Shown one piece after another: positions 1 to 64,000 of a stretch of 64,000 nucleotides of DNA (the first letter of the stretch is position 1; the number at the start of each line of letters is the position of its first letter). The stretch covers positions 1,054,001 to 1,118,000 of the forward strand of contig NC_089452.1 of the NCBI RefSeq assembly GCF_026210795.1, given 5' to 3'. The stretch comes from Rhizophagus irregularis. Its lineage: Eukaryota; Glomeromycota; Glomeromycetes; Glomerales; Glomeraceae. The notes beneath the pieces were generated by a model. That model did no database searches, had not been told where the DNA came from, and saw only the letters and a program-made list of their open reading frames with translations. The translations under genes and the position numbers were made by a program.

Positions 1-794
1 TGCCAGTAATACCCGAATATTGATTTACTGAATTCTGGAGATCGCAGATCTAGTTTATTATACCCTTAATCAAACCATGACCGTCCAAAACCAAACCTTT
101 TTTCATTGGACAGATCACATGACAAAAAATTTAATTTTGGCCAGAATTATGACTAATTTTGGCTAATATTTTAATTGTTACTAAAATCTTTAAATATTAT
201 TTTTAATATTATTTGATTTTACATTAATTTTTATCATTTAATTTATTAAATATTTACTTTTTTTTAATATTCCAACATTATATTTATATTTTATTTTAGT
301 TTCATATTAGAACTTTTGAACAGTTTTAAACTATGTCCAAAACTAGTTTTGGACAGTCCAAAATTGTAAACCAATTGGACAAGTCCAAAACCCAATACTT
401 CCCTAATAAAGGCCGGCCAAAGACCAACCCTAGAGTATGATTCTCGTCAAAAAAGTTGAAAGAAGGTGGAAGGAAGATATTTTTATTATAATTTTTGTTA
501 TTATCATTATCACTTACATTTTCATTGATAAAGTTTTTTTTTTTTAAGTAATGGTTACAGTAGTTGTTAATAATCAAACAATCAACCATGTCATTTGTTT
601 GAGCATCTATGTGATCCAAATTTGCATCATTCTCCGTATTATATGGGATAAAACAGAACGTAAAATGGAGATCACATTTATTGCTAATTTTTGTTCACAT
701 GAATGAGATCAGCCAAGTGATCTAATAAAAGGCTCTCCATTTCACCCACCGAAAAAATTCATAACTCTACTGAAAGAAAAAAGGCTTATTCGCC
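1..794. other. Intergenic, AT-rich, with TCCAAAAC repeats
   Basis: No gene is visible. The stretch is A+T-rich and contains several scattered copies of the short motif TCCAAAA/TTTTGGA. One copy lies near base 85, and four or more lie at 330-390, including a palindromic pair around 340-360. They look like the remains of a small inverted-repeat element, but no clean termini or target duplication could be defined. The last 100 bases are the presumed promoter and 5' leader of the secreted protein gene that follows; no convincing TATA box is seen. Confidence 0.4.
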
Positions 795-1250
795 ATGAAG
801 TCTTCCGTTTCTTTTACCATAATCGTCGCAATCATTTTTATCCAAGCCTTAACGCCGTTCACTGAAGGTAAATTTTGAATAGTCATGACAAAATAATTAA
901 TAATCATCTGTTTTAATAACTTTCTATTGAAATAAGTGTATGCGGACCATACCGTATGGATACATAACAAGGTAACTGCTGGTACATGGACTAATGCTGC
1001 AACCGTCTTAGAAAATAAAAAAGGGGACTTTGATTGGCATGGTGATGCTGGTGCAATTGACATAGAGGGCGATTGGGCTCACAGAGGTTATAGCTTGAAT
1101 GTTCCTGATAATGTGAAATCATATTGGCTTGCTTTTAGAGTTGCTGCGTCTACTGAAGATGATAAATGGCGCGGCCCATTCAATAATGATGGGGATAAAT
1201 GTTGGCACTTTCATGGTACTATAGATTCTTGGAATGTATTCGAATGTTAA
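795..1250 (+). CDS. Small secreted protein (two exons), candidate effector
   Basis: The exons are 795-867 and 937-1250, separated by a 69-base GT-AG phase-1 intron, and give a 128-residue protein. The ATG at 795 opens a clear signal peptide: Lys2, then a hydrophobic run of about 17 residues (FTIIVAIIFIQAL), with likely cleavage after the VYA around residue 27. Without this first exon the second exon has only a GTG start, so the intron is needed. The mature part of about 100 residues is rich in Trp, Asp, Gly and His, has only two Cys (one in DGDKCWHF, one at the C-terminus), and shows no membrane segment. I do not recognise the family. A beta-sandwich-like secreted protein is possible from the alternating hydrophobic pattern, but this is a guess. 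Small secreted proteins of this kind are treated as candidate symbiosis effectors in mycorrhizal fungi. Confidence 0.8.
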
Positions 1251-2563
1251 ACCAATTTTATCCACAGAGCAGCAAAAATGTTACACGATTTCTTTTTTTC
1301 AATAATTCATTTTTAACGGATCCTGATCATCAGAATTTTAAGTTCTACTAAGTTAATTTTATATATATACAATATATTGTAATCTTAACCTGTGTGACTA
1401 TTATCTATTTTACTATAGTTTTCGCTCTACTTTTAGCTTTCACAACTTTCTATAAACTATTTTCTTTCTATTACTTTTACTTTTAATGAAATTTTATTAA
1501 CCTATTAATATTAATTATATAACAACAAATCTATTTGCAATTGACATTAAATTAACAATGTCTCTCATAACATTAAACTATTTAAATTCTAAACTATATG
1601 TTTTCATTTATTTCTCGCAATACAAAACCTTTTATTAGGCTCGTGTTAATTATGGTTTTTTTTATGAAGAGATTTTCTCAGACATCCGTGCAGATGGAAT
1701 CAGCCTTGACGCATAAACGCAAGGCTGATGAAATCGATAATGGTCAGGATGTAAATTATGGCAAGTGCTTGACATAGTGTTCCAATCCGTTTACCGTTAA
1801 CCATTTTTTTTTTGTATTATACGAATAACCAAGATCCCATCGCTTCAACTGTGATATATGTGGTTATAGTATTCAGCTATTCTACAGATTAATCATATAA
1901 AAATAATTATTACATAATAATTATGATGGAATTATTTCGTGATCAGATAACACATTCAATAATATGATCAACTAATTCGAATAATTGCCATTTACGAAAT
2001 ATTTCTATTATTCTTGTATAATCATATGTATATTGAATTTCAATTATTCAATGTCGCCAGTAAATTAACTAAATATAATAAAATATTTATAATTTATTAA
2101 TTCGAAAGTATTTTGAGTGAAAAAAATTAATAATAGTATGGATGCATAAAAAATAAATACTTTATGGTCAAATTGACATATTCATCGTCGCACTGGAGCC
2201 TGGAGGGGTGGTTCACTATATAACAGTTTTAATCCTATCGATTACAAAAATTATTATCGCATTATCATTATGACACGTGTCTTAATCTTTTTTCGTTCAT
2301 CTGGATCATTAGTGTAGTTAAACTAGGGTGGCGTCAGGAATCAAGTTGACACGCCCTTTAATATTTTTTCAGTTAATATGTTATTTATTGTGAGTTGTGT
2401 ATTTATGGTTTTGTTTTGTAATAATGTAGAATATATTAAGAAAAAGAATCTGTTTATGGATTTTTTTCGCTTTATTATCAATTCTCTCATCCACTTTTAA
2501 GTATCTACATTTTATATTAAATTTGTCAGCAACATTTCCCTTTCCAACAAATTCATTAACATT
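1251..2563. other. Intergenic, AT-rich
   Basis: There is no supported gene apart from a doubtful 37-codon reading frame at 1,664-1,777. The rest is A+T-rich with short TAATTATTA-type runs. Around 2,200-2,350 the composition becomes locally more G+C-rich (motifs such as GGAGGGGTGG), which may be an old repeat fragment. No RNA gene was seen. Confidence 0.4.
1664..1777 (+). other. Short 37-codon reading frame, possible exon remnant
   Basis: This ATG-to-TAG frame has ordinary amino-acid composition (charged, with a MESALTHKRKADEIDN core) in a setting where random frames are Lys/Asn/Ile/Phe-rich. It has no recognisable domain and no obvious partner exon. It may be a leftover exon of a decayed gene or chance. 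The core also forms a small inverted repeat (CAGCCTTG and CAAGGCTG), which could explain its more balanced composition. Confidence 0.2.
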
Positions 2564-4106
2564 CCCTATAAGAAATATGTATACGGAAAGGATACGTTTT
2601 GTATACATTTTATGTACGTTTCTATAGATTCCGCATACAAATTCCGTATATTTAATAAGCAATTCATTTTTGAACATTTTTTAAAAAAACTAATGTATAC
2701 GAAATGTATACGGAAAAAATTAATCATACGGAATGTATACGGAATTTTTAAACTTAATATTTTTAGAAAATAATTTTACAAAAATCTCGTATCATAACAC
2801 GAGATCACGTGATTGTTTATTGTTTTGTTATGATACGTTTTTTGTTTTTTATATAAACCCTTACTTTGATGAGTTTGATCTTCCGATCTTCTTTTCTGTC
2901 TTTCCCTTCCTTCTCTTTTCTCTTGTCTTATTTTTGTTATTTTTTCTAAATTTTTCTTCTTTTTTCGTTACCCCCCTTTTAAAAAAAAATTTTTTTTTTC
3001 GTACTTCACTTTAAAAATTTTTTTTTCGTCACTCCCTTAAAAAAAAAATTTTTTTTTGATTTTATTCTTTATTCCCACTATTCCCACTCTTCTTTTTTGT
3101 AAAAAAAATTTTCTTCTTTCTATTTCTATTTCCTCTTTATAAAAAATTTTTTATTTTTCTAACTTTGACGTCCTCCCTTTAAAAAAAAATTTTTTTTAAC
3201 TTTCCTACTTCGTTACCCTCTTTTTAAAAAAATATTTTTTTTTGATTTATTCTTTATTCCCCTTTCTTTTTTATTTATATATATCCCTTTTTTTATTTCA
3301 TAGGCCAGCAGATTTTTTTTTGTGAGAAGATTCAGTTTCTTTTTTCTTTTTTGTAGATCAGTTTGGGAGTCCTTTCCTTTTTGTAGGATTGTTAGGATTT
3401 TTTTCTTTTTTAGGTCAGTTCAAATTTTCTTTTTTTTTTTTGTAAGTTGGGTTCAGATTCTTTTCTTTTTGTAGGTTGTTTCAGTTTTGTTGCTTCAGAG
3501 TGTAGGTCAGTTTTGGATTTATTTTGTTGTTTTGGTTTCTTTTTCATCAGTTGCTTCATAATTCTTTCATTTATGTAGGTCAGACATTCTGAAGTTCTCT
3601 TTCTTTTTTTGTAGGAATGCTGACCTTTGGTGACTTGGACGATTGCAGATACTATATGAAGGGGGGTTTTGTTTCCAATTAAGTTAGACGTTCTTATGTT
3701 TCTTTTTTTTGTTTTTTTTTAGGTTGTTTGACTCCAAATGAACCTGAACTTATAGATAATTTTGATTGCAATAGGTGGTTTTAATGAGGAGGGAATTTTC
3801 ATAATGTATTTGTATTTTGTTTATTTTTTATTTTTAATAAAGTAAAATTAGATTTATGTAAATATAATTATAGTAAACTGTAATACAAATAGTAAATTCA
3901 GTGACCAAATCGTATAAATTTCGTGATAAAATCAGTGATCAAATCATGTAAATTCCATATGAATTCCGTGCAAATTCCGTATCCAAACCATATTTTTAGT
4001 GATACGGAATTGTGCATTTTTCCGTATCCTATTATGATACGTTATTTCTAAGGAAAAAAATCGTATAAAAACTTTATAAAAAACGTATCCCAATTTTTTT
4101 ATAGGG
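2564..4106. mobile_element. Non-autonomous DNA element with CCCTATAA termini
   Basis: This 1,543-base element starts CCCTATAAGAAAT and ends with the complement of CCCTATAAAAAAATTGGG. It is flanked by the 3-base direct repeat ATT (2,561-2,563 and 4,107-4,109). Both sub-terminal zones carry many copies of ATACGGAA/TTCCGTAT and GATACG. The centre (about 2,870-3,730) is almost pure pyrimidine on the plus strand. I see no transposase. The poly-Phe frames in the centre are low-complexity artefacts. A second, 180-base element at 23,275 shares the termini and the 3-base duplication, which supports a real family. The superfamily is not certain; 3-base duplications fit CACTA- or Harbinger-type elements. 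Confidence 0.6.
3340..3730 (+). repeat. Array of splice-acceptor-like T-rich units
   Basis: Within the CCCTATAA element, units of roughly 25-70 bases each end in TTTCTTTTTGTAG followed by GTCAG, GATCAG or GTTG. About eight such TTTTTGTAG(G) ends are visible between 3,350 and 3,725. Each has the polypyrimidine tract plus AG layout of a 3' splice site. The units are degenerate and no open frame follows them. Confidence 0.5.
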
Positions 4107-5770
4107 ATTAAGTTTGATACTTTAAATAAATCATCAACTTGTCTTATAACGTAACCAATGAGAAAAAGAGATTGAACTAATCGTCAAATGATCACCTGTA
4201 CTAGATGTAATCTAATTTATTTTTTTATTTTTTTAATTTTTAAAAAAAGATTTAATGATTATTTTCTTTGGGTATTCTTTTTTTTTTACATAAATAATAA
4301 ATAAATAATTATCTCCAAAATATCATCATGAGGAGGTTCCTCATTGAGAGAAAATTTCCTGTAAACCTAACTACATCACAGATGTAAAATCGGGAATCCA
4401 TTTTGACCTTTGCCTTCGCGGCTTCGCCCCTCCACGAATAGACCTTCTTTCATTAGGACAATATCATAGTCTTCTATTAAAAGTATCATTCCGTCTATGA
4501 CAGTATTTACAGACGACATTTGAGTAAAAATGAAAGATCAATACGGGGAGGATAGTAATTATTGTGAAAGTATTAGACAGGATTTTTGCTACCTTTTGTT
4601 AATACTACGGATAGAACTGGTTATGCCAAAATAGTTCGCGGTTTGTATTATGCAGGATGATCTTACGGGTGAGATTAGGTGTCAACTTTGGAATGTTTGT
4701 TTTATTACTTTAATTTAGAGTAATTGCTACACCTCTGTTTCTGTCATTATGCTAAAAATAAAAATAAAAATAAAATATATTAAACCTTTCCCGGTTAATA
4801 TTTCTCAAATAAACTAAATTTCTGGCAATGAAATAGATCTCACCACTGCGCATCTCAAGATAATGATACTTAGTGTTATGGAGAGTAGCCCCAATGTTTA
4901 TAAGCACGCTCACGATAATTTTATTTTTATTTGCAATTTGTTTAGAAATTTAAGTTTAATGTCTCCAAATCCATACTTCAAAAATTTACTGGTATTAAAG
5001 TATTCATATTGCTTGTAAATTGTAATAGCAACTGAACACCTAAAATATTATCATAAAAATCATTTATTGAATATGTATCATCATGTGGCAACTTAGATTA
5101 TTACTTTATGATCCCTTTTCTAATTGAAATTGATATATTATTTTTTATTGTAGACAAAATGGTTGATAGTGAATTAAGGATGAATAATCAATATGCTCTA
5201 CAAATATTATAATTTCATACATTTTTATAAGATCGTTAAGGAAAAATTTACTCCCAGGCTCCTGCGGAACATGGGATCAACCAATCAAATTTAATTTACT
5301 CAATATTATAGGTATTCAGCACGAAGTGCCTAATGGTTAATTATTACAAAATAGGATAATTAATAAACAGTATAATTATTATTCATCTGATAGATAATTT
5401 TTATGTTGTTTAAATTTTGGAAAATTCCAACTAGAAATTTACTGTATACAGTAATTTATTGAATTTTTTTGTCTTTTAAAAAGGAATTAATACAATTATC
5501 ATTCAATTAAATCACAGGAAAATCAAAATTTACATAAATTATTATATGGTCTTATTTTTGTTATTAAAAAAGTTAAATCAAATCCTTCGGAGATATTTTT
5601 TCCGATTCATTGATCTACTAGACTATTACTGCACTAGTAGTTAATCTTGTAGTACATTATGATATCATCAACTATCACGCATTTTGACTGTGTAAGTTTC
5701 TGCTCTTTATACTAATAAAATCTGTATTTTAAGTTTTTAACAACAAAATGATATCACAATTATGTAATTG
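4107..5770. other. Intergenic with a retroposon-type tail
   Basis: No gene is supported. At 4,638-4,778 there is a sequence starting GCGGTTTGTATTA and ending in a (TAAAAA)n tail. It is homologous to 8,229-8,374 on the other side of F-box gene 1. About 4,380-4,640 is locally more G+C-rich than its surroundings and may be the decayed body of the same retroposon. The last 200 bases are upstream DNA shared with the other F-box genes. Confidence 0.4.
4638..4778 (+). repeat. Retroposon 3' end with (TAAAAA)n tail, copy 1
   Basis: The copy begins GCGGTTTGTATTA, passes through a diverged middle, and ends with TTCTGTCATTATGC plus four or so TAAAAA units. The copy at 8,229-8,374 has the same beginning, the same end and the same orientation. 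A simple A-rich tandem tail is typical of LINE or SINE 3' ends. No reverse transcriptase is readable next to it, so this is a truncated or non-autonomous copy. Confidence 0.5.
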
Positions 5771-5815
5771 TGCAACATAAACAAATACAAATATTTACGT
5801 CGTTTGGCGGAAATA
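5771..5815 (+). promoter_or_regulatory. Shared promoter block of F-box gene 1
   Basis: TGCAACATAAACAAATACAA is followed by ATATTTA and GGCGGAAA, 84 bases before the ATG. The same order of motifs (TGCAAC, AATATTTA, GGCG, then a poly-T/poly-A stretch up to the start codon) precedes the F-box genes at 27,621 and 40,977. About 110 bases further upstream, TGATATCATCAA is also shared with the 27,621 gene, and TTCCGATTCATTGATCT is shared with the 40,977 gene. A regulatory role is inferred from conservation only. Confidence 0.5.
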
Positions 5816-5854
5816 ATTAAAAAATTTCTTTTTTTTTAAAAATAACCAAAAAAA

Positions 5855-7261
5855 ATGTCCAATTTAAATAGGGATATTCTTTATTTGGTATTCGAACAAA
5901 TACAAGATGATGATAAAAAAACTCTTTTTTCATGTCTTTTAGTTAATAAAACTTGGTGTGAAATAATTATTCCAATGTTATGGAGAAATCCTTGGGAACA
6001 CTTAAATAGTGAGAACGGAATGATATTATTAAATGTAATCAATTCACATTTATCAGATGTAACAAAAAACAAAATAAGGGAACATATGATATTCACCGAT
6101 TTTGATCAAAAGCCTTTATTTAATTATATTAGTTACTGTAAACATTTAAATTTAGATGAAATCCAGAGAATAATTGACGAAAATGTCAACGAAAAATCTG
6201 AAATATCAAATATTCAAAATGAAATATTTAATATTTTTATTAATGAAAATATGAAATATAGTCACCTTTATGTATATCAAAATTTTGATAGTCAAATAAA
6301 TTTTATTAATGGAGCTGAACGTTGCTTCTCTGAAATCGAATTTCTTAGTTGTAATACTGATGTAAATGATAATATTATAACAATATTAACAGAAACATGT
6401 AAGTCAATTAGAAAATTAGAACTTTTTATTAATTTAAAAAATAATAATTATGGAATTATTAAGTTGATTGAAGAACAAAAAAAGTTATCTGATATTAGTT
6501 TAACTCGTACTCACTTTGATGATATTTCATTTTATGAAATTTTAGAGAATTCATTAACTAAACATGCAAGTACCATACAATTTTGTAAGTTTACCAGATC
6601 CCCAACAAAACTTCTTTCATCTTGTATAAATTTAAAAAAATTAGAATTAGGTAGTAAAATACGTAGTATCTCCACTTCATGGTATTGTCTAAAAGATTTA
6701 TCTTTTCCTTATTTACAAATTTTAAGATCTAGTAGTGTTCCAGTTGATGTCATGACAAGTTTAATAATAAATACAAAAGGATTTCTTGTTGAAATTAAAA
6801 TAGATTGTATATGGTATGATGAAACTAGGAGTAAAATACTTATTCAAGCTATTTATCAAAATTGCCCAAATATTAAGTATCTCAAATTAAAGATTGGAAA
6901 TTGTAGCATCTTAGAATTAGAACCATTGTTAATTAGTTGTAAGTATTTAAAAGTATTATATCTACTTATTGGTGAAGGTCAATTTGATTGGAATAAGTTA
7001 TTTGAAATATTTACTAAATCATCATCATCTAGTTTATATAAGTTTAAATTTAATATTAATGGGCAACCTAAATTAGAATCCTATAAATTATTTTTTGATA
7101 ATTGGAAGGGAAGACATCCTATGTTTTTACAAATCTTTTCCAATGTAATTATTGATTTTAATTTTAATATAATAGAAAGATATAAAAAAGAAGGAATAAT
7201 TAAAAAATTTGACAGTTGTTATTGGTGGGACCAAGGAACTAAAGATTTTGAATTTAATTAA
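5855..7261 (+). CDS. F-box / leucine-rich-repeat-like protein 1
   Basis: A single-exon gene of 468 residues. Residues 3-45 form an F-box (LNRDILYLVFEQIQ, then SCLLVNKTWCEIIIPMLWRNPW), the segment that binds Skp1 in SCF ubiquitin ligases. The rest consists of irregular leucine-rich repeats of about 25 residues (for example CPNIKYLKLKIGNCSILELE and CKYLKVLYLLIGEG), which would capture the substrate. A family-specific C-terminal module follows: a FFDNWKGRHPMFLQIF motif and an IIERYKKEGIIKKFD helix. The start follows a poly-T/poly-A leader shared with its paralogues. Five close paralogues lie in this window; this one groups with those at 27,621 and 40,977 (same MSNLN start and C-terminus). The substrate is unknown. 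F-box families of this type are strongly expanded in Glomeromycotina. Confidence 0.9.
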   Translation: MSNLNRDILYLVFEQIQDDDKKTLFSCLLVNKTWCEIIIPMLWRNPWEHLNSENGMILLNVINSHLSDVTKNKIREHMIFTDFDQKPLFNYISYCKHLNLDEIQRIIDENVNEKSEISNIQNEIFNIFINENMKYSHLYVYQNFDSQINFINGAERCFSEIEFLSCNTDVNDNIITILTETCKSIRKLELFINLKNNNYGIIKLIEEQKKLSDISLTRTHFDDISFYEILENSLTKHASTIQFCKFTRSPTKLLSSCINLKKLELGSKIRSISTSWYCLKDLSFPYLQILRSSSVPVDVMTSLIINTKGFLVEIKIDCIWYDETRSKILIQAIYQNCPNIKYLKLKIGNCSILELEPLLISCKYLKVLYLLIGEGQFDWNKLFEIFTKSSSSSLYKFKFNINGQPKLESYKLFFDNWKGRHPMFLQIFSNVIIDFNFNIIERYKKEGIIKKFDSCYWWDQGTKDFEFN

Positions 7262-9805
7262 GAAATCCTTTCTTCTTTCTTAAATCTTTGATTGTGAAAT
7301 TTTACGGGTTGATGATATAATTACTGTAACTTTAGAGTAAATGTAGTAAATGTAATAAAATTTTATATTTTTATATATATTGAAATTTATAGTGCTGTCA
7401 ACATAATTTTTTAAGTACCTTTATTTTTTAGTTTGTAAGTGAACTTACATTTTCACTTTTTGATACCTTAATTTAGTTTTATAAATTTATTTGTTATTTT
7501 ATATACTATGCGGCATTTCTCTTAAAAATATGCGAATCCTTTATATATCAACTTAGTAACTTATTTACCTTGTGAATAACTTGTTGGTTGAAATTTTATT
7601 AGCTTTTATAATCAAACAAAGATTTTTTTTTGTGTTAAAATGATCGTTTACTCTTTAATTCTCAACGTTAAGAACTAAGATTAATTAAACTTATGAAGTT
7701 TTAAGTAATCTTAAATAATCTAGATATTTTTCGTTCTAGAATTTAGTATTTATTCATTTTTATTAAGGAAAGGTGTACGATTTTAATGTATCAAGGAGAC
7801 ATAATTATTTAAGAAAATAATAATTTTATATTTTCATATCAAACTCTATTGTAGCATAAAATTCATTTAAATATTATAAAAAAAAAGACTTATCACATGA
7901 GCGTGAAAATTGCTTCGTATATATTATTTACAACACGATCGCGGGACAATTGGGCGCTCTCCATGTAGCACTCCTATTTCACAACCCTCCCTCCAGGAAC
8001 TAGCTTCGCTTACTTTACATACTCAACGTGATGATCATTTTACGCCTTTATGGATGGTATACATAACGTCAATTATTTACATGCGGGAGGATGGACCACT
8101 TATATTAATGCTTATGAAAATATAGATCATTTTTATAGAAAACAATCTTTTTTTTAAGTTTAGATTCTTTTATTTTTTCTTTAATAATAATTTACGTAAT
8201 GTATAGAACAGGTCATGCCTCTAGTTCTCGGTTTGTATTAGGCGGGGCCTCATGAGTGGAATAGGTTACAACCTTTTAAATGTTTAGTTTAGTTTATTTT
8301 ATGGTAGCAACTACATGTTTTTGTTGCACTTATGTTCTGTCTTTATGTTAAAAATAAAAATAAAAATAAAAATATATTATATCATTTTTTTTTAATTTTA
8401 AAGAGACGCGTATTTAATTTTATTATCTGATTTTAATTAAAAAGTGTATATGTACTACTTTACATTAACTTATAACTACTTAATTAAATATTAAAACAAC
8501 CCAATTATGTACCATATGTTTTTTTATTATAACATATTTTAATGCTAAAGACAACTTGTCGCTCGATGTGTTAAAAGATTTAACGGTCTATCATGGCAAG
8601 ATAGTTTTAATTTAATGTTGAATCACATATCATTGGTCTGTCATACCATAAGGACATCTTAAATGTGGTTTCTATAACTACAGGAAAATGATTGAGCGGT
8701 CATGTTCTTTAGCTTAACTGGCCGGTTAAGGTTTGTAGGACTAAAATAATGTTTGTACGAAAAGTTATCAAGCAAAGTTAATTTGCTGATTTGAATCCGA
8801 TTTACATTTGAAGCGGTATCGTACAGAATGTTGTACTTTCATGAATCGTTATTTACAAAATTTTAAGCTGTTTTTGAATCACTCACGTAACCAACTTTTA
8901 AATAAAATTGTTATCTTTTCTCATACTATGACGCAATAAATATCACTTGCAATCTGTCCTGAATTAGCTAATCATATATTAACAAAAATTAATTTAGATA
9001 CTATTCTTTTGTTATCATATGTTTAAAGTAAATACCAAAGATTTAGCAACACTTGCGGTAAGACTTTTTGTGAGTGGCCATAGCGACGTTATATTTTTAA
9101 GATCTAGAAATTAGAACTGACAACCCTTAGCTGAAAATCGCGATTTCACAGATTATTTTGCATCCCATTTCACATTTTCACGTATTTTTGAACGTAATGA
9201 TTCATAATCATTCCAAAAAATGTAGGATTTCATCTACAAATCTCCTGAAAATGATGTTGAACATGTCACCATATTGTAAAACGATCAAAAAGAACTCGGA
9301 TGCTAGTAAAATATGATACATATTAACGTAAAAGAATGACCACATCCGATAAAAGTGTTCATCGTTCTGACACTTTTGGTATGACCCGCCGTTCTAACCA
9401 AAAGTTTGGATAAAATCCGGGATAAAATTTGGATAAATCTGGGATAAAACTCGAATTTATTCATTTCCTTCAGATTTATCGACACCATAATCACGCACGG
9501 TTATTTAACGATATGTACAAAATATTTGTTTTAAAACAGTCTTTAACCAAATAAATAATTTCAATAATTAAGAAATAAATTGTTTTAGTACAGTATTATT
9601 CTTGATAAATTATTTTTGTATCATTTAATTGGTTCGTACAATTACAAATCGACGTCGATTACGTAGATATAACACCATAAAAATGTATAAAAAAAAAATT
9701 TGTCGTTCCTTATTTATTTATTATATGAATGATTTATATATTAATACAAGCACGGCTCGCCATAGAATTCATCATTATCCGAATTATATTAACTGTGAAA
9801 TTTAC
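7262..9805. other. Intergenic with retroposon tail and short repeats
   Basis: No gene is supported. The first 130 bases are the 3' flank of F-box gene 1 (AAATGTAGTAAATGTAATAAAA, like that of its paralogues). A retroposon-type 3' end lies at 8,229-8,374. At 9,405-9,455 there are three or four imperfect copies of a GGATAAAATCCGGGATAAAA-type unit of about 20 bases. The open frames at 7,910 and 9,303 have no coding signature. Confidence 0.4.
8229..8374 (+). repeat. Retroposon 3' end with (TAAAAA)n tail, copy 2
   Basis: This is the second copy of the sequence at 4,638-4,778, in the same orientation. It has the shared start CGGTTTGTATTA and the shared end TTCTGTC..TATGTTAAAAATAAAAA. The two copies bracket F-box gene 1. 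Either two independent insertions or a duplication with later divergence could explain this. Confidence 0.5.
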
Positions 9806-9968
9806 TGTCAGCCGAAATTATTGTAAATTCTGGCGAATAAATTAAAGTGTCGATATTATGGATTTATGGAAATAAATTGAGCCGGAAATTTTATTTGATT
9901 TGCATTTCAGGCCGGATTTACAATAATGCCTGTTAGTATCCAAAAAAGGCAATAAATTCTGGCTGACA
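9806..9968. mobile_element. Small inverted-repeat (MITE-like) element
   Basis: A 163-base stretch starts TGTCAGCCGAAATTATTG and ends with the complement of TGTCAGCCAGAATTTATTG. Inside it a second inverted pair occurs: ATTATTGTAAATTCTGGC, and the reverse complement of GCCGGATTTACAATAAT. No clear target-site duplication is visible, so the exact ends are uncertain. Confidence 0.4.
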
Positions 9969-10015
9969 CATTCTAAAAAAGGAAAAATCTACGCGATTGT
10001 TTCTACCATGTGATA

Positions 10016-10043
10016 GAATTTTCGTGAAGCTTCCATGAAATTC
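10016..10043 (+). promoter_or_regulatory. Heat-shock element (four perfect alternating units)
   Basis: GAATTTTCGTGAAGCTTC at 10,016-10,033 is a perfect GAAnnTTCnnGAAnnTTC array, and a further GAA and TTC follow by 10,043. A second short site, GAAATTTC, lies at 10,071-10,078. Heat-shock factor trimers bind such alternating nGAAn units. The array sits about 190 bases upstream of the small heat-shock protein start codon and 50 bases before a TATA box. Confidence 0.85.
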
Positions 10044-10085
10044 AAAAAAATTTACTAGAAATTGCTAGCGGAAATTTCTTAAAAA

Positions 10086-10095
10086 TATAAATATA
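10086..10095 (+). promoter_or_regulatory. TATA box of the small heat-shock protein gene
   Basis: TATAAATATA lies about 43 bases downstream of the heat-shock element and about 125 bases before the ATG. This layout is that of a classical inducible heat-shock promoter with a leader of roughly 100 bases. Confidence 0.55.
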
Positions 10096-10218
10096 TCCTG
10101 AATCCCGGCATTTCAAGACACTAATTTTATCAAAAATACAAATAACAATAATTATAAAAAATAACACCAGAAAAAAAAAAATCTTTTAAAACCAAATTTC
10201 AAATTTAAATCGTACAAA

Positions 10219-10732
10219 ATGTCTCTCTACCAAAGCAATGTTAATCATATATTCGATGATTTTATTAAAGATTTGAGCGTAGCCAGACGTGGTGGTACTC
10301 GTTCTGGTCGTGGACATAATACAAATAATACTTTCTTTGTTCCTTTAATAGATGTTCACGAAAACGATAATGAATTTTTCGTCAATGCAGAATTACCAGT
10401 ATGTATCTAACTATTTTTTTTTTTAACCTTTCTTATGTCGTTTTAATTTCGTATATATTAATATTATAATTTTGTAGGGACTGAATAAAGATCAAATTAA
10501 CATTGATGTTCGTGACAACGCTCTTATAATTTCTGGTGAAACCAAAAAAGAACAAAAATATGAAAAAGGAGAAACTATTATTCAAGAACGTTCCTATGGT
10601 TCTTTCACTCGTAGTATTTCATTACCACCAAATGTAAAAGCAGAAGATATCACGGCTAAATTTGAGAATGGACTTCTTGAATTGAAACTTCCAAAGAGTG
10701 CTTCTTCTGGAAAGAAAATTACTATTGAATAA
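10219..10732 (+). CDS. Small heat-shock protein, Hsp20/alpha-crystallin family
   Basis: The exons are 10,219-10,398 and 10,478-10,732, with a phase-0 intron of 79 bases (GTATGT donor, TTGTAG acceptor), and give 144 residues. The protein is an ATP-independent holdase that keeps unfolding proteins soluble. A short Gly/Arg-rich N-terminal arm is followed by an alpha-crystallin domain (about residues 40-135): VPLIDVHENDNEFFVNAELP joins across the splice to GLNKDQINIDV, the family's AELPGL signature. Later marks are ERSYGSFTRSISLPPNV and the strand ENGLLELKLPK. The C-terminal ITI matches the I-X-I/V motif used in oligomer assembly. Length is typical of cytosolic sHSPs. A near-perfect heat-shock element upstream argues for stress-induced expression. 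Confidence 0.95.
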
Positions 10733-11065
10733 TTTTCGTTTACATATATTTTTAAAACACTTTCCTTTAGCCTTTAAATAATATTCTTTTTTAAATTTCC
10801 TGTATACAGTATATTAGTTTTAAAAAATATTCATACTTTTTAATAGTTTTATAAATAAAAGGCTTTGACAAAAATCATTAGCTCAATATTGTACTCTAAA
10901 AAATAATTTGTTAATAACGGCACAGTGGCGTTCGAAACCCAACCAAGATAGCTTGTTTGTACTGTATATATTCTTATAACTTCTGAAAGATATTTTAATC
11001 GTACTGTAACGAATACTCCTGTGTAATAAAACCATTAAATACTATCTATACTATCTATACGTTGA
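10733..11065. other. Intergenic between Hsp20 gene and transposon
   Basis: This is the 3' flank of the heat-shock gene, with an AATAAA-like signal around 10,853 (TTTTATAAATAAAAGG). Next to the transposon left end there is a short ACTATCTATACTATCTATAC repeat at about 11,041-11,060. No gene is seen. Confidence 0.45.
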
Positions 11066-11069
11066 TTAA

Positions 11070-11082
11070 GGCTAGAGTACAC
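11070..11082. repeat. Left terminal inverted repeat with TTAA flank
   Basis: GGCTAGAGTACAC is preceded by TTAA. It matches the inverted right end exactly for 13 bases, or 15-17 if part of the TTAA is counted. Confidence 0.85.
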
Positions 11083-11346
11083 ACTGTAGATCATTTTTCA
11101 CTAATCATAATGGCTAATCAAAAATGATCGACATATATATAGTGCATATGTAAATTTTTCGTGTTCAAAACTTTTTTTTCGATAAAACCTAACGTTTAAT
11201 AAAATAATTAGCTTTTTTATATACAAATATTCATACTTATGAAGACAAGTTCACTTTTTTTTACGCGTATTATATGTATTTATTTCTTTTAGTCTTTTAA
11301 AATTATTAATAAAGTTAAATTTTTAGTTTCGTTGTAAAAAAATAAT

Positions 11347-14300
11347 TTATTGTTTGAAACAATATTGCCATGTAATACGTGTTACTTCTTCTTCAGCATT
11401 ATCTCCCAATCCAACTATTATTGGTTTGAATGAAAAGTTTTTAGTCAAAGCTGCTGTCTTTCGAAGCTGAAAATTCAAAATCAAAAAGCCTTTAACACAT
11501 AGATCATCTATAACAAATAAAACATTCTCTTTATTTTTTATTTTTCGTTCAAATGGTTCATTATAAATAGATAATTCTGAAAGTCCAAGTTCGTTGGCTC
11601 TTTTTAATTTACAAAAAACTGCTGCAATATCCAAAGGTATCATTTCACTTATTTTTCTAGATTCCAAAATTTCTTTGGCAATTTTTAGCAGTCTAACCAC
11701 ATCAGCTGAAAAGTTATTCCATACCGGATTATTGTTTGAATTTAGTAAACAATTATCACATAATCCACATGCTTCATTTGAAATATCTTCATTCCATGAA
11801 AGATGATGTGCAATCAATAAATGGCGACAAACATATTTTGTTTCGCAGAAGTGAACCACTTGTAATATTTTTTGTTGACCCTCATAATGTCTTACTCTTT
11901 TTGCTAATGTTTCACTATTATTCTCTTGCGGTGGACTAACCCATTGTCAAAATTTATTATTAAAAAAAAAAAGACAAATAAATAATCATACCTCTCTTCT
12001 CTTTGTGTAATTATTGAAAATAAGGTTCGTATATCATTTCTTGAATAAAACACAATACTTTTTGAGGGTTTTCCATCACGTCCTGCTCGTCCAATTTCTT
12101 GTATAAAATTTGCTAAATCAAAGACACATTAGCATATGATTTTACAATAAAACATTAGCAAAAAAATACAATACATACTCATTGACAAAGGAATAGTTGT
12201 ATGTATAATCAGATATACATCTGGCACATTAATCCCCATACCAAAACCATTAGTTGCTATCATAATTTGAATAATTCCTGTTTTCCAATTTCTGATTGCC
12301 ATTTTACGCTGTTCTCCATCTAATTCGCCATGATACAAACCAAATGATAATGCTGAAAGATTTTCATGCAGATAGTGAAACAATTCTTGACAAGAACTAG
12401 GTCCTGAACAATAAATAATGCATCTTCCAGTCGTCAAGCCAACCAAAATATTTTGTATTTGAGAATATAAATTTTGTTTTGAAGGTTTTGATATTACTTG
12501 AATATCAATTTCTTGTCTTGCCAATGAAGTACCACGAATAATAGTAAAATTGGTTGGTAAAATATTTAAATTCTGCCGTATATCTTCAACATCAGATGTT
12601 GTACATGTTGCAGTTAATAGCATAATAGGAGAGATTGGAAAGTCTTTTTTAAGATTTCCTAAACGTGTCCAAGAATCTCTATAATACAGAATTCTAATTT
12701 ATAATTAATTCAAAATTTTATTATACTCTTTTTAAAACACTTACCTAAAATTGTTGTAATCAAGTATACAATGAGCTTCATCAATAACAAATTGAATTCC
12801 TCGTGTTTCATATATTTTTTGAAGAAATTGATGAAATGATTTATTTTTTTCTAACTTTTCAGGAGTTACAAATAAGATAGGTAAAATTCCTAAAGACAAT
12901 TCAGAAAAAACACGTTCTTGATATTCAAAAGATTGTCCTGTAGATGCATAAAGCCCTGCAGCAGGAATTCCCATACGAACAAGACTATTCTATAATTCAA
13001 AAAAATTATTGGTAAATATCAAAAAAAATTGTAAACAAAAATAAGATATTACCACATGATCATCAATCAATGCCTTTAAAGGAGTAAAAACAATGGTTAA
13101 ACGAAAAGAAGCAAGAGCAGCCATTGCAAAACATAAAGTTTTACCACCTCCAGTTCGCAACACAACCAAAGTATCTTTGTATTCCAAAAATGAACATATG
13201 GCTTCATATTGTCCTTCGCGAAAATTTGAAAATCCAAATACTTGCTTAAGTATCTGATTTAAATCTGGTATATGTTTGGAGAATGGTAGCTTATCATCCG
13301 TTATTTGAACTTTATTTTCAGGTATTCTTTGAATAAATCCCAAATCATTCCAAAGATTACATATTTTGCAATATCCATTTGGAAATTGTTTGGGAAAGGA
13401 CTGACAGCCAATACATTTGTTTGAGACATCATAAAATCCATCAATCAAATCTGCAAAAGAAGGACAAAATGTTTTAGATTCTAATTCAACACGTGTTTTT
13501 TGTCCATATGGAACTAAACTCTTATAGCCATAGTTATAATATAACATTAGTATTAATATTGAAGTAATGTGATTATAATAAATATATACCTGGTCAAAAT
13601 CAAACATTTCCAAATTCTTTTTTTGTTGTACAATTTTTGCAACTTTAGCAGCTTTTTGCGTATCCATATCCTGGTGATTTCTTTGTCTTTGCAATTCACG
13701 TCTACCAGCAATATGTTCAATATTTTGTACATCATTTTCAGAAAATGTATCTAATTCTGCTTGAGTACGCACATTTTGCAACATTGCTAATAAACTTGAA
13801 TTATTGTGAATCACCGCTAAAGCATGTCGCACAGAATATGTTTTCCAATAATCAATTAATTTTGAAACAAAACTTAATTTTTGTCTATTAAATGCCTCAT
13901 TTTGAGATGTTCTAGCATCCGTTATAAGACTTTGTCCAACATTCAATTGAAAAACTTCACCAAGCATTTCAGTAAATTTCTTTCGTTCTTCAGATGTACT
14001 GTTTAAAAGATTTGGTTCACAAAGTGCCAATTCGGGATTTTGGGCTATCCAACATACTTCTGGCCAACATTCTGAATGATCACCACATAAATGTTTTGTT
14101 AACCCATATACTTGTGCATATTTTACTGACTCGGTTGTAAGTGGTAAATCTTTTTTGTTTTCTCCTTGTACAGCTGCAATAAATATACATTTTTTATAAT
14201 ATTGTAATATTACGTCTTCATAATGTGAATAACGCTCCCATTTTTTAGCTATAGTAAAATAATTCTTTATAAATAATTTAAATAAAATAAATAATAAAAA

Positions 14301-16077
14301 TAATATAAAATTGCTTACAATTTAATTTTTTCCTAATATTACGCGTTAAGTGTTTAAGATCAGGAAAAATTTTATTTACACATTTTACCCCACGCAAAGT
14401 TTTATTACTATCAAGATCACCATCTACTACAATATCTAAAAGCATATCTGTTTCTTCTAAAATGGGAACCACTATTTCAAGTATTCCAATAAGTACTGCA
14501 TGTTCCATTTGTTTAGAACTTGCTTCGTGATTTCCTTGATGTACTGTTGTTTTATTTCCATTCTTATCTTTTTTAACACGACTTTTTTCTACAACAAAAT
14601 ATCCAACAACTGGTTTGCGAGTATATCCTATTAATAGAATTTGATAAATTTATCAATTTATTAAATATTATAAACATAACAAATTATATTTACCTTCGGG
14701 AATTCCATGATATATAAATTCCCCACTAGCTTGTGATGCATTACGTACATGTGACCATGATGTGTCAAATCCGACTGTTAAAACATTTTTCCCCTTTTTT
14801 TTAGCATCATCAATTGACGCATATAATGCTTTTCTAGTATTTTCTAAAGCAACATTTTTGATATTTTCACTCATTGATTTCTGATATTTATGATAAATAG
14901 TTTTACTAGGCAACTTAGTAATTCCAATAGTTAACATTGCATTTTGAAACTCTTGACGATTCAATCCACTACACAATGTAGCAGCAGCAAATGCTTTTGT
15001 ATAATTCACATTTGAAGGCTCGTTTTGAAAAGATGAAGTTTCTTTACATTTTTTGCATTGAATTACTACTTTAACTGATAATCCACCCGAAGATATTTTA
15101 CATTTTTTTTGTGAAATATCATTATTTCCACAGGAGCATTGCTGTGTTAAGGCCAAAGATAGGAATGATTCAGTACTGCATATAATGCTGCTACCAAGAT
15201 TTTCATCATTTTTTAATTGTCTAATTTTTTCATCAAGTAGTTCTTTTTGTTTTTTATTATTGTTTTGTTTAGGAGATGGAAGCAGTGTTCTTAATTTTTC
15301 AAGATTATTTTGTGCTCGTTTTAAACGTTTATTAGCCTGATAAAATTTGTTTTGAACGGTGTGAAATTTAAATACTAGGGCTTGACTTTGTCGAGGCGTA
15401 AGCTTGTGTCCCGAAGTTGAAAAGATCAGGCCACTCTTGACTTTTTTGTTAGGCGATCCTTCCTCTTCACATTCCTTATCTAGTTCAAGAGCACGCTTAT
15501 TCAATGATTTTGTAAATTTATTCATTTTCGTAATAGCGCTATAAGCTTCTTTTGATGATAAAAACATTTCACTATGTAAGTGATAAATAACACTACGAAG
15601 GTACATTGCATTTTCATAAATATTCAATCCAAGAATACTAGGTATAGATATTTTGCCCTTAATATCTCTTTGATTTTCAACATATTGGCGTAAAGATTGA
15701 AAAAATTTGCTATCTCTACCACTAGCAATCGGATTTCCCCTGAATGTGCTATCATTACCATAATCAATCCATTCAAATTGTAAAATATTATTACTTTCAC
15801 TAATAGAAAGCCGCAAAAAATGCGTCCCAATTTTTGACATAATACTATAACCAGGAATAAGGGGAACCCAACATTTTGTTTGTCCAGGATCGGGTTTTAC
15901 TGATGCAATAGTACAGAGTTGATATGCATGATCATTTTTGGATAGAACATGGTGGCAAGGTAATATATTAAGTAACTTCGTATCATCTCGTACAAGCCAT
16001 GTTCTATCTGCACGTTGAAAATTAACATATTTTTCGTTTGTCTTTTTTAGTTCTTCAAACCAAATTTGAGTCGACAT
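11347..16077 (-). CDS. DDE-type transposase fused to RecQ DNA helicase
   Basis: The exons are 16,077-14,694; 14,627-14,319; 14,248-13,590; 13,520-13,053; 12,989-12,745; 12,678-12,179; 12,112-11,992; and 11,935-11,347. The seven GT-AG introns are 56-70 bases and all phases agree, giving 1,424 residues. N-terminal part: a coiled-coil/Lys-rich stretch and a Cys cluster (CSCGNND..CKKC), then a Mutator-like DDE core. The probable catalytic residues are Asp438 (VGFDTSWSH), one of Asp530-534 (VVDGDLDSN) and Glu682 (TSQNEAFN), with a CGDHSECWPEVCW Cys/His patch before the Glu. Residues about 820-837 hold another CxxC pair. C-terminal part: a RecQ helicase with Walker A TGGGKT (about 907-912), DEAH (about 1010-1013), motif VI QEIGRAGRDG, and a RecQ zinc-binding module ending CGLCDNC. 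It would cut and move the element, with the helicase acting on DNA ends or repair intermediates; the latter is inference. Confidence 0.88.
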
Positions 16078-16488
16078 TATTCTATAAAAGTAAAACGCCT
16101 TATTAATATCTTTTTTTTTCAATATATTATATCATATACTAAAACTATATTATAAAATATAAATTTTTACTTTTAAAACCATAAAAATAAAGATTTTTTA
16201 ATGTATATACAAAGATTCTAAGGATGTTACTTATGACAAACTAAAAAATTGGCAGCCTTACCGAAAAATTGGCAACCTTTCTTTGACTTCGTATATATTT
16301 TAAGGTATATTGGCAAAATAAAAACAAAATATTTTTTTTATATTGCGTGCAGAGCAGACCGCAAGGAGTCTATAAATCAAGTTTGAAGCTGGTTTGGCAC
16401 GTTTTACAATTTTTTTATCAGAGCGATCTGATCTTGTATTACTTTAAAATCATCGTGCTACCACGTGATTATCAAAATTAGTTATACG

Positions 16489-16501
16489 GTGTACTCTAGC
16501 C
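16489..16501. repeat. Right terminal inverted repeat with TTAA flank
   Basis: GTGTACTCTAGCC is followed by TTAA. It is the exact inverse of the left end. The 410 bases between it and the start codon would hold the element's promoter; no TATA box stands out. Confidence 0.85.
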
Positions 16502-16505
16502 TTAA

Positions 16506-16992
16506 AAAAGAAATCTTTTTTCGGTCTTTTTATTTTTAGACCAATTTTTTTTTTTAAATAAATATTATTTTTTTCAGTCTCTTTTGGTCTCTTTTTTTAA
16601 ACTGATTTTTTTTTATATTTATTTTTTTTTTGGTTACTTTTTGGATCGAAATTTTTTTTTTTTAATAGCCTCTTTTTTGGATGATTTTATTTTTTCATAT
16701 TCAAATTTTAATAATCTTTTCTTTCTAATTTTCTTAAACTGAATTTTTAATATCATTTTTCGCTCCGGTTTTTTTTAAAACTGAATTTTATAACTTATAT
16801 TCTTTTTATGTAATTTTTTTTTATTCGGCTATTAGCTCGGCTGGTACTATGTAATGCTAGTCGGCATTATCCACAAATGGAAGCGATCTACATGATTTTT
16901 TTTTTTTTTTGGCTCATTCTAAGCTTCTATGTATAAATCGGGGTCCTGCCACGCCAGACATTTTCTGTAGATCCGCTTATAGTGTAAATATA
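16506..16992. other. T-rich low-complexity spacer
   Basis: Long T runs alternate with short islands such as CGGTCTTTTT, AGACCAA and GGTCTCTTT. This matches the style of the T-rich tract at 37,340-37,870 and, on the other strand, 30,450-30,660. No gene is seen. Confidence 0.4.
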
Positions 16993-17657
16993 GGGGTTTA
17001 CCACGAAATCCCGACAAGCACAATCCCGATATGATAAAATCCCGAGGCACGTATTCCTAACAGAGACAATCATATACTGAACGATCAAAATCCCGAAAGT
17101 ATCATATCCCGAATGGTCTAAAATCCAGAATTTAAATTTCCTGAAAGTTCAAGTTACTGATGAGTCAAAATCCCGACACAATATTATAATTTTGAGTATC
17201 TCTTTGATTTTTGTTTACTAGGAAGATCATTTCCTACTGATTATATAATTTGCGACAATTAATACAATCATATATACAATACATATGCACTATTTCCAAT
17301 TTAAATGATAAAAAATTGCAATTTTGATTTATGACTTACATGTTACAGTATAATATATAGTGAGATCACGCAGTAGTAATTGACATAATAACTCCTTGGC
17401 AAATTATGCAAATTATTAACAATTGTGCAATCATTACGATTTATTACATAAATGGTCACATGAAAAACTTTATTGTGTCAGGATTTTGACTCATCAGTAA
17501 CTTGAACTTTCGAGAATTTTGAATTCCAGATTTTGGACTATTCGGGATATAATTCTTTCGGTATTTTAATCATTCGGGATATTGTCTTAGTCGGGAATAG
17601 GAGTGTCAAGATTTTATCACATCGGGATTATGGTTGTCGGGATTTCGGGAGGATCCC
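16993..17657. mobile_element. Long-armed inverted-repeat (foldback) element
   Basis: The left arm (16,993 to about 17,183) and right arm (about 17,472 to 17,657) are inverted copies of each other over roughly 190 bases at about 75-80% identity. The arms are built on the recurring motif AATCCCGA/TCGGGATT. Well-matched stretches include CGAAATCCCGACA near the outer end and GTTACTGATGAGTCAAAATC near the loop. The element is bordered by AAATATA on both sides (16,986-16,992 and 17,658-17,664), a likely 7-base target duplication. The 290-base centre has no gene. Confidence 0.7.
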
Positions 17658-17849
17658 AAATATAGTGATCCAGTCTGGAAATGGCCAATCGGAAAATTGA
17701 CTTTAAGAAAATGAGGCACGATCAGATTAATTGACGGTGCGCCTTTTTTCCGATTTTCATTTTTAATTTTTAATTCTTTCTGGATCGGCAATATAATAAT
17801 CAAAATAAATACATTTTTATTTTTTATTTGAAACAAATATGTCTTGTGT

Positions 17850-17885
17850 GATTTTTTAGCTAGAATAAGTAAAGTACATATTTTA
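17850..17885 (+). repeat. Direct repeat bordering duplication copy A (left)
   Basis: GATTTTTTAGCTAGAATAAG through TACATATTTTA recurs at 20,863-20,902 with a 3-base insertion. The pair brackets copy A of the duplicated block. Confidence 0.6.
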
Positions 17886-17944
17886 ACTTAAAAATAACAA
17901 AAACATGCCCGACCAAAAAAATAAAATTAAGAAAATTTATTATT

Positions 17945-18195
17945 TTACTTTTCTTCTTCATAACTATAGGAATTACTAGTATCCACCCGTTTATTACCTT
18001 CTTTAACCTCCTTTTCCGGCTCTTCTACTTTCGTATTATTGGTAGGCGTAAAGAACAAATTCTATTAACATCATAACATTTCTTCCATTCCTCTTTCTTA
18101 CACCTACTACTCCTGGAATCGATTCCGGGTAATACAAGTTCTCCCGGTTTAATCTTGTCTTCTAACGCGATTTGTTTCGCCAGTTCCTGTTATTT
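17945..18195 (-). pseudogene. Decayed C-terminal coding fragment (copy A)
   Basis: Read on the minus strand, this encodes LAKQIALEDKIKPGELVLPG, then a Cys/Lys-rich segment. After a frame slip it continues with NTKVEEPEKEVKEGNKRVDT and ends with YEEEK and a stop at about 17,948. The acidic/Lys-rich tail before a stop looks like the end of a retroelement ORF1-type or nuclear protein. No upstream exon or domain remains. The same fragment, with different indels, lies at 22,735-22,985, so it decayed before or alongside the block duplication. Confidence 0.45.
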
Positions 18196-19290
18196 TAAGG
18201 CAGTGCTATACGGTATTATATCAAATATTAACAAAAACATTGATGTGAATAACTTATAATAAATTTACGATATTAAATATATTGTATTGCGAAAGGTGAA
18301 TGGAATGGTTGATAAAATTTATTCAAGTTATAAAGTATGAGGAAGTAATAATTATTATCAAATGCTAAACCAATAAATCATACTGCAGTAAATATTACTT
18401 AATATTATATATGAAAAATTAAATTTTGTAAGACGCTAATAGAAGATATGGTCGCTAATAGTAGAAGATATGGTGATACTAGTATGACTGAATTACTAAC
18501 AAGGTTATCTATGATGACTCATGCAAAGTAGAAATTCAATGAATCAAATTTATAATACGATCATCTGATTTTAATAAAATTACATGTTATTTCACGGAGT
18601 TACTGTGGAAATGCATGATTTTCACGGTACAGCCATGAAAATCAATGATATCCGCAGTTCGCGAAATAACTATTAATACAAATTATTAAAAAGAAAAAAA
18701 GAAAAAAAATATTAAGATTTTTAATCCAATTTTACCTGGAATTTCCTTTTTCCATTTGGTGATATAAAAATCGGTATTACAAAAAAAAGGATAATGATAA
18801 ACCATTAAATGAATGTAATGGATAAATGTTTAAACTTTATTTTTTAAAGTAATATGTTATTAGTATAAATATTTTTTAGATTTTCATTATTTTAAGGTTA
18901 ATTAGAAAGATTATGGATAAGAAATTCAATGGAATTTTAATCGTAATATAAGATCGGCATTTTTATTTTGATCTACACTTCCCAATTTTCTTTTCAGATG
19001 ATTTATTTTAATTAGTATTACAATCGATAAATAAAACATTGCTCGTGTAGGTGCATCTTATAATTCTCATATTCATTCTGTTTTTATTTTTCTTCCAAAT
19101 GTTTCAGTTCATTCTAAACAGGGTTTTTTGAAGGATTAACAAATCTAAAAATACACGTTGTTAAATTGTATTAAAATGAAATCAAAATATTCCCAAATTT
19201 ATTTAGCACTAAATTAAAAGCTGAATTTTACTGATATATAAATATAACCACAGTTCCCTCTAATTTCATTATACAAATAATTTATCAATC

Positions 19291-19941
19291 ATGAAATGTA
19301 TCGTGTTTATTATTGTATTTCTTAATACGTTTTCCAATACCTTTGCTTGGGGTTTTAATTATGATTGCACAGGTATGCTATCTAAGAACGATTTTTGCTC
19401 TTGCACAAGATAGCGTGATGATGTTAATAAACCATCTATTTTTTTTTTACTTTAATACTATTTTATCGTAATAAAAGATATTAGCTTTTTAAACATTGAA
19501 TTTACGTCAAATCATCAGGTCGCAGTGACCGTACATGGCCCACAAAGAGTTTCAAATCCTGGTCATGTCCCTTGTTGTTTGCAACAGGGGCCAATGATCA
19601 TTGGTAATTATAGATTTTACAAAGATAAAGATAACCTAAAAGACCCGATTGCTACTATTTGGAAAGGCCGTCAATGGATAAATGGTTACTCTGAGAATAA
19701 TTCCGTAGATCCAAATGATTGCGTATATCGGTCACAAACGGATTGTGACAAAGTTTATCAAGGAGCAATTGAATACAAGCGTGCTGACTATTTTGATCCT
19801 TCAATGTTTCCCTCTCCAGGAGAGAGTGTCATAATAGCAATGGATGTATATGCACATTGTGTTTTTGACTCTAGTTATAAAGGGAGTACGTTTTGCTTTC
19901 AGGAATGCATAGCCCACAATGGATCATGTCGGCTCCCTTGA
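19291..19941 (+). CDS. Secreted cysteine-rich protein (intact copy A), candidate effector
   Basis: The exons are 19,291-19,372 and 19,526-19,941, with a 153-base phase-1 intron (GTATGC donor, CGCAG acceptor), and give 165 residues. The N-terminus is a signal peptide (MKCIVFIIVFLNTF, cleavage probably after the NTFA at residue 19). The mature chain has nine Cys, including VPCC, DC, TDC, AHC, TFC, QEC and GSC, suggesting a disulphide-stabilised extracellular fold. There is no membrane segment and no catalytic motif I recognise. The acceptor choice matters: the CAG seven bases upstream would throw the frame out, while the CAG at 19,523-19,525 restores it. The paralogue at 24,088 is broken. The family is unknown to me; a secreted effector or extracellular binding protein is inference. 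Confidence 0.8.
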
Positions 19942-19974
19942 AGTATCAGGCTAATTATTTATCTGTTGGGTCAA

Positions 19975-20216
19975 TTTAGAGTCCTTACCATTCCCAGGTT
20001 ATAACAGCAGCAGCTCCAAAGATATCAGGAATTCAGGAAAACGAAATGATTAATACACCAAAATCAAATGTTACGGTGTGTACAGAAAATTTAAAACCCA
20101 TCGAACTAACAAAAAGTACGTCCTATATTATAAGTTATACATATATACGAAAACAACGTTAATTTTTTGTATTTATTGACAGGTTCGCCGTCAAAATTTC
20201 GTGTACAGTAAGTAGT
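19975..20216 (+). pseudogene. Possible captured exon fragment in the 3' flank
   Basis: This DNA is absent from copy B. It contains a stretch of balanced coding composition (PKISGIQENEMINTPKSNVT through ENLKPIELTK, about 20,015-20,115), a plausible donor GTACGT, and an acceptor TTGACAG before SPSKFRVQ and a stop at about 20,210. It looks like the last two exons of another gene transplanted downstream of the secreted protein gene. No upstream part is present. Its origin is unknown. Confidence 0.35.
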
Positions 20217-20862
20217 TTCATAGATTATAATTATCCGTAGAAATAAATGGATTCTTTTATTTTTTGTAATTTGTCTTTTGTTATGTTATAAAATATCTTT
20301 TAATTATTTTATTTATTTATTAATATTTTTTATTATGATAATATTTTTTTTAATATTTTTCTTTTTTTTTCAACAAATCTTGTTTATTTCAAATGATAAT
20401 ATTAATTAAAAGATAAGCAGGGTAAATTTTGCTCTTATTAGCTTATCATATATTGTATTTTCATGTTACATTATATCTACGACATAAAAGTACGTAAAAA
20501 GTACTTATTTTCAAATAAAAAATTTTTCAAAATTAATTATCACAATGCGTCACACCTTTCTACTATGTTAATTAGGATCGATAAAAAAACTTTTTTTTTT
20601 TTCTTTAATATAATAATGTTTCTAACACTAAAATATGTTATTTTCTAGGCGAATACTGCCCTTGTGATAATTACGATAAAAGATAATGTTGATTAGTGAT
20701 TGGCAAAATACATGGACCCTATACACGGGTTCCCCAAAATCCCGACTGACATATCACGTGACAAATATATGTTATTAGTCACATTCTTGTACTGCGCAAC
20801 ATTGGGATTTAAAGTTTCGTTTGTACCAGATCCTTCGCGCATGATTTGGATAACATATTTAT

Positions 20863-20902
20863 GATTTTTTAGCTAGAATAATAAGTAAAGTACATATTTT
20901 AT
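20863..20902 (+). repeat. Direct repeat bordering duplication copy A (right)
   Basis: This is the second copy of the 17,850-17,885 sequence, with ATA inserted after GAATA. A long T-rich run follows at once (20,903-20,943), resembling the poly(A) end of a minus-strand retroposed transcript. Confidence 0.6.
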
Positions 20903-20911
20903 TTTTTTTAA

Positions 20912-20943
<32 letters not shown>

Positions 20944-21227
20944 TTTAAAACTTTATTAATATTATGATAATTGTATAAACACCTATCATAATTTAGACGT
21001 AATACATCTGCTAATAAAGTATCTACTTCTAAAAAAACAAATTGTACATATAAAACGAAATAAACTATCTATCAAATAACACTAGCATTTACTATTTTTA
21101 ATTTTAATTTAACTCCTTTTTAATTAAAATTTATGCTAATACCCTTCAAACAGCAGATACTTTACTACCCAACTTACCATCCTTTCTTGTTCTTTTTCTT
21201 CGATTTGCTACCCTTTTTACTTTTCCC

Positions 21228-22514
21228 TCATTGAGCAGATTTTTCTTTTTTCGCTACTACTGTAGGCGTTTTTTCTGATCCGCTCTCTTCATCAGTACCA
21301 TCACTACTAACAATCCCCCTACTCAATTCTTCTTGATTTCCTCGCTTATGTCCAACTTTTTCGTCTACCAAAATTTTTTCTTTTTTAATTTCAGGCGGTA
21401 AACGTGATGAACAAGCTTGATTAACCTTATTGTACAAATCTACCTCCTCTTGAGAAACTGGCACCTCACCAGTTGTACTTTTCTTTCTCACATCCATAAT
21501 CACATCTATCACCTCGTCCTCAGTCACGTGACCTTTCATAGTTTCACTTTTTCCTAAGCTACGAGATGAAAATGCACCCTTTCTATACCTATTCACTAAA
21601 TCTACCACTTCTTCCTCATTCACACTTGGCGTAACCTTTGGCGATTTTGACTTCTGTTCATTAATCAACTTTTCGGCATTAGCTTTTTGTATTTCTTTGA
21701 ACAAAACTTCTGTTTGTCTATCTTTATTTACACTGCTAACACTAAAGTCGATATTATCTATCCTCAAACCCATCATACTAGCTATTTCTCTTGCCGTCTT
21801 ACTTACATTTTCTTTAAACATTTCTTTTTCCTTCAGCTGATCTTCAATAGCCTTCTCCACAATCTCCATCACCTCTTTTTCCGTGTACTTAAGCTCTGAA
21901 CTGTTCTCCTTATGGCTACTAATACCCAATGACTCTTTACTATCATCGTTATTGTTCACAAGACGTGAATTATCATTCCTACTGGAAATAAACGTGTTAA
22001 AATTTTTTTTCTTTTGAGGAACAATCCAGGCGTCCTGCAAGCCCATACTCAAACTATCTACCACTGCTTTCTCTAATCTATCCAAATTCGCAAAATATGC
22101 ATATATATATCTCTTTCCTTTAATAAAAATAACCTTAGCATAAAACCATCCTCCTTGTTCCTTATACTTTTCTAAAATATCTGCCTCCGATAAATTTCTC
22201 CAGTCTTCTTTAATCTCTTTATAGGCCACAAACTTAAACCTATCTCTAATTTCTGATAATTTCATAGAAGCTGGGAACCATTGGAACCAATAAACTTTAT
22301 CCTCCATCTTCATATTTATACTATATCTATTTCTCCATTCTGCTTTTTCTTGATCCAGCTTCAAATGGATAGTCAACTTAACCGATTTATACTTGAACTG
22401 ATTCTTGATAGAAATCTTTTTAACCAGTCCCAAGTTTTTGAAAATCTTAATAATTTGATCCTCTTTCCATCGTGCCGGAATGTCATACACAAGTATCTCA
22501 ATAATTGGTGTCAC
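21228..22514 (-). CDS. RNA-recognition-motif-like ORF1-type protein, probably a retroelement remnant
   Basis: The open frame has 428 residues but no ATG at its start; it opens at a GTG. The N-terminus resembles an RNA-recognition fold (IEILVYDIPARWKEDQIIKI as first strand and helix, then KYKSVKLTIHL and a second, WFQWFPASMKL-containing module). The middle and C-terminus are charged and coiled-coil-like with recurring VxEEEVxDLV and TEDEVIDVIM motifs, ending in a Lys/Glu/Ser tail. Upstream in another frame (22,515-22,680), about 55 codons (EVETTRSELKKVKSGAKNF to LPIDKIEHHYIR) look like the real N-terminus, so one base is missing at the junction near 22,515. A T-rich run downstream (20,903-20,943) may be its poly(A). 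An ORF1/gag-like RNA-binding protein is my best reading; no reverse transcriptase is nearby. Confidence 0.55.
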   Translation of the reverse strand: MTPIIEILVYDIPARWKEDQIIKIFKNLGLVKKISIKNQFKYKSVKLTIHLKLDQEKAEWRNRYSINMKMEDKVYWFQWFPASMKLSEIRDRFKFVAYKEIKEDWRNLSEADILEKYKEQGGWFYAKVIFIKGKRYIYAYFANLDRLEKAVVDSLSMGLQDAWIVPQKKKNFNTFISSRNDNSRLVNNNDDSKESLGISSHKENSSELKYTEKEVMEIVEKAIEDQLKEKEMFKENVSKTAREIASMMGLRIDNIDFSVSSVNKDRQTEVLFKEIQKANAEKLINEQKSKSPKVTPSVNEEEVVDLVNRYRKGAFSSRSLGKSETMKGHVTEDEVIDVIMDVRKKSTTGEVPVSQEEVDLYNKVNQACSSRLPPEIKKEKILVDEKVGHKRGNQEELSRGIVSSDGTDEESGSEKTPTVVAKKEKSAQ

Positions 22515-22734
22515 CTGATATAATGATGTTCAATCTTATCGATCGGCAGTTGATCAACCTGAATTTCGGTCACACTTTTTTGTCGGTTTGCACCTTTTCT
22601 TTTATTGAAATTTTTGGCGCCTGACTTGACCTTTTTAAGCTCTGACCTCGTTGTTTCAACCTCTTGAGATATATTTATTTTTTTTATCCGATCAAAAAAA
22701 TAATATTAAGAAAGTTTATTTATTTTACTTTTCT

Positions 22735-22985
22735 TCTTCATAACTTTAGGATTACTAGTATCCACCCGTTTATTACCTTCATTATTTAACCACCTTTTCC
22801 GGCTCTTCTACTTTCATCTTTTGGTAGGCGTAAAGAACAAATTCTATTAACATCATGATATTTCTCCCATTCCTCATTTGCTGAGATTCTTACACCTACT
22901 GCTCCTGGAATCGATTCCAGGTAATACAAGTTCTCCCGGTTTAATCTTGTCTTCTAACGCGATTTTTTTTCGCCAGTTCCTGTTA
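22735..22985 (-). pseudogene. Decayed C-terminal coding fragment (copy B)
   Basis: This is the counterpart of 17,945-18,195. The same KIKPGELVLPGIDSRS segment is present, but here the AAAAAAAA run near 22,965, a run after SAN and extra bases in the tail break the frame at different points. Confidence 0.45.
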
Positions 22986-23274
22986 TTTTAAGGCAGTGCT
23001 ATACAGTATTATATCAAATACTAAAAAAAATAATGATGTGAATTACATATAATAAATTTATGATATTAAATATATTGTATTGCGAAAGATGAATCTGGAG
23101 GAAAATTAGTGACAATCATTAAATAATATAAATGGTTGATAAAATTTATTCAAGTTATAAAGTATGAGGAAGGAATAATTATTATCAAGTGCTAAACCAA
23201 TAGATCAACACTACAGTAAATATTACTTAAAATTAAATTCTGTAAGACGCTATTAGAAGATATGGTGATACCAG

Positions 23275-23454
23275 CCCTGTAAAAAAGTCAATCCGTTTAT
23301 TCCATCTCATTTCCGTAAAAAGCTCATATTTCCAGAATTAATAACCTTATATCACGGAATTTATCGAATTATTTACATTTTCCGTGAATGGATCCGTGAA
23401 AGGCTCATTTTTACGGAGTTTGTACAGAAATAACGGATAAAATTTTTTATAGGG
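23275..23454. mobile_element. 180-base MITE inserted in copy B
   Basis: The left end CCCTGTAAAAAAGTCAATCC and the right end (complement CCCTATAAAAAATTTTATCC) form a roughly 27-base inverted repeat. CAG flanks both sides. The sister copy A has the empty site: GATACTAGTATGA there corresponds to GATACCAG, element, CAGTATGA here. So the element inserted after the duplication, with a 3-base target duplication. The termini match those of the 1.5-kb element at 2,564. The interior repeats TTCCGT and TCCGTGAA. Confidence 0.8.
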
Positions 23455-24087
23455 CAGTATGAATAAATTTGTAGAATGTACAAAAATCAAAGAATCAAAT
23501 TTGTGGAATATCATGCATGATTTTCAAGATTTTCACGGCACAGCCATGAAAATCAATGATATCCACAGTTCTCCGTGAAATAACTATTATCTTTTATTTT
23601 AACTATTAATTTTCTGAAAAAAATTATTTAAATATACAAATTATTAAAGAAAAAAGAAAAAAAATATTAAAATTTTTGATCCAATTTTACCTGGATTTTC
23701 CTGGTGGCTTCTTTTTCCATTAGGTGATATAAAAATTGGTATTACAAAAAAAAAAGGATAATGATAAACCATTACCTATATAAAGCGTGTGCTGCCTAAA
23801 ATGAATGTAATGGATAAATATTTAAATTTTATTTTTTTTAAAGTAATATGTTATTAATACAAATATTTTTTAGATTTTCATTATTTTCAAGTTAATTAAT
23901 TAGAAAGATTATGGATAAGAAATTCAATGTCGTAATACAAGATCGGCATTTTTATTGATCTACACTTCCAATTTTCTTTTCAGATGATTTATTTTAATTA
24001 GTATTACAATCGATGATCTGAATTTTGCTGATATATAAATATAACCACAGTTCCCTCTAATTCCATTATACAAACAATTTATCAATC

Positions 24088-24737
24088 ATGAAATGTATCG
24101 TGTTTATTATTGTATTTCTTAATACGTTCTCCAATACCTTTGCTTGGGTTTTAATTATGATTGCACAGGTAAGCTATCTAAGAACGATTTTTACTCTTGC
24201 ACAAGATAGCGTGATGTTAACAAACCATCTATTTTTTTTTTTTACTTTAATACTATTTCATCGTAATAAAAGATATTAGCATTTTGGACACTAAATTTAC
24301 GTCAGATAATAAGGTTTCAGTAACCGTACATGGCCCACAAAGAGTTTCAAATCCTGGTCATGTCCCTTGTTGTTTGCAACAGGGGCCAATGATCATTGGT
24401 AATTATATATTTTACAAAGGTAACCCAGAATACCTGATTGCTACTATTTGGGAAGGCCGTAAATGGGTAAATGGTTACTCTGAGGATAATTCCGTAGATC
24501 CAAATGTATGATTGCAATTATGAGTCACAAACGGTTTGTGACGAAGTTTATGAAGGAGCAATTGATTACACGCGTGTTGACAATTTTGAACCTTTCTTGT
24601 TTCCCGATCCAGGAGAGAGAGTCACACTGTTAATGGATGTATATGTTCATTGTGAATTTGACTCTAGTTATAAAGGGAGAACGTTTTGCCATCAGGGATG
24701 CACAATAAATCATACCACAAATTATAATTATCCGTAA
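24088..24737 (+). pseudogene. Broken paralogue (copy B) of the secreted cysteine-rich protein
   Basis: Exon 1 (from 24,088) keeps MKCIVFIIVFLNTFSNTFAW but has lost one G of the run after the Trp codon, so the frame shifts before the splice donor. Exon 2 (from about 24,314) matches copy A closely (VTVHGPQRVSNPGHVPCC) until VDPN. There a 4-base insertion GTAT at about 24,506 stops the frame; the remainder (YDCNYESQTVCDEVYEG onward) is readable in another frame to 24,737. The C-terminus also differs. Two independent frame-breaking indels make this a pseudogene unless the sequence is in error. Copy A at 19,291 is intact. Confidence 0.75.
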
Positions 24738-25390
24738 AAATAAATGGATTCTTTTATTTTTTGTAATTTGTCTTATGTTATAAAATTCCTTTTAATTATT
24801 TTATTTATTTATTAATAATTTTTATTATGATAAATATTTTTTTTTCTTTTAACAAATTTTGTTCATATCAGATGATAACATTAATAGAAAGATAAACGGG
24901 GTAAATTTTGCTCTTATTAGCTGTTAGTATTTTATAATATATTATATTTTCATGTTACATTATATCTACATATGACATAAAAGTACGTAAAAGTACTTAT
25001 TTTCAAATAAAAATTTTTTCAAAATTAATTTATCGCAATGCGTAACACCTTTCTATGTTCTATTCATAAAAACTTAATTAAATTAGGATCGATAAAAAAA
25101 CTTTTTTTTTCTTTAATATGCTAATAGTAATTTTCTAGGGAATGTTAATCATAGGTCACTGCCGAATACTGCCCTTGTGATAATAACGATAAAAGTTTCA
25201 TAAAGATAATTTGATTAATGATGGGCAAAATACATGGACCCTATACACGGGTTCCGCCCAAAATCCCGATGAATATATCACGTGACAAATATATGTTATT
25301 AGTCACATTCTTGTACTGCGTAACATTGGAATTTTAAAGTTTCGAGATTTTGTACCAGAATTCGCGCATGATTCGGATAATATTTTTTGT

Positions 25391-27544
25391 TACGAAATAC
25401 ATTTTATTTCTGATTGGCACCAATTACAAATAATGTACTAGTTATACTTTTGTAGTAAAAATTAACTATTGATTAAACTATAATAGATGGGTTTGAAAAT
25501 TTGTGTAATTCAGAAAGGTTTGCATTTGAAAAATGAAAAAAGTTTACTTTTAATTTATCTATCAATATTATCCTTTCAAAGTGTAGTAGTAATATGGCTT
25601 TTTACTCATTTTTAAAATTTTTTTAAAATGGAATAATAAAGAAAAATCAAGCAAAAGAAAATAGGACTTAATAATAAAATATGTTATATTTATATTCATT
25701 GATGAGAATTTGATAATTTTGTAAATGGTATATGATATATACATTTTTAATAGAGCCTTCTGAGCAGATGGATATAGGAGGTAATGAACAATTTCTTCTT
25801 GTACTGATAAATAAATTAAGCCAGAATTCGAGCTGGCTTGATTAATACATGTGCAAATATCATTTTTGCTTACTGGTTTCAGAGCTCGCGAGCCGGCTCA
25901 TAGTTGAACGAGCCGAGCTCAATTGATTGCGAGTCACGGCTCGGCTCCCTGGCTCGAAAGCTGGCTTGAGCTAGCACGGCTCAATCGGCTCATGCGGAGC
26001 ACTAATATTTACCTAATTATAATATTTTTTAGTTTTATGGCTTAATTTTTTTATAATATAATACCTTATAATAAAATTTACATTTATTTAGTTAAGATTC
26101 TGTTACCATTCTGTTTCTAGTGATAAGAAATGTTTCTTTCCCTACCTATTTAGTAAAATTTAAAATTTACTAAATACAGTAACTATGTTACAATCAAAGT
26201 CATTAAAATCCGTCGTTTTAATTCATATGTTTATCAATACTTTACGACGCCTATATTTCATGAGTTGTAGACATGAATATCTAATAATTTGATCTATTAC
26301 AATACCACATTTTTTCAATGTTTAATTTAAAAGTTTATAAATGAATTGATTTTGTGATAGATTGTCCATTCTTTTTTTTACAAATGAATATTAACAATGT
26401 TTATACAGTGTGATAAAATAATTTTTCCATATATGTCAAAATTACACATCACCTAACTGGCTTAAAATCATCAGTTTATAAGTGTCCGGTTTTGAATGAT
26501 CTGAATTTTTTTTCTGTTACAAATTATAAAAACCTTAATAGTTTTGTTTAATAAACAGAATAATCCAATAAACGGCATAATAAATTACCTGACAGATGAT
26601 TTTTAGAAAGTTTTGTCATGCTCGAAATTTTTATGTGAGCAAATTTCAATTTATTATTTTTAAAAAAGTATTGACGCAATTAGCATTCGATTAAACCAAG
26701 GAAAACTAAGATATATTTACATGAGCTTTTACATTATAAAATGACAGCGACATAATAATATAAAAACCTAAGATTTTGTTAATAATAATACTAAAAAGTA
26801 ATACGCAGTACAAGCAATACGCAGTACGCACATTACGCACAACATTACGCAAACTTAATACAAGCCCCCTAAAATTTCAGGGTATAATTATTTATTGATC
26901 AATTAAAAAGTCAATAACCAATTGATCTACATAGCGGGACAATGGATAGATGTGATTGGCTAAGTACGTAATGTAAGGTAGCTAAAGCATATAACATTAT
27001 TTTTTTTATACTTTACGTTACTGTCAACTTTTTCATTTCACTAGTTCAGTTTCTAAAGTTAATTATTTAAGAGTATATTTCCAATATATAGAGGGTATTG
27101 ATCACATATCACTTCAAGAGATACTTTCAAAATTCTATAAATTAAAAATATTAATAAAAGACACTATTCATGATGACATTCCTTGTCACATTTTTTACAT
27201 AGATTTATATTTCCATTATATATACTAAACATCATAAATAATTTTTTTTTTAAATTTTGAAACAAACAAATAAAAAAGTCAATCACGTGACTCCGACAAT
27301 GATCACTGCCCTCCTTATATATTTGATACAAGAAATAATTATGCAATTGTATGTTACATAATTTAAATTAATAATTTTGCTATGTATCACCGAGTAACGT
27401 AAGACGTTACGTACCTTATATTATAATGAGTAACACAAGAAAAATATGTGACTTTAAGTTACTCACTTAGTCAATCACTTTCTATATACTCTGATCTACA
27501 TATTTAACCCTGTGGTACATCATGATATCATCAATTACGTGGCG
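25391..27544. other. Intergenic with a G+C-rich GAGCCG island
   Basis: No gene is supported. At 25,868-26,000 there is an unusual G+C-rich island built of GAGCC/GGCTC repeats. At 26,795-26,860 a cluster of five or six TACGCA/TTACGCA motifs occurs. The rest is A+T-rich. Confidence 0.4.
25868..26000. repeat. GAGCC/GGCTC palindromic island
   Basis: Within about 130 bases the pentamer GGCTC or GAGCC occurs roughly ten times, including the palindrome GAGCCGGCTC and pairs such as GAGCCGAGCTC. AGCTGGCTTGA also recurs at about 25,833 and 25,964. Such G+C content is foreign to the surrounding DNA (below 25% G+C). Confidence 0.5.
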
Positions 27545-27585
27545 TGCAACGCAAATGAATATTTAAGCTGTTTTTGGCGAAAAAA
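27545..27585 (+). promoter_or_regulatory. Shared promoter block of F-box gene 2
   Basis: TGCAACGCAAATGAATATTTAA followed by TTTTTGGCGAAAA lies 76 bases before the ATG. It is nearly identical to the block at 40,911, and the order of motifs matches 5,771. Confidence 0.5.
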
Positions 27586-27620
27586 ATCTTTTTCTTTGTT
27601 TTTTTTTTAAAAAAAAAAAA

Positions 27621-29036
27621 ATGTCCAATCTAAATAGTGATGTTCTTTATTTGATATTCGAAGAAATACAGGATGATAAAAATACACTTTATTCATGTCT
27701 TTTAGTTAACAAACCTTGGTGTGAAACAACTGTTCCAATTTTATGGAAGAATCCTTGGAAAAATTTAAAAGAGAAGAATGAAAAGTTATTATCAAAAGTA
27801 ATAATATCACATTTATCAAATGTATCAAGAAACAAAATAAGGGAATATAAGTTATTGACCAATTTTTATAAAAAGCTTTCATTTAATTATATTCGTTATT
27901 GTAGACATTTAAATTTAGATATAGTTCAAAGAATAATCATTAATAATAATGATATCTATGAAAAAGATAAAAATTTAAATGTTCAAAACGAAGTATTAAA
28001 TCTTTTAATTAATGAAAATATGAAATATACTCATCTTTATATATACCAAAATTTCGACAGTCAAATACATCTTACTCATGAGGCTAAACGCTGCTTTTCC
28101 GAAATTGAATTCCTTAGTTGCAGTACTGGTATAAAGGATAATATTATATCTATATTAACAGAAACATGTAAATCAATTAAGAAATTAGAACTTTTTATTA
28201 AGTTAGTGGATAATAATTATGGAATTGTTAAATTTATCGAAGCTCAAACAAAGTTATTTGATGTTGGTTTAATTCGTACTTTCTATTATGATGGAACATT
28301 TTACGAAATCCTTGAGAATTCATTAATTAAACATGCAAGTACCATACAATATTTTAAGATTACAAGACGACCCTCAACAAATATTCTTTCATCTTTTATA
28401 AATTTAAAGGAATTAGAATTGACTTGTGCTGCACAATGTGTCGCTTCATTGAATTACTTAGAAAATTTATCTTTTCCTTTTTTGCAAGTTTTAAAATCTA
28501 ATAATATTCCAATTGAAGCTTTAACAAGCTTAATAATGAATACAAAAGGATTTCTTGTTGAAATTAAATTAGATTATATAAGAAATGATAGACATGATGA
28601 AATTAGCAATAAAAAACTTATTCAAGTTATTTATCAAAATTGTCCAAATATTAAGTATCTAAAACTAATAATTAGTAATTGTGGCATTTTAGAATTTGAA
28701 ACATTATTAATTAGTTGTAAGTATTTAAAAGTATTATATCTCATTATTGATGATAATCAATTTGATTGGAATAAGTTATTTGAAATATTATCAAAGTCAT
28801 CATCAACTAGTTTGTTTAAATTTAAATTATATTCTGATAGCTTACCTAAATTAGAATCCTTTAAGTTATTTTTTGATAATTGGAAGGGAAGACATCCTAT
28901 GTTTTTACAAATCTTTTCCGATCCAGTAAGTATTGACTCAAGGATGATAGAAAGATATAAAGAAGAAGGTATAATTAAAAAATTTGACTGTATGCATTGG
29001 CGGAGAAAAAGAAATGAAGGTTTCGATTGGACTTAA
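27621..29036 (+). CDS. F-box / leucine-rich-repeat-like protein 2
   Basis: A single exon of 471 residues. The F-box spans about residues 3-45 (LNSDVLYLIFEEIQDDKNTL, CLLVNKPWCETTVPILWKNPW), and irregular leucine-rich repeats follow to about 400. The C-terminal module is LFFDNWKGRHPMFLQIF, then MIERYKEEGIIKKFD. It is the closest relative of the 5,855 gene: shared KAKRCFSEIEFLSC-type and YGIVKFIEAQ segments occur at the same spacing. The start follows twelve A residues after a T run, as in its paralogues. Likely a substrate receptor of an SCF ubiquitin ligase; the target is unknown. Confidence 0.9.
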   Translation: MSNLNSDVLYLIFEEIQDDKNTLYSCLLVNKPWCETTVPILWKNPWKNLKEKNEKLLSKVIISHLSNVSRNKIREYKLLTNFYKKLSFNYIRYCRHLNLDIVQRIIINNNDIYEKDKNLNVQNEVLNLLINENMKYTHLYIYQNFDSQIHLTHEAKRCFSEIEFLSCSTGIKDNIISILTETCKSIKKLELFIKLVDNNYGIVKFIEAQTKLFDVGLIRTFYYDGTFYEILENSLIKHASTIQYFKITRRPSTNILSSFINLKELELTCAAQCVASLNYLENLSFPFLQVLKSNNIPIEALTSLIMNTKGFLVEIKLDYIRNDRHDEISNKKLIQVIYQNCPNIKYLKLIISNCGILEFETLLISCKYLKVLYLIIDDNQFDWNKLFEILSKSSSTSLFKFKLYSDSLPKLESFKLFFDNWKGRHPMFLQIFSDPVSIDSRMIERYKEEGIIKKFDCMHWRRKRNEGFDWT

Positions 29037-31600
29037 TAAGTAAAATTATTTTAAAATATTCATTTGTTAAGTAATCTTCTTTTTTGATATATAAATTATG
29101 GGATGCTCTGATAGGATCGTATGGTGAATGGTATAATTGTTGTATTTTAGAGTAAATGTAATAAATTCTATATTTTTTTATAATAAAATTTTATTCTTTT
29201 ATTTAAGAAATTTTTACCGTTTAATTTGAAGCTGTATTTGAGATTTATGTGTCTCCTAATTTTATTGATTAGTATAAGATTTATTAAAATAAACCATATT
29301 TAAATTTTGAATCAATAAATCATGATTTAAAAATTATATGTTATTGTTATAGGCTTATATATTTACTATTCTATAATACTATGTTGTATTTCTCTTAAAA
29401 GAAAAAAATATGCTCATATTTACAAAATTTCAATGGAAATTTGTGAAGTATTTTCACTTTAATAATGGTATTATTTAATACAAGGTTATTTTGTAAGGAG
29501 AGACGGAATAAATAATAATATAATAGATAATTCTTTACCCAGTTGTCAAATATTTGATAAACATTTCTAATATTGTTTAGTTTAATTTTTTGTCATAAAA
29601 TATACCAAGAAAAATGCTCATACTTCGTATCTCGTGAAATATTTCTTTAATAAAAAAATTAATTTAAAAATCAGGAAATTTTCTATAAATGTTTTGCGCG
29701 TATTAGTGTATAATGTATTATAAAAAAAATTTATGAAAATTTTCTAAGATAAAAGTGTTACGCGCGTATAAATGTATATTTATAAAAAAAAATTTATGAA
29801 AATTTTTTCTGAGTGTTATGGTTGTTATGAATTTTACGCGTGTATACAGTACATCGTGAAAAGTCTTGTCCAATGGATTTCGGTGGCTGATTAAACCAAT
29901 CATATTAAGGAGGGTCTAGGATAAGGACGCTCGAAAATAAATAGCAGAGCCGTCGAAATCACATGAACCGTTAATATCACATGATTCCGATTGTGGCATA
30001 CAAACAGAATATCCACAACGATTCCCATCAGTCCATTAATGATAAATGTATTTTCCATAGATAATTACGTAATAAACAAGTTCAAACTCGCAGTAAAGTT
30101 TGAATACACTATACACTAAATATCCCAATTTACATACGAATTTTTATTAATAAATACATTATTATCCATAAATACACTCTATACACTGTTTTTTTAATTA
30201 AATAAATTCATTAAATTATAAATTAATTAAAAAATAAATAAAAAGAAGGAATAACTATTTGTTTCCGATACCCAACGAGCTATTCAGGGAATGGACTTTG
30301 ACCTTGTGTTCAAAATTTATTTTTCGCCTATATATATTCGTACAAATGAAAAAAAAAATGAAAATGAAAATAAAGGAGTATCGTAGATCACTGATACAAA
30401 CCTAAAGGGGAAAAGAACAAAAACAAAAACTGTTAAAGGAAAATAAATATTATTAAAAAAAAAACCAATCTTAAAAAGAACCGGAAGGAAGAGGAAATTT
30501 TTTTTAAAAAAATTCTGAGCTTAAAATAAAAGAAAAAAATCCGGTTTTTAAAAAACTGGAGAGTGAAAAAAAATAATTAATCTGGTTTTCAAACCCCGTA
30601 AAAAGAAAGAAAAAAAATTTCTCGGTCTGTTAAAGAAAACAACCAAAAAAAAAAAATTTTTAGTTAATAAGAAACAATGGATAAGTTCGGTTTAACCATG
30701 TCCTGAAATGATCGTTTGTTAGTCACACATGACCTCAGTAGCCAATCAAACTACATGGAATAGATCAGGCGCAGACAATTCAAGAGGGTAATAAATTTTT
30801 TGTTATATATACAGTATATATTAAAATTTTTTTTCAATTTGGAAATTTTGATCAAAATAATTATTTTCAAAATATGTAAACAATCTATAAATATTTTTCG
30901 TTAGTCATTACCATTAATATTTGACTTATTCAAAACGAAAAAAAACACATACCGAAGATGACACAACTCAAATCAAGAAAAAAAGTATTCAGAATATATT
31001 TTTTAAGAGTAATTTTCATAAATGAATTATAATTTAATATTTACAATTGTTGTAAAATTTATTTATTTATTATTTTGTAATAGTGAAATTAACATGAACT
31101 AGGAAAATGTTAACCGTGACAGATTTCTTGAATGGGTATCGTTTGATAATTTGTAAATATAAACTAGAAAATTTTGTTTTTCATGTAGTTCTTACTGCCC
31201 AGTTTCCTCTGTATAATAAAAATAGAAAAAATAAAATGATAATATAACATACATATTTCTAAAAGTGTTTTCTATTGTAAGCACATTTATAAGTTATTGT
31301 ATCAGATGATCTGTGCTCCTTAGAATACTCTTGTGATTGGCTATAATTAGTGATGCCGGATGACAGACGATACCGATTGGTTTTAACAAAACCAACATTT
31401 GTTGAAATAGTTTTTTTTAGCTTATTTTCATATCATGTTAGTAAGATTAGTTATATAATAATAATTTGCATTATCTAATGAAAATTTTCAATATTATCAA
31501 TTTTTTTTTAAAAAAAAAATTAATTTAGGAAATTTAAATAAATTTATTTAATCAATATTTGATCAAATTATAAACTAATATGATATTACTGTATAAAAAA
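29037..31600. other. Intergenic with tandem and A-rich repeats
   Basis: No gene is supported. The first 150 bases are the 3' flank of F-box gene 2. A tandem repeat sits at 29,695-29,845. At 30,420-30,665 an A-rich tract with AACCGG, CCGGTTTTT and CTGGTTTT islands mirrors the T-rich tracts elsewhere. The remainder is plain A+T-rich DNA. Confidence 0.4.
29695..29845. repeat. Tandem repeat of about 66 bases, 2.2 copies
   Basis: Each unit starts (A)CGCGCGTAT, passes through AATGTAT and TATAAAAAAAATTTATGAAA, and ends near AAAGTGTTA. Units begin at about 29,695 and 29,761; a third, partial start (TTTACGCGTGTAT) lies at about 29,834. Confidence 0.55.
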
Positions 31601-31737
31601 TTATTTAGCATCATTTCTTTCTAATAATTTTTCCAACTTAACTAATATTTCACAATGAGATTTTTCTAATGTTTCCAACTTACCTAATATTTCCAACTTA
31701 TCTGATTTCTCTGATTTCTCACAATAAGATTTTCCTA

Positions 31738-31915
31738 ATGTTTCCAACTTATCTAATTTCTCTAATTTCTCTTCTAATTTCTCTAACTTATCTAATTTCT
31801 CTAATTTCTCTTCTAATTTCTCTAACTTATCTAATTTCTCTAATTTCTCTTCTAATTTCTCTAACTTATCTAATTTCTCTAATTTCTCTTCTAATTTCTC
31901 TAACTTATCTAATTT
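31738..31915 (-). repeat. 39-base coding minisatellite (coiled coil)
   Basis: About four copies of a 39-base unit encode the 13-residue repeat LDKLEKLEEKLEK in the channel protein's tail. Copies are nearly identical at DNA level, so the array is recent. Repeat number would change the length of the coiled coil. Confidence 0.8.
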
Positions 31916-34719
31916 CTCATCATTAGATTTTACTTTCTCCAATATTACCCTATTGTCATTAAGATTATGTTTAATTTGAAGTTGTTTTAATAAACTTTCC
32001 TGCATCTCTGAAAATTCCTTAGTATCACATTCACCCTCTTTAATTAATCTTTCAATTTCTATCCGAGTCTTATCAGTATCAGCATAATAATGTCTTGAAA
32101 AATAAATTTGATTAGTAATTAATAAAATCATGACATTATATATATTTTTTTTTTAAAAGAAAAAGTAAAATTACATACATTACTTCAGGAAACCATGCCT
32201 GCCAACGTCTCTGATGTGGTAATAGGTAAAATAACTCAATCTCAGCCAAAATCTTTAAAAAGTAAAAATTGATAAATATCAGTATATTCAGTATATTTAT
32301 AGAAAATAGAATGATCAATATTAATATTATTTACTTCTGCCTTCTGTATCAAATATGAGACTCTATTATTATCTTCTTCAATTGCAATATTGAGCAATCC
32401 AATTAACAAGTTCATAAGATATACAACAATCAAGAGGGAAAATAAAACAATCAATATTGCAATTGATGGATTATCTGCATATGACCAATTGGATAATGCA
32501 CTTGAATCACCTATTGATAAGAAAGAAGAATTGCTTAAAAATATTAGAAAATACTTATACTGTATATAATTATGAAAGATTTAAATATACTGTACCTGCT
32601 AAAAATAAATATATAGCAAAAAGAGAAGTTCTAATATCTATAAACATGTTTGTATTTTTATCAGGCATTTGAATCATAAATGGGTTAGAGTTTATATTTC
32701 CATCATTATCAATTACTTGATTATAACTAGGAGCTAAATTCCAAGGATTATTCGGATCATCATTATTTGTATGTTGTTTAAGTGAAAATTCAGATTTTGG
32801 TGATAATAAAATATAAAATGCATGTGCAAAACTTATTATAATAATGAATATGACTAATAAAAAGAAAAAATCTTTTTTCCAACACTGATAATAATTGCAA
32901 AATATACACCAAAATATTCAAATGCTCTAAAAAATAACAAAAACTTTATATCCAAAAATAAGCATGAAAAAGAAAGCAATTGAATTAAATAATTATTGTT
33001 CTTATCATTTGTTTGAAGCCAATAAATAGAAGTATAAATTGAAAGTACATAAGCAATTATATCTGAAATATTAAAATATTATATAATTAATTAATTTCAT
33101 TTTCTTAAATATTGTAAATATATAAATTAAACATTTATATTACCAAAAATATTCCAAAAATTATAGAACCACTTAATAATATTATAAAAAAATTGACGAA
33201 TTTCAAAAATCAGATGAATAAATCCAAGTATAATCGAAGCAATGAAAAGTTGTTGTCTAACTTCTTCATTAATATATTGCTGAGATATTGTTGCAGCAGC
33301 AGTAAAGCATCCAAGTAAAGCCATAAATAAAATCCAAATCATTGCATAATAATGTTTTCCATAAGCGTTCCATTTAAAATTAATTAATACTTCACCATTC
33401 CATGTTTTATAGATATTTCTATTTATTGATTTAGTAAATGGACTAGGTTGAGGTCTAATTAATTCTAAGAACAAATTATAATCTTTTGAATAATTAACAA
33501 AATTAATATAAGGAATCATAAAAGTAATTGTTGGTGTTGTTATATTTTTTTGAAAGTCGTAATTAAATTCTTTAACAGTAAAAAAATAAGCCAAAGAAAA
33601 TACATCTGGAGTGTAAATATCATTAATAAAATTGTATTTTGATAAAATATAAATGTAGCCAAATAAAGGGGTAAAGTTAAAAGTATTATTAAAGCTTGAA
33701 TAGCATAATATATAATTAATAAAATAAATAATAAATATGTTTCACGATCAAATTTATAAAGTTCATGATAGTATTTTGTCCATAAAAGAGATTTCGATAA
33801 ATTAGCTAATTGAGGAGATTGAAAATAAGAATAAAGATGCAAATTGTTATTTTGACGTTCTATACTATAAAAAGAAGAATCTATTATCATATTTGTTTCT
33901 GATGAATATTTTAGAATATATTCTGGATAATATTCATCTAGTAATGGCATTGCAGAAGTGATAATACTTAAAAATGACTTATTGTTCATTGGATCCTCTT
34001 TAAAATAAGCCATACATTTTTTATAAATATCATCAATTAATTCTAGCTTATGTTCTTTAATCGCAAATTTTAATAATTCAACTCCATATTTCAAAAGACT
34101 TGACTTATTATTTATTACATCTGAAACCCATCCATTTAACCTAAAACTATCATAATTTGGTAATGGTAAAGTAGATTTTGAAAATATTCTTTTGTTATGT
34201 TGAAGTATTTCCATAATTTTTTTTTTATCATCTTTGAAATTCATAAAATAAAAATAGTTTAAAGAAATAGATTTGTTATTTTCATTAAAAGTATAAATAA
34301 GAATACCAAATGTCGTCAATATAACAATATCATTATTATTAAATAATGAGCTCGCAATTAAATCATAACCATCAAATGTATAAGGATTATTTTCAATTCT
34401 CGTGCTAATTAATTCCCATTTAGTATTAATTTTTTTGAAAACTTCTAGTTTAATTTTACCTATATCAGAATATATTTCCCAATTAATTAAATTTTCAATT
34501 GATTCAGTTAATTCTTTTTTACAACCGCATCCAATGGCTCTTTGAAATAATGTAGATACAGTATCCATGTATGGATTAAATGAATGAACATTTAAGTGAT
34601 TGTAAGTTTTCTTGTCATCATCATCACATTCAATAACTTTAGTTTTTGACATATTTTCGTAAAATTTAGATTTCCAAACACGTTCATTTAGAATTCCAAA
34701 CACAAACTTTGTTTGTTCG

Positions 34720-34800
34720 TCAGTTGGTGCATCAGTTGATTCATCAGTTGATTCATCAGTTGATTCATCAGTTGGTTCATCAGTTGGTTCATCAAATAAA
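34720..34800 (-). repeat. 12-base coding microsatellite (DE-S/P-T repeat)
   Basis: Six or seven 12-base units encode DEPTDESTDEST-type tetrapeptides in the channel protein, between the propeller-like part and the channel part. Confidence 0.75.
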
Positions 34801-35968
34801 GTTTGATTATACCTATTTTTGTATTTACTATTCCAACAATATTTGATTTCTTTATCTGGTGTATAATAGAATAAAGAAGGTAAAAGAAATAAACCAGTAC
34901 GATTCATAAAGTTATATAATTGGATATCTAAATAAAAAAATAATGAGTAAATAATTAAAGTATAAATAAAATGATAAAAATGGGTACCATCATTTATATC
35001 CAAAGAAGCAATAGTAATTCCCAATTCGATTGAATAAACGATGATTTTATCATTGACTTTTAAAATATTAAACTTTTCATTACTGAATATTCCAATATTT
35101 CTCGTTTCAATCTAATAAATAAATAATATTCAATATATTTAATTATAATTTAACATCAATTGGTTTGAAAATAATTTATAATATTTATTACCTTATTCTT
35201 ATCCTTATTATTAACAAATATTTTTACACTTTTTTCAGTATTAATATTCCATTCACAAATGTAATCATTTGAAACCAGGTAAACTTTATCATATTTTGAT
35301 ATACTAATTAATTCATAATCTTCAGGTATCCTGTAAAATCTCTTACATTCCCATTTGTTATTTTTAGTTTGTGTGGAATAAATCCAAATCATTTTATGGT
35401 TTTCATAAGTATAAAAATTTCTAACTTCACTATATAAAATAAATTCACCTTTTAAGTTAAAGGTACAATACCTTGGATAAACATTTACACCAAAACTTAA
35501 TGCAATTTTTTTATCTTTATTATTCATATCGAATGTATCGATTATATTTCTGTCTACAAAAAAAAATATTAAAATTAATATCAATTAACATAAGTTTATA
35601 ATTACATAATATTACTTACTATCTATACTAGATTCAATATAAGCAATATAAGCAAGTTTCTTATCATCAGAAACACATAAATTTGTGATTTCATATCTAA
35701 TATCTTTATTAATTTTAACAGTTTGATCAAATTTAAGTTGAACCTTATCTTTATCTTCAACATTCCAACCGACAAATGATTCATCTTCTTTACTATAAGT
35801 AATAAGGAATTTTTCATTTGGTGATATTTCTATCAAAGTAATAGGTTTACCATTATGTAGTTCATTATCGGAGGTAAATATTTTATCATCATTTTTATCA
35901 ACATCGATTTTATCAACATCGATTTTGTCAGCATCATCGTTAATTTCGATTACTAAAATATCACTCAT

Positions 35969-36818
35969 TTGGTAATTGCTTATAAATATATAAATTTATT
36001 GCCAAAGAAATTGATTTTTTTTTTTTATCGTCCGTTTGCGATTATATATTTTTTATTATTTGAAACACGTGTGTAAATATGCATTTCAGCCTCTTGCATA
36101 AAAAAAAATTTTTTTATTGTGAAAATTTAATCGAGTTTTTTTATTTTTGAAACACATACGTAAATATGTACGTAAAATTTCAGCCTCTTGCATAAAAAAA
36201 AAAATTTTTTTTATTAATTGAGCAATGATCATCTTTCGAAATAAAAAAAATTTTTCATTGTGGATCAAATTTTATTTTTTTTTGTAAGTGGTTGTACATA
36301 CAGTATATATAAGGAAATCTCAAATGAAAATATGTTTTCTTTAAAAATGACAAATCTGTTTATTTATTTATTTTTAAACTATAATATAAAACATAAAAGA
36401 ACTTATAGTAGTCTTGCATTAAAATACTGAGATCAGCATCATAAGAAAAATCCTTATTAGGAAAATGTGGTTTTGTTACAAAGATCGTCGGTCCGTGTGA
36501 TAATAGGGAACACACGGATTTCTAATTGTCCGACGTTTCTGTAACTTATATTAATATAACTTAAACTTAATATGTAAAAGATAACTTATATCAAATTTAG
36601 ATAATTATAAATATCGCCAGTAATCGATTAAGAAGAAGAACGAATGGATTTAGGATTAGTTTAATGATCAGCATATAATGCTCCTGGTAAACAGTAAACT
36701 ACTATAACTATTATAACTATTATAATAAAAAAAATATATAAATTTCATTTATATTTTATTATTATTTTATTTTGTCAATGTAAAATCATTCCACACACAG
36801 CCTATGCATGTTAAATTA
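35969..36818. other. Intergenic; channel promoter and a tandem repeat
   Basis: At about 36,060-36,215 there are two copies of a 90-base unit containing TTGAAACAC, GTAAATATG and TTTCAGCCTCTTGCATAAAA. At 36,487-36,535 an imperfect hairpin (CGTCGGTCCGTGTG paired with CACACGGA..TCCGACG) occurs. The 36,690-36,840 stretch leads to a Helitron end. No gene is seen. Confidence 0.45.
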
Positions 36819-36847
36819 GCCCGCGTGAAACGCGGGCATCAGGCTAG
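36819..36847 (+). mobile_element. Helitron 3' terminus
   Basis: GCCCGCGTGAAACGCGGGC (36,819-36,837) is a perfect 8-base-pair hairpin with a GAA loop. Six bases later comes CTAG (36,844-36,847), followed by a T. Helitrons end in CTRR, preceded within about a dozen bases by such a G+C-rich hairpin, and insert between A and T. The element would extend leftwards. I could not fix its TC start, so size and content are unknown; no Rep/helicase is present, so it is non-autonomous. Confidence 0.65.
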
Positions 36848-39800
36848 TTATAATAAAAAAATTCATGTCGATCAGTAACGTATAGATTACCCGTATAAAT
36901 AATCTTTGATTATGTTGTGCCTGCGCCTGATTTGTCCCGTGATTGTATAATTGAAAGTTGTTGATTGGCGGATTACTATTTCTTAGACAAAATTTGAGAG
37001 ATGTTTATAGTTGTTATGAGGTATATGAAGGTCATTATATAAAGAAATGTATTTTTCTTTATTTTTTTTTACGGCTAACGCAGGACATAATACAACTGCG
37101 GTTGATCTTATAAAAAAAAAATTTAAATTTATTATATATATTAGTATACGAACATACTGAGACATAAGCTCACATTTGATTACTAATATTTATTTTAGTT
37201 CATTTTGCATTAGTAGATATTTAACTTATTTAGTTAATAAAAATTTTTTTTACAATAGATCGATAATTTTTTTTTTTTGACAATTGGTAAAAAAAAAAAT
37301 TTTTTTTTTGTCTGCTTGATCGGCAAGTCAATTCCCGGTTAATGAAATTTTCGAACCAATTTAAATTTTTTCGGTTCCCCTTTGTTTTTTTTCTTGAACC
37401 GATCTTTTACTTTCGGTTCTTTCTTTTTTTTCAAATTTCCTCTTTTTTCTTTCGAAACACCTTTTTCTTTTCTTTTTTCTTTTTCGGTTTTTTTTTCCAA
37501 ACCGAAATTTTTTTTTTTTTTTCATTCTTTCCCCGTTTAGATTTGGTTTTTTTCCCCAAACCGAAAAACCATTATTATTTTTTTTTTATTAAATAATCTT
37601 ATTGTTTCGGTCTTTTAAGACTGATTTTTTTTATATTATTTTTTTTCTATTATTAAATTTTTTTGAATTTTTTTTTTCGGTCTTTTTGGACCGAATTATT
37701 ATCCTTTTTTTCGGTAATTATTTTTTTTCAGATTCCCTTTTTTTCGATTTTTTTTGTTGTTTTTTCTTTCTTTTTCCTTTACGGTTTCTTTTTCAAATTT
37801 TTTTTGTCGGTTTTATTTTTCAAATTTTTTTTTATTTTTATTTTATATTTTTTCCCGAATACATTCTTTCGCTTGATTCGATGCTGCGGCGCCACGGCGA
37901 TTACCTTTTTTTTATAATTAAGGTTTAATAATTTATAATTTTAGTATCAGAAGAGTAATGATTTACAATAAAAACTTTTTTACAATATCCGATTCTTATT
38001 ATTAATAATAATAATATTTTTTAGGCTGTATCAAACTCAATAATAGACTAACATAATTACTTATTCATTTATTTTTTATAATAAAGGGAATTTTTTTTTT
38101 TTTCATGACAATAGAAGTTTTTCGGAATTTTTTCATATTAATTAGTGAGATAACTTTTTTTCTATAACAATAGATTGCTATAATGAATTTTAGTTCTTTG
38201 AGATATAATAACAATATATATGTATTTTTTTCAGCAGAGGATGTAAAATTTTTTTAATGCTACAATGAAATTTTTTTAGATAAAAAAAATTTTTTTTGTA
38301 ACAATGTAACAATGAACTACTTATACAAAATTATCTTTGTAAATGTATAAATATTAAATCATAAATTCACAGTACTGCAACATTTTGTTTCGTGTTAAAT
38401 AAAATTTGCATTTAATAATAATATTTCATACACTGTATAACACTTGCACACAATTCATTGTTATTTGTATAATCATGTATACGATGATATTTAGTATAAA
38501 ATTAACTGTATGTGATAAATCATTATAGGATAATAACTTTGTCAAGATAATAACCAAAATTTGGATTGTTGGGAATGAGCTTTCGAGATTATGTTTATTG
38601 GTCGGATGAACGATCTTCGGGATTTTGATTGGATACCGAAACAAAGTAAGCTAATTGAAAAAAATATTAAATTTTATGTAAATAATTTTTTATCCGGTAC
38701 CACGTCAAAAATCGTGTATCAGGCATCAAAAATCGCAAAATTTCAAATCACGTGATACAGTATAATTCACGCCGATTGCCGAATGACTATTACTAATTAT
38801 CAAACACGAATCTTGAAAATTATCAGTTTTTATCTTCGTATCTCACTTTGCAAGGCACTATTTATTATTTATAATTAGAAATTCAATATAAATAACTAAC
38901 GATAATAATATATATAGAATTTAAATTGACATAATACATAATTAGAATAAACTATCTAGTACCTCATTAAAGAAATAATGGATAATGTTTTATTTAGATC
39001 TCATGTATTTCAAATTCTATTTTATATCCCTAGAATAATGAAATATCTGCGATAATGGAAAAAAGTTGGTTATTATATATACTGTAATAATAATTAATAC
39101 TTATAAAATTAATATAGTTATAGTATACAGTAAATTGAAAATACATTTATATACTAACAAATATTATCATTTTATACAAATTATAATAGCATTCCAAAAA
39201 TATATTGGTTCATCAAAGTTATATCATCAAATTGACTGACCTTGAATGATAGACATCATTCTATTATTTTCAATGTTAACCCAAAATATAATGGAACGAA
39301 AATATGTTAAATGGATGGAGTGATGTTTATAGTATTGGCGTATTCAATCGTATTGTTCCAGTAGTTAACAACATTTTTATAGTGAAAGCGTAGCATTTAG
39401 TATTGATTTGATCTGCGAGGTCCTACTAGAGAAATCCTGTTCCTGCTTACGTTAAGCTCTATACAAGCAAATATATACAAATATCTATATACTGTATTTA
39501 AATGTATTATTGATGTTTAATCTTATGCTTGTAAGTTTTTTTTTGAAATATTGGGATGGAAACCAACTTTTCGTTCAACATGAGTAAAGTAGTTGATCAA
39601 TTGAAAGAAATTATATCTTCAATTGAAAAAGTGATTTGTATAATATTGTACATGAATCAGAAAAAAAACCCTAATGTTCCCAATAAGTGGGTAATCCCTC
39701 TGGAGCGTGTCACTCATTAAATATTAACTATTTTAAACTAAAATTAATAATTTCTCAGCTATCTATATGACGCCGAGAAATAAGTAAACGAAGATGCCCG

Positions 39801-40478
39801 TCATTTATAAACTCAGCTAATCACTCGCAATTTTTAAAAATTAGTATGAAGATGATTATGAATGACATTTAGTGCAGGGAATTATTTCACTAATTCCTTC
39901 ATTTTCGTCATGGTCTTCAAAAAATTATATATGTTAAAGAAACAAATTTATGTGGTTAGTACCTTTCCTTTTATATTTATTTTTTATCACAATGCACGTA
40001 TTTTATTTTCTTTAAAACGAACTAAATTTAGAAGTTCATCAGATGAAGTTTGGGCACGTGATGAAACAAAATCACACGAAGCATGAACTAGTTATTTGGA
40101 GTTTCAATTTACAATAGAATTTATAGTTTTGTATTTATTTATGTTTTTACTCTATTTTAACGTCATTTATCAGAATGAAAAAAAAGTAAAATAAAAAATA
40201 ATTAATTTTACATAATATTTATTACTGTTCAAGATATGGAAAAGCGTACAATTTAAATGTAACGAGGTGCGATCTTTAATAACATAATAACGATAATTAA
40301 TAGTAATACTCTGATAAAATTCCATAATTTTGATTAATTATGTTATAATAAAGTTTAATAAAAATTTCACTTCTTTTTCCATTTAAATATTATAAAAAAA
40401 ATGCGCTGAATTTTATTAAATAGAACAACATTACTTATTTTTCAACATCTTTCCTCGTATATATTATTTATCCTTTCT
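36848..40478. other. Long intergenic stretch with T-rich tract
   Basis: No supported gene. At 37,330-37,900 a near-pure T tract carries islands CGGTT, AACCG and CGGTCTTTTTGGACCG; the phenylalanine-rich frames there are artefacts. Around 37,880-37,900 there is a short G+C-rich patch (GCTGCGGCGCCACGGCG). A 54-codon frame at 39,556-39,720 and a coding-like end at 40,010-40,086 are listed separately. Confidence 0.4.
39556..40086 (+). other. Possible small or decayed gene (two coding-like stretches)
   Basis: An ATG frame at 39,556-39,720 (METNFSFNMSKVVDQLKEII, ending NKWVIPLERVTH) and a frame ending at 40,086 (RTKFRSSSDEVWARDETKSH) have ordinary amino-acid use, unlike neighbouring random frames. 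I found no GT-AG junction that joins them convincingly and recognise neither. They may be exons of one lineage-specific gene, or remnants. Confidence 0.25.
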
Positions 40479-40750
40479 TAAGACAGGATGGACGTTATGG
40501 ATTTTAGGGGTATTTTTATTTATCACCTGGCTACTAATTGGTATTTAGGATTTTTTCCGCCAGTTATAAACTGGCGGACCAATTAGTATGTCTAGGATGA
40601 TAAAAAAGTTATTTACTGATCTAGTATATAAATGGGTCATCATCCTTCGGATGATAACCCATTGATATACTACTAGATCAGTAAATAACTAATACTTATC
40701 CTTTTATAAGACAGGATGGACGTTATGGATTTTAGGGTATTTTTATTTTG
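40479..40750. repeat. Direct repeats flanking two nested hairpins
   Basis: AAGACAGGATGGACGTTATG plus TTTTAGGG and TATTTTTAT occurs at about 40,479 and 40,710 (38-40 bases each). Between them lie two palindromes: CCGCCAGTTATAAACTGGCGG with outer CTAATTGG/CCAATTAG (about 40,533-40,588), and a 40-base-arm hairpin at 40,606-40,694 (AGTTATTTACTGATCTAGTA and its inverse, tip CATCCTTCGGATG). Confidence 0.65.
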
Positions 40751-40910
40751 ATCAAATCTTATAATTTTGAGGGATATGATTTTAAAGGCCCAATTTCTTA
40801 ATTTGATTTTTGATCCTTTTTTTTTCGGACCGTAAATTTTCCGATTCATTGATCTGCATTATAAAAACTTTAATACTATATTTATTCCTGTGATACATTG
40901 TGTCGTAATG

Positions 40911-40955
40911 TGCAACGCAAATAAATATTTAAATGGTATTGGCTGAAAAAATACC
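40911..40955 (+). promoter_or_regulatory. Shared promoter block of F-box gene 3
   Basis: TGCAACGCAAATAAATATTTAA followed by ATTGGCTGAAAAA lies 66 bases before the ATG. It matches 27,545 base for base over TGCAACGCAAAT and AATATTTAA. Confidence 0.5.
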
Positions 40956-40976
40956 TTTTTTTTTAAAAAAAAAAAA

Positions 40977-42380
40977 ATGTCCAATTTAAACAGTGATGTT
41001 CTTTATTTGATATTCAAACAAATACAAGATGATAAAATTCTTCGTTTATGCCTTTTAGTCAATAAAACTTGGTGTGAAACAGTTGCTCCAATTTTATGGA
41101 AAAATCCTTGGAAATATTTAAAAGAGTGGAACGGAAAGTTATTTTTAAATGTAATCATTTCACATTTATCAGAAATATCAAGAAACAAAATAGGTGAACA
41201 TAAATTATTCAAAAATATTTATAAAAAGCCTTCATTAAATTATATTAGTTATTTTAAATATTTAAATTTAGATGAAATTCAAAAAGTAATTAATTTAAAT
41301 ATCATGGAAAAATCTAAATTATTAATTCAAAATGAAATATTTAATATTTTTATTAATGAAAATATGAGATTTACTCACCTTTATGCACATAAAAAATTTG
41401 ATAATCAAATAAAGTTTATTTATGGATCTGAACTTTGTTTTTCTGAAATTGAATACCTTAGTTGTAGTACTAGTATAAATGATAGTATTATGTCAAAATT
41501 AACAGAAGCATGTAATACAATTAAGCAATTGGAGCTTTTTATTGGAATGGAAAATAATAATTGTGGAATTATTGAATTAATTGGGGCTCAAAAAAAATTA
41601 TTAAAGATTGATTTAACTAGTCATACATATGGCAATGAATTATTTTGTAAAAATCTTGAAAATTCTTTGATTAAACATGCAAATACCATACAATATTGTA
41701 AGATTTGTAGACAACCTTCAACTAATTTTCTTGCATCTTTTATAAACTTAAAAGAATTAGAATTGGGTTGTGATATACGAGTCTTTACTTCATGGAATTT
41801 TTTAGGAAGTTTATCTTTTCCCTTTTTACAAATTTTAAAATCTAGTGGTGTGCCAATTGAAGCCTTAATAAGATTAATTAAAAATACACGCGGATCTCTT
41901 ATTGAAATTAAAATAGATCGTGTAAGACATGATGAAATTAGTAATAAAAGACTCATCCAAGTTATTTATCAAAAATGTCCAAATATCAAGTATCTTAAAC
42001 TATTGATTAGAAATTCCAACATCCTAGAATTAGAATCTTTGTTGATTAATTGTAAGCATTTAGATGGATTATTTATCCTTATTAGTCATGTTCAAGATCG
42101 TACATTTCTTTGGCCTAAATTGTTTGATATATTATCTAAATCATCATCATCCAGTTTATTTAAATTCAAGTTTAATTCTAATAGGTTACCTCAAATGAAA
42201 ACCTTTAAGTTATTTTTTGATAATTGGAAAGGAAGAAATCCTATGTTTTTACAAATCCTTTCTTATGATGCAATTATTGATTTGGGGATAATCATAGAAA
42301 GATATAAGTCAGAAGGAATAATTGAAAAATTTGAATATAATTGTCAGAACCATAAAATTGAAGATTTTGAATGGAATTAA
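40977..42380 (+). CDS. F-box / leucine-rich-repeat-like protein 3
   Basis: A single exon of 467 residues. The F-box is LNSDVLYLIFKQIQDDKILR and CLLVNKTWCETVAPILWKNPW (residues 3-44). Leucine-rich repeats follow (CPNIKYLKLLIRNSNILELE; CKHLDGLFILISH), then the C-terminal module LFFDNWKGRNPMFLQIL and IIERYKSEGIIEKFE. It belongs to the same subgroup as the 5,855 and 27,621 genes. The ATG follows a T9-A12 leader. Its 3' flank carries a tandem duplication (42,404-42,690). Presumed SCF substrate receptor; target unknown. Confidence 0.9.
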   Translation: MSNLNSDVLYLIFKQIQDDKILRLCLLVNKTWCETVAPILWKNPWKYLKEWNGKLFLNVIISHLSEISRNKIGEHKLFKNIYKKPSLNYISYFKYLNLDEIQKVINLNIMEKSKLLIQNEIFNIFINENMRFTHLYAHKKFDNQIKFIYGSELCFSEIEYLSCSTSINDSIMSKLTEACNTIKQLELFIGMENNNCGIIELIGAQKKLLKIDLTSHTYGNELFCKNLENSLIKHANTIQYCKICRQPSTNFLASFINLKELELGCDIRVFTSWNFLGSLSFPFLQILKSSGVPIEALIRLIKNTRGSLIEIKIDRVRHDEISNKRLIQVIYQKCPNIKYLKLLIRNSNILELESLLINCKHLDGLFILISHVQDRTFLWPKLFDILSKSSSSSLFKFKFNSNRLPQMKTFKLFFDNWKGRNPMFLQILSYDAIIDLGIIIERYKSEGIIEKFEYNCQNHKIEDFEWN

Positions 42381-43249
42381 TAAGTTTAAAATTTTATACT
42401 ATATTTAAGAAATTCTCTCTTTTTTTTGAAATATTTTTATGATACTTTACAGGTGGATAGTATTATTTCTGTACTTTAAATGTAATAACATTCATATTTT
42501 ATAATAAAATTTCATATTTTATAACTATATTTAAAGGATATTTAAGAAATTCTCTCTTTTTTGAAATTTTTTTATTACAAAATTATTGGTACTTTACAGG
42601 TGGATAGTAACATAGTATTATTACTGTACTTTAAATGTAATAAAATTCGTATTTTATAATAAAATTTCATATCTTTATAATAAAGTGTTTGATTTTAAGT
42701 GTCTCTTAATTTTATTGCCAACATAAAAAAAAATATATTCAAAAACACCTAGTTACACTCAGATAAATGTCAAATTATTACTTCGAAACTATCGTATAAT
42801 TAATTGTCTTCTCATTATGAAAAAAAATATGACGAATTTATATTCAGGAGTCAGGACGAGCTATCTCACTATAGGTGAACTGCCTACATTTTTAAGAAGA
42901 CTTAAGAATTAACACTATTAAGCACATTATAATTAATAGAGAATATTGGGTTAAACATTGGTATAATACGGATTATGTTTATTGTTATAATCAGGTTACT
43001 TTACAAATCAATTTTAATTTCTGGATCATTTTCAATCTAAATAAAATTGGACTATTCTCAAAATTTATTCAAAATATTACTGAAATTTTCTGTTATACTA
43101 CTAAATTCTTAAACTTCGACTAAAGCATCATTCAAGAATGTTTTCAATGATATTCGGGACACCTTATAAATATCTGGAGCGTTGAATAAAAAATTTTTTA
43201 TACTAGGGACTTATTTTACCTTAATATACCAACCATTTTAACCATTTTA
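42381..43249. other. 3' flank between F-box gene 3 and the DUF3684 gene
   Basis: This holds a tandem duplication of the F-box 3' flank, then A+T-rich DNA between two convergent genes. No further gene is seen. Confidence 0.45.
42404..42690 (+). repeat. Tandem duplication of F-box 3' flank (about 137 bases, twice)
   Basis: TTTAAGAAATTCTCTCTTTT, GATACTTTACAGGTGGATAG (the second copy has GGTACTTTACAGG) and GTACTTTAAATGTAATAA each occur twice in the same order, starting at 42,404 and 42,541. The ATGTAATAAAATT.. segment also matches the 3' flanks of the 5,855 and 27,621 genes and may hold the polyadenylation signal. Confidence 0.7.
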
Positions 43250-46200
43250 TTACCAAAAAATTTCACGCCTTTTCACTATTTCTAAAAGACTTAACATATA
43301 AATTTCCGCAAGTACTAAAAAGTAATACTATTTGATAATAAAAATTAATTGGATTAAAAGTTATGAAGATTATTCAAATTAAATAAAAAATAAGTGTACT
43401 CACTTCATGTTGAGAATTATGATTTTTAACAAAATTATGTGATAATTCATGACAAAACATCATGTACCAATAAGTCATAGCATTAGTCGTAGGTTTAGTT
43501 TTACATTCTTCATCATGTAATCCAAGATAAAATCTTAAATTGAAAAATAATATTCTATCACGATTGAACGCAATTGTGTTTGAATTATTATCATAAAATA
43601 TGTGAATATTTTCTGGTGAAAGTTTAAAAACCTCTGCAAGATCTCTCAGCATAGTTACAAATCGGTTTAATGAGGCAGTGAGTGCTTGAGAGATTTCTGA
43701 TTGATCCAATCCACTAGGCAAGTACAATTCAATTTCTTGCAATTTTCCAACATTATACAATAAATGATCTAAATAAAAATAAGAGTAAATCATAATTTAA
43801 GAATAAATACAATCCGTTAATAGCATAATATTATATAATAAGTTTACCTGGTATAATTTCACAATAATCTATTTGATTTCCATTGATAATTTTTACATTA
43901 ACTGGATAATAAGTAAAAGCTTCATTTTTATTGGCATCATCATCCACTAGATTGTTATCAGTATCCATTTGTTCGTTATCAATATCCATTTGTTTGTTAT
44001 CAATATCCGTTTGTTTGTTGGTAAAATTAGATTGACTAATAACAATATCTTTTGAATTGGAGTAACAGTCATTTATAGCATTTTGTAAAGAATTTCTTAG
44101 AAGCTGAGTAGTTTCAAAAGTTATAACTGTTTTCTGATTTGTTAATGTGATAATCTCGCTATATATTCCAGGATAAAATGAAGCTGAATATGATGTTGAT
44201 GAGTATGGCATATTATTTGCTTCTGAATATTGTGAATCTTCATTAGCTACCATTTGATCAACAATATACTGTAAGTTAGACTGTTTTAATATACGATCAA
44301 CCGGATACCCCATTTCTTTTAAATTTGATAAAGGAGTTATTAAAAGCATATTAAGATATGCAATATCTTTCCAGTTATAAAATTTGTAAATATATTTAAC
44401 TAGATGTTGTGAAATACTAAGAATATTTGAACTAGTAGTTATATAAAGAGTCCATAAATTCTTTTCATCTTGAAGAATACTAGTATTATTTTTTTTAATA
44501 TGATCAATATTTTCTAATGTATAACTCGTTTCTACGTAATCAATCTCTCTAACTTTTATATTTTTAAGCCATTCTTCATCTCTTTCAATCTCAGGTTTAG
44601 AATAATTATGATAGAATAGACTTGACCTTTCTGCAATTAGTTCTTTAAAATATTGAGACCTTTCAGTTTCTCGAATAGTGCCTTTTGGGGTTGAGGTCTC
44701 TTTCACAGACTTTTTTAATGATTTACACCCTAACATCTATATAATGAAAAATAAACGAGATATATCAAATTCAATTAATATAATGGCATAAATACAAGTT
44801 CATACCTTGTACAAAAATTCCAGGTCATTTTCTTCTGGAGCTGTTAATGGATTAAAAATTTGTTGGTATATAATATTATCATTTATAAAAATATCTTTTG
44901 CTGAAGCTAATTGAGAACGGTTAAATTCCTTGTTATCACCAGAAGTTGAGTGGCATTCTTTCTTTATAGCTACTAAAATAGATGCTTCTTTCATTGCTGC
45001 AACTAAATTTGGCTTACGAGCTATGGTACCAATATGCTTAAAATCAATGGCAATTTTTCTTAAAATAGATAAATAACTATCTACATTATTTCCAATCGAA
45101 TTCCACAATTTATGTGATGATTTTACCAATAATTCAGCATAATCTATTAAAGTTGGTTCTTTTTTAACACCACAACTTAACAGAAATCTGTTGGCAATAT
45201 CTCCAAAATTGACATATAAAAAGAAATCTTTTAATCTAAAAATAAAAGGTATTATTTTTAAAGTTTTATAAAAATAAGTGAAATTATAAAATAGATTTTA
45301 CATACATTTCATCTTGAGTTGTTAAATAACAACTACATGGACTGGCAAGTGGTTGAGTTTCATTTTTAATTGGAATGAATTTGAAATTAGAAAGCATTTT
45401 CAAATCGGAATCAGTAAAGTGTGTTTGTTGTGATGCTAAATACTCAAATATTTTCTTTGCATTATACTCATCTTGTGGTGGATCTTGAGTTAACCTATTT
45501 AAAAGTTTTTCCCGGTTAGGATTCTGACTAACACCAAGCTTTCCTACTTGAAATCGTAAATCTTGGCGTATAACTCGGAATTCCATTATCTTGCATTCAG
45601 GATTAATGAAACATTCTGAAGGTTTTGCATAAATTTCTGGATCTGAGCAAGGTAAAAATGCAACGCCTACTTTCGCTGGGTCATAATCTTTGAAATATTT
45701 ATCTCCAAAATTATCAATAAAATATTTTAGAGCTTCGCTACGAATTTTAGAATCAGTTGAAGGTGCTGCTAATTCCAGAATTTTCCCAAGTTTTGGATAT
45801 TCTTGTAAACCCAACAAAATTAAAAATTTTCCTACAAATTTAAGAATGATACGCACAAAATTTTTTAATTATTGATAATATTAATAATAAATAAATTTAT
45901 AAATATACTGTATAAATGGAAATAAGTATTACCTTCTTGAGTATTATGAGACCATCTTCCTTTCAAACTAATCACTGGTAATCCAAATTTACGGTATAAT
46001 GGTTTAGGTATATACAAATCTCTAGCAATAAAACGTTGTTTTGGTTTCATTTCTTCACATCCATTGCTATTACTATTACTACTACCATTTGGCTTTGATT
46101 CGGTTAAATCTTCCTTAGGCCAAATAGGTCTGTTTTTTAATATCTTTATTTCTTCTTCCTCAAGATCATTTTGTATTGAAGCTAAATATTTTAAAAGTTG

Positions 46201-49145
46201 CATATGATCAAAATCTCCCTGGCCATTAAGATGATTAAAAATGAGTCCTAATTCAACAACCTATAAGTAAATTTAAAAATTATGCTTAGTCGTTTAAATA
46301 TTAAATATTAATTAGGAAAAAAACTTATTGATTACCTTTCGAACACCGAAAAGCTCCATTAAATTCTTAACGCTCAAAGGTTTCTCAAAATCGATCGTTG
46401 GTAAGCTGGGAAATAGATTAACATTTTCAAAATAAGCTTCATTGGGAAACTTCATTCCTAAACTAGTCGGAATACATTTCTTTTGAACAAATAACTGACG
46501 AATAATTTCCTTATTTTCTTTTGAAGTATTATTTAAATTTTTTGTTAAAATTTGGTGAACTTTCTTAGCAAATGTAGGGTCACTTTCTAAATTAGGTTTA
46601 TTGACAATAAACTTCGCCCAATCAACCAAAGCTAGTTCTGACCACCCAAGCCACTTTTTTAGATCCTGAATTTCTAAATTTTTAGAAATAGTAAACGGGA
46701 ACACTTCATCTGGAACATCAACATTTGGAGGAATTATACCTGGATTTAAGAAATAACGAAATGTATTCAAAGGCCTATTACCAATACGTGCAAGTCGCAT
46801 GAACTCAACAGTAGGATCAACAGTAATAGCATACATTGGTTTTTTAGATTTAGTAACTTTTTTATCTTCTGTACGATTATTTTCCTTTGTTTTGTAAGAA
46901 ATCCACCATTTCAAAAGTTTAACCATTTCATCTTCAGAAAGGGTTCGGTTTTTCAATTCATATAAAACATCTTGAGGAGTCAACTCTATTATAAGTTTCA
47001 TTGTATTTTTTGCTTTCTTGAAAAATGAATCACATTGTTCCAATATAATTTCAGGAACAAGTGGAATTATTTTAATGAACCCTACCATTTCTGAATTAGG
47101 TATGCGAACATCAGATATTGGAAGGACCCCATTCGTTGATAAAATCGACAGTTTTTCTTTCAAACAATTAAAAAATTGTAATTCCTTTATTTTGCCGACT
47201 TGCTCATTTGGTGTGCTTGGATTAAATGTAAAGTGCGCTAAAGCATGTGCTGCCCGTTTCTCAAGCAATTCTCGAATAGATTTTATATCTTCTTCTTTAG
47301 TTACGCTGATAATCTCATTATATATTCGTTTCATTTGATCCATCTCATCTTCATACAAAATTCTACATAACTTTCCTGCTAAACACAACATCTCACCATT
47401 ATATTCAGCTAACGTTTTATTTGCTAAATCAATTGACTCTCGTTCCATCTAAATAGTATAAACCTTTAATCAGTAAATTAAATAAAGAAAGGACATATCA
47501 TAAATAAACCTTCAAAGTATACATACAGTAGGAATTACACGTGCTGCTAAATGAGAACAACATCCGGTAGTTTGTTGAGTTGAGAAACCAATATACAATC
47601 TTCCTTGATTTGGATATCTAAATAAATCTTTAAAGACCGGAGAAACACTTTTACTAGATGAATTATGTTCATCAAATCCAGTAAAAATCATTTGGATAAT
47701 TGTCTTATTTGGTGGTTTCTTTTTAACAATTCGTTCCATTTCGGCAGAGAATGCATCACTGACTTTAACATCCAAATTTCCACTAGCAATTCTAAAAAAT
47801 ATTGATGATTTCTCTGATTGATATTTAGCGTCTAGTTGGACATCCCTAACATCTACCGAGGTAAGATGAAATAACTTTTGTGGAGAGAACACATCGTACT
47901 CAGATGTGATGTTCATAAATTTCGGTTCTTGCATTTTCTTTGATAGTTGTATGGGCATTGCGTCATTAAAATATACTGATATATCCTGGAGATTTACTGT
48001 AAACACCTGTTATTATTTTATGAAAAAAAATTATATATGAATATACATTATATAACTAGGAAACGGAACCGAGATAAAACTAAAATTTGACTGACGACCA
48101 CGTGAGGGACAGAAAAACACTCGTGACCACAAATTTTTCACGTGCGTAGTCCTTCGGACAATCATATTATATGAATAAGTAATATACCAGTGAGTTGGCC
48201 AAAAATCGTGCGAATTCTTCAACGTCTGGTAACTAATTATTATAAAAAAAAAGTGACATACTAAATATTAATAGTGTTATTTGCAAAATTTCAACAGTTT
48301 TGAATGTATATTTACCTCTATAGGTACTCTTGTATCCATTAAAAACGTTGTCCAACCTTTGTCTTTATCTTCAATAGGCCCCTGTTTTGTAAATAATTGG
48401 TTTTCACGCCAATAGAAAGCCATACCTTGTCCACCAGAAGAGACACTATCAAACAAAACGTGAATTAATATTCATTAATGGTCGTACTGTAATTAATAAA
48501 AGATTAAGTAAATCATTACTTACAATGGATTTTCGCAAAATGAAAACAATGAATAAAAGCCAACGCCAAAAGCTCCTATCTATTAACGATATTAAAGTAA
48601 AGTTAAAGATAAAATCAAGTTCAATAGAGATAAATCAAGTTCAAAAAAAATATGGCGCGCAGTATACAATAAAAATACAATACTTTTTGCTCATCTGGAT
48701 TTCCCTCGGCAATAGTCTTTAATCGATTCCAATCCTCAAGTCTAAAAGCGAAACCATTATTTTTGAATAGAATTCGTGTAACTTTATTATTTGCCGTTTC
48801 AAATACAATCTGGACACATGAAGATTTCGCGTCATCTTAACGTTAACGTACAGTACAAAGATATTAATCTTCCATCACATTATAAATTAAAAAAAAAATA
48901 AAATGATAAATTTTTACCAGAATTTTGCATTAACTCTCGATATACTACATATTCTGAAGAATACCTAATTCAAAAAAGATTTTTTTTTTTTTTAGAAAAA
49001 ATTTCAAACGAATATAAAGTTATTAAGAGCTAACTAAAAAATTATACCGAGCTAAAACCTTATCAACCAAAAGTCTTTGATTGACTTTGACGCTTTCCTC
49101 GTTAAAATTTGAAAGAATTTGATCTCTAAGATCGTCCAAGGACAT
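43250..49145 (-). CDS. HSP90-type ATPase (sacsin-like) DUF3684 protein
   Basis: The 13 exons are 49,145-49,048; 48,964-48,918; 48,835-48,684; 48,579-48,524; 48,445-48,316; 48,006-47,527; 47,448-46,336; 46,260-45,933; 45,831-45,306; 45,235-44,806; 44,736-43,848; 43,768-43,404; and 43,327-43,250. All phases agree, giving 1,563 residues. The N-terminus is a GHKL ATPase fold like HSP90 and sacsin: ELMQNSDDAK (N-box, about 42-51) and IGAFGVGFYS (G2 box, about 100-109). The large middle matches my memory of the fungal DUF3684 family. Near the C-terminus CHELSHNFVKNHNSQHE (about 1522-1538) holds a His-Glu-x-x-His zinc-peptidase-like motif with further His. Exon 11 has a small MDIDNEQMDTDN repeat. 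Function in fungi is not established; a chaperone-like ATPase role is inferred. The small-exon 5' end is easily missed: exons 2 and 4 are only 47 and 56 bases. Confidence 0.88.
43962..44030 (-). repeat. Short coding tandem repeat in DUF3684 gene
   Basis: Three imperfect 24-base units encode (N)KQTDIDNKQMDIDNEQMDTD, an acidic linker that is likely length-variable. Confidence 0.6.
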
Positions 49146-52100
49146 TTTGAATATTTTGGCAAATAAATATATAAATAATTTTGAAAAAGTTGTTCTGGTC
49201 GAATATATATAAAATTTAAGGTTATACAATGGGCGTAATTGATTAATTCCAAAATCATTTTATTTTCATATACTGCCAAAAATGTGATGTTTGTGTAAAA
49301 ATAAAATTTCATTATAAGCTTTATATAATAGTATTATAAACTATTTTTAGGGGAATGCCAAAACCATCACAAAATCAAATTCCTAATTTTAGTAAAGATA
49401 AAATTTACACTTATTTTATAAAATTATTATTAATAGTTTATTTATTTTTGATTCATCACTATTTTCAGAATTAATGTCAGGAAATAGATTTGTTCATTCT
49501 AATCAAAAAAATTTTCCCATAATCTTTTCATAGACCGATAATAAAATGATAGAATGGTTAAAATGATCTACGTATGATCATATGTTTCGTAGACCACACG
49601 TCATAAAATAATTTGAGTGCCGATCATTTCTATGGCAGATAAAATATTTCATAAAAATTAGATAGTTATTATTGTTACATAAGAAATCAAAAGGTCATTC
49701 GTCAAAAATAAAGATTGATATATAATCATATATTGTAATAAAATAATGAAATGTTTGGAGGATTTGTCAACGGTCTAAAAAATGCATGATTTAATTAATG
49801 ATTATGCATTTTTAATAGTCATTTAAATTATTATTTTAAGCTACTCTAAAATCACACTCAATTAATGAAATTTAAATTTATATTGTTAACCATTAATTTT
49901 AATTAGGAGGAATGCCAAAACGATCACGTCGATCTTTCCTTTTATAGATAATTTTTAATCTAATCATATTGGTTGTCATTATTATAATTCCGGCCCAGTT
50001 TTCATTTTTGATTTGTTTATAAAATTTGTATTCGCTAACTATTACTGTTAAATAAAAATAAAAATAAAAATTATAATTCCGGCCCAGAAAGAGATGCTTG
50101 GAACTAATAGAAATTTTATTTCTGCAACCTTGGGTCCTACTATATATAAAAAAATCATAGTTCCTTTCTTTAAAAAATACGCCCTTTTTTCTTTTTTTTA
50201 TAAAATACACCTTCTCTTTCTTTTTTTTAAAAATATACACTTCCCTTTCTTTAAAAATTACACACATCTTTCCTTCTTTAAAAATACACATTATATTATG
50301 TATTTTATTATTTTACTCTTAAAAAATTATTTTTAAGTGAGACTTCCTGACAGTACAGTCTGAAACTTTGGAAGTTTAGCGTTAATGAATTTGAAAATAA
50401 ATAAAATAATCTTTATTTATTAAGGTAAGCTTGCGCTCCCTGCTTGCATAGTTTTAATGATACTGGTTTACGGATAAAAAAAGCTGAGGAGTAAGATATA
50501 AGAGAAACTGGCTTTCCCTTAAGAGGGTTATTATCCTATGTACCTGGCTCTTATGGTTGGTGTCATGATATCAGTGGTTTGCCATAAGATTATACAGTGT
50601 ATTGTACTAGTTCTAGGGTGAACCACTGGTAGCATGATATTAACACTTTTCTGGAAGCTTTTTTTTATGGAGTATGGTGCAAATCATACTAACGTTTTTT
50701 TATCTTGTTTAGATTATCTTAGGTCTTCATATGGAATAAATCAATGACTTTTAATATAAGATAACATACTTTTATGAGAACTGGCAAGAATTCCAAACGC
50801 AATAGAAAAATAATAAGGAATATAATGAATATAATTGGATTACGGGTCATTGCGAAATTGGTAAAGTATTATTCTAATTATGAGCCCAAAATATTGTGCT
50901 GTAGTCAAACAAAAATCTCAATAAATTGTCTATGATCAAATAAAATTCATTACTATTTTATCAAAACTTTATTTTTCTATTCTTTTTGCTGCGCTCCTTG
51001 GTTTTTACTAATAATTTTTTGATAACATTTGTTTCAATTTCTTGTATTACTTTTTTAGAATAAGTGATTTTAATAGCTGCACGAACTGCATGGTAAATCA
51101 TGATATAGTTGATCAATAACTTTTTTCATTTGTTCCTAAAAAATTTTAAGAATTTTATATTTGCTGTCATAACAACTATTATACTCAAATTAAGCACTCT
51201 CGTTAATTTCAAACACATAGCATCTGATCACATTAATATACTGTACAATTTATTTCTACAGTACATCCAAATGGGAGCGTTCTCAGTCAAATGGTCTTAG
51301 AGAAGAGTCAGTGCTTAAAAAAAAAGTATTAAAATTCGATATCATTAGAACCATGTTGAGAGATAATAATGATAGTTTAAAAATAGTATATCGTAATTAA
51401 AAATATATTTGTTCACCATAAATAAAGTATAATAAATTTGAATATTTTTTTTTTTTGCACAGCGTAATATTTTTATAGCATAAACCCATTAATTATAAAT
51501 TTATAAAAATTATTCTTTACTTGAAATAATTTAATAATTTAAGGTTATAAGAAGCTCTTTGTACTTTTTGACTGACTGTTTGTATAAAATACGTTTGGCG
51601 TAATTGACAATTAATAATTATGTTATATATCACGTATTTATAAATTAACTATTCCTTTTTTAGACTTCAAAAAAAAAAATTAAATCATTAAAATTTTCTT
51701 CTAGACTTTTATAAATATATATATTCTTTTAATAGAGATTTTTCTTAAAATATAAAATATATCTCCAAGAATTATTATGAAAGAATTTAATATTTTATTG
51801 TTTATTATCGGTATTTTAAGATCGGTTAATATTGTTGTATGTTTGTGAAACTTCAACGTAACACAATGCAAGTCCCATTTTGATAAGTTCTAAGAATTCT
51901 GTACGGAATGTACAATAAAAATCGAAATGTCATTTGGAAACATACTTTAACCATATTAGGCATTAAAAAAATCAATTTTATTAAACAATGTAGGATCCAT
52001 TTTGTATCAAACATTAGAAACTTCTATCGGGTATTATACGCAGATTTTTTTTTTTTAATTTTGTAAAAGAATTCATTGTTCAATTTTTTATTATAAAAAC

Positions 52101-52170
52101 GTATATATATAGAAGCTGTTTCTTTTAAATATATTCAAAAATAAACAAATAAATTAATAGAAAAAAAATT
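49146..52170. other. Intergenic with simple repeats
   Basis: No supported gene. GGAATGCCAAAAC(C/G)ATCAC occurs at about 49,352 and 49,910, and TATAATTCCGGCCCAG at about 49,984 and 50,072. At 50,159-50,300 there are five imperfect 25-35-base units of the CCTTTCTTTAAAAA(A)TACAC type. A (TAAAAA)n tail at about 50,050-50,070 resembles the retroposon tails near F-box gene 1. The remainder is A+T-rich. Confidence 0.4.
50159..50300. repeat. Imperfect pyrimidine/TACAC tandem repeat
   Basis: About five units of TTCCTTTCTTTAAAAAATAC type, 25-35 bases each. The reading frames over it are low-complexity artefacts. Confidence 0.55.
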
Positions 52171-54002
52171 ATGAACCAATTAACAAATCATAATCATAAA
52201 ATTGACTTTTTAACATCAAATGATACATCATCATTTCAACCAACGCAAACAATAGTCAAATCAAAGTATAAAAAAGAGAAATGTAATGAATGTAATAAAA
52301 GAAGGTCACGATTAGATGAAACTCACCAGATTTGTCACGTTTGTTACAAAATGAAGACATTATTTGAACCGAGTGGAAACAAAATTATCGATGATTTCAT
52401 TAAATTTACACAAGTCAACTTTGTCAGGAAGGAAGGAAAATTGGAGTTTGTTCCCTATGAACAATTTAAAAATATAGAATTTATTGCTGAGGGAGGATTT
52501 AGCAAAATTTATAAAGCAACTTGGGTTGATGGTCCGATTAATTGGGATAATATTGAACGTAAGAGTGATAATATTTCTCGTAAACCTAATTATACAGTAG
52601 TTCTCAAAAAAATCAATGATTCTAAAAACATCACGTCTAAGGAACTGAATGAGGTAACGTAAAATAATATGTTAAAATAAATCGTAGATAATTAATAACA
52701 TAACCTTTTTTTATTTTAGCTTAAGATATATTATGATTTTTACACAAATTGGAATTCACAACATAATAATTATCAGGTTAAGCGTAGAAGTAATAAGATA
52801 TCTTACCAAGAAACTCCGCTTAATAGTTGCATTTGTAATTATTTTGGTATTACTCAAGACGTAAATACACAAGATTTTATGATTATTATGCAATATTATG
52901 AATTAGGTAATTTAATACATTACCTAAGTAATGATTTTTATAACATTAAATGGTCTAATAAATTGCATAATTTAACATGTATCGCAAATGGACTTATTAA
53001 TATCCATAGTGTAAATATTATTCACAGAGATTTACATAGTGGAAATATTTTTTTTACAAGTAACCCGTCGTATAATGTAGTAATAGGTGATTTGGGGTTA
53101 AGTAAATCTGCTACTGAATCTACAGATGATAATAATGTGAAATATGGTATTATTACTTATATGGCACCAGAGATTTTTCAAGGACAAAAATATACTAAAG
53201 CTTCTGATATATATAGTTTTGGAATGATCATGTGGGAGTTTATGACAGGTAGAAGACCTTTTTGGGATGAACATCATGATACAAACCTTATAACTAAAAT
53301 ACGTGATGGATTGCGACCACCAATCGTAACAAATGCACCTGAAGGATATATTGAATTAATGAAAGAATGTTGGGATTCTGATCCATGTAAAAGACCGACA
53401 ACCAATGATATATATAAAAGAATTTGTATATTGGTTAGAAATGAAGAACAAAATAGTAAAAATCAGAATCCAACTAAAATTATAGAATCATCAGATATTG
53501 GACCTGTACCAAAAAATAATCCAGGTGCCATTTATAAGAGCAGGCCTTTAAGTAGCATGATTAATTCTGCAATGTCTTTAAGGAGTTCAAGAAGTCAATC
53601 TATTAACTTAGAAAAAGTCAAACGAAAATTTGAAGATAATAATGATGATGGTATGATTTTATTTACAATTTTATAATAAGATTTTAGGGTGTCAATATTT
53701 ATTAATTAAAATTTATTTAGGTCAAAGTATTAAAAGAAAAAAATTGTATGAAAATGAAAATAATGGTAATAATTTTTTTTTTTTTTGATAATATATCAAT
53801 TTCATAACTTGATTTAATTAAAATTAACGTATAATTTTTTCTTACAAAATTCATCGAATTAGATATTGATATGAAATTAAGTACTGATGGTATGTAAATA
53901 TATACTGATTATAATAATTTTTTTTAATATTAAATTCTAATCTAACGTTCTTAATTTATATTTGCAGAATATATTACCCAGGAATATGATTTTGATATCT
54001 AA
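52171..54002 (+). CDS. Tyrosine-kinase-like (TKL) protein kinase
   Basis: The exons are 52,171-52,653; 52,720-53,650; 53,721-53,765; 53,863-53,889; and 53,968-54,002; all phases agree, giving 506 residues. The N-terminal region has paired CxxC motifs (CNEC at 38-41, CHVC at 55-58), a likely zinc-binding knuckle frequent in this fungal kinase family. The kinase domain spans about 100-400: EGGFSKIYKA glycine loop (107-116), VVLKK with the ATP-binding Lys146, HRDLHSGN catalytic loop (263-270), GDLGLSK in place of DFG (285-287), MAPE (309-312), and DIYSFGMIMWEFMTGRRPF. All catalytic residues are present. The tail is Ser/Arg-rich, and three tiny exons end in EYITQEYDFDI, a conserved family ending that confirms the splicing. 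It phosphorylates unknown targets; TKL kinases are greatly expanded in Rhizophagus. Confidence 0.93.
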
Positions 54003-56060
54003 TTTTAATTTTTTAAATGTTTATAGAAAGTTTAATTTTTATTTATCATAAATAATGGAGTAATAGTTGTGCCGCAGCATATTACTAACGTTCGCGTATT
54101 GATATTTTCACGACTTCTCAATAATAGATGGCTATTGATTTACTATTAAAATAAAGTTAGATTAAACTTTTTATGTAATTAATGTAAAATCCATTAAATC
54201 TACATTTTTGATATAATATTTATAACTGCGGCAAACGTTTTAAGATTAAGAACCAAAAAAATTGATAATATTTTCTACCTTTTGAAATTTAAAAATCCAT
54301 TATATAAATATTAAAGTTATTAAGTAGTAAATTATAATGTTTTCTATTTACGAATTAGTTTAATTTTCCAATAAAAATTTATACCATAAAACTAAATATA
54401 CTACAATTTGAACTATATTTACATACGTCAATAATGTAAAGTCAAATTAAATAAACTACAAATGACAAATTTGTAAATCAACCATTAAGCGTTTTCAATA
54501 TCATTGTTAACGTTTAATATTGTATTGCTTCGTTAAACATTGTGATTCAGCTCAAAATATTTTCAGATGAGTTCATCATAAACACGTGAATCTGTTAATA
54601 TCAAATTTTAGTCTTTTTTTTTCTACTTTTTTTTTAAAAAAAAACTTTAATAGCTTATCATGTTAATTTTTTAGAAAATAAAAGCAATATTATATTTGAA
54701 TTCAATAATAATTATTTTTATTTTATATATCGAGATCTGTCAAGTTTAAAATTAAATCTAGAACTATAAGAGGGAATTATCAAAATATAAATAAAGTTTA
54801 AACTTTAAACTTTTTTGTGATCAATTTCAGGTAAATCTAAAAGATTTCTGCCTATTTGTCTAATTTATAAACGGTTTAAATTTAAAAAATACTCGATTTT
54901 TTTTTTGTTTCGTTGACATTTTGTGTAACCTTTTACCTTAATCAAACAAAACAGCAGGCTTATGATACAAAATTTCCTGTACGATATTCCTTCCTAATAA
55001 CTTTTTAATGTAACGTAAATATGTAGTCGTGGCAGTGCCGCAGTGACACAAGGAGGTAATTTTTTACGCCTTTGATAAATATTGACCACAAATGGAATTA
55101 TCCGAATGATTTTCATCACGATAACTCAAAAAAAAAAGTTAATGAATCTAAAAATTGTTAGTCCTGTTTAACATGGCGTTCCAAACAATATTAAACCATT
55201 TTTTTTTAAATTCAGTAAGATCTAGATTGAAAACAAGGCAATCTTCAAGTTCTGATACCGAATCTGCTATTATTTCCAATGCATATACTCATTATTCCAT
55301 TTAAACTGAAAGTCAATTTACCGATTCCAGAGCTCCAAGTATCTTAAGTCAATCTCTCGAAAGCATTTTTGGGTTATTATGAGTGTTTCGGAACATTCTC
55401 TATAGCTAGAATCGATCTGTATGGGATAACAATCATAAGTTATAACATCATGGCGGATTTATGAAATACCTCAAAATTTGTCCATCATGTCAAATTAAAT
55501 ATTTGACAGTGCTTTAGTCACCAAATTTCTATGTAAGTCAAAATGAGCTCTAAAAAAATTTAAATTTTTTTGTACCCAAATCTTGCGTCTAACCAATTTT
55601 CCAATTATCTAACCAATTTTTCCAGTGTTAAAGGCGCGTCATTATTTTGACATATTTTTTTTAGGAAAAAAGCTTAATGTTTCCGTAAGTCAATTTTAAT
55701 TCCCGAGGTCGCAGTAGAGTTTTTGCCAAATTTCATACATCCGCCGCAATGATGATATTAAATGAAGGAAAACATTTGGTTTTAACGAAAATTAAAGAAT
55801 CTCCCTATTTAAATAATACTTCAATTTTGGTAACTTTAAGGTGAAGACAGCTTATGCCGTATAGTGATATATATAGAACATGTACAGTATATATTTAATT
55901 ATGTATAAGGTCCAAAAAACATTTTTGCAATAGTTAATGTATTTGTAAATTTATTGTACCAAAATAAAAAATAAAAGTCTCCATCACAATAATATCTCAA
56001 AAAATAATATCAACCACTATAAACAACCACTATAAACAAATAAAAAAAAAAATCATTTAA
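54003..56060. other. Intergenic with a decayed coding fragment
   Basis: No intact gene. A coding-like remnant lies at about 55,215-55,385. The rest is A+T-rich without strong repeats. Confidence 0.4.
55215..55385 (+). pseudogene. Ser-rich coding remnant with in-frame stop
   Basis: One frame reads RSRLKTRQSSSSDTESAIIS, continues to THYSI, then a TAA where Gln (CAA) would fit, then TESQFTDSRAPSILSQSLES. Its composition is that of a real Ser/Thr-rich protein tail, unlike the flanking DNA. A single C-to-T change explains the stop. No neighbouring domain survives, so the parent gene is unknown. Confidence 0.35.
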
Positions 56061-57446
56061 TCATATCATCATCTTTACTTTTCCCAATTCAAAACCATCA
56101 TCATCATCACACAAATTACTATAATTTTCAATTATTCCTTTATCTTCATATTCCTTTAATAAATCTTCCATATGTTCTGCTGTTGTCATATCAAAACTTA
56201 ATAATATAGGACACCTGCCTACCCAATTATCAAAAAATGGTTTTAAAGGTATATAAAATGAATCAAATATAAGGTTGAATTTAAATTTAAATAAACCAAT
56301 AGGTGATGATTTTGTTAATACATCAAATAAAAAATTCCAATAATAAAGATTATCAATAATAATAAATAATGTATCTAAATATTGACAATTAATTAATATT
56401 TTTTCAAATTCAAAAATATCCCAATCTCCTATTCTTAATTTAAGATATTTGAGTTTTGGACAATTTTGATAAATAGCTTGAATGATATCTGTACAATCAT
56501 AATAGTCACAATAATCAATTTTTATTTCAATAAGAGATCCACAAGTACTTTTAATTAAATCTGCTAATCCTTTCTCTGAAAAAGATTTAACTCTTAAAAT
56601 TTGTAAATGAGGTAAAGAATAATTCCATAAGAAATCCAATTCTCTATTATCATCAAATTCCAATATTTTTAAATTTACAAAAGATGAAAGAACTTTTGTA
56701 GGTGATGTAGTTATCTTATAATAATATATGTTATTTGAATGTTTAATTAATGCATTTTCAATAATTTCATCAAACGATAAATCACGATGATAATTATGAT
56801 CTATTAAACTAAAGCTAAACAAGTTTTTTTGAGCCTCGATTAATCTACCAATTCCATTATTATATTTATGACCACCAAAACGAATTTCTAATTCTTCAAT
56901 TGATTTACAATTCTCCACTAATTCAAATAAAATATTATCCTTTATATCAGTACTACAACTAAAATATTTAATTCCTGAACAACAATTTTCAGTAAAATTG
57001 ATTTGATAATCAAAAAATTTGGGTATATAAAGGTGTGAAAATTTTAGATCTTCATTATTAAAAAGTTTTAACATTTCATTTAAAATTAAAGTAGTTTTAG
57101 ATCTTTCTTTAAATGAATTAATCATAAATCGGATTATTTCAAAATTTAAATGTTTACAAAAACTAATATAATTGAACAAAGGTTTTTTTTTATATAAGTA
57201 TATTAATGAATCACTTTGACTTAAATAATTTTTCGTTTCATCAGAAAAATGGGAAATTATTACATTTAATAATAATTTCTTATACTTCTTTTCTAATTTT
57301 AAAATTTTCCAGGGATTTTTCCATAAAATTGGAACAATTATTTCACAAAAAGTTTTATCAACTGATAGACATGAAATCAATGTATTTTTGTCATTTCGTA
57401 ATTCTTCAATTATCAAGTAGAGAACATCTCTGTTTAATATGGTCAT
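56061..57446 (-). CDS. F-box / leucine-rich-repeat-like protein 4
   Basis: A single exon of 461 residues. The F-box spans residues 3-45 (LNRDVLYLIIEELRNDKNTL; CLSVDKTFCEIIVPILWKNPW), then leucine-rich repeats (CPKLKYLKLRIGDWDIFEFE; CQYLDTLFIIIDN). The C-terminal module reads PFFDNWVGRCPILLSFDM, then LLKEYEDKGIIENY. It is closest to the 61,769 gene: both have an HFDYQINF-type segment, SLPHLQILRVKSFSEKGLAD and an acidic CDDDDGF end. Its upstream region has AAATATTTATTTAATCATTTTGCGCC, matching the other two genes of this cluster. Presumed ubiquitin-ligase adaptor. Confidence 0.9.
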   Translation of the reverse strand: MTILNRDVLYLIIEELRNDKNTLISCLSVDKTFCEIIVPILWKNPWKILKLEKKYKKLLLNVIISHFSDETKNYLSQSDSLIYLYKKKPLFNYISFCKHLNFEIIRFMINSFKERSKTTLILNEMLKLFNNEDLKFSHLYIPKFFDYQINFTENCCSGIKYFSCSTDIKDNILFELVENCKSIEELEIRFGGHKYNNGIGRLIEAQKNLFSFSLIDHNYHRDLSFDEIIENALIKHSNNIYYYKITTSPTKVLSSFVNLKILEFDDNRELDFLWNYSLPHLQILRVKSFSEKGLADLIKSTCGSLIEIKIDYCDYYDCTDIIQAIYQNCPKLKYLKLRIGDWDIFEFEKILINCQYLDTLFIIIDNLYYWNFLFDVLTKSSPIGLFKFKFNLIFDSFYIPLKPFFDNWVGRCPILLSFDMTTAEHMEDLLKEYEDKGIIENYSNLCDDDDGFELGKVKMMI

Positions 57447-57502
57447 CTTTTATTAAAAAAAAATCGTTCTTTTTTTTTTTTTTTTTTTGTTGGGATTGGG
57501 AA

Positions 57503-57530
57503 GGGCGCAAAATGATTAAATAAATATTTA
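57503..57530 (-). promoter_or_regulatory. Shared upstream block of F-box gene 4
   Basis: On the minus strand this reads TAAATATTTATTTAATCATT, then TTGCGCCC, about 60 bases before the ATG. Counterparts: TATTTATTTGAACAATTTTA plus CGCCTT before gene 5 (59,718-59,743), and ATATGTAATTATTTTACGCC before gene 6. Confidence 0.4.
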
Positions 57531-57769
57531 TTGTTTATATACTGTGACATGTCAATTGTCACATGTTACAGATTATGTGGCGCAGTGACACTCCTCAATA
57601 TTAAGTAAGTTTAATCTGCAGGCGCGGACCGCAAATTTCCGGTCAATGACGATTTACTGCGCCTGCGGCCAGATCTTACCATACTAACGAAAATGAAAAA
57701 TGAGATTATCACCATGCTAGCCAAAAAAAGTCTTTTCTCTTAAATTTTTATAAGAATCCTTTCAACCAT

Positions 57770-57893
57770 CGGAACAGAACCATTTCGGAAAAGAACGAAC
57801 CAAGAACGAACCATTTCGGAACAGAACGAGCCATTTCGGAACAAGAACGAACCATTTTGGAACAAGAACGAACCATTTCGGAACAGAACGAGA
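57770..57893. repeat. GAACGAACCATTTCGGAACA tandem repeat
   Basis: About six imperfect units of GAACGAACCATTTCGGAACA (20-24 bases). A related inverted motif (TTCCAAGCC, CGTTCC) appears more loosely at 60,393-60,525. Confidence 0.7.
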
Positions 57894-58295
57894 TCGAATT
57901 TTGTATGATAGCCAATCAAAAATCTGTCTAGTTCACATGTTTTACCTAATTTTTGACGCTCCTAGTTTAATTAGTCGAGGAGAAGCGTCGCCGTTTCAAT
58001 TATTCGATTAAATTACTTTTTTATTAGAACACTTTTATATATAAAAAATTGATATATAATTCACTACTTTTATTCTCAAAAATGCCGATATTTACGATAT
58101 TTAACAAATGAAAAAAAAAAAATCGTTTTCTATACAATGATGACAATAATAAGGCTAATAATTTAAATCATTCCCAAAATGTATTTTATAAAATAAATAA
58201 AAAAAATAATAATAATTTATCTTTATAATTATATAATGTTTTTTGATATCCCATGACCCATATTTTCCATTTCCTAAAGAATTTAAATAATGTTC

Positions 58296-59681
58296 TTAAT
58301 AATTTTCTAATTCAATATCATCACAATTTTTGATCATCCCCTCTGTTTCATATTTATGTAACCAATATTCTATCTCTTTTGCATTATTAAAATTTAAAAA
58401 TATAGGACGTTTACCTTTCCAATTATTAAAAAATAATTTTAAGAATTCTAATTTAGGTTTTAATTCATAATCAAATGAATGAAATTTAAATTTAAATAAA
58501 TCATTTGGTGATAATTTAATTAATATTTTAAATAAATTCTCCCATTCAAAAACAATATCATTAATAACAAAACTTAATACTTTTAAATGTTGACAATTTG
58601 TTAATAAATTTTCTAATTCTAAAATATTACAATTTCTAAACATTAATTTAAGATATTTAAGTTTTGGACAATTTTTATAAATAGCTTGAATAATATTTTT
58701 GTTACCAATCTCATCATGAATTACACCATCAATTTTTATTTCAATAAGAGACCTATTTGTATTTTTAATTAAATTTGTTAATGGTTTGATTGAAATAAAA
58801 CTGGTTCTTAAAATTTGTAAGAAGGGTAAAGATAAATTCTCTAAACAATTCCATTCGCCAAAGTATCTATCTTCTAATTCTAATACTTTTAAATTTATAA
58901 ATGATGGAATTTTCGTGGGTCGTCTATTTATCTTAAAATTTTGTAAGGTGTTTGTATGTGTAGCCAATGAATTTTCAATAATTTTATCAAATGGTGATTT
59001 ATTTATGTAATAACTTTCTAATAAACTAAGACTAATTAATTTTTCCCGAGTTTTGATTAATTTAATAATCCCATAATTATCAACATCTATAGAAAGTTCC
59101 AATTCTTTAATTGATTTACATATATCAATTAATCCAATTAAAATGTTATCATTCATACTAGTATTACAACTAAGAAATTCGATTTCTGAAAGATGACGTC
59201 TCGCTCCAGGAATATGATATATTTGATAATCAAAATTTTTAGGTATATAGAGATGTGTAAATTTTCTATTCTCATTAAAAAAAAGTTTCAATATTTCATT
59301 CATAATAATTAAAATTTTTGATTTTTCATAAACTTCGTTTAAAGAATATATAATATAAATTATTTCTTTAATTTCCCCTAAATTTAAATGTCTACAAAAA
59401 CTAATATAATCAAATAAAGGTTTTTGATAAGAATTTTTAAATATATTAATCTCTTGATTCTTTAAATTATTTTTTGTTTCATTTGATAAATGTGAAATAA
59501 TTATTTTTGATAATGATTTTCTTTTTACTTTGGTCATGAATTTCCAAGGATTTTTCCATAAAATTGGAACAATTATTTCACAATAAATTTTATTAACTAA
59601 TAAGAATGAATATAATGTCTTTCTATCATCTTGTAATTCTTCAATTATTAAGCGAAGAACATCTCTGTTTAATTTGGACAT
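58296..59681 (-). CDS. F-box / leucine-rich-repeat-like protein 5
   Basis: A single exon of 461 residues. The F-box covers residues 3-45 (LNRDVLRLIIEELQDDRKTL; FLLVNKIYCEIIVPILWKNPW). The repeat region includes CPKLKYLKLMFRNCNILELE and CQHLKVLSFVIND, and the C-terminal module reads LFFNNWKGKRPIFLNF with the WLHKYETEGMIKNCDD helix. It shares features of both subgroups: the SEIEFLSCNTS and LQILRTS segments resemble genes 1-3, the C-terminus resembles 4 and 6. It is in tandem with gene 4, 850 bases apart, same strand. Presumed SCF adaptor. Confidence 0.9.
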   Translation of the reverse strand: MSKLNRDVLRLIIEELQDDRKTLYSFLLVNKIYCEIIVPILWKNPWKFMTKVKRKSLSKIIISHLSNETKNNLKNQEINIFKNSYQKPLFDYISFCRHLNLGEIKEIIYIIYSLNEVYEKSKILIIMNEILKLFFNENRKFTHLYIPKNFDYQIYHIPGARRHLSEIEFLSCNTSMNDNILIGLIDICKSIKELELSIDVDNYGIIKLIKTREKLISLSLLESYYINKSPFDKIIENSLATHTNTLQNFKINRRPTKIPSFINLKVLELEDRYFGEWNCLENLSLPFLQILRTSFISIKPLTNLIKNTNRSLIEIKIDGVIHDEIGNKNIIQAIYKNCPKLKYLKLMFRNCNILELENLLTNCQHLKVLSFVINDIVFEWENLFKILIKLSPNDLFKFKFHSFDYELKPKLEFLKLFFNNWKGKRPIFLNFNNAKEIEYWLHKYETEGMIKNCDDIELENY

Positions 59682-61014
59682 CTTTTTTCTTTATTAAAAA
59701 AAATATTTTTGGTTGAAAAGGCGTAAAATTGTTCAAATAAATACTGGTGTCAATTATTGTGGCGTTGTTACACTTGTTACACAGATTCCCTTGATTTAGC
59801 AATATTTGGTTCATCGATTTTGATTATGATTGATTATGATGGTTTGTTGATCTCAATTTTGCTGCGTCTACGTCCCTTTTTTTTGCGGCTAATTACGATA
59901 CATATTTCTATATTAGTAAGCGGTGATTTTAATTATTTTAATTTAATTAATCCAAATTCATTGTTTAAATATGTAAATCGATGTCATATTCCATTTTTAG
60001 TCATTGATTCATTTTAATATTATATCCATTTAAAATAAATATGAATTATAAACCGAATTGTTAATAATAACCGATTCTAGACTTTATTTGGTTAGTACAA
60101 AAAAATCTGTGTAAATGGAAATATCTATTAGAACCTTCGCCTCGGTTTTAGACCTAAGGAGTTTGGTCGCATGATCTAATATTTATTTACATAATAATGA
60201 CATTTGCTCTATTTTTGATTAATAAGAGGTGTGGCTTTTTCATACACTTTTTTTTTTCCGGAAAGTTCTGACATATTCTTCTATACCCAATTTTTTAATG
60301 ATTTATGCAGACAGGTTATCTGCGGTAGAATTTTATTATTACATGTAAATACGTTATTACGACTTCATTATTCGATTATAGAATATTTGTTTCGTTCCAA
60401 GCCACCTATTCCGTTCCAAGCCATTTATTTTTTAGAGTTTTCCGTTTACATTTTCCGTTCCTATTATTTCGTTTTCCGTTACGTTACAGATTAATTCATA
60501 TACCTTTTCCGTTCCTATTATTTCAGAGTTAGTTTTTCGCTCTAGTTGCTTGAAGAAACTTGATATAAATGTTATGGTTTCTGTAAAGAACCAACTTTCT
60601 CTTTCTTATAAACTCTGACTTCCTATATCTATAAAGTTTTTTTGAAAGAATATCACCAGCTTCAAGAAAAAATTTGTTTATAATAGTACCATGATCGTAG
60701 TAATAATTCCTTATACTTTTAATTAATATTATCACTCTCTAACGTTATTATCATAAAAATTGTCAAAAGATTGACAGCAAAAGGTAATTCCGGTGCTATT
60801 ACTTGTGTGATCGAGATTTTTTTTTTTTAATAAGACGTAGTTATATTGAACAAATTTTCGTATGGTATATAAAATAACTATTTTCTGATTGTTAAAAACA
60901 AATTTAGTAATACTTCTTATATCTCAAAAATTCAATCAAGTGAAACTCCTATAGCAGTACCCATATGGGGCGCTATCAGATTGTCTACTTTCGCAAGCCA
61001 TACATGCGAGGTTT
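59682..61014. other. Intergenic between divergent F-box genes 5 and 6
   Basis: Promoter block of gene 5 at 59,718-59,743. A loose CGTTCC-rich stretch lies at 60,393-60,525. No gene is supported; the frames at 59,757 and 60,231 have no coding signature. Confidence 0.4.
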
Positions 61015-61398
61015 TAGAGTTTGGAATCGATTAAGGTTAATCGATTAATTAATCGACTAAGACGGTTAATCGAATAAGGTATCTCAAAAATCGGTTAATC
61101 GATTAAAATTATCAACCCATAATTCTGGTCAAATTATCTAATGCGGCCCAGAGCTGTGAATTTTTGGTCACGTGTTCTCCGAACTTGGAAGAATTTGTAT
61201 TAATTTTTTAATGATAATAATAATAAATAAGACTTTCCTATAACTAAATGTATGATCAAAAACAATTTGGTGCAATCTGCGGTCAAAAAAAAAAAAAATT
61301 TTTAATATTTTAATATTAATCGATTTATTAATCGATTAGGGCCCTTGGTTAATCGATTATTAATCGGTTAAGGTTTTTTTGGTCGGTTCCAACCTCTA
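61015..61398. mobile_element. hAT-like MITE with 8-base target duplication
   Basis: A 384-base element. The left end TAGAGTTTGGAATCGA and the right end (complement TAGAGGTTGGAACCGA) match at 14 of 16 positions. It is bordered by CGAGGTTT (61,007-61,014) and CGAGGTTC (61,399-61,406), an 8-base duplication with one change. Each sub-terminal zone is a cluster of TTAATCGATTAA-type palindromes (about six copies). 8-base duplications and TAG-type ends fit hAT elements. No transposase is present. Confidence 0.75.
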
Positions 61399-61768
61399 CG
61401 AGGTTCTTGCTTTTAATTCGGCAAATTCAAAATAAAAAAATTCACTAATCATAGAATAATTATAACCTCTTGCAAATTATGGCTCTGTAAAAAAAAAATA
61501 ATAATTTCATGTGATTGGCAAAAATAACTGATTTTTTTTTAAAATAAAGACAGTGACGGAACGTTACAAATCTAGGCGCCGATCCCTTTACGAAAGCTAC
61601 ACAACCACCCAATCCCCGAAGGAATCGTCGTACATGTACAAATCAACTATTTAGTGTATGGCATGATCAACATAAAATCAAGGTTTGTACAACACGCGAC
61701 ATGACATAATATATGTAATTATTTTACGCCTTAACCAAAAAAAAAATATTTTCTTCCCCGTAAAAAAA
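61399..61768 (+). other. Upstream region of F-box gene 6
   Basis: A+T-rich DNA ending in the shared block TATGTAATTATTTTACGCC (61,713-61,732), about 40 bases before the ATG, followed by an A-rich leader. No other feature is seen. Confidence 0.4.
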
Positions 61769-63163
61769 ATGTCCGAATTAAATAGAGATGTTCTTTACTT
61801 GATAATTAAAGAATTACAAAATGATAAAAAAGCATTGGTTTCATGTCTATTAGTTAATAAAGTGTTTTGTGAAACAACCGTTCCAATTTTATGGGAAAAT
61901 CCTTGGAAATTCCTAACGTTATTAAAGAAGTATAAAAAAATGTTATTAAAAGTAATCATTTCTCATTTATCAGATGAATCAAGAAATAATTTAAATAAAC
62001 AAAATTTATTAATAAATTCATATCAAAGACCTTTATTCAACTATATTGGTTTTTGTAAACATTTAAATTTTGATATAATCCAGAAAGTTATAAACACCAT
62101 TAAAAAAAAGTCTGAAATTCCTTTAATTAAAAATGAAATATTCAAACTTTTTATTAATGAAAATATGAAATTTACACACCTTTATATACCCAAACATTTT
62201 GATTATCAAATAAATTTTGTAGTTGCCAAACAATGCTTATCAGAAATTAAATTTTTTAATTGTAGCACAAATATAGATGATAATGTTTTGATGGGATTAA
62301 TAGAAATTTGCAAATCAATCAAGGAATTGGAACTTTGTTTTTTAGTTCATGAATATCATAATAATGGAATTGGTAGATTGATTGAAACTCAAAAAAACTT
62401 GTTTAGTGTTAGTTTAATAGATTATTATTACCCTACTCTATCATTTGATGAAACTATTCAAAATGCATTGATCAAACATTCAAGTACTATTCATTATTTA
62501 AATATAACCCAGCCACCCATAAAACTTCTTTCATCTTTTGTAAATTTAAAAGTACTTGAATTAAATGATAAAAGACAGGTGGATTTTTCATGGAATTATT
62601 CTTTACCTCACTTACAAATTTTACGAGTTAAATTTTTTTCAGAGAAAGCGTTAATAGATTTAATTAAAAGTACAAACGGGTCACTTATTGAAATAAAATT
62701 TGATTATTGTAACAATTGGTTTAGAAGTTTAGAAGTCATTCAAGCTATACATCAGAGCTGTCCATATCTTAAATATCTTAAATTAGTAATCACAGATGGT
62801 AATATTCTAGAGTTTGAAAAAATTGAAAAAATATTAATTAATTGTTCATATTTAAGTGTATTATATATTGTTGCTGAGTTAATTTATGGTTGGGATGTTT
62901 TATTAGAGATATTAACAAAATCATCTTCAGCTAATTTATTTAAATTTAAATTTCGAATTATATTCTCTGGTCCATCAGATCCTACACCTTTAAAGTTATT
63001 TTTTGATAATTGGAAAGGCAAGCGTCCTATATTATTAAGCTTTGATAAGAAAGTATCAGTTCGTATGGAAGATTTATTAAAGGAATATGAGGCAAAAGGA
63101 ATTATTAAAAATTATAATAATAATTTGTGTGATGATAATGATGGTTTTGATTTGTGTTTTTAG
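61769..63163 (+). CDS. F-box / leucine-rich-repeat-like protein 6
   Basis: A single exon of 464 residues from the ATG at 61,769. An in-frame ATG 84 bases upstream would add 28 residues, but it lies in the promoter block shared with the paralogues, and the MSELNRDVLYL start matches them, so 61,769 is preferred. The F-box spans residues 3-45 (ELNRDVLYLIIKELQNDKKA; CLLVNKVFCETTVPILWENPW). Leucine-rich repeats follow (CPYLKYLKLVITDGNILEFE), then LFFDNWKGKRPILLSFD and LLKEYEAKGIIKNYNN, with an acidic end. It is the sister of gene 4 on the opposite strand. Presumed SCF substrate receptor. Confidence 0.9.
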   Translation: MSELNRDVLYLIIKELQNDKKALVSCLLVNKVFCETTVPILWENPWKFLTLLKKYKKMLLKVIISHLSDESRNNLNKQNLLINSYQRPLFNYIGFCKHLNFDIIQKVINTIKKKSEIPLIKNEIFKLFINENMKFTHLYIPKHFDYQINFVVAKQCLSEIKFFNCSTNIDDNVLMGLIEICKSIKELELCFLVHEYHNNGIGRLIETQKNLFSVSLIDYYYPTLSFDETIQNALIKHSSTIHYLNITQPPIKLLSSFVNLKVLELNDKRQVDFSWNYSLPHLQILRVKFFSEKALIDLIKSTNGSLIEIKFDYCNNWFRSLEVIQAIHQSCPYLKYLKLVITDGNILEFEKIEKILINCSYLSVLYIVAELIYGWDVLLEILTKSSSANLFKFKFRIIFSGPSDPTPLKLFFDNWKGKRPILLSFDKKVSVRMEDLLKEYEAKGIIKNYNNNLCDDNDGFDLCF

Positions 63164-64000
63164 AATGAAGCAAATATAGTTCATTTTATTTAAATTTTTT
63201 TTATATTTTAAAAAATAATTCTAAATTTTGATATTGTTACTTCAAATTATGTGATAGAATCTAAAAATAAATAATAAATGATTTGAATTTTTTATCATAA
63301 AAATGTTGGTTATCATTTTGAATTATTTACAATATTCATGATATATTCGTGTTAAATATTAGCGACTTGTTTTATAAATTCATGAAATATCTGTAATATG
63401 AAATGATGTTATAATTTATTTATTAGCAAATATATGAATAGTAGTATTATAAATTTATAATTTAAATTTTAAAAATTGAAAATACATCGTTATTTTATTA
63501 ACTAGCACGTTATGATTGGCCAAAGATTCTTCATAAAGTTTGCGAAAATTTGTACAAGTTTTTTATTTATAATTTATCTTAGTATAATTCTGGATCAATT
63601 TCTTTAGTTGATATTCAGAACCTGTGAGGAACTAACTTTTTGAAAGTTATAATCATTCACTAATGAATTGAAATCACAGATAGTCAATCACGAAATAATT
63701 TTTACGAAATAATGTTAATAAGGACGTAATTATTATTTATTGTGTAAGAAATTGCTATACCACTGCTATATCGTTAACAGATCATATTATTTATATGCAT
63801 GAAAATGATAATCGCGACGTAAAATAAACATTAATCGATATTGCTTTAATATTGTTTTTTTTAAAAAAAAAATAAAAGGAAAATATTATATTATTCACAA
63901 ATAATAAATATGAAAATTTATAAAATCTGAAATAATTAAAGTTAAGTGATAATAGTTGACGATAAAAAAATCGGGAATCGAATATTGTGTAATGACCGTA
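63164..64000. other. Intergenic, AT-rich
   Basis: This is the 3' flank of F-box gene 6, with AATAAATAATAAATG at about 63,265 as a possible polyadenylation signal. The rest is A+T-rich and shows no gene, RNA gene or clear repeat. Confidence 0.4.

What the first reader, a model, noticed from the sequence alone, without database searches (positions are those of the whole stretch)
11070..16501. Complete transposon whose only gene fuses a DDE transposase to a RecQ helicase
Seen directly: a 13-base perfect terminal inverted repeat (GGCTAGAGTACAC) with TTAA on both outer sides, enclosing one gene. The gene's eight exons join in frame into 1,424 residues with both transposase-type acidic residues (Asp438, Asp530-534, Glu682) and all main RecQ motifs including the zinc module. 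A mobile element that carries its own 3'-5' helicase in the same polypeptide suggests coupled excision and end processing or repair. As I recall, helicase-bearing elements are reported in the Academ superfamily, while the core here looks Mutator-like and TTAA resembles piggyBac or Sola, so its placement is open.
Basis: partly seen in the sequence, partly recalled or inferred. Interest (0 to 1): 0.88.

Follow-up and report, generated by a model that had tools for sequence, protein, structure and literature searches.

The report
KolobokH transposon with built-in RecQ helicase
This is a complete jumping gene of a fungus whose single protein joins a DNA-cutting transposase to a DNA-unwinding helicase; the structure is real, but the same kind of element has already been described in fungi under the name KolobokH.

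Summary
Window 11070-16501 is a 5,432-bp transposon with a perfect 13-bp TIR, TTAA on both sides, and one 8-exon gene for a 1,424-aa DDE-RecQ fusion. Copies in the same genome (a broken 5,482-bp copy, four short elements, two copies of another family) support its boundaries: 8 of 8 elements with both ends readable have TTAA and RR...YY termini. A repeat without the insertion has a single TTAA. The first half is a transposase (PF20700, 7.9e-17) with DDE-transposase fold neighbours. Both halves are under purifying selection (dN/dS 0.18 and 0.16). TTAA, RR/YY, DxxH, zinc finger and downstream RecQ match KolobokH, a fungal Kolobok lineage published in 2022 (passages) and linked by a later paper to Rhizophagus irregularis (passage), the apparent host. 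AcademH is not met. The kind is known. I add the selection test, a one-clade helicase tree and a conserved subterminal repeat pair. What the helicase does in transposition remains untested.

The parts
11066..11069 (.). left TTAA target-site duplication
   Evidence: single TTAA at a paralogous unoccupied repeat
11070..11082 (+). left 13-bp TIR GGCTAGAGTACAC
11085..11133 (.). subterminal imperfect palindrome, two 24-nt arms, 79% complementary; similar sequence in the second copy; possible transposase site (inferred)
11347..16077 (-). single gene, 8 exons (16077-14694, 14627-14319, 14248-13590, 13520-13053, 12989-12745, 12678-12179, 12112-11992, 11935-11347), 1,424 aa
14052..15144 (-). Mutator-like transposase domain PF20700 (residues about 312-630), spanning introns 1 and 2
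13896..14766 (-). DDE core from Asp438 through Asp530, DxxH (551-554) and a Cys/His cluster (617-630) to Glu682
13359..13415 (-). CxxC...CxxC cluster (residues 820-838) between transposase and helicase
   Evidence: first two Cys invariant in 6 of 6 aligned rows
11653..13289 (-). RecQ helicase core and zinc module (residues 862-1323)
11350..11652 (-). C-terminal segment after the zinc module (residues 1324-1424), RQC-like by position only (inferred)
16245..16254 (+). subterminal direct repeat AAAATTGGCA, copy 1
16265..16274 (+). subterminal direct repeat AAAATTGGCA, copy 2
16489..16501 (-). right 13-bp TIR
16502..16505 (.). right TTAA target-site duplication

Best explanation
A full-length, apparently intact KolobokH DNA transposon (Kolobok superfamily) in an arbuscular mycorrhizal fungus, most likely Rhizophagus irregularis. 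Shown: the boundaries, the TTAA duplication, a gene model that reads both halves as one protein, a DDE-type fold (on a relative's model), a RecQ helicase, and selection on both halves. Inferred: the protein binds the TIRs and subterminal repeats, the DDE core cuts the element out and inserts it at TTAA, and the attached RecQ 3'-5' helicase then opens or clears the DNA ends and strand-exchange intermediates so that the donor gap and target joints can be repaired. I put the helicase acting after cleavage (gap repair or transpososome clearance) at about 55%, helping to open ends before or during cleavage at about 25%, and another role at about 20%.
Against: Repbase or Dfam sequences are not held, so membership rests on defining features, not on a tree with named members. 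PF20700 did not appear when the whole 1,424-aa protein was scanned, nor for any of 6 relatives at E up to 0.1 (although the database lists it for P0001); it appeared for the isolated region and for 2 of 4 relatives. Foldseek TM-scores are low (0.11-0.13 by query for the Hermes rows), the model being long and partly low-confidence. At 10 of 19 other places only one half was seen, in part because the stretches fetched were short. No RNA or biochemical evidence. Deposited models P0001 and P0002 lack parts of the helicase, either a gene-model artefact or a damaged allele.
Confidence: 0.9

Rival explanations
1. An Academ-superfamily element (AcademH), another known lineage of helicase-bearing DNA transposons.
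For: It carries a helicase and occurs in a fungus.
Against: AcademH makes 9-10-bp TSDs (passage), whereas TTAA is seen in 8 of 8 elements here. [quoted passage not shown]
Confidence: 0.02
2. A transposon with a transposase gene next to a separately expressed helicase gene, fused only in the gene model.
For: The coding sequence is split over eight exons, there are no transcript data, and deposited proteins P0011 and P0016 (R. irregularis records of different strains) each correspond to only one part of the second copy.
Against: Exon 4 runs open from the linker into the helicase motifs, and the deposited or predicted models P0001, P0003, P0004, P0005 and P0006 run from transposase sequence into helicase, though several skip internal parts. 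The second copy has stops in register and an insertion in exon 3 where its models part. Selection also covers the linker (dN/dS 0.26).
Confidence: 0.06
3. A new TTAA superfamily outside Kolobok that converged on a RecQ fusion.
For: No named Kolobok sequence could be aligned here; the profile search with the transposase half listed 12 proteins, 10 of Glomeromycotina and 2 unnamed environmental ones.
Against: The Kolobok features given in the passages read are met, including the zinc finger between C/DxxH and E.
Confidence: 0.04

Closest known systems
KolobokH lineage, Kolobok superfamily (Kojima and Bao 2022, PMC9587614; passages only)
   Same: [quoted passage not shown]
   Different: No difference found. 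Placement inside the published tree was not tested, because Repbase sequences are not held.
KolobokE, KolobokP, KolobokD
   Same: Kolobok transposases with an accessory enzyme (passages).
   Different: Their accessory enzyme is a nuclease or exonuclease, not a RecQ helicase.
AcademH
   Same: [quoted passage not shown] the paper itself is not held).
   Different: 9-10-bp TSD (passage) against TTAA here.
Hermes (hAT) and ISCth4 transposases
   Same: Nearest solved DDE folds.
   Different: Only fold-level similarity, 8-13% identity in the rows seen; no helicase in the aligned region.

Membership tests
[quoted passage not shown]
   8 of 8 elements with both ends readable; gapless one-TTAA unoccupied paralogue
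Kolobok superfamily | termini 5'-RR ... YY-3' | tested here: met
   GG...CC here; RR/YY in 8 of 8
Kolobok superfamily | DDD/E transposase | tested here: met
   D438, D530, E682, same in the second copy; PF20700; DDE fold neighbours of a relative's model
Kolobok superfamily | C/DxxH between second D and E | tested here: met
   D551-L-K-H554
Kolobok superfamily | zinc finger between C/DxxH and E (almost all but Kolobok1) | tested here: met
   H617, H622, C625, C630 pattern, invariant in 6 of 6 rows of A1; pattern only, metal binding not tested
[quoted passage not shown]
KolobokH | fungal host | tested here: met
   deposited Rhizophagus irregularis protein listed at 100% identity over 82% of the query
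KolobokH | groups with named KolobokH families in a DDE-core tree | not testable with these tools
   Repbase/Dfam sequences not held
Academ (AcademH) | 9-10-bp TSD | tested here: not met
   TTAA, 8 of 8; definition from the passage
piggyBac | TTAA TSD without the RR/YY termini of Kolobok | tested here: not met
   TTAA shared, but termini are RR/YY, the distinction given; Pfam match is PF20700

The most novel reading that the evidence does not exclude
The RecQ module was captured once in the ancestor of these glomeromycotan elements, has been kept under selection as strict as that on the DDE core, and makes the element partly independent of host repair. Acting in cis at its own donor gap, it would favour template-copied repair that restores the donor copy, with the paired AAAATTGGCA repeats as the site where the fusion protein is loaded.
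Probability: 0.2. Interest if true: 0.65.

Novelty: already known. Interest (0 to 1): 0.33.

Why it matters
As an object it adds a well-bounded, apparently intact copy to a lineage already described. Its use is as a test system: a DDE transposase and a RecQ helicase in one polypeptide, with selection on both halves, lets one ask directly whether a cut-and-paste element can carry its own repair or end-processing machinery instead of borrowing the host's. The four shorter relatives with the same kind of ends and the same subterminal repeats, and no match to the element's protein, are ready-made substrates.

Tried and rejected
Academ and piggyBac were considered and rejected on TSD and termini (see Membership tests). 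The first structure prediction (6-row alignment, mean pLDDT 39.7) was too poor and was not used; a 21-row alignment gave 66.6. Scanning the whole protein against Pfam missed the transposase domain, as did the scan of six relatives; P0011, P0010 and the isolated region of the query showed it, P0012 and P0013 did not. The profile search with the transposase half reached no named Kolobok of other lineages (12 listed; only the candidates sharing most words were scored), so no superfamily tree was built.

Unoccupied-site searches for three other insertions gave no empty site that I could use: L013 (four rows cross the junction by 2 to 23 bases at 76-86% identity and were not followed), L037 and L034, where no foreign row crosses it. 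For this element, six foreign rows start left of the TTAA; I aligned two: L040 keeps a single TTAA; L041 is gapless at the junction but its TTAA is altered. Only 20 bases of left flank are covered and the right flank is T-rich.

L007 and L036 (one readable end each) and L035 (left end slightly diverged, right end not found) were left out of the count of 8. For the helicase tree I used the element and 30 database proteins: 28 of the 120 listed (which scored 4,573 hits) plus P0005 and P0007. At least four further Glomeromycotina rows (P0017, P0025, P0029, P0050) were not used, and P0016 corresponds to the second copy, so it is not an independent lineage. The family does not show high copy number: in the capped list there is one full copy, one broken full-length copy and fragments, which does not favour the copy-restoring idea.

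Full report
Observation. A perfect 13-bp TIR lies at 11070-11082 and 16489-16501 with TTAA directly outside each end; no such match arises in 100 shuffles of the window. On the minus strand eight exons with GT-AG introns of 56-70 bases join in frame to 1,424 residues.

Host. The window lies in a 146.7-Mb genome of 32 contigs. The best database protein (P0001, listed at 100% identity over 82% of the query) is named Rhizophagus irregularis, so the host is taken to be that arbuscular mycorrhizal fungus or a very close relative.

Boundaries. A DNA search of the genome (capped) found a second full-length copy on C7 (83% and 79% identity in its two main pieces), truncated pieces, and several elements sharing mainly the right end. 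The second copy is 5,482 bp and starts and ends at TTAA. Four shorter elements, L010, L013, L018 and L029 (768, 798, 756 and 1,765 bp), have both TIRs and TTAA on both sides. A different family (L034, L037; 5,743 and 5,752 bp; 98.3% identical to each other) begins GGGTAGAG and again has TTAA on both sides. That makes 8 of 8 elements with both ends readable; L007 and L036 (one readable end each) and L035 (right end not found) are not counted.

Unoccupied site. The joined flanks with one TTAA match a paralogous repeat on C10 (84%, query 181-383); the alignment crosses the junction without a gap and has a single TTAA. Only 20 bases of left flank are covered (18 of 20 identical), and the right flank is T-rich. 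A second repeat on C1 is also gapless there, but its TTAA is altered. Four more rows that start left of the TTAA were not aligned.

Gene model. In the second copy exons are 81-88% and introns 59-71% identical, and 6 of 7 introns keep GT-AG. Junctions 1-5 are present letter for letter in P0001 and junction 6 in P0016, which also has a similar junction 7. P0001 and P0002 lack parts of the helicase; whether that is annotation or real damage in that strain is not known.

Selection. Between this element and the broken second copy, third codon positions change most and second positions least in each of four regions. dN/dS is 0.23 (residues 1-300), 0.18 (301-700), 0.26 (701-860) and 0.16 (861-1424). 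The helicase has been as constrained as the transposase. Codons of the broken copy with gaps or stops were left out.

Spread. The transposase part gave 72 matches in the genome (only the best candidates are scored). Among the loci scanned, 19 other places match the protein; at 9 of them both halves are seen on one strand, at 10 only one half, in part because the stretches fetched were short. In a tree of 31 RecQ rows, the element and 14 Glomeromycotina proteins form one clade (100/100), apart from 15 other RecQs and a RecQ of Diversispora, itself a glomeromycotan. One of the 14 (P0016) corresponds to the second copy, several are near-copies of one another, and only P0005 and P0006 were aligned with an attached transposase. 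One capture of the helicase fits, within this sample.

Subterminal repeats. Two exact copies of AAAATTGGCA starting 19-21 bp apart lie about 220-260 bp from the right end in this element, the second copy and the four shorter elements (6 of 6), and not in the other family (0 of 2; one off-place match with a mismatch in each). A shuffled element holds 0.72 matches on average at up to one mismatch; here there are four, two of them elsewhere and inexact. In the aligned right ends (141 of 335 columns invariant) both 10-mers are among the seven invariant runs of six or more. The four shorter elements show no match to the element's protein, so the pair is a candidate binding or control site (inference). 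L029 holds an open stretch of 242 codons that I did not follow.

Comparison with the literature. Kojima and Bao 2022 (PMC9587614; [quoted passage not shown] PMC10989895 (passage) says a KolobokH structure like its own is primarily found in R. irregularis, citing that paper; the word Rhizophagus does not occur in the main text held of PMC9587614, so I could not see which R. irregularis families were meant. A passage in PMC10045372 gives AcademH 9-10-bp TSDs. Three papers in the held library use the name KolobokH. I saw no experimental work on the helicase's role in the listings.

How it works. Shown: boundaries, duplication, fused reading frame, fold neighbours, selection. Inferred: TIR and subterminal binding, DDE cutting and TTAA insertion, and a helicase step. 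RecQ helicases act in gap repair (a passage of PMC5386867 cites Drosophila work giving Blm a role in synthesis-dependent strand annealing, while in that paper's human cells BLM knock-down raised it), so a post-cleavage role is the most economical guess. The TTAA duplication is the same as given for Kolobok in general, which argues against a role in setting the target cut.

Verdict. Real, complete, apparently intact, and of a known kind. Interest is moderate: it is a good test object for an unanswered question about helicase-bearing transposons.

Noticed in passing
16245-16254 and 16265-16274; second copy; L010, L013, L018, L029: Paired subterminal direct repeats AAAATTGGCA conserved in 6 of 6 related elements, including four without a match to the element's protein, and absent as a pair from family B (0 of 2).
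   Followed up: partly
L034 (C28), L035 (C2), L036 (C8), L037 (C29): A separate KolobokH-type family in at least four places, 98.2-98.9% identical over the shared stretches, suggesting recent transposition.
   Followed up: partly
L029 24-1796: An element of 1,765 bp that resembles the 768-bp type with about 965 extra bases in the middle (nested insertion or an older, longer form); it holds an open stretch of 242 codons.
   Followed up: no
L005, about 3326-4174: The second copy carries a 185-base insertion in exon 3; deposited proteins P0011 and P0016, from records of different strains, correspond to its two parts.
   Followed up: partly
window 5846-7261, 27567-29036, 40947-42380, 56061-57449, 58296-59690, 61676-63163: Six similar long open frames with starts like MSNLNRDVLYLI; of two scanned, one has a weak F-box-like match below its cut-off (PF12937). 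Looks like a local cluster of an expanded gene family.
   Followed up: partly
window 31735-31918: A 39-base tandem array, 4.7 copies, 97% matches.
   Followed up: no
P0001, P0002 (R. irregularis, other records): Deposited models of this gene lack helicase segments, including motif VI; annotation artefact or real damage is undecided.
   Followed up: no
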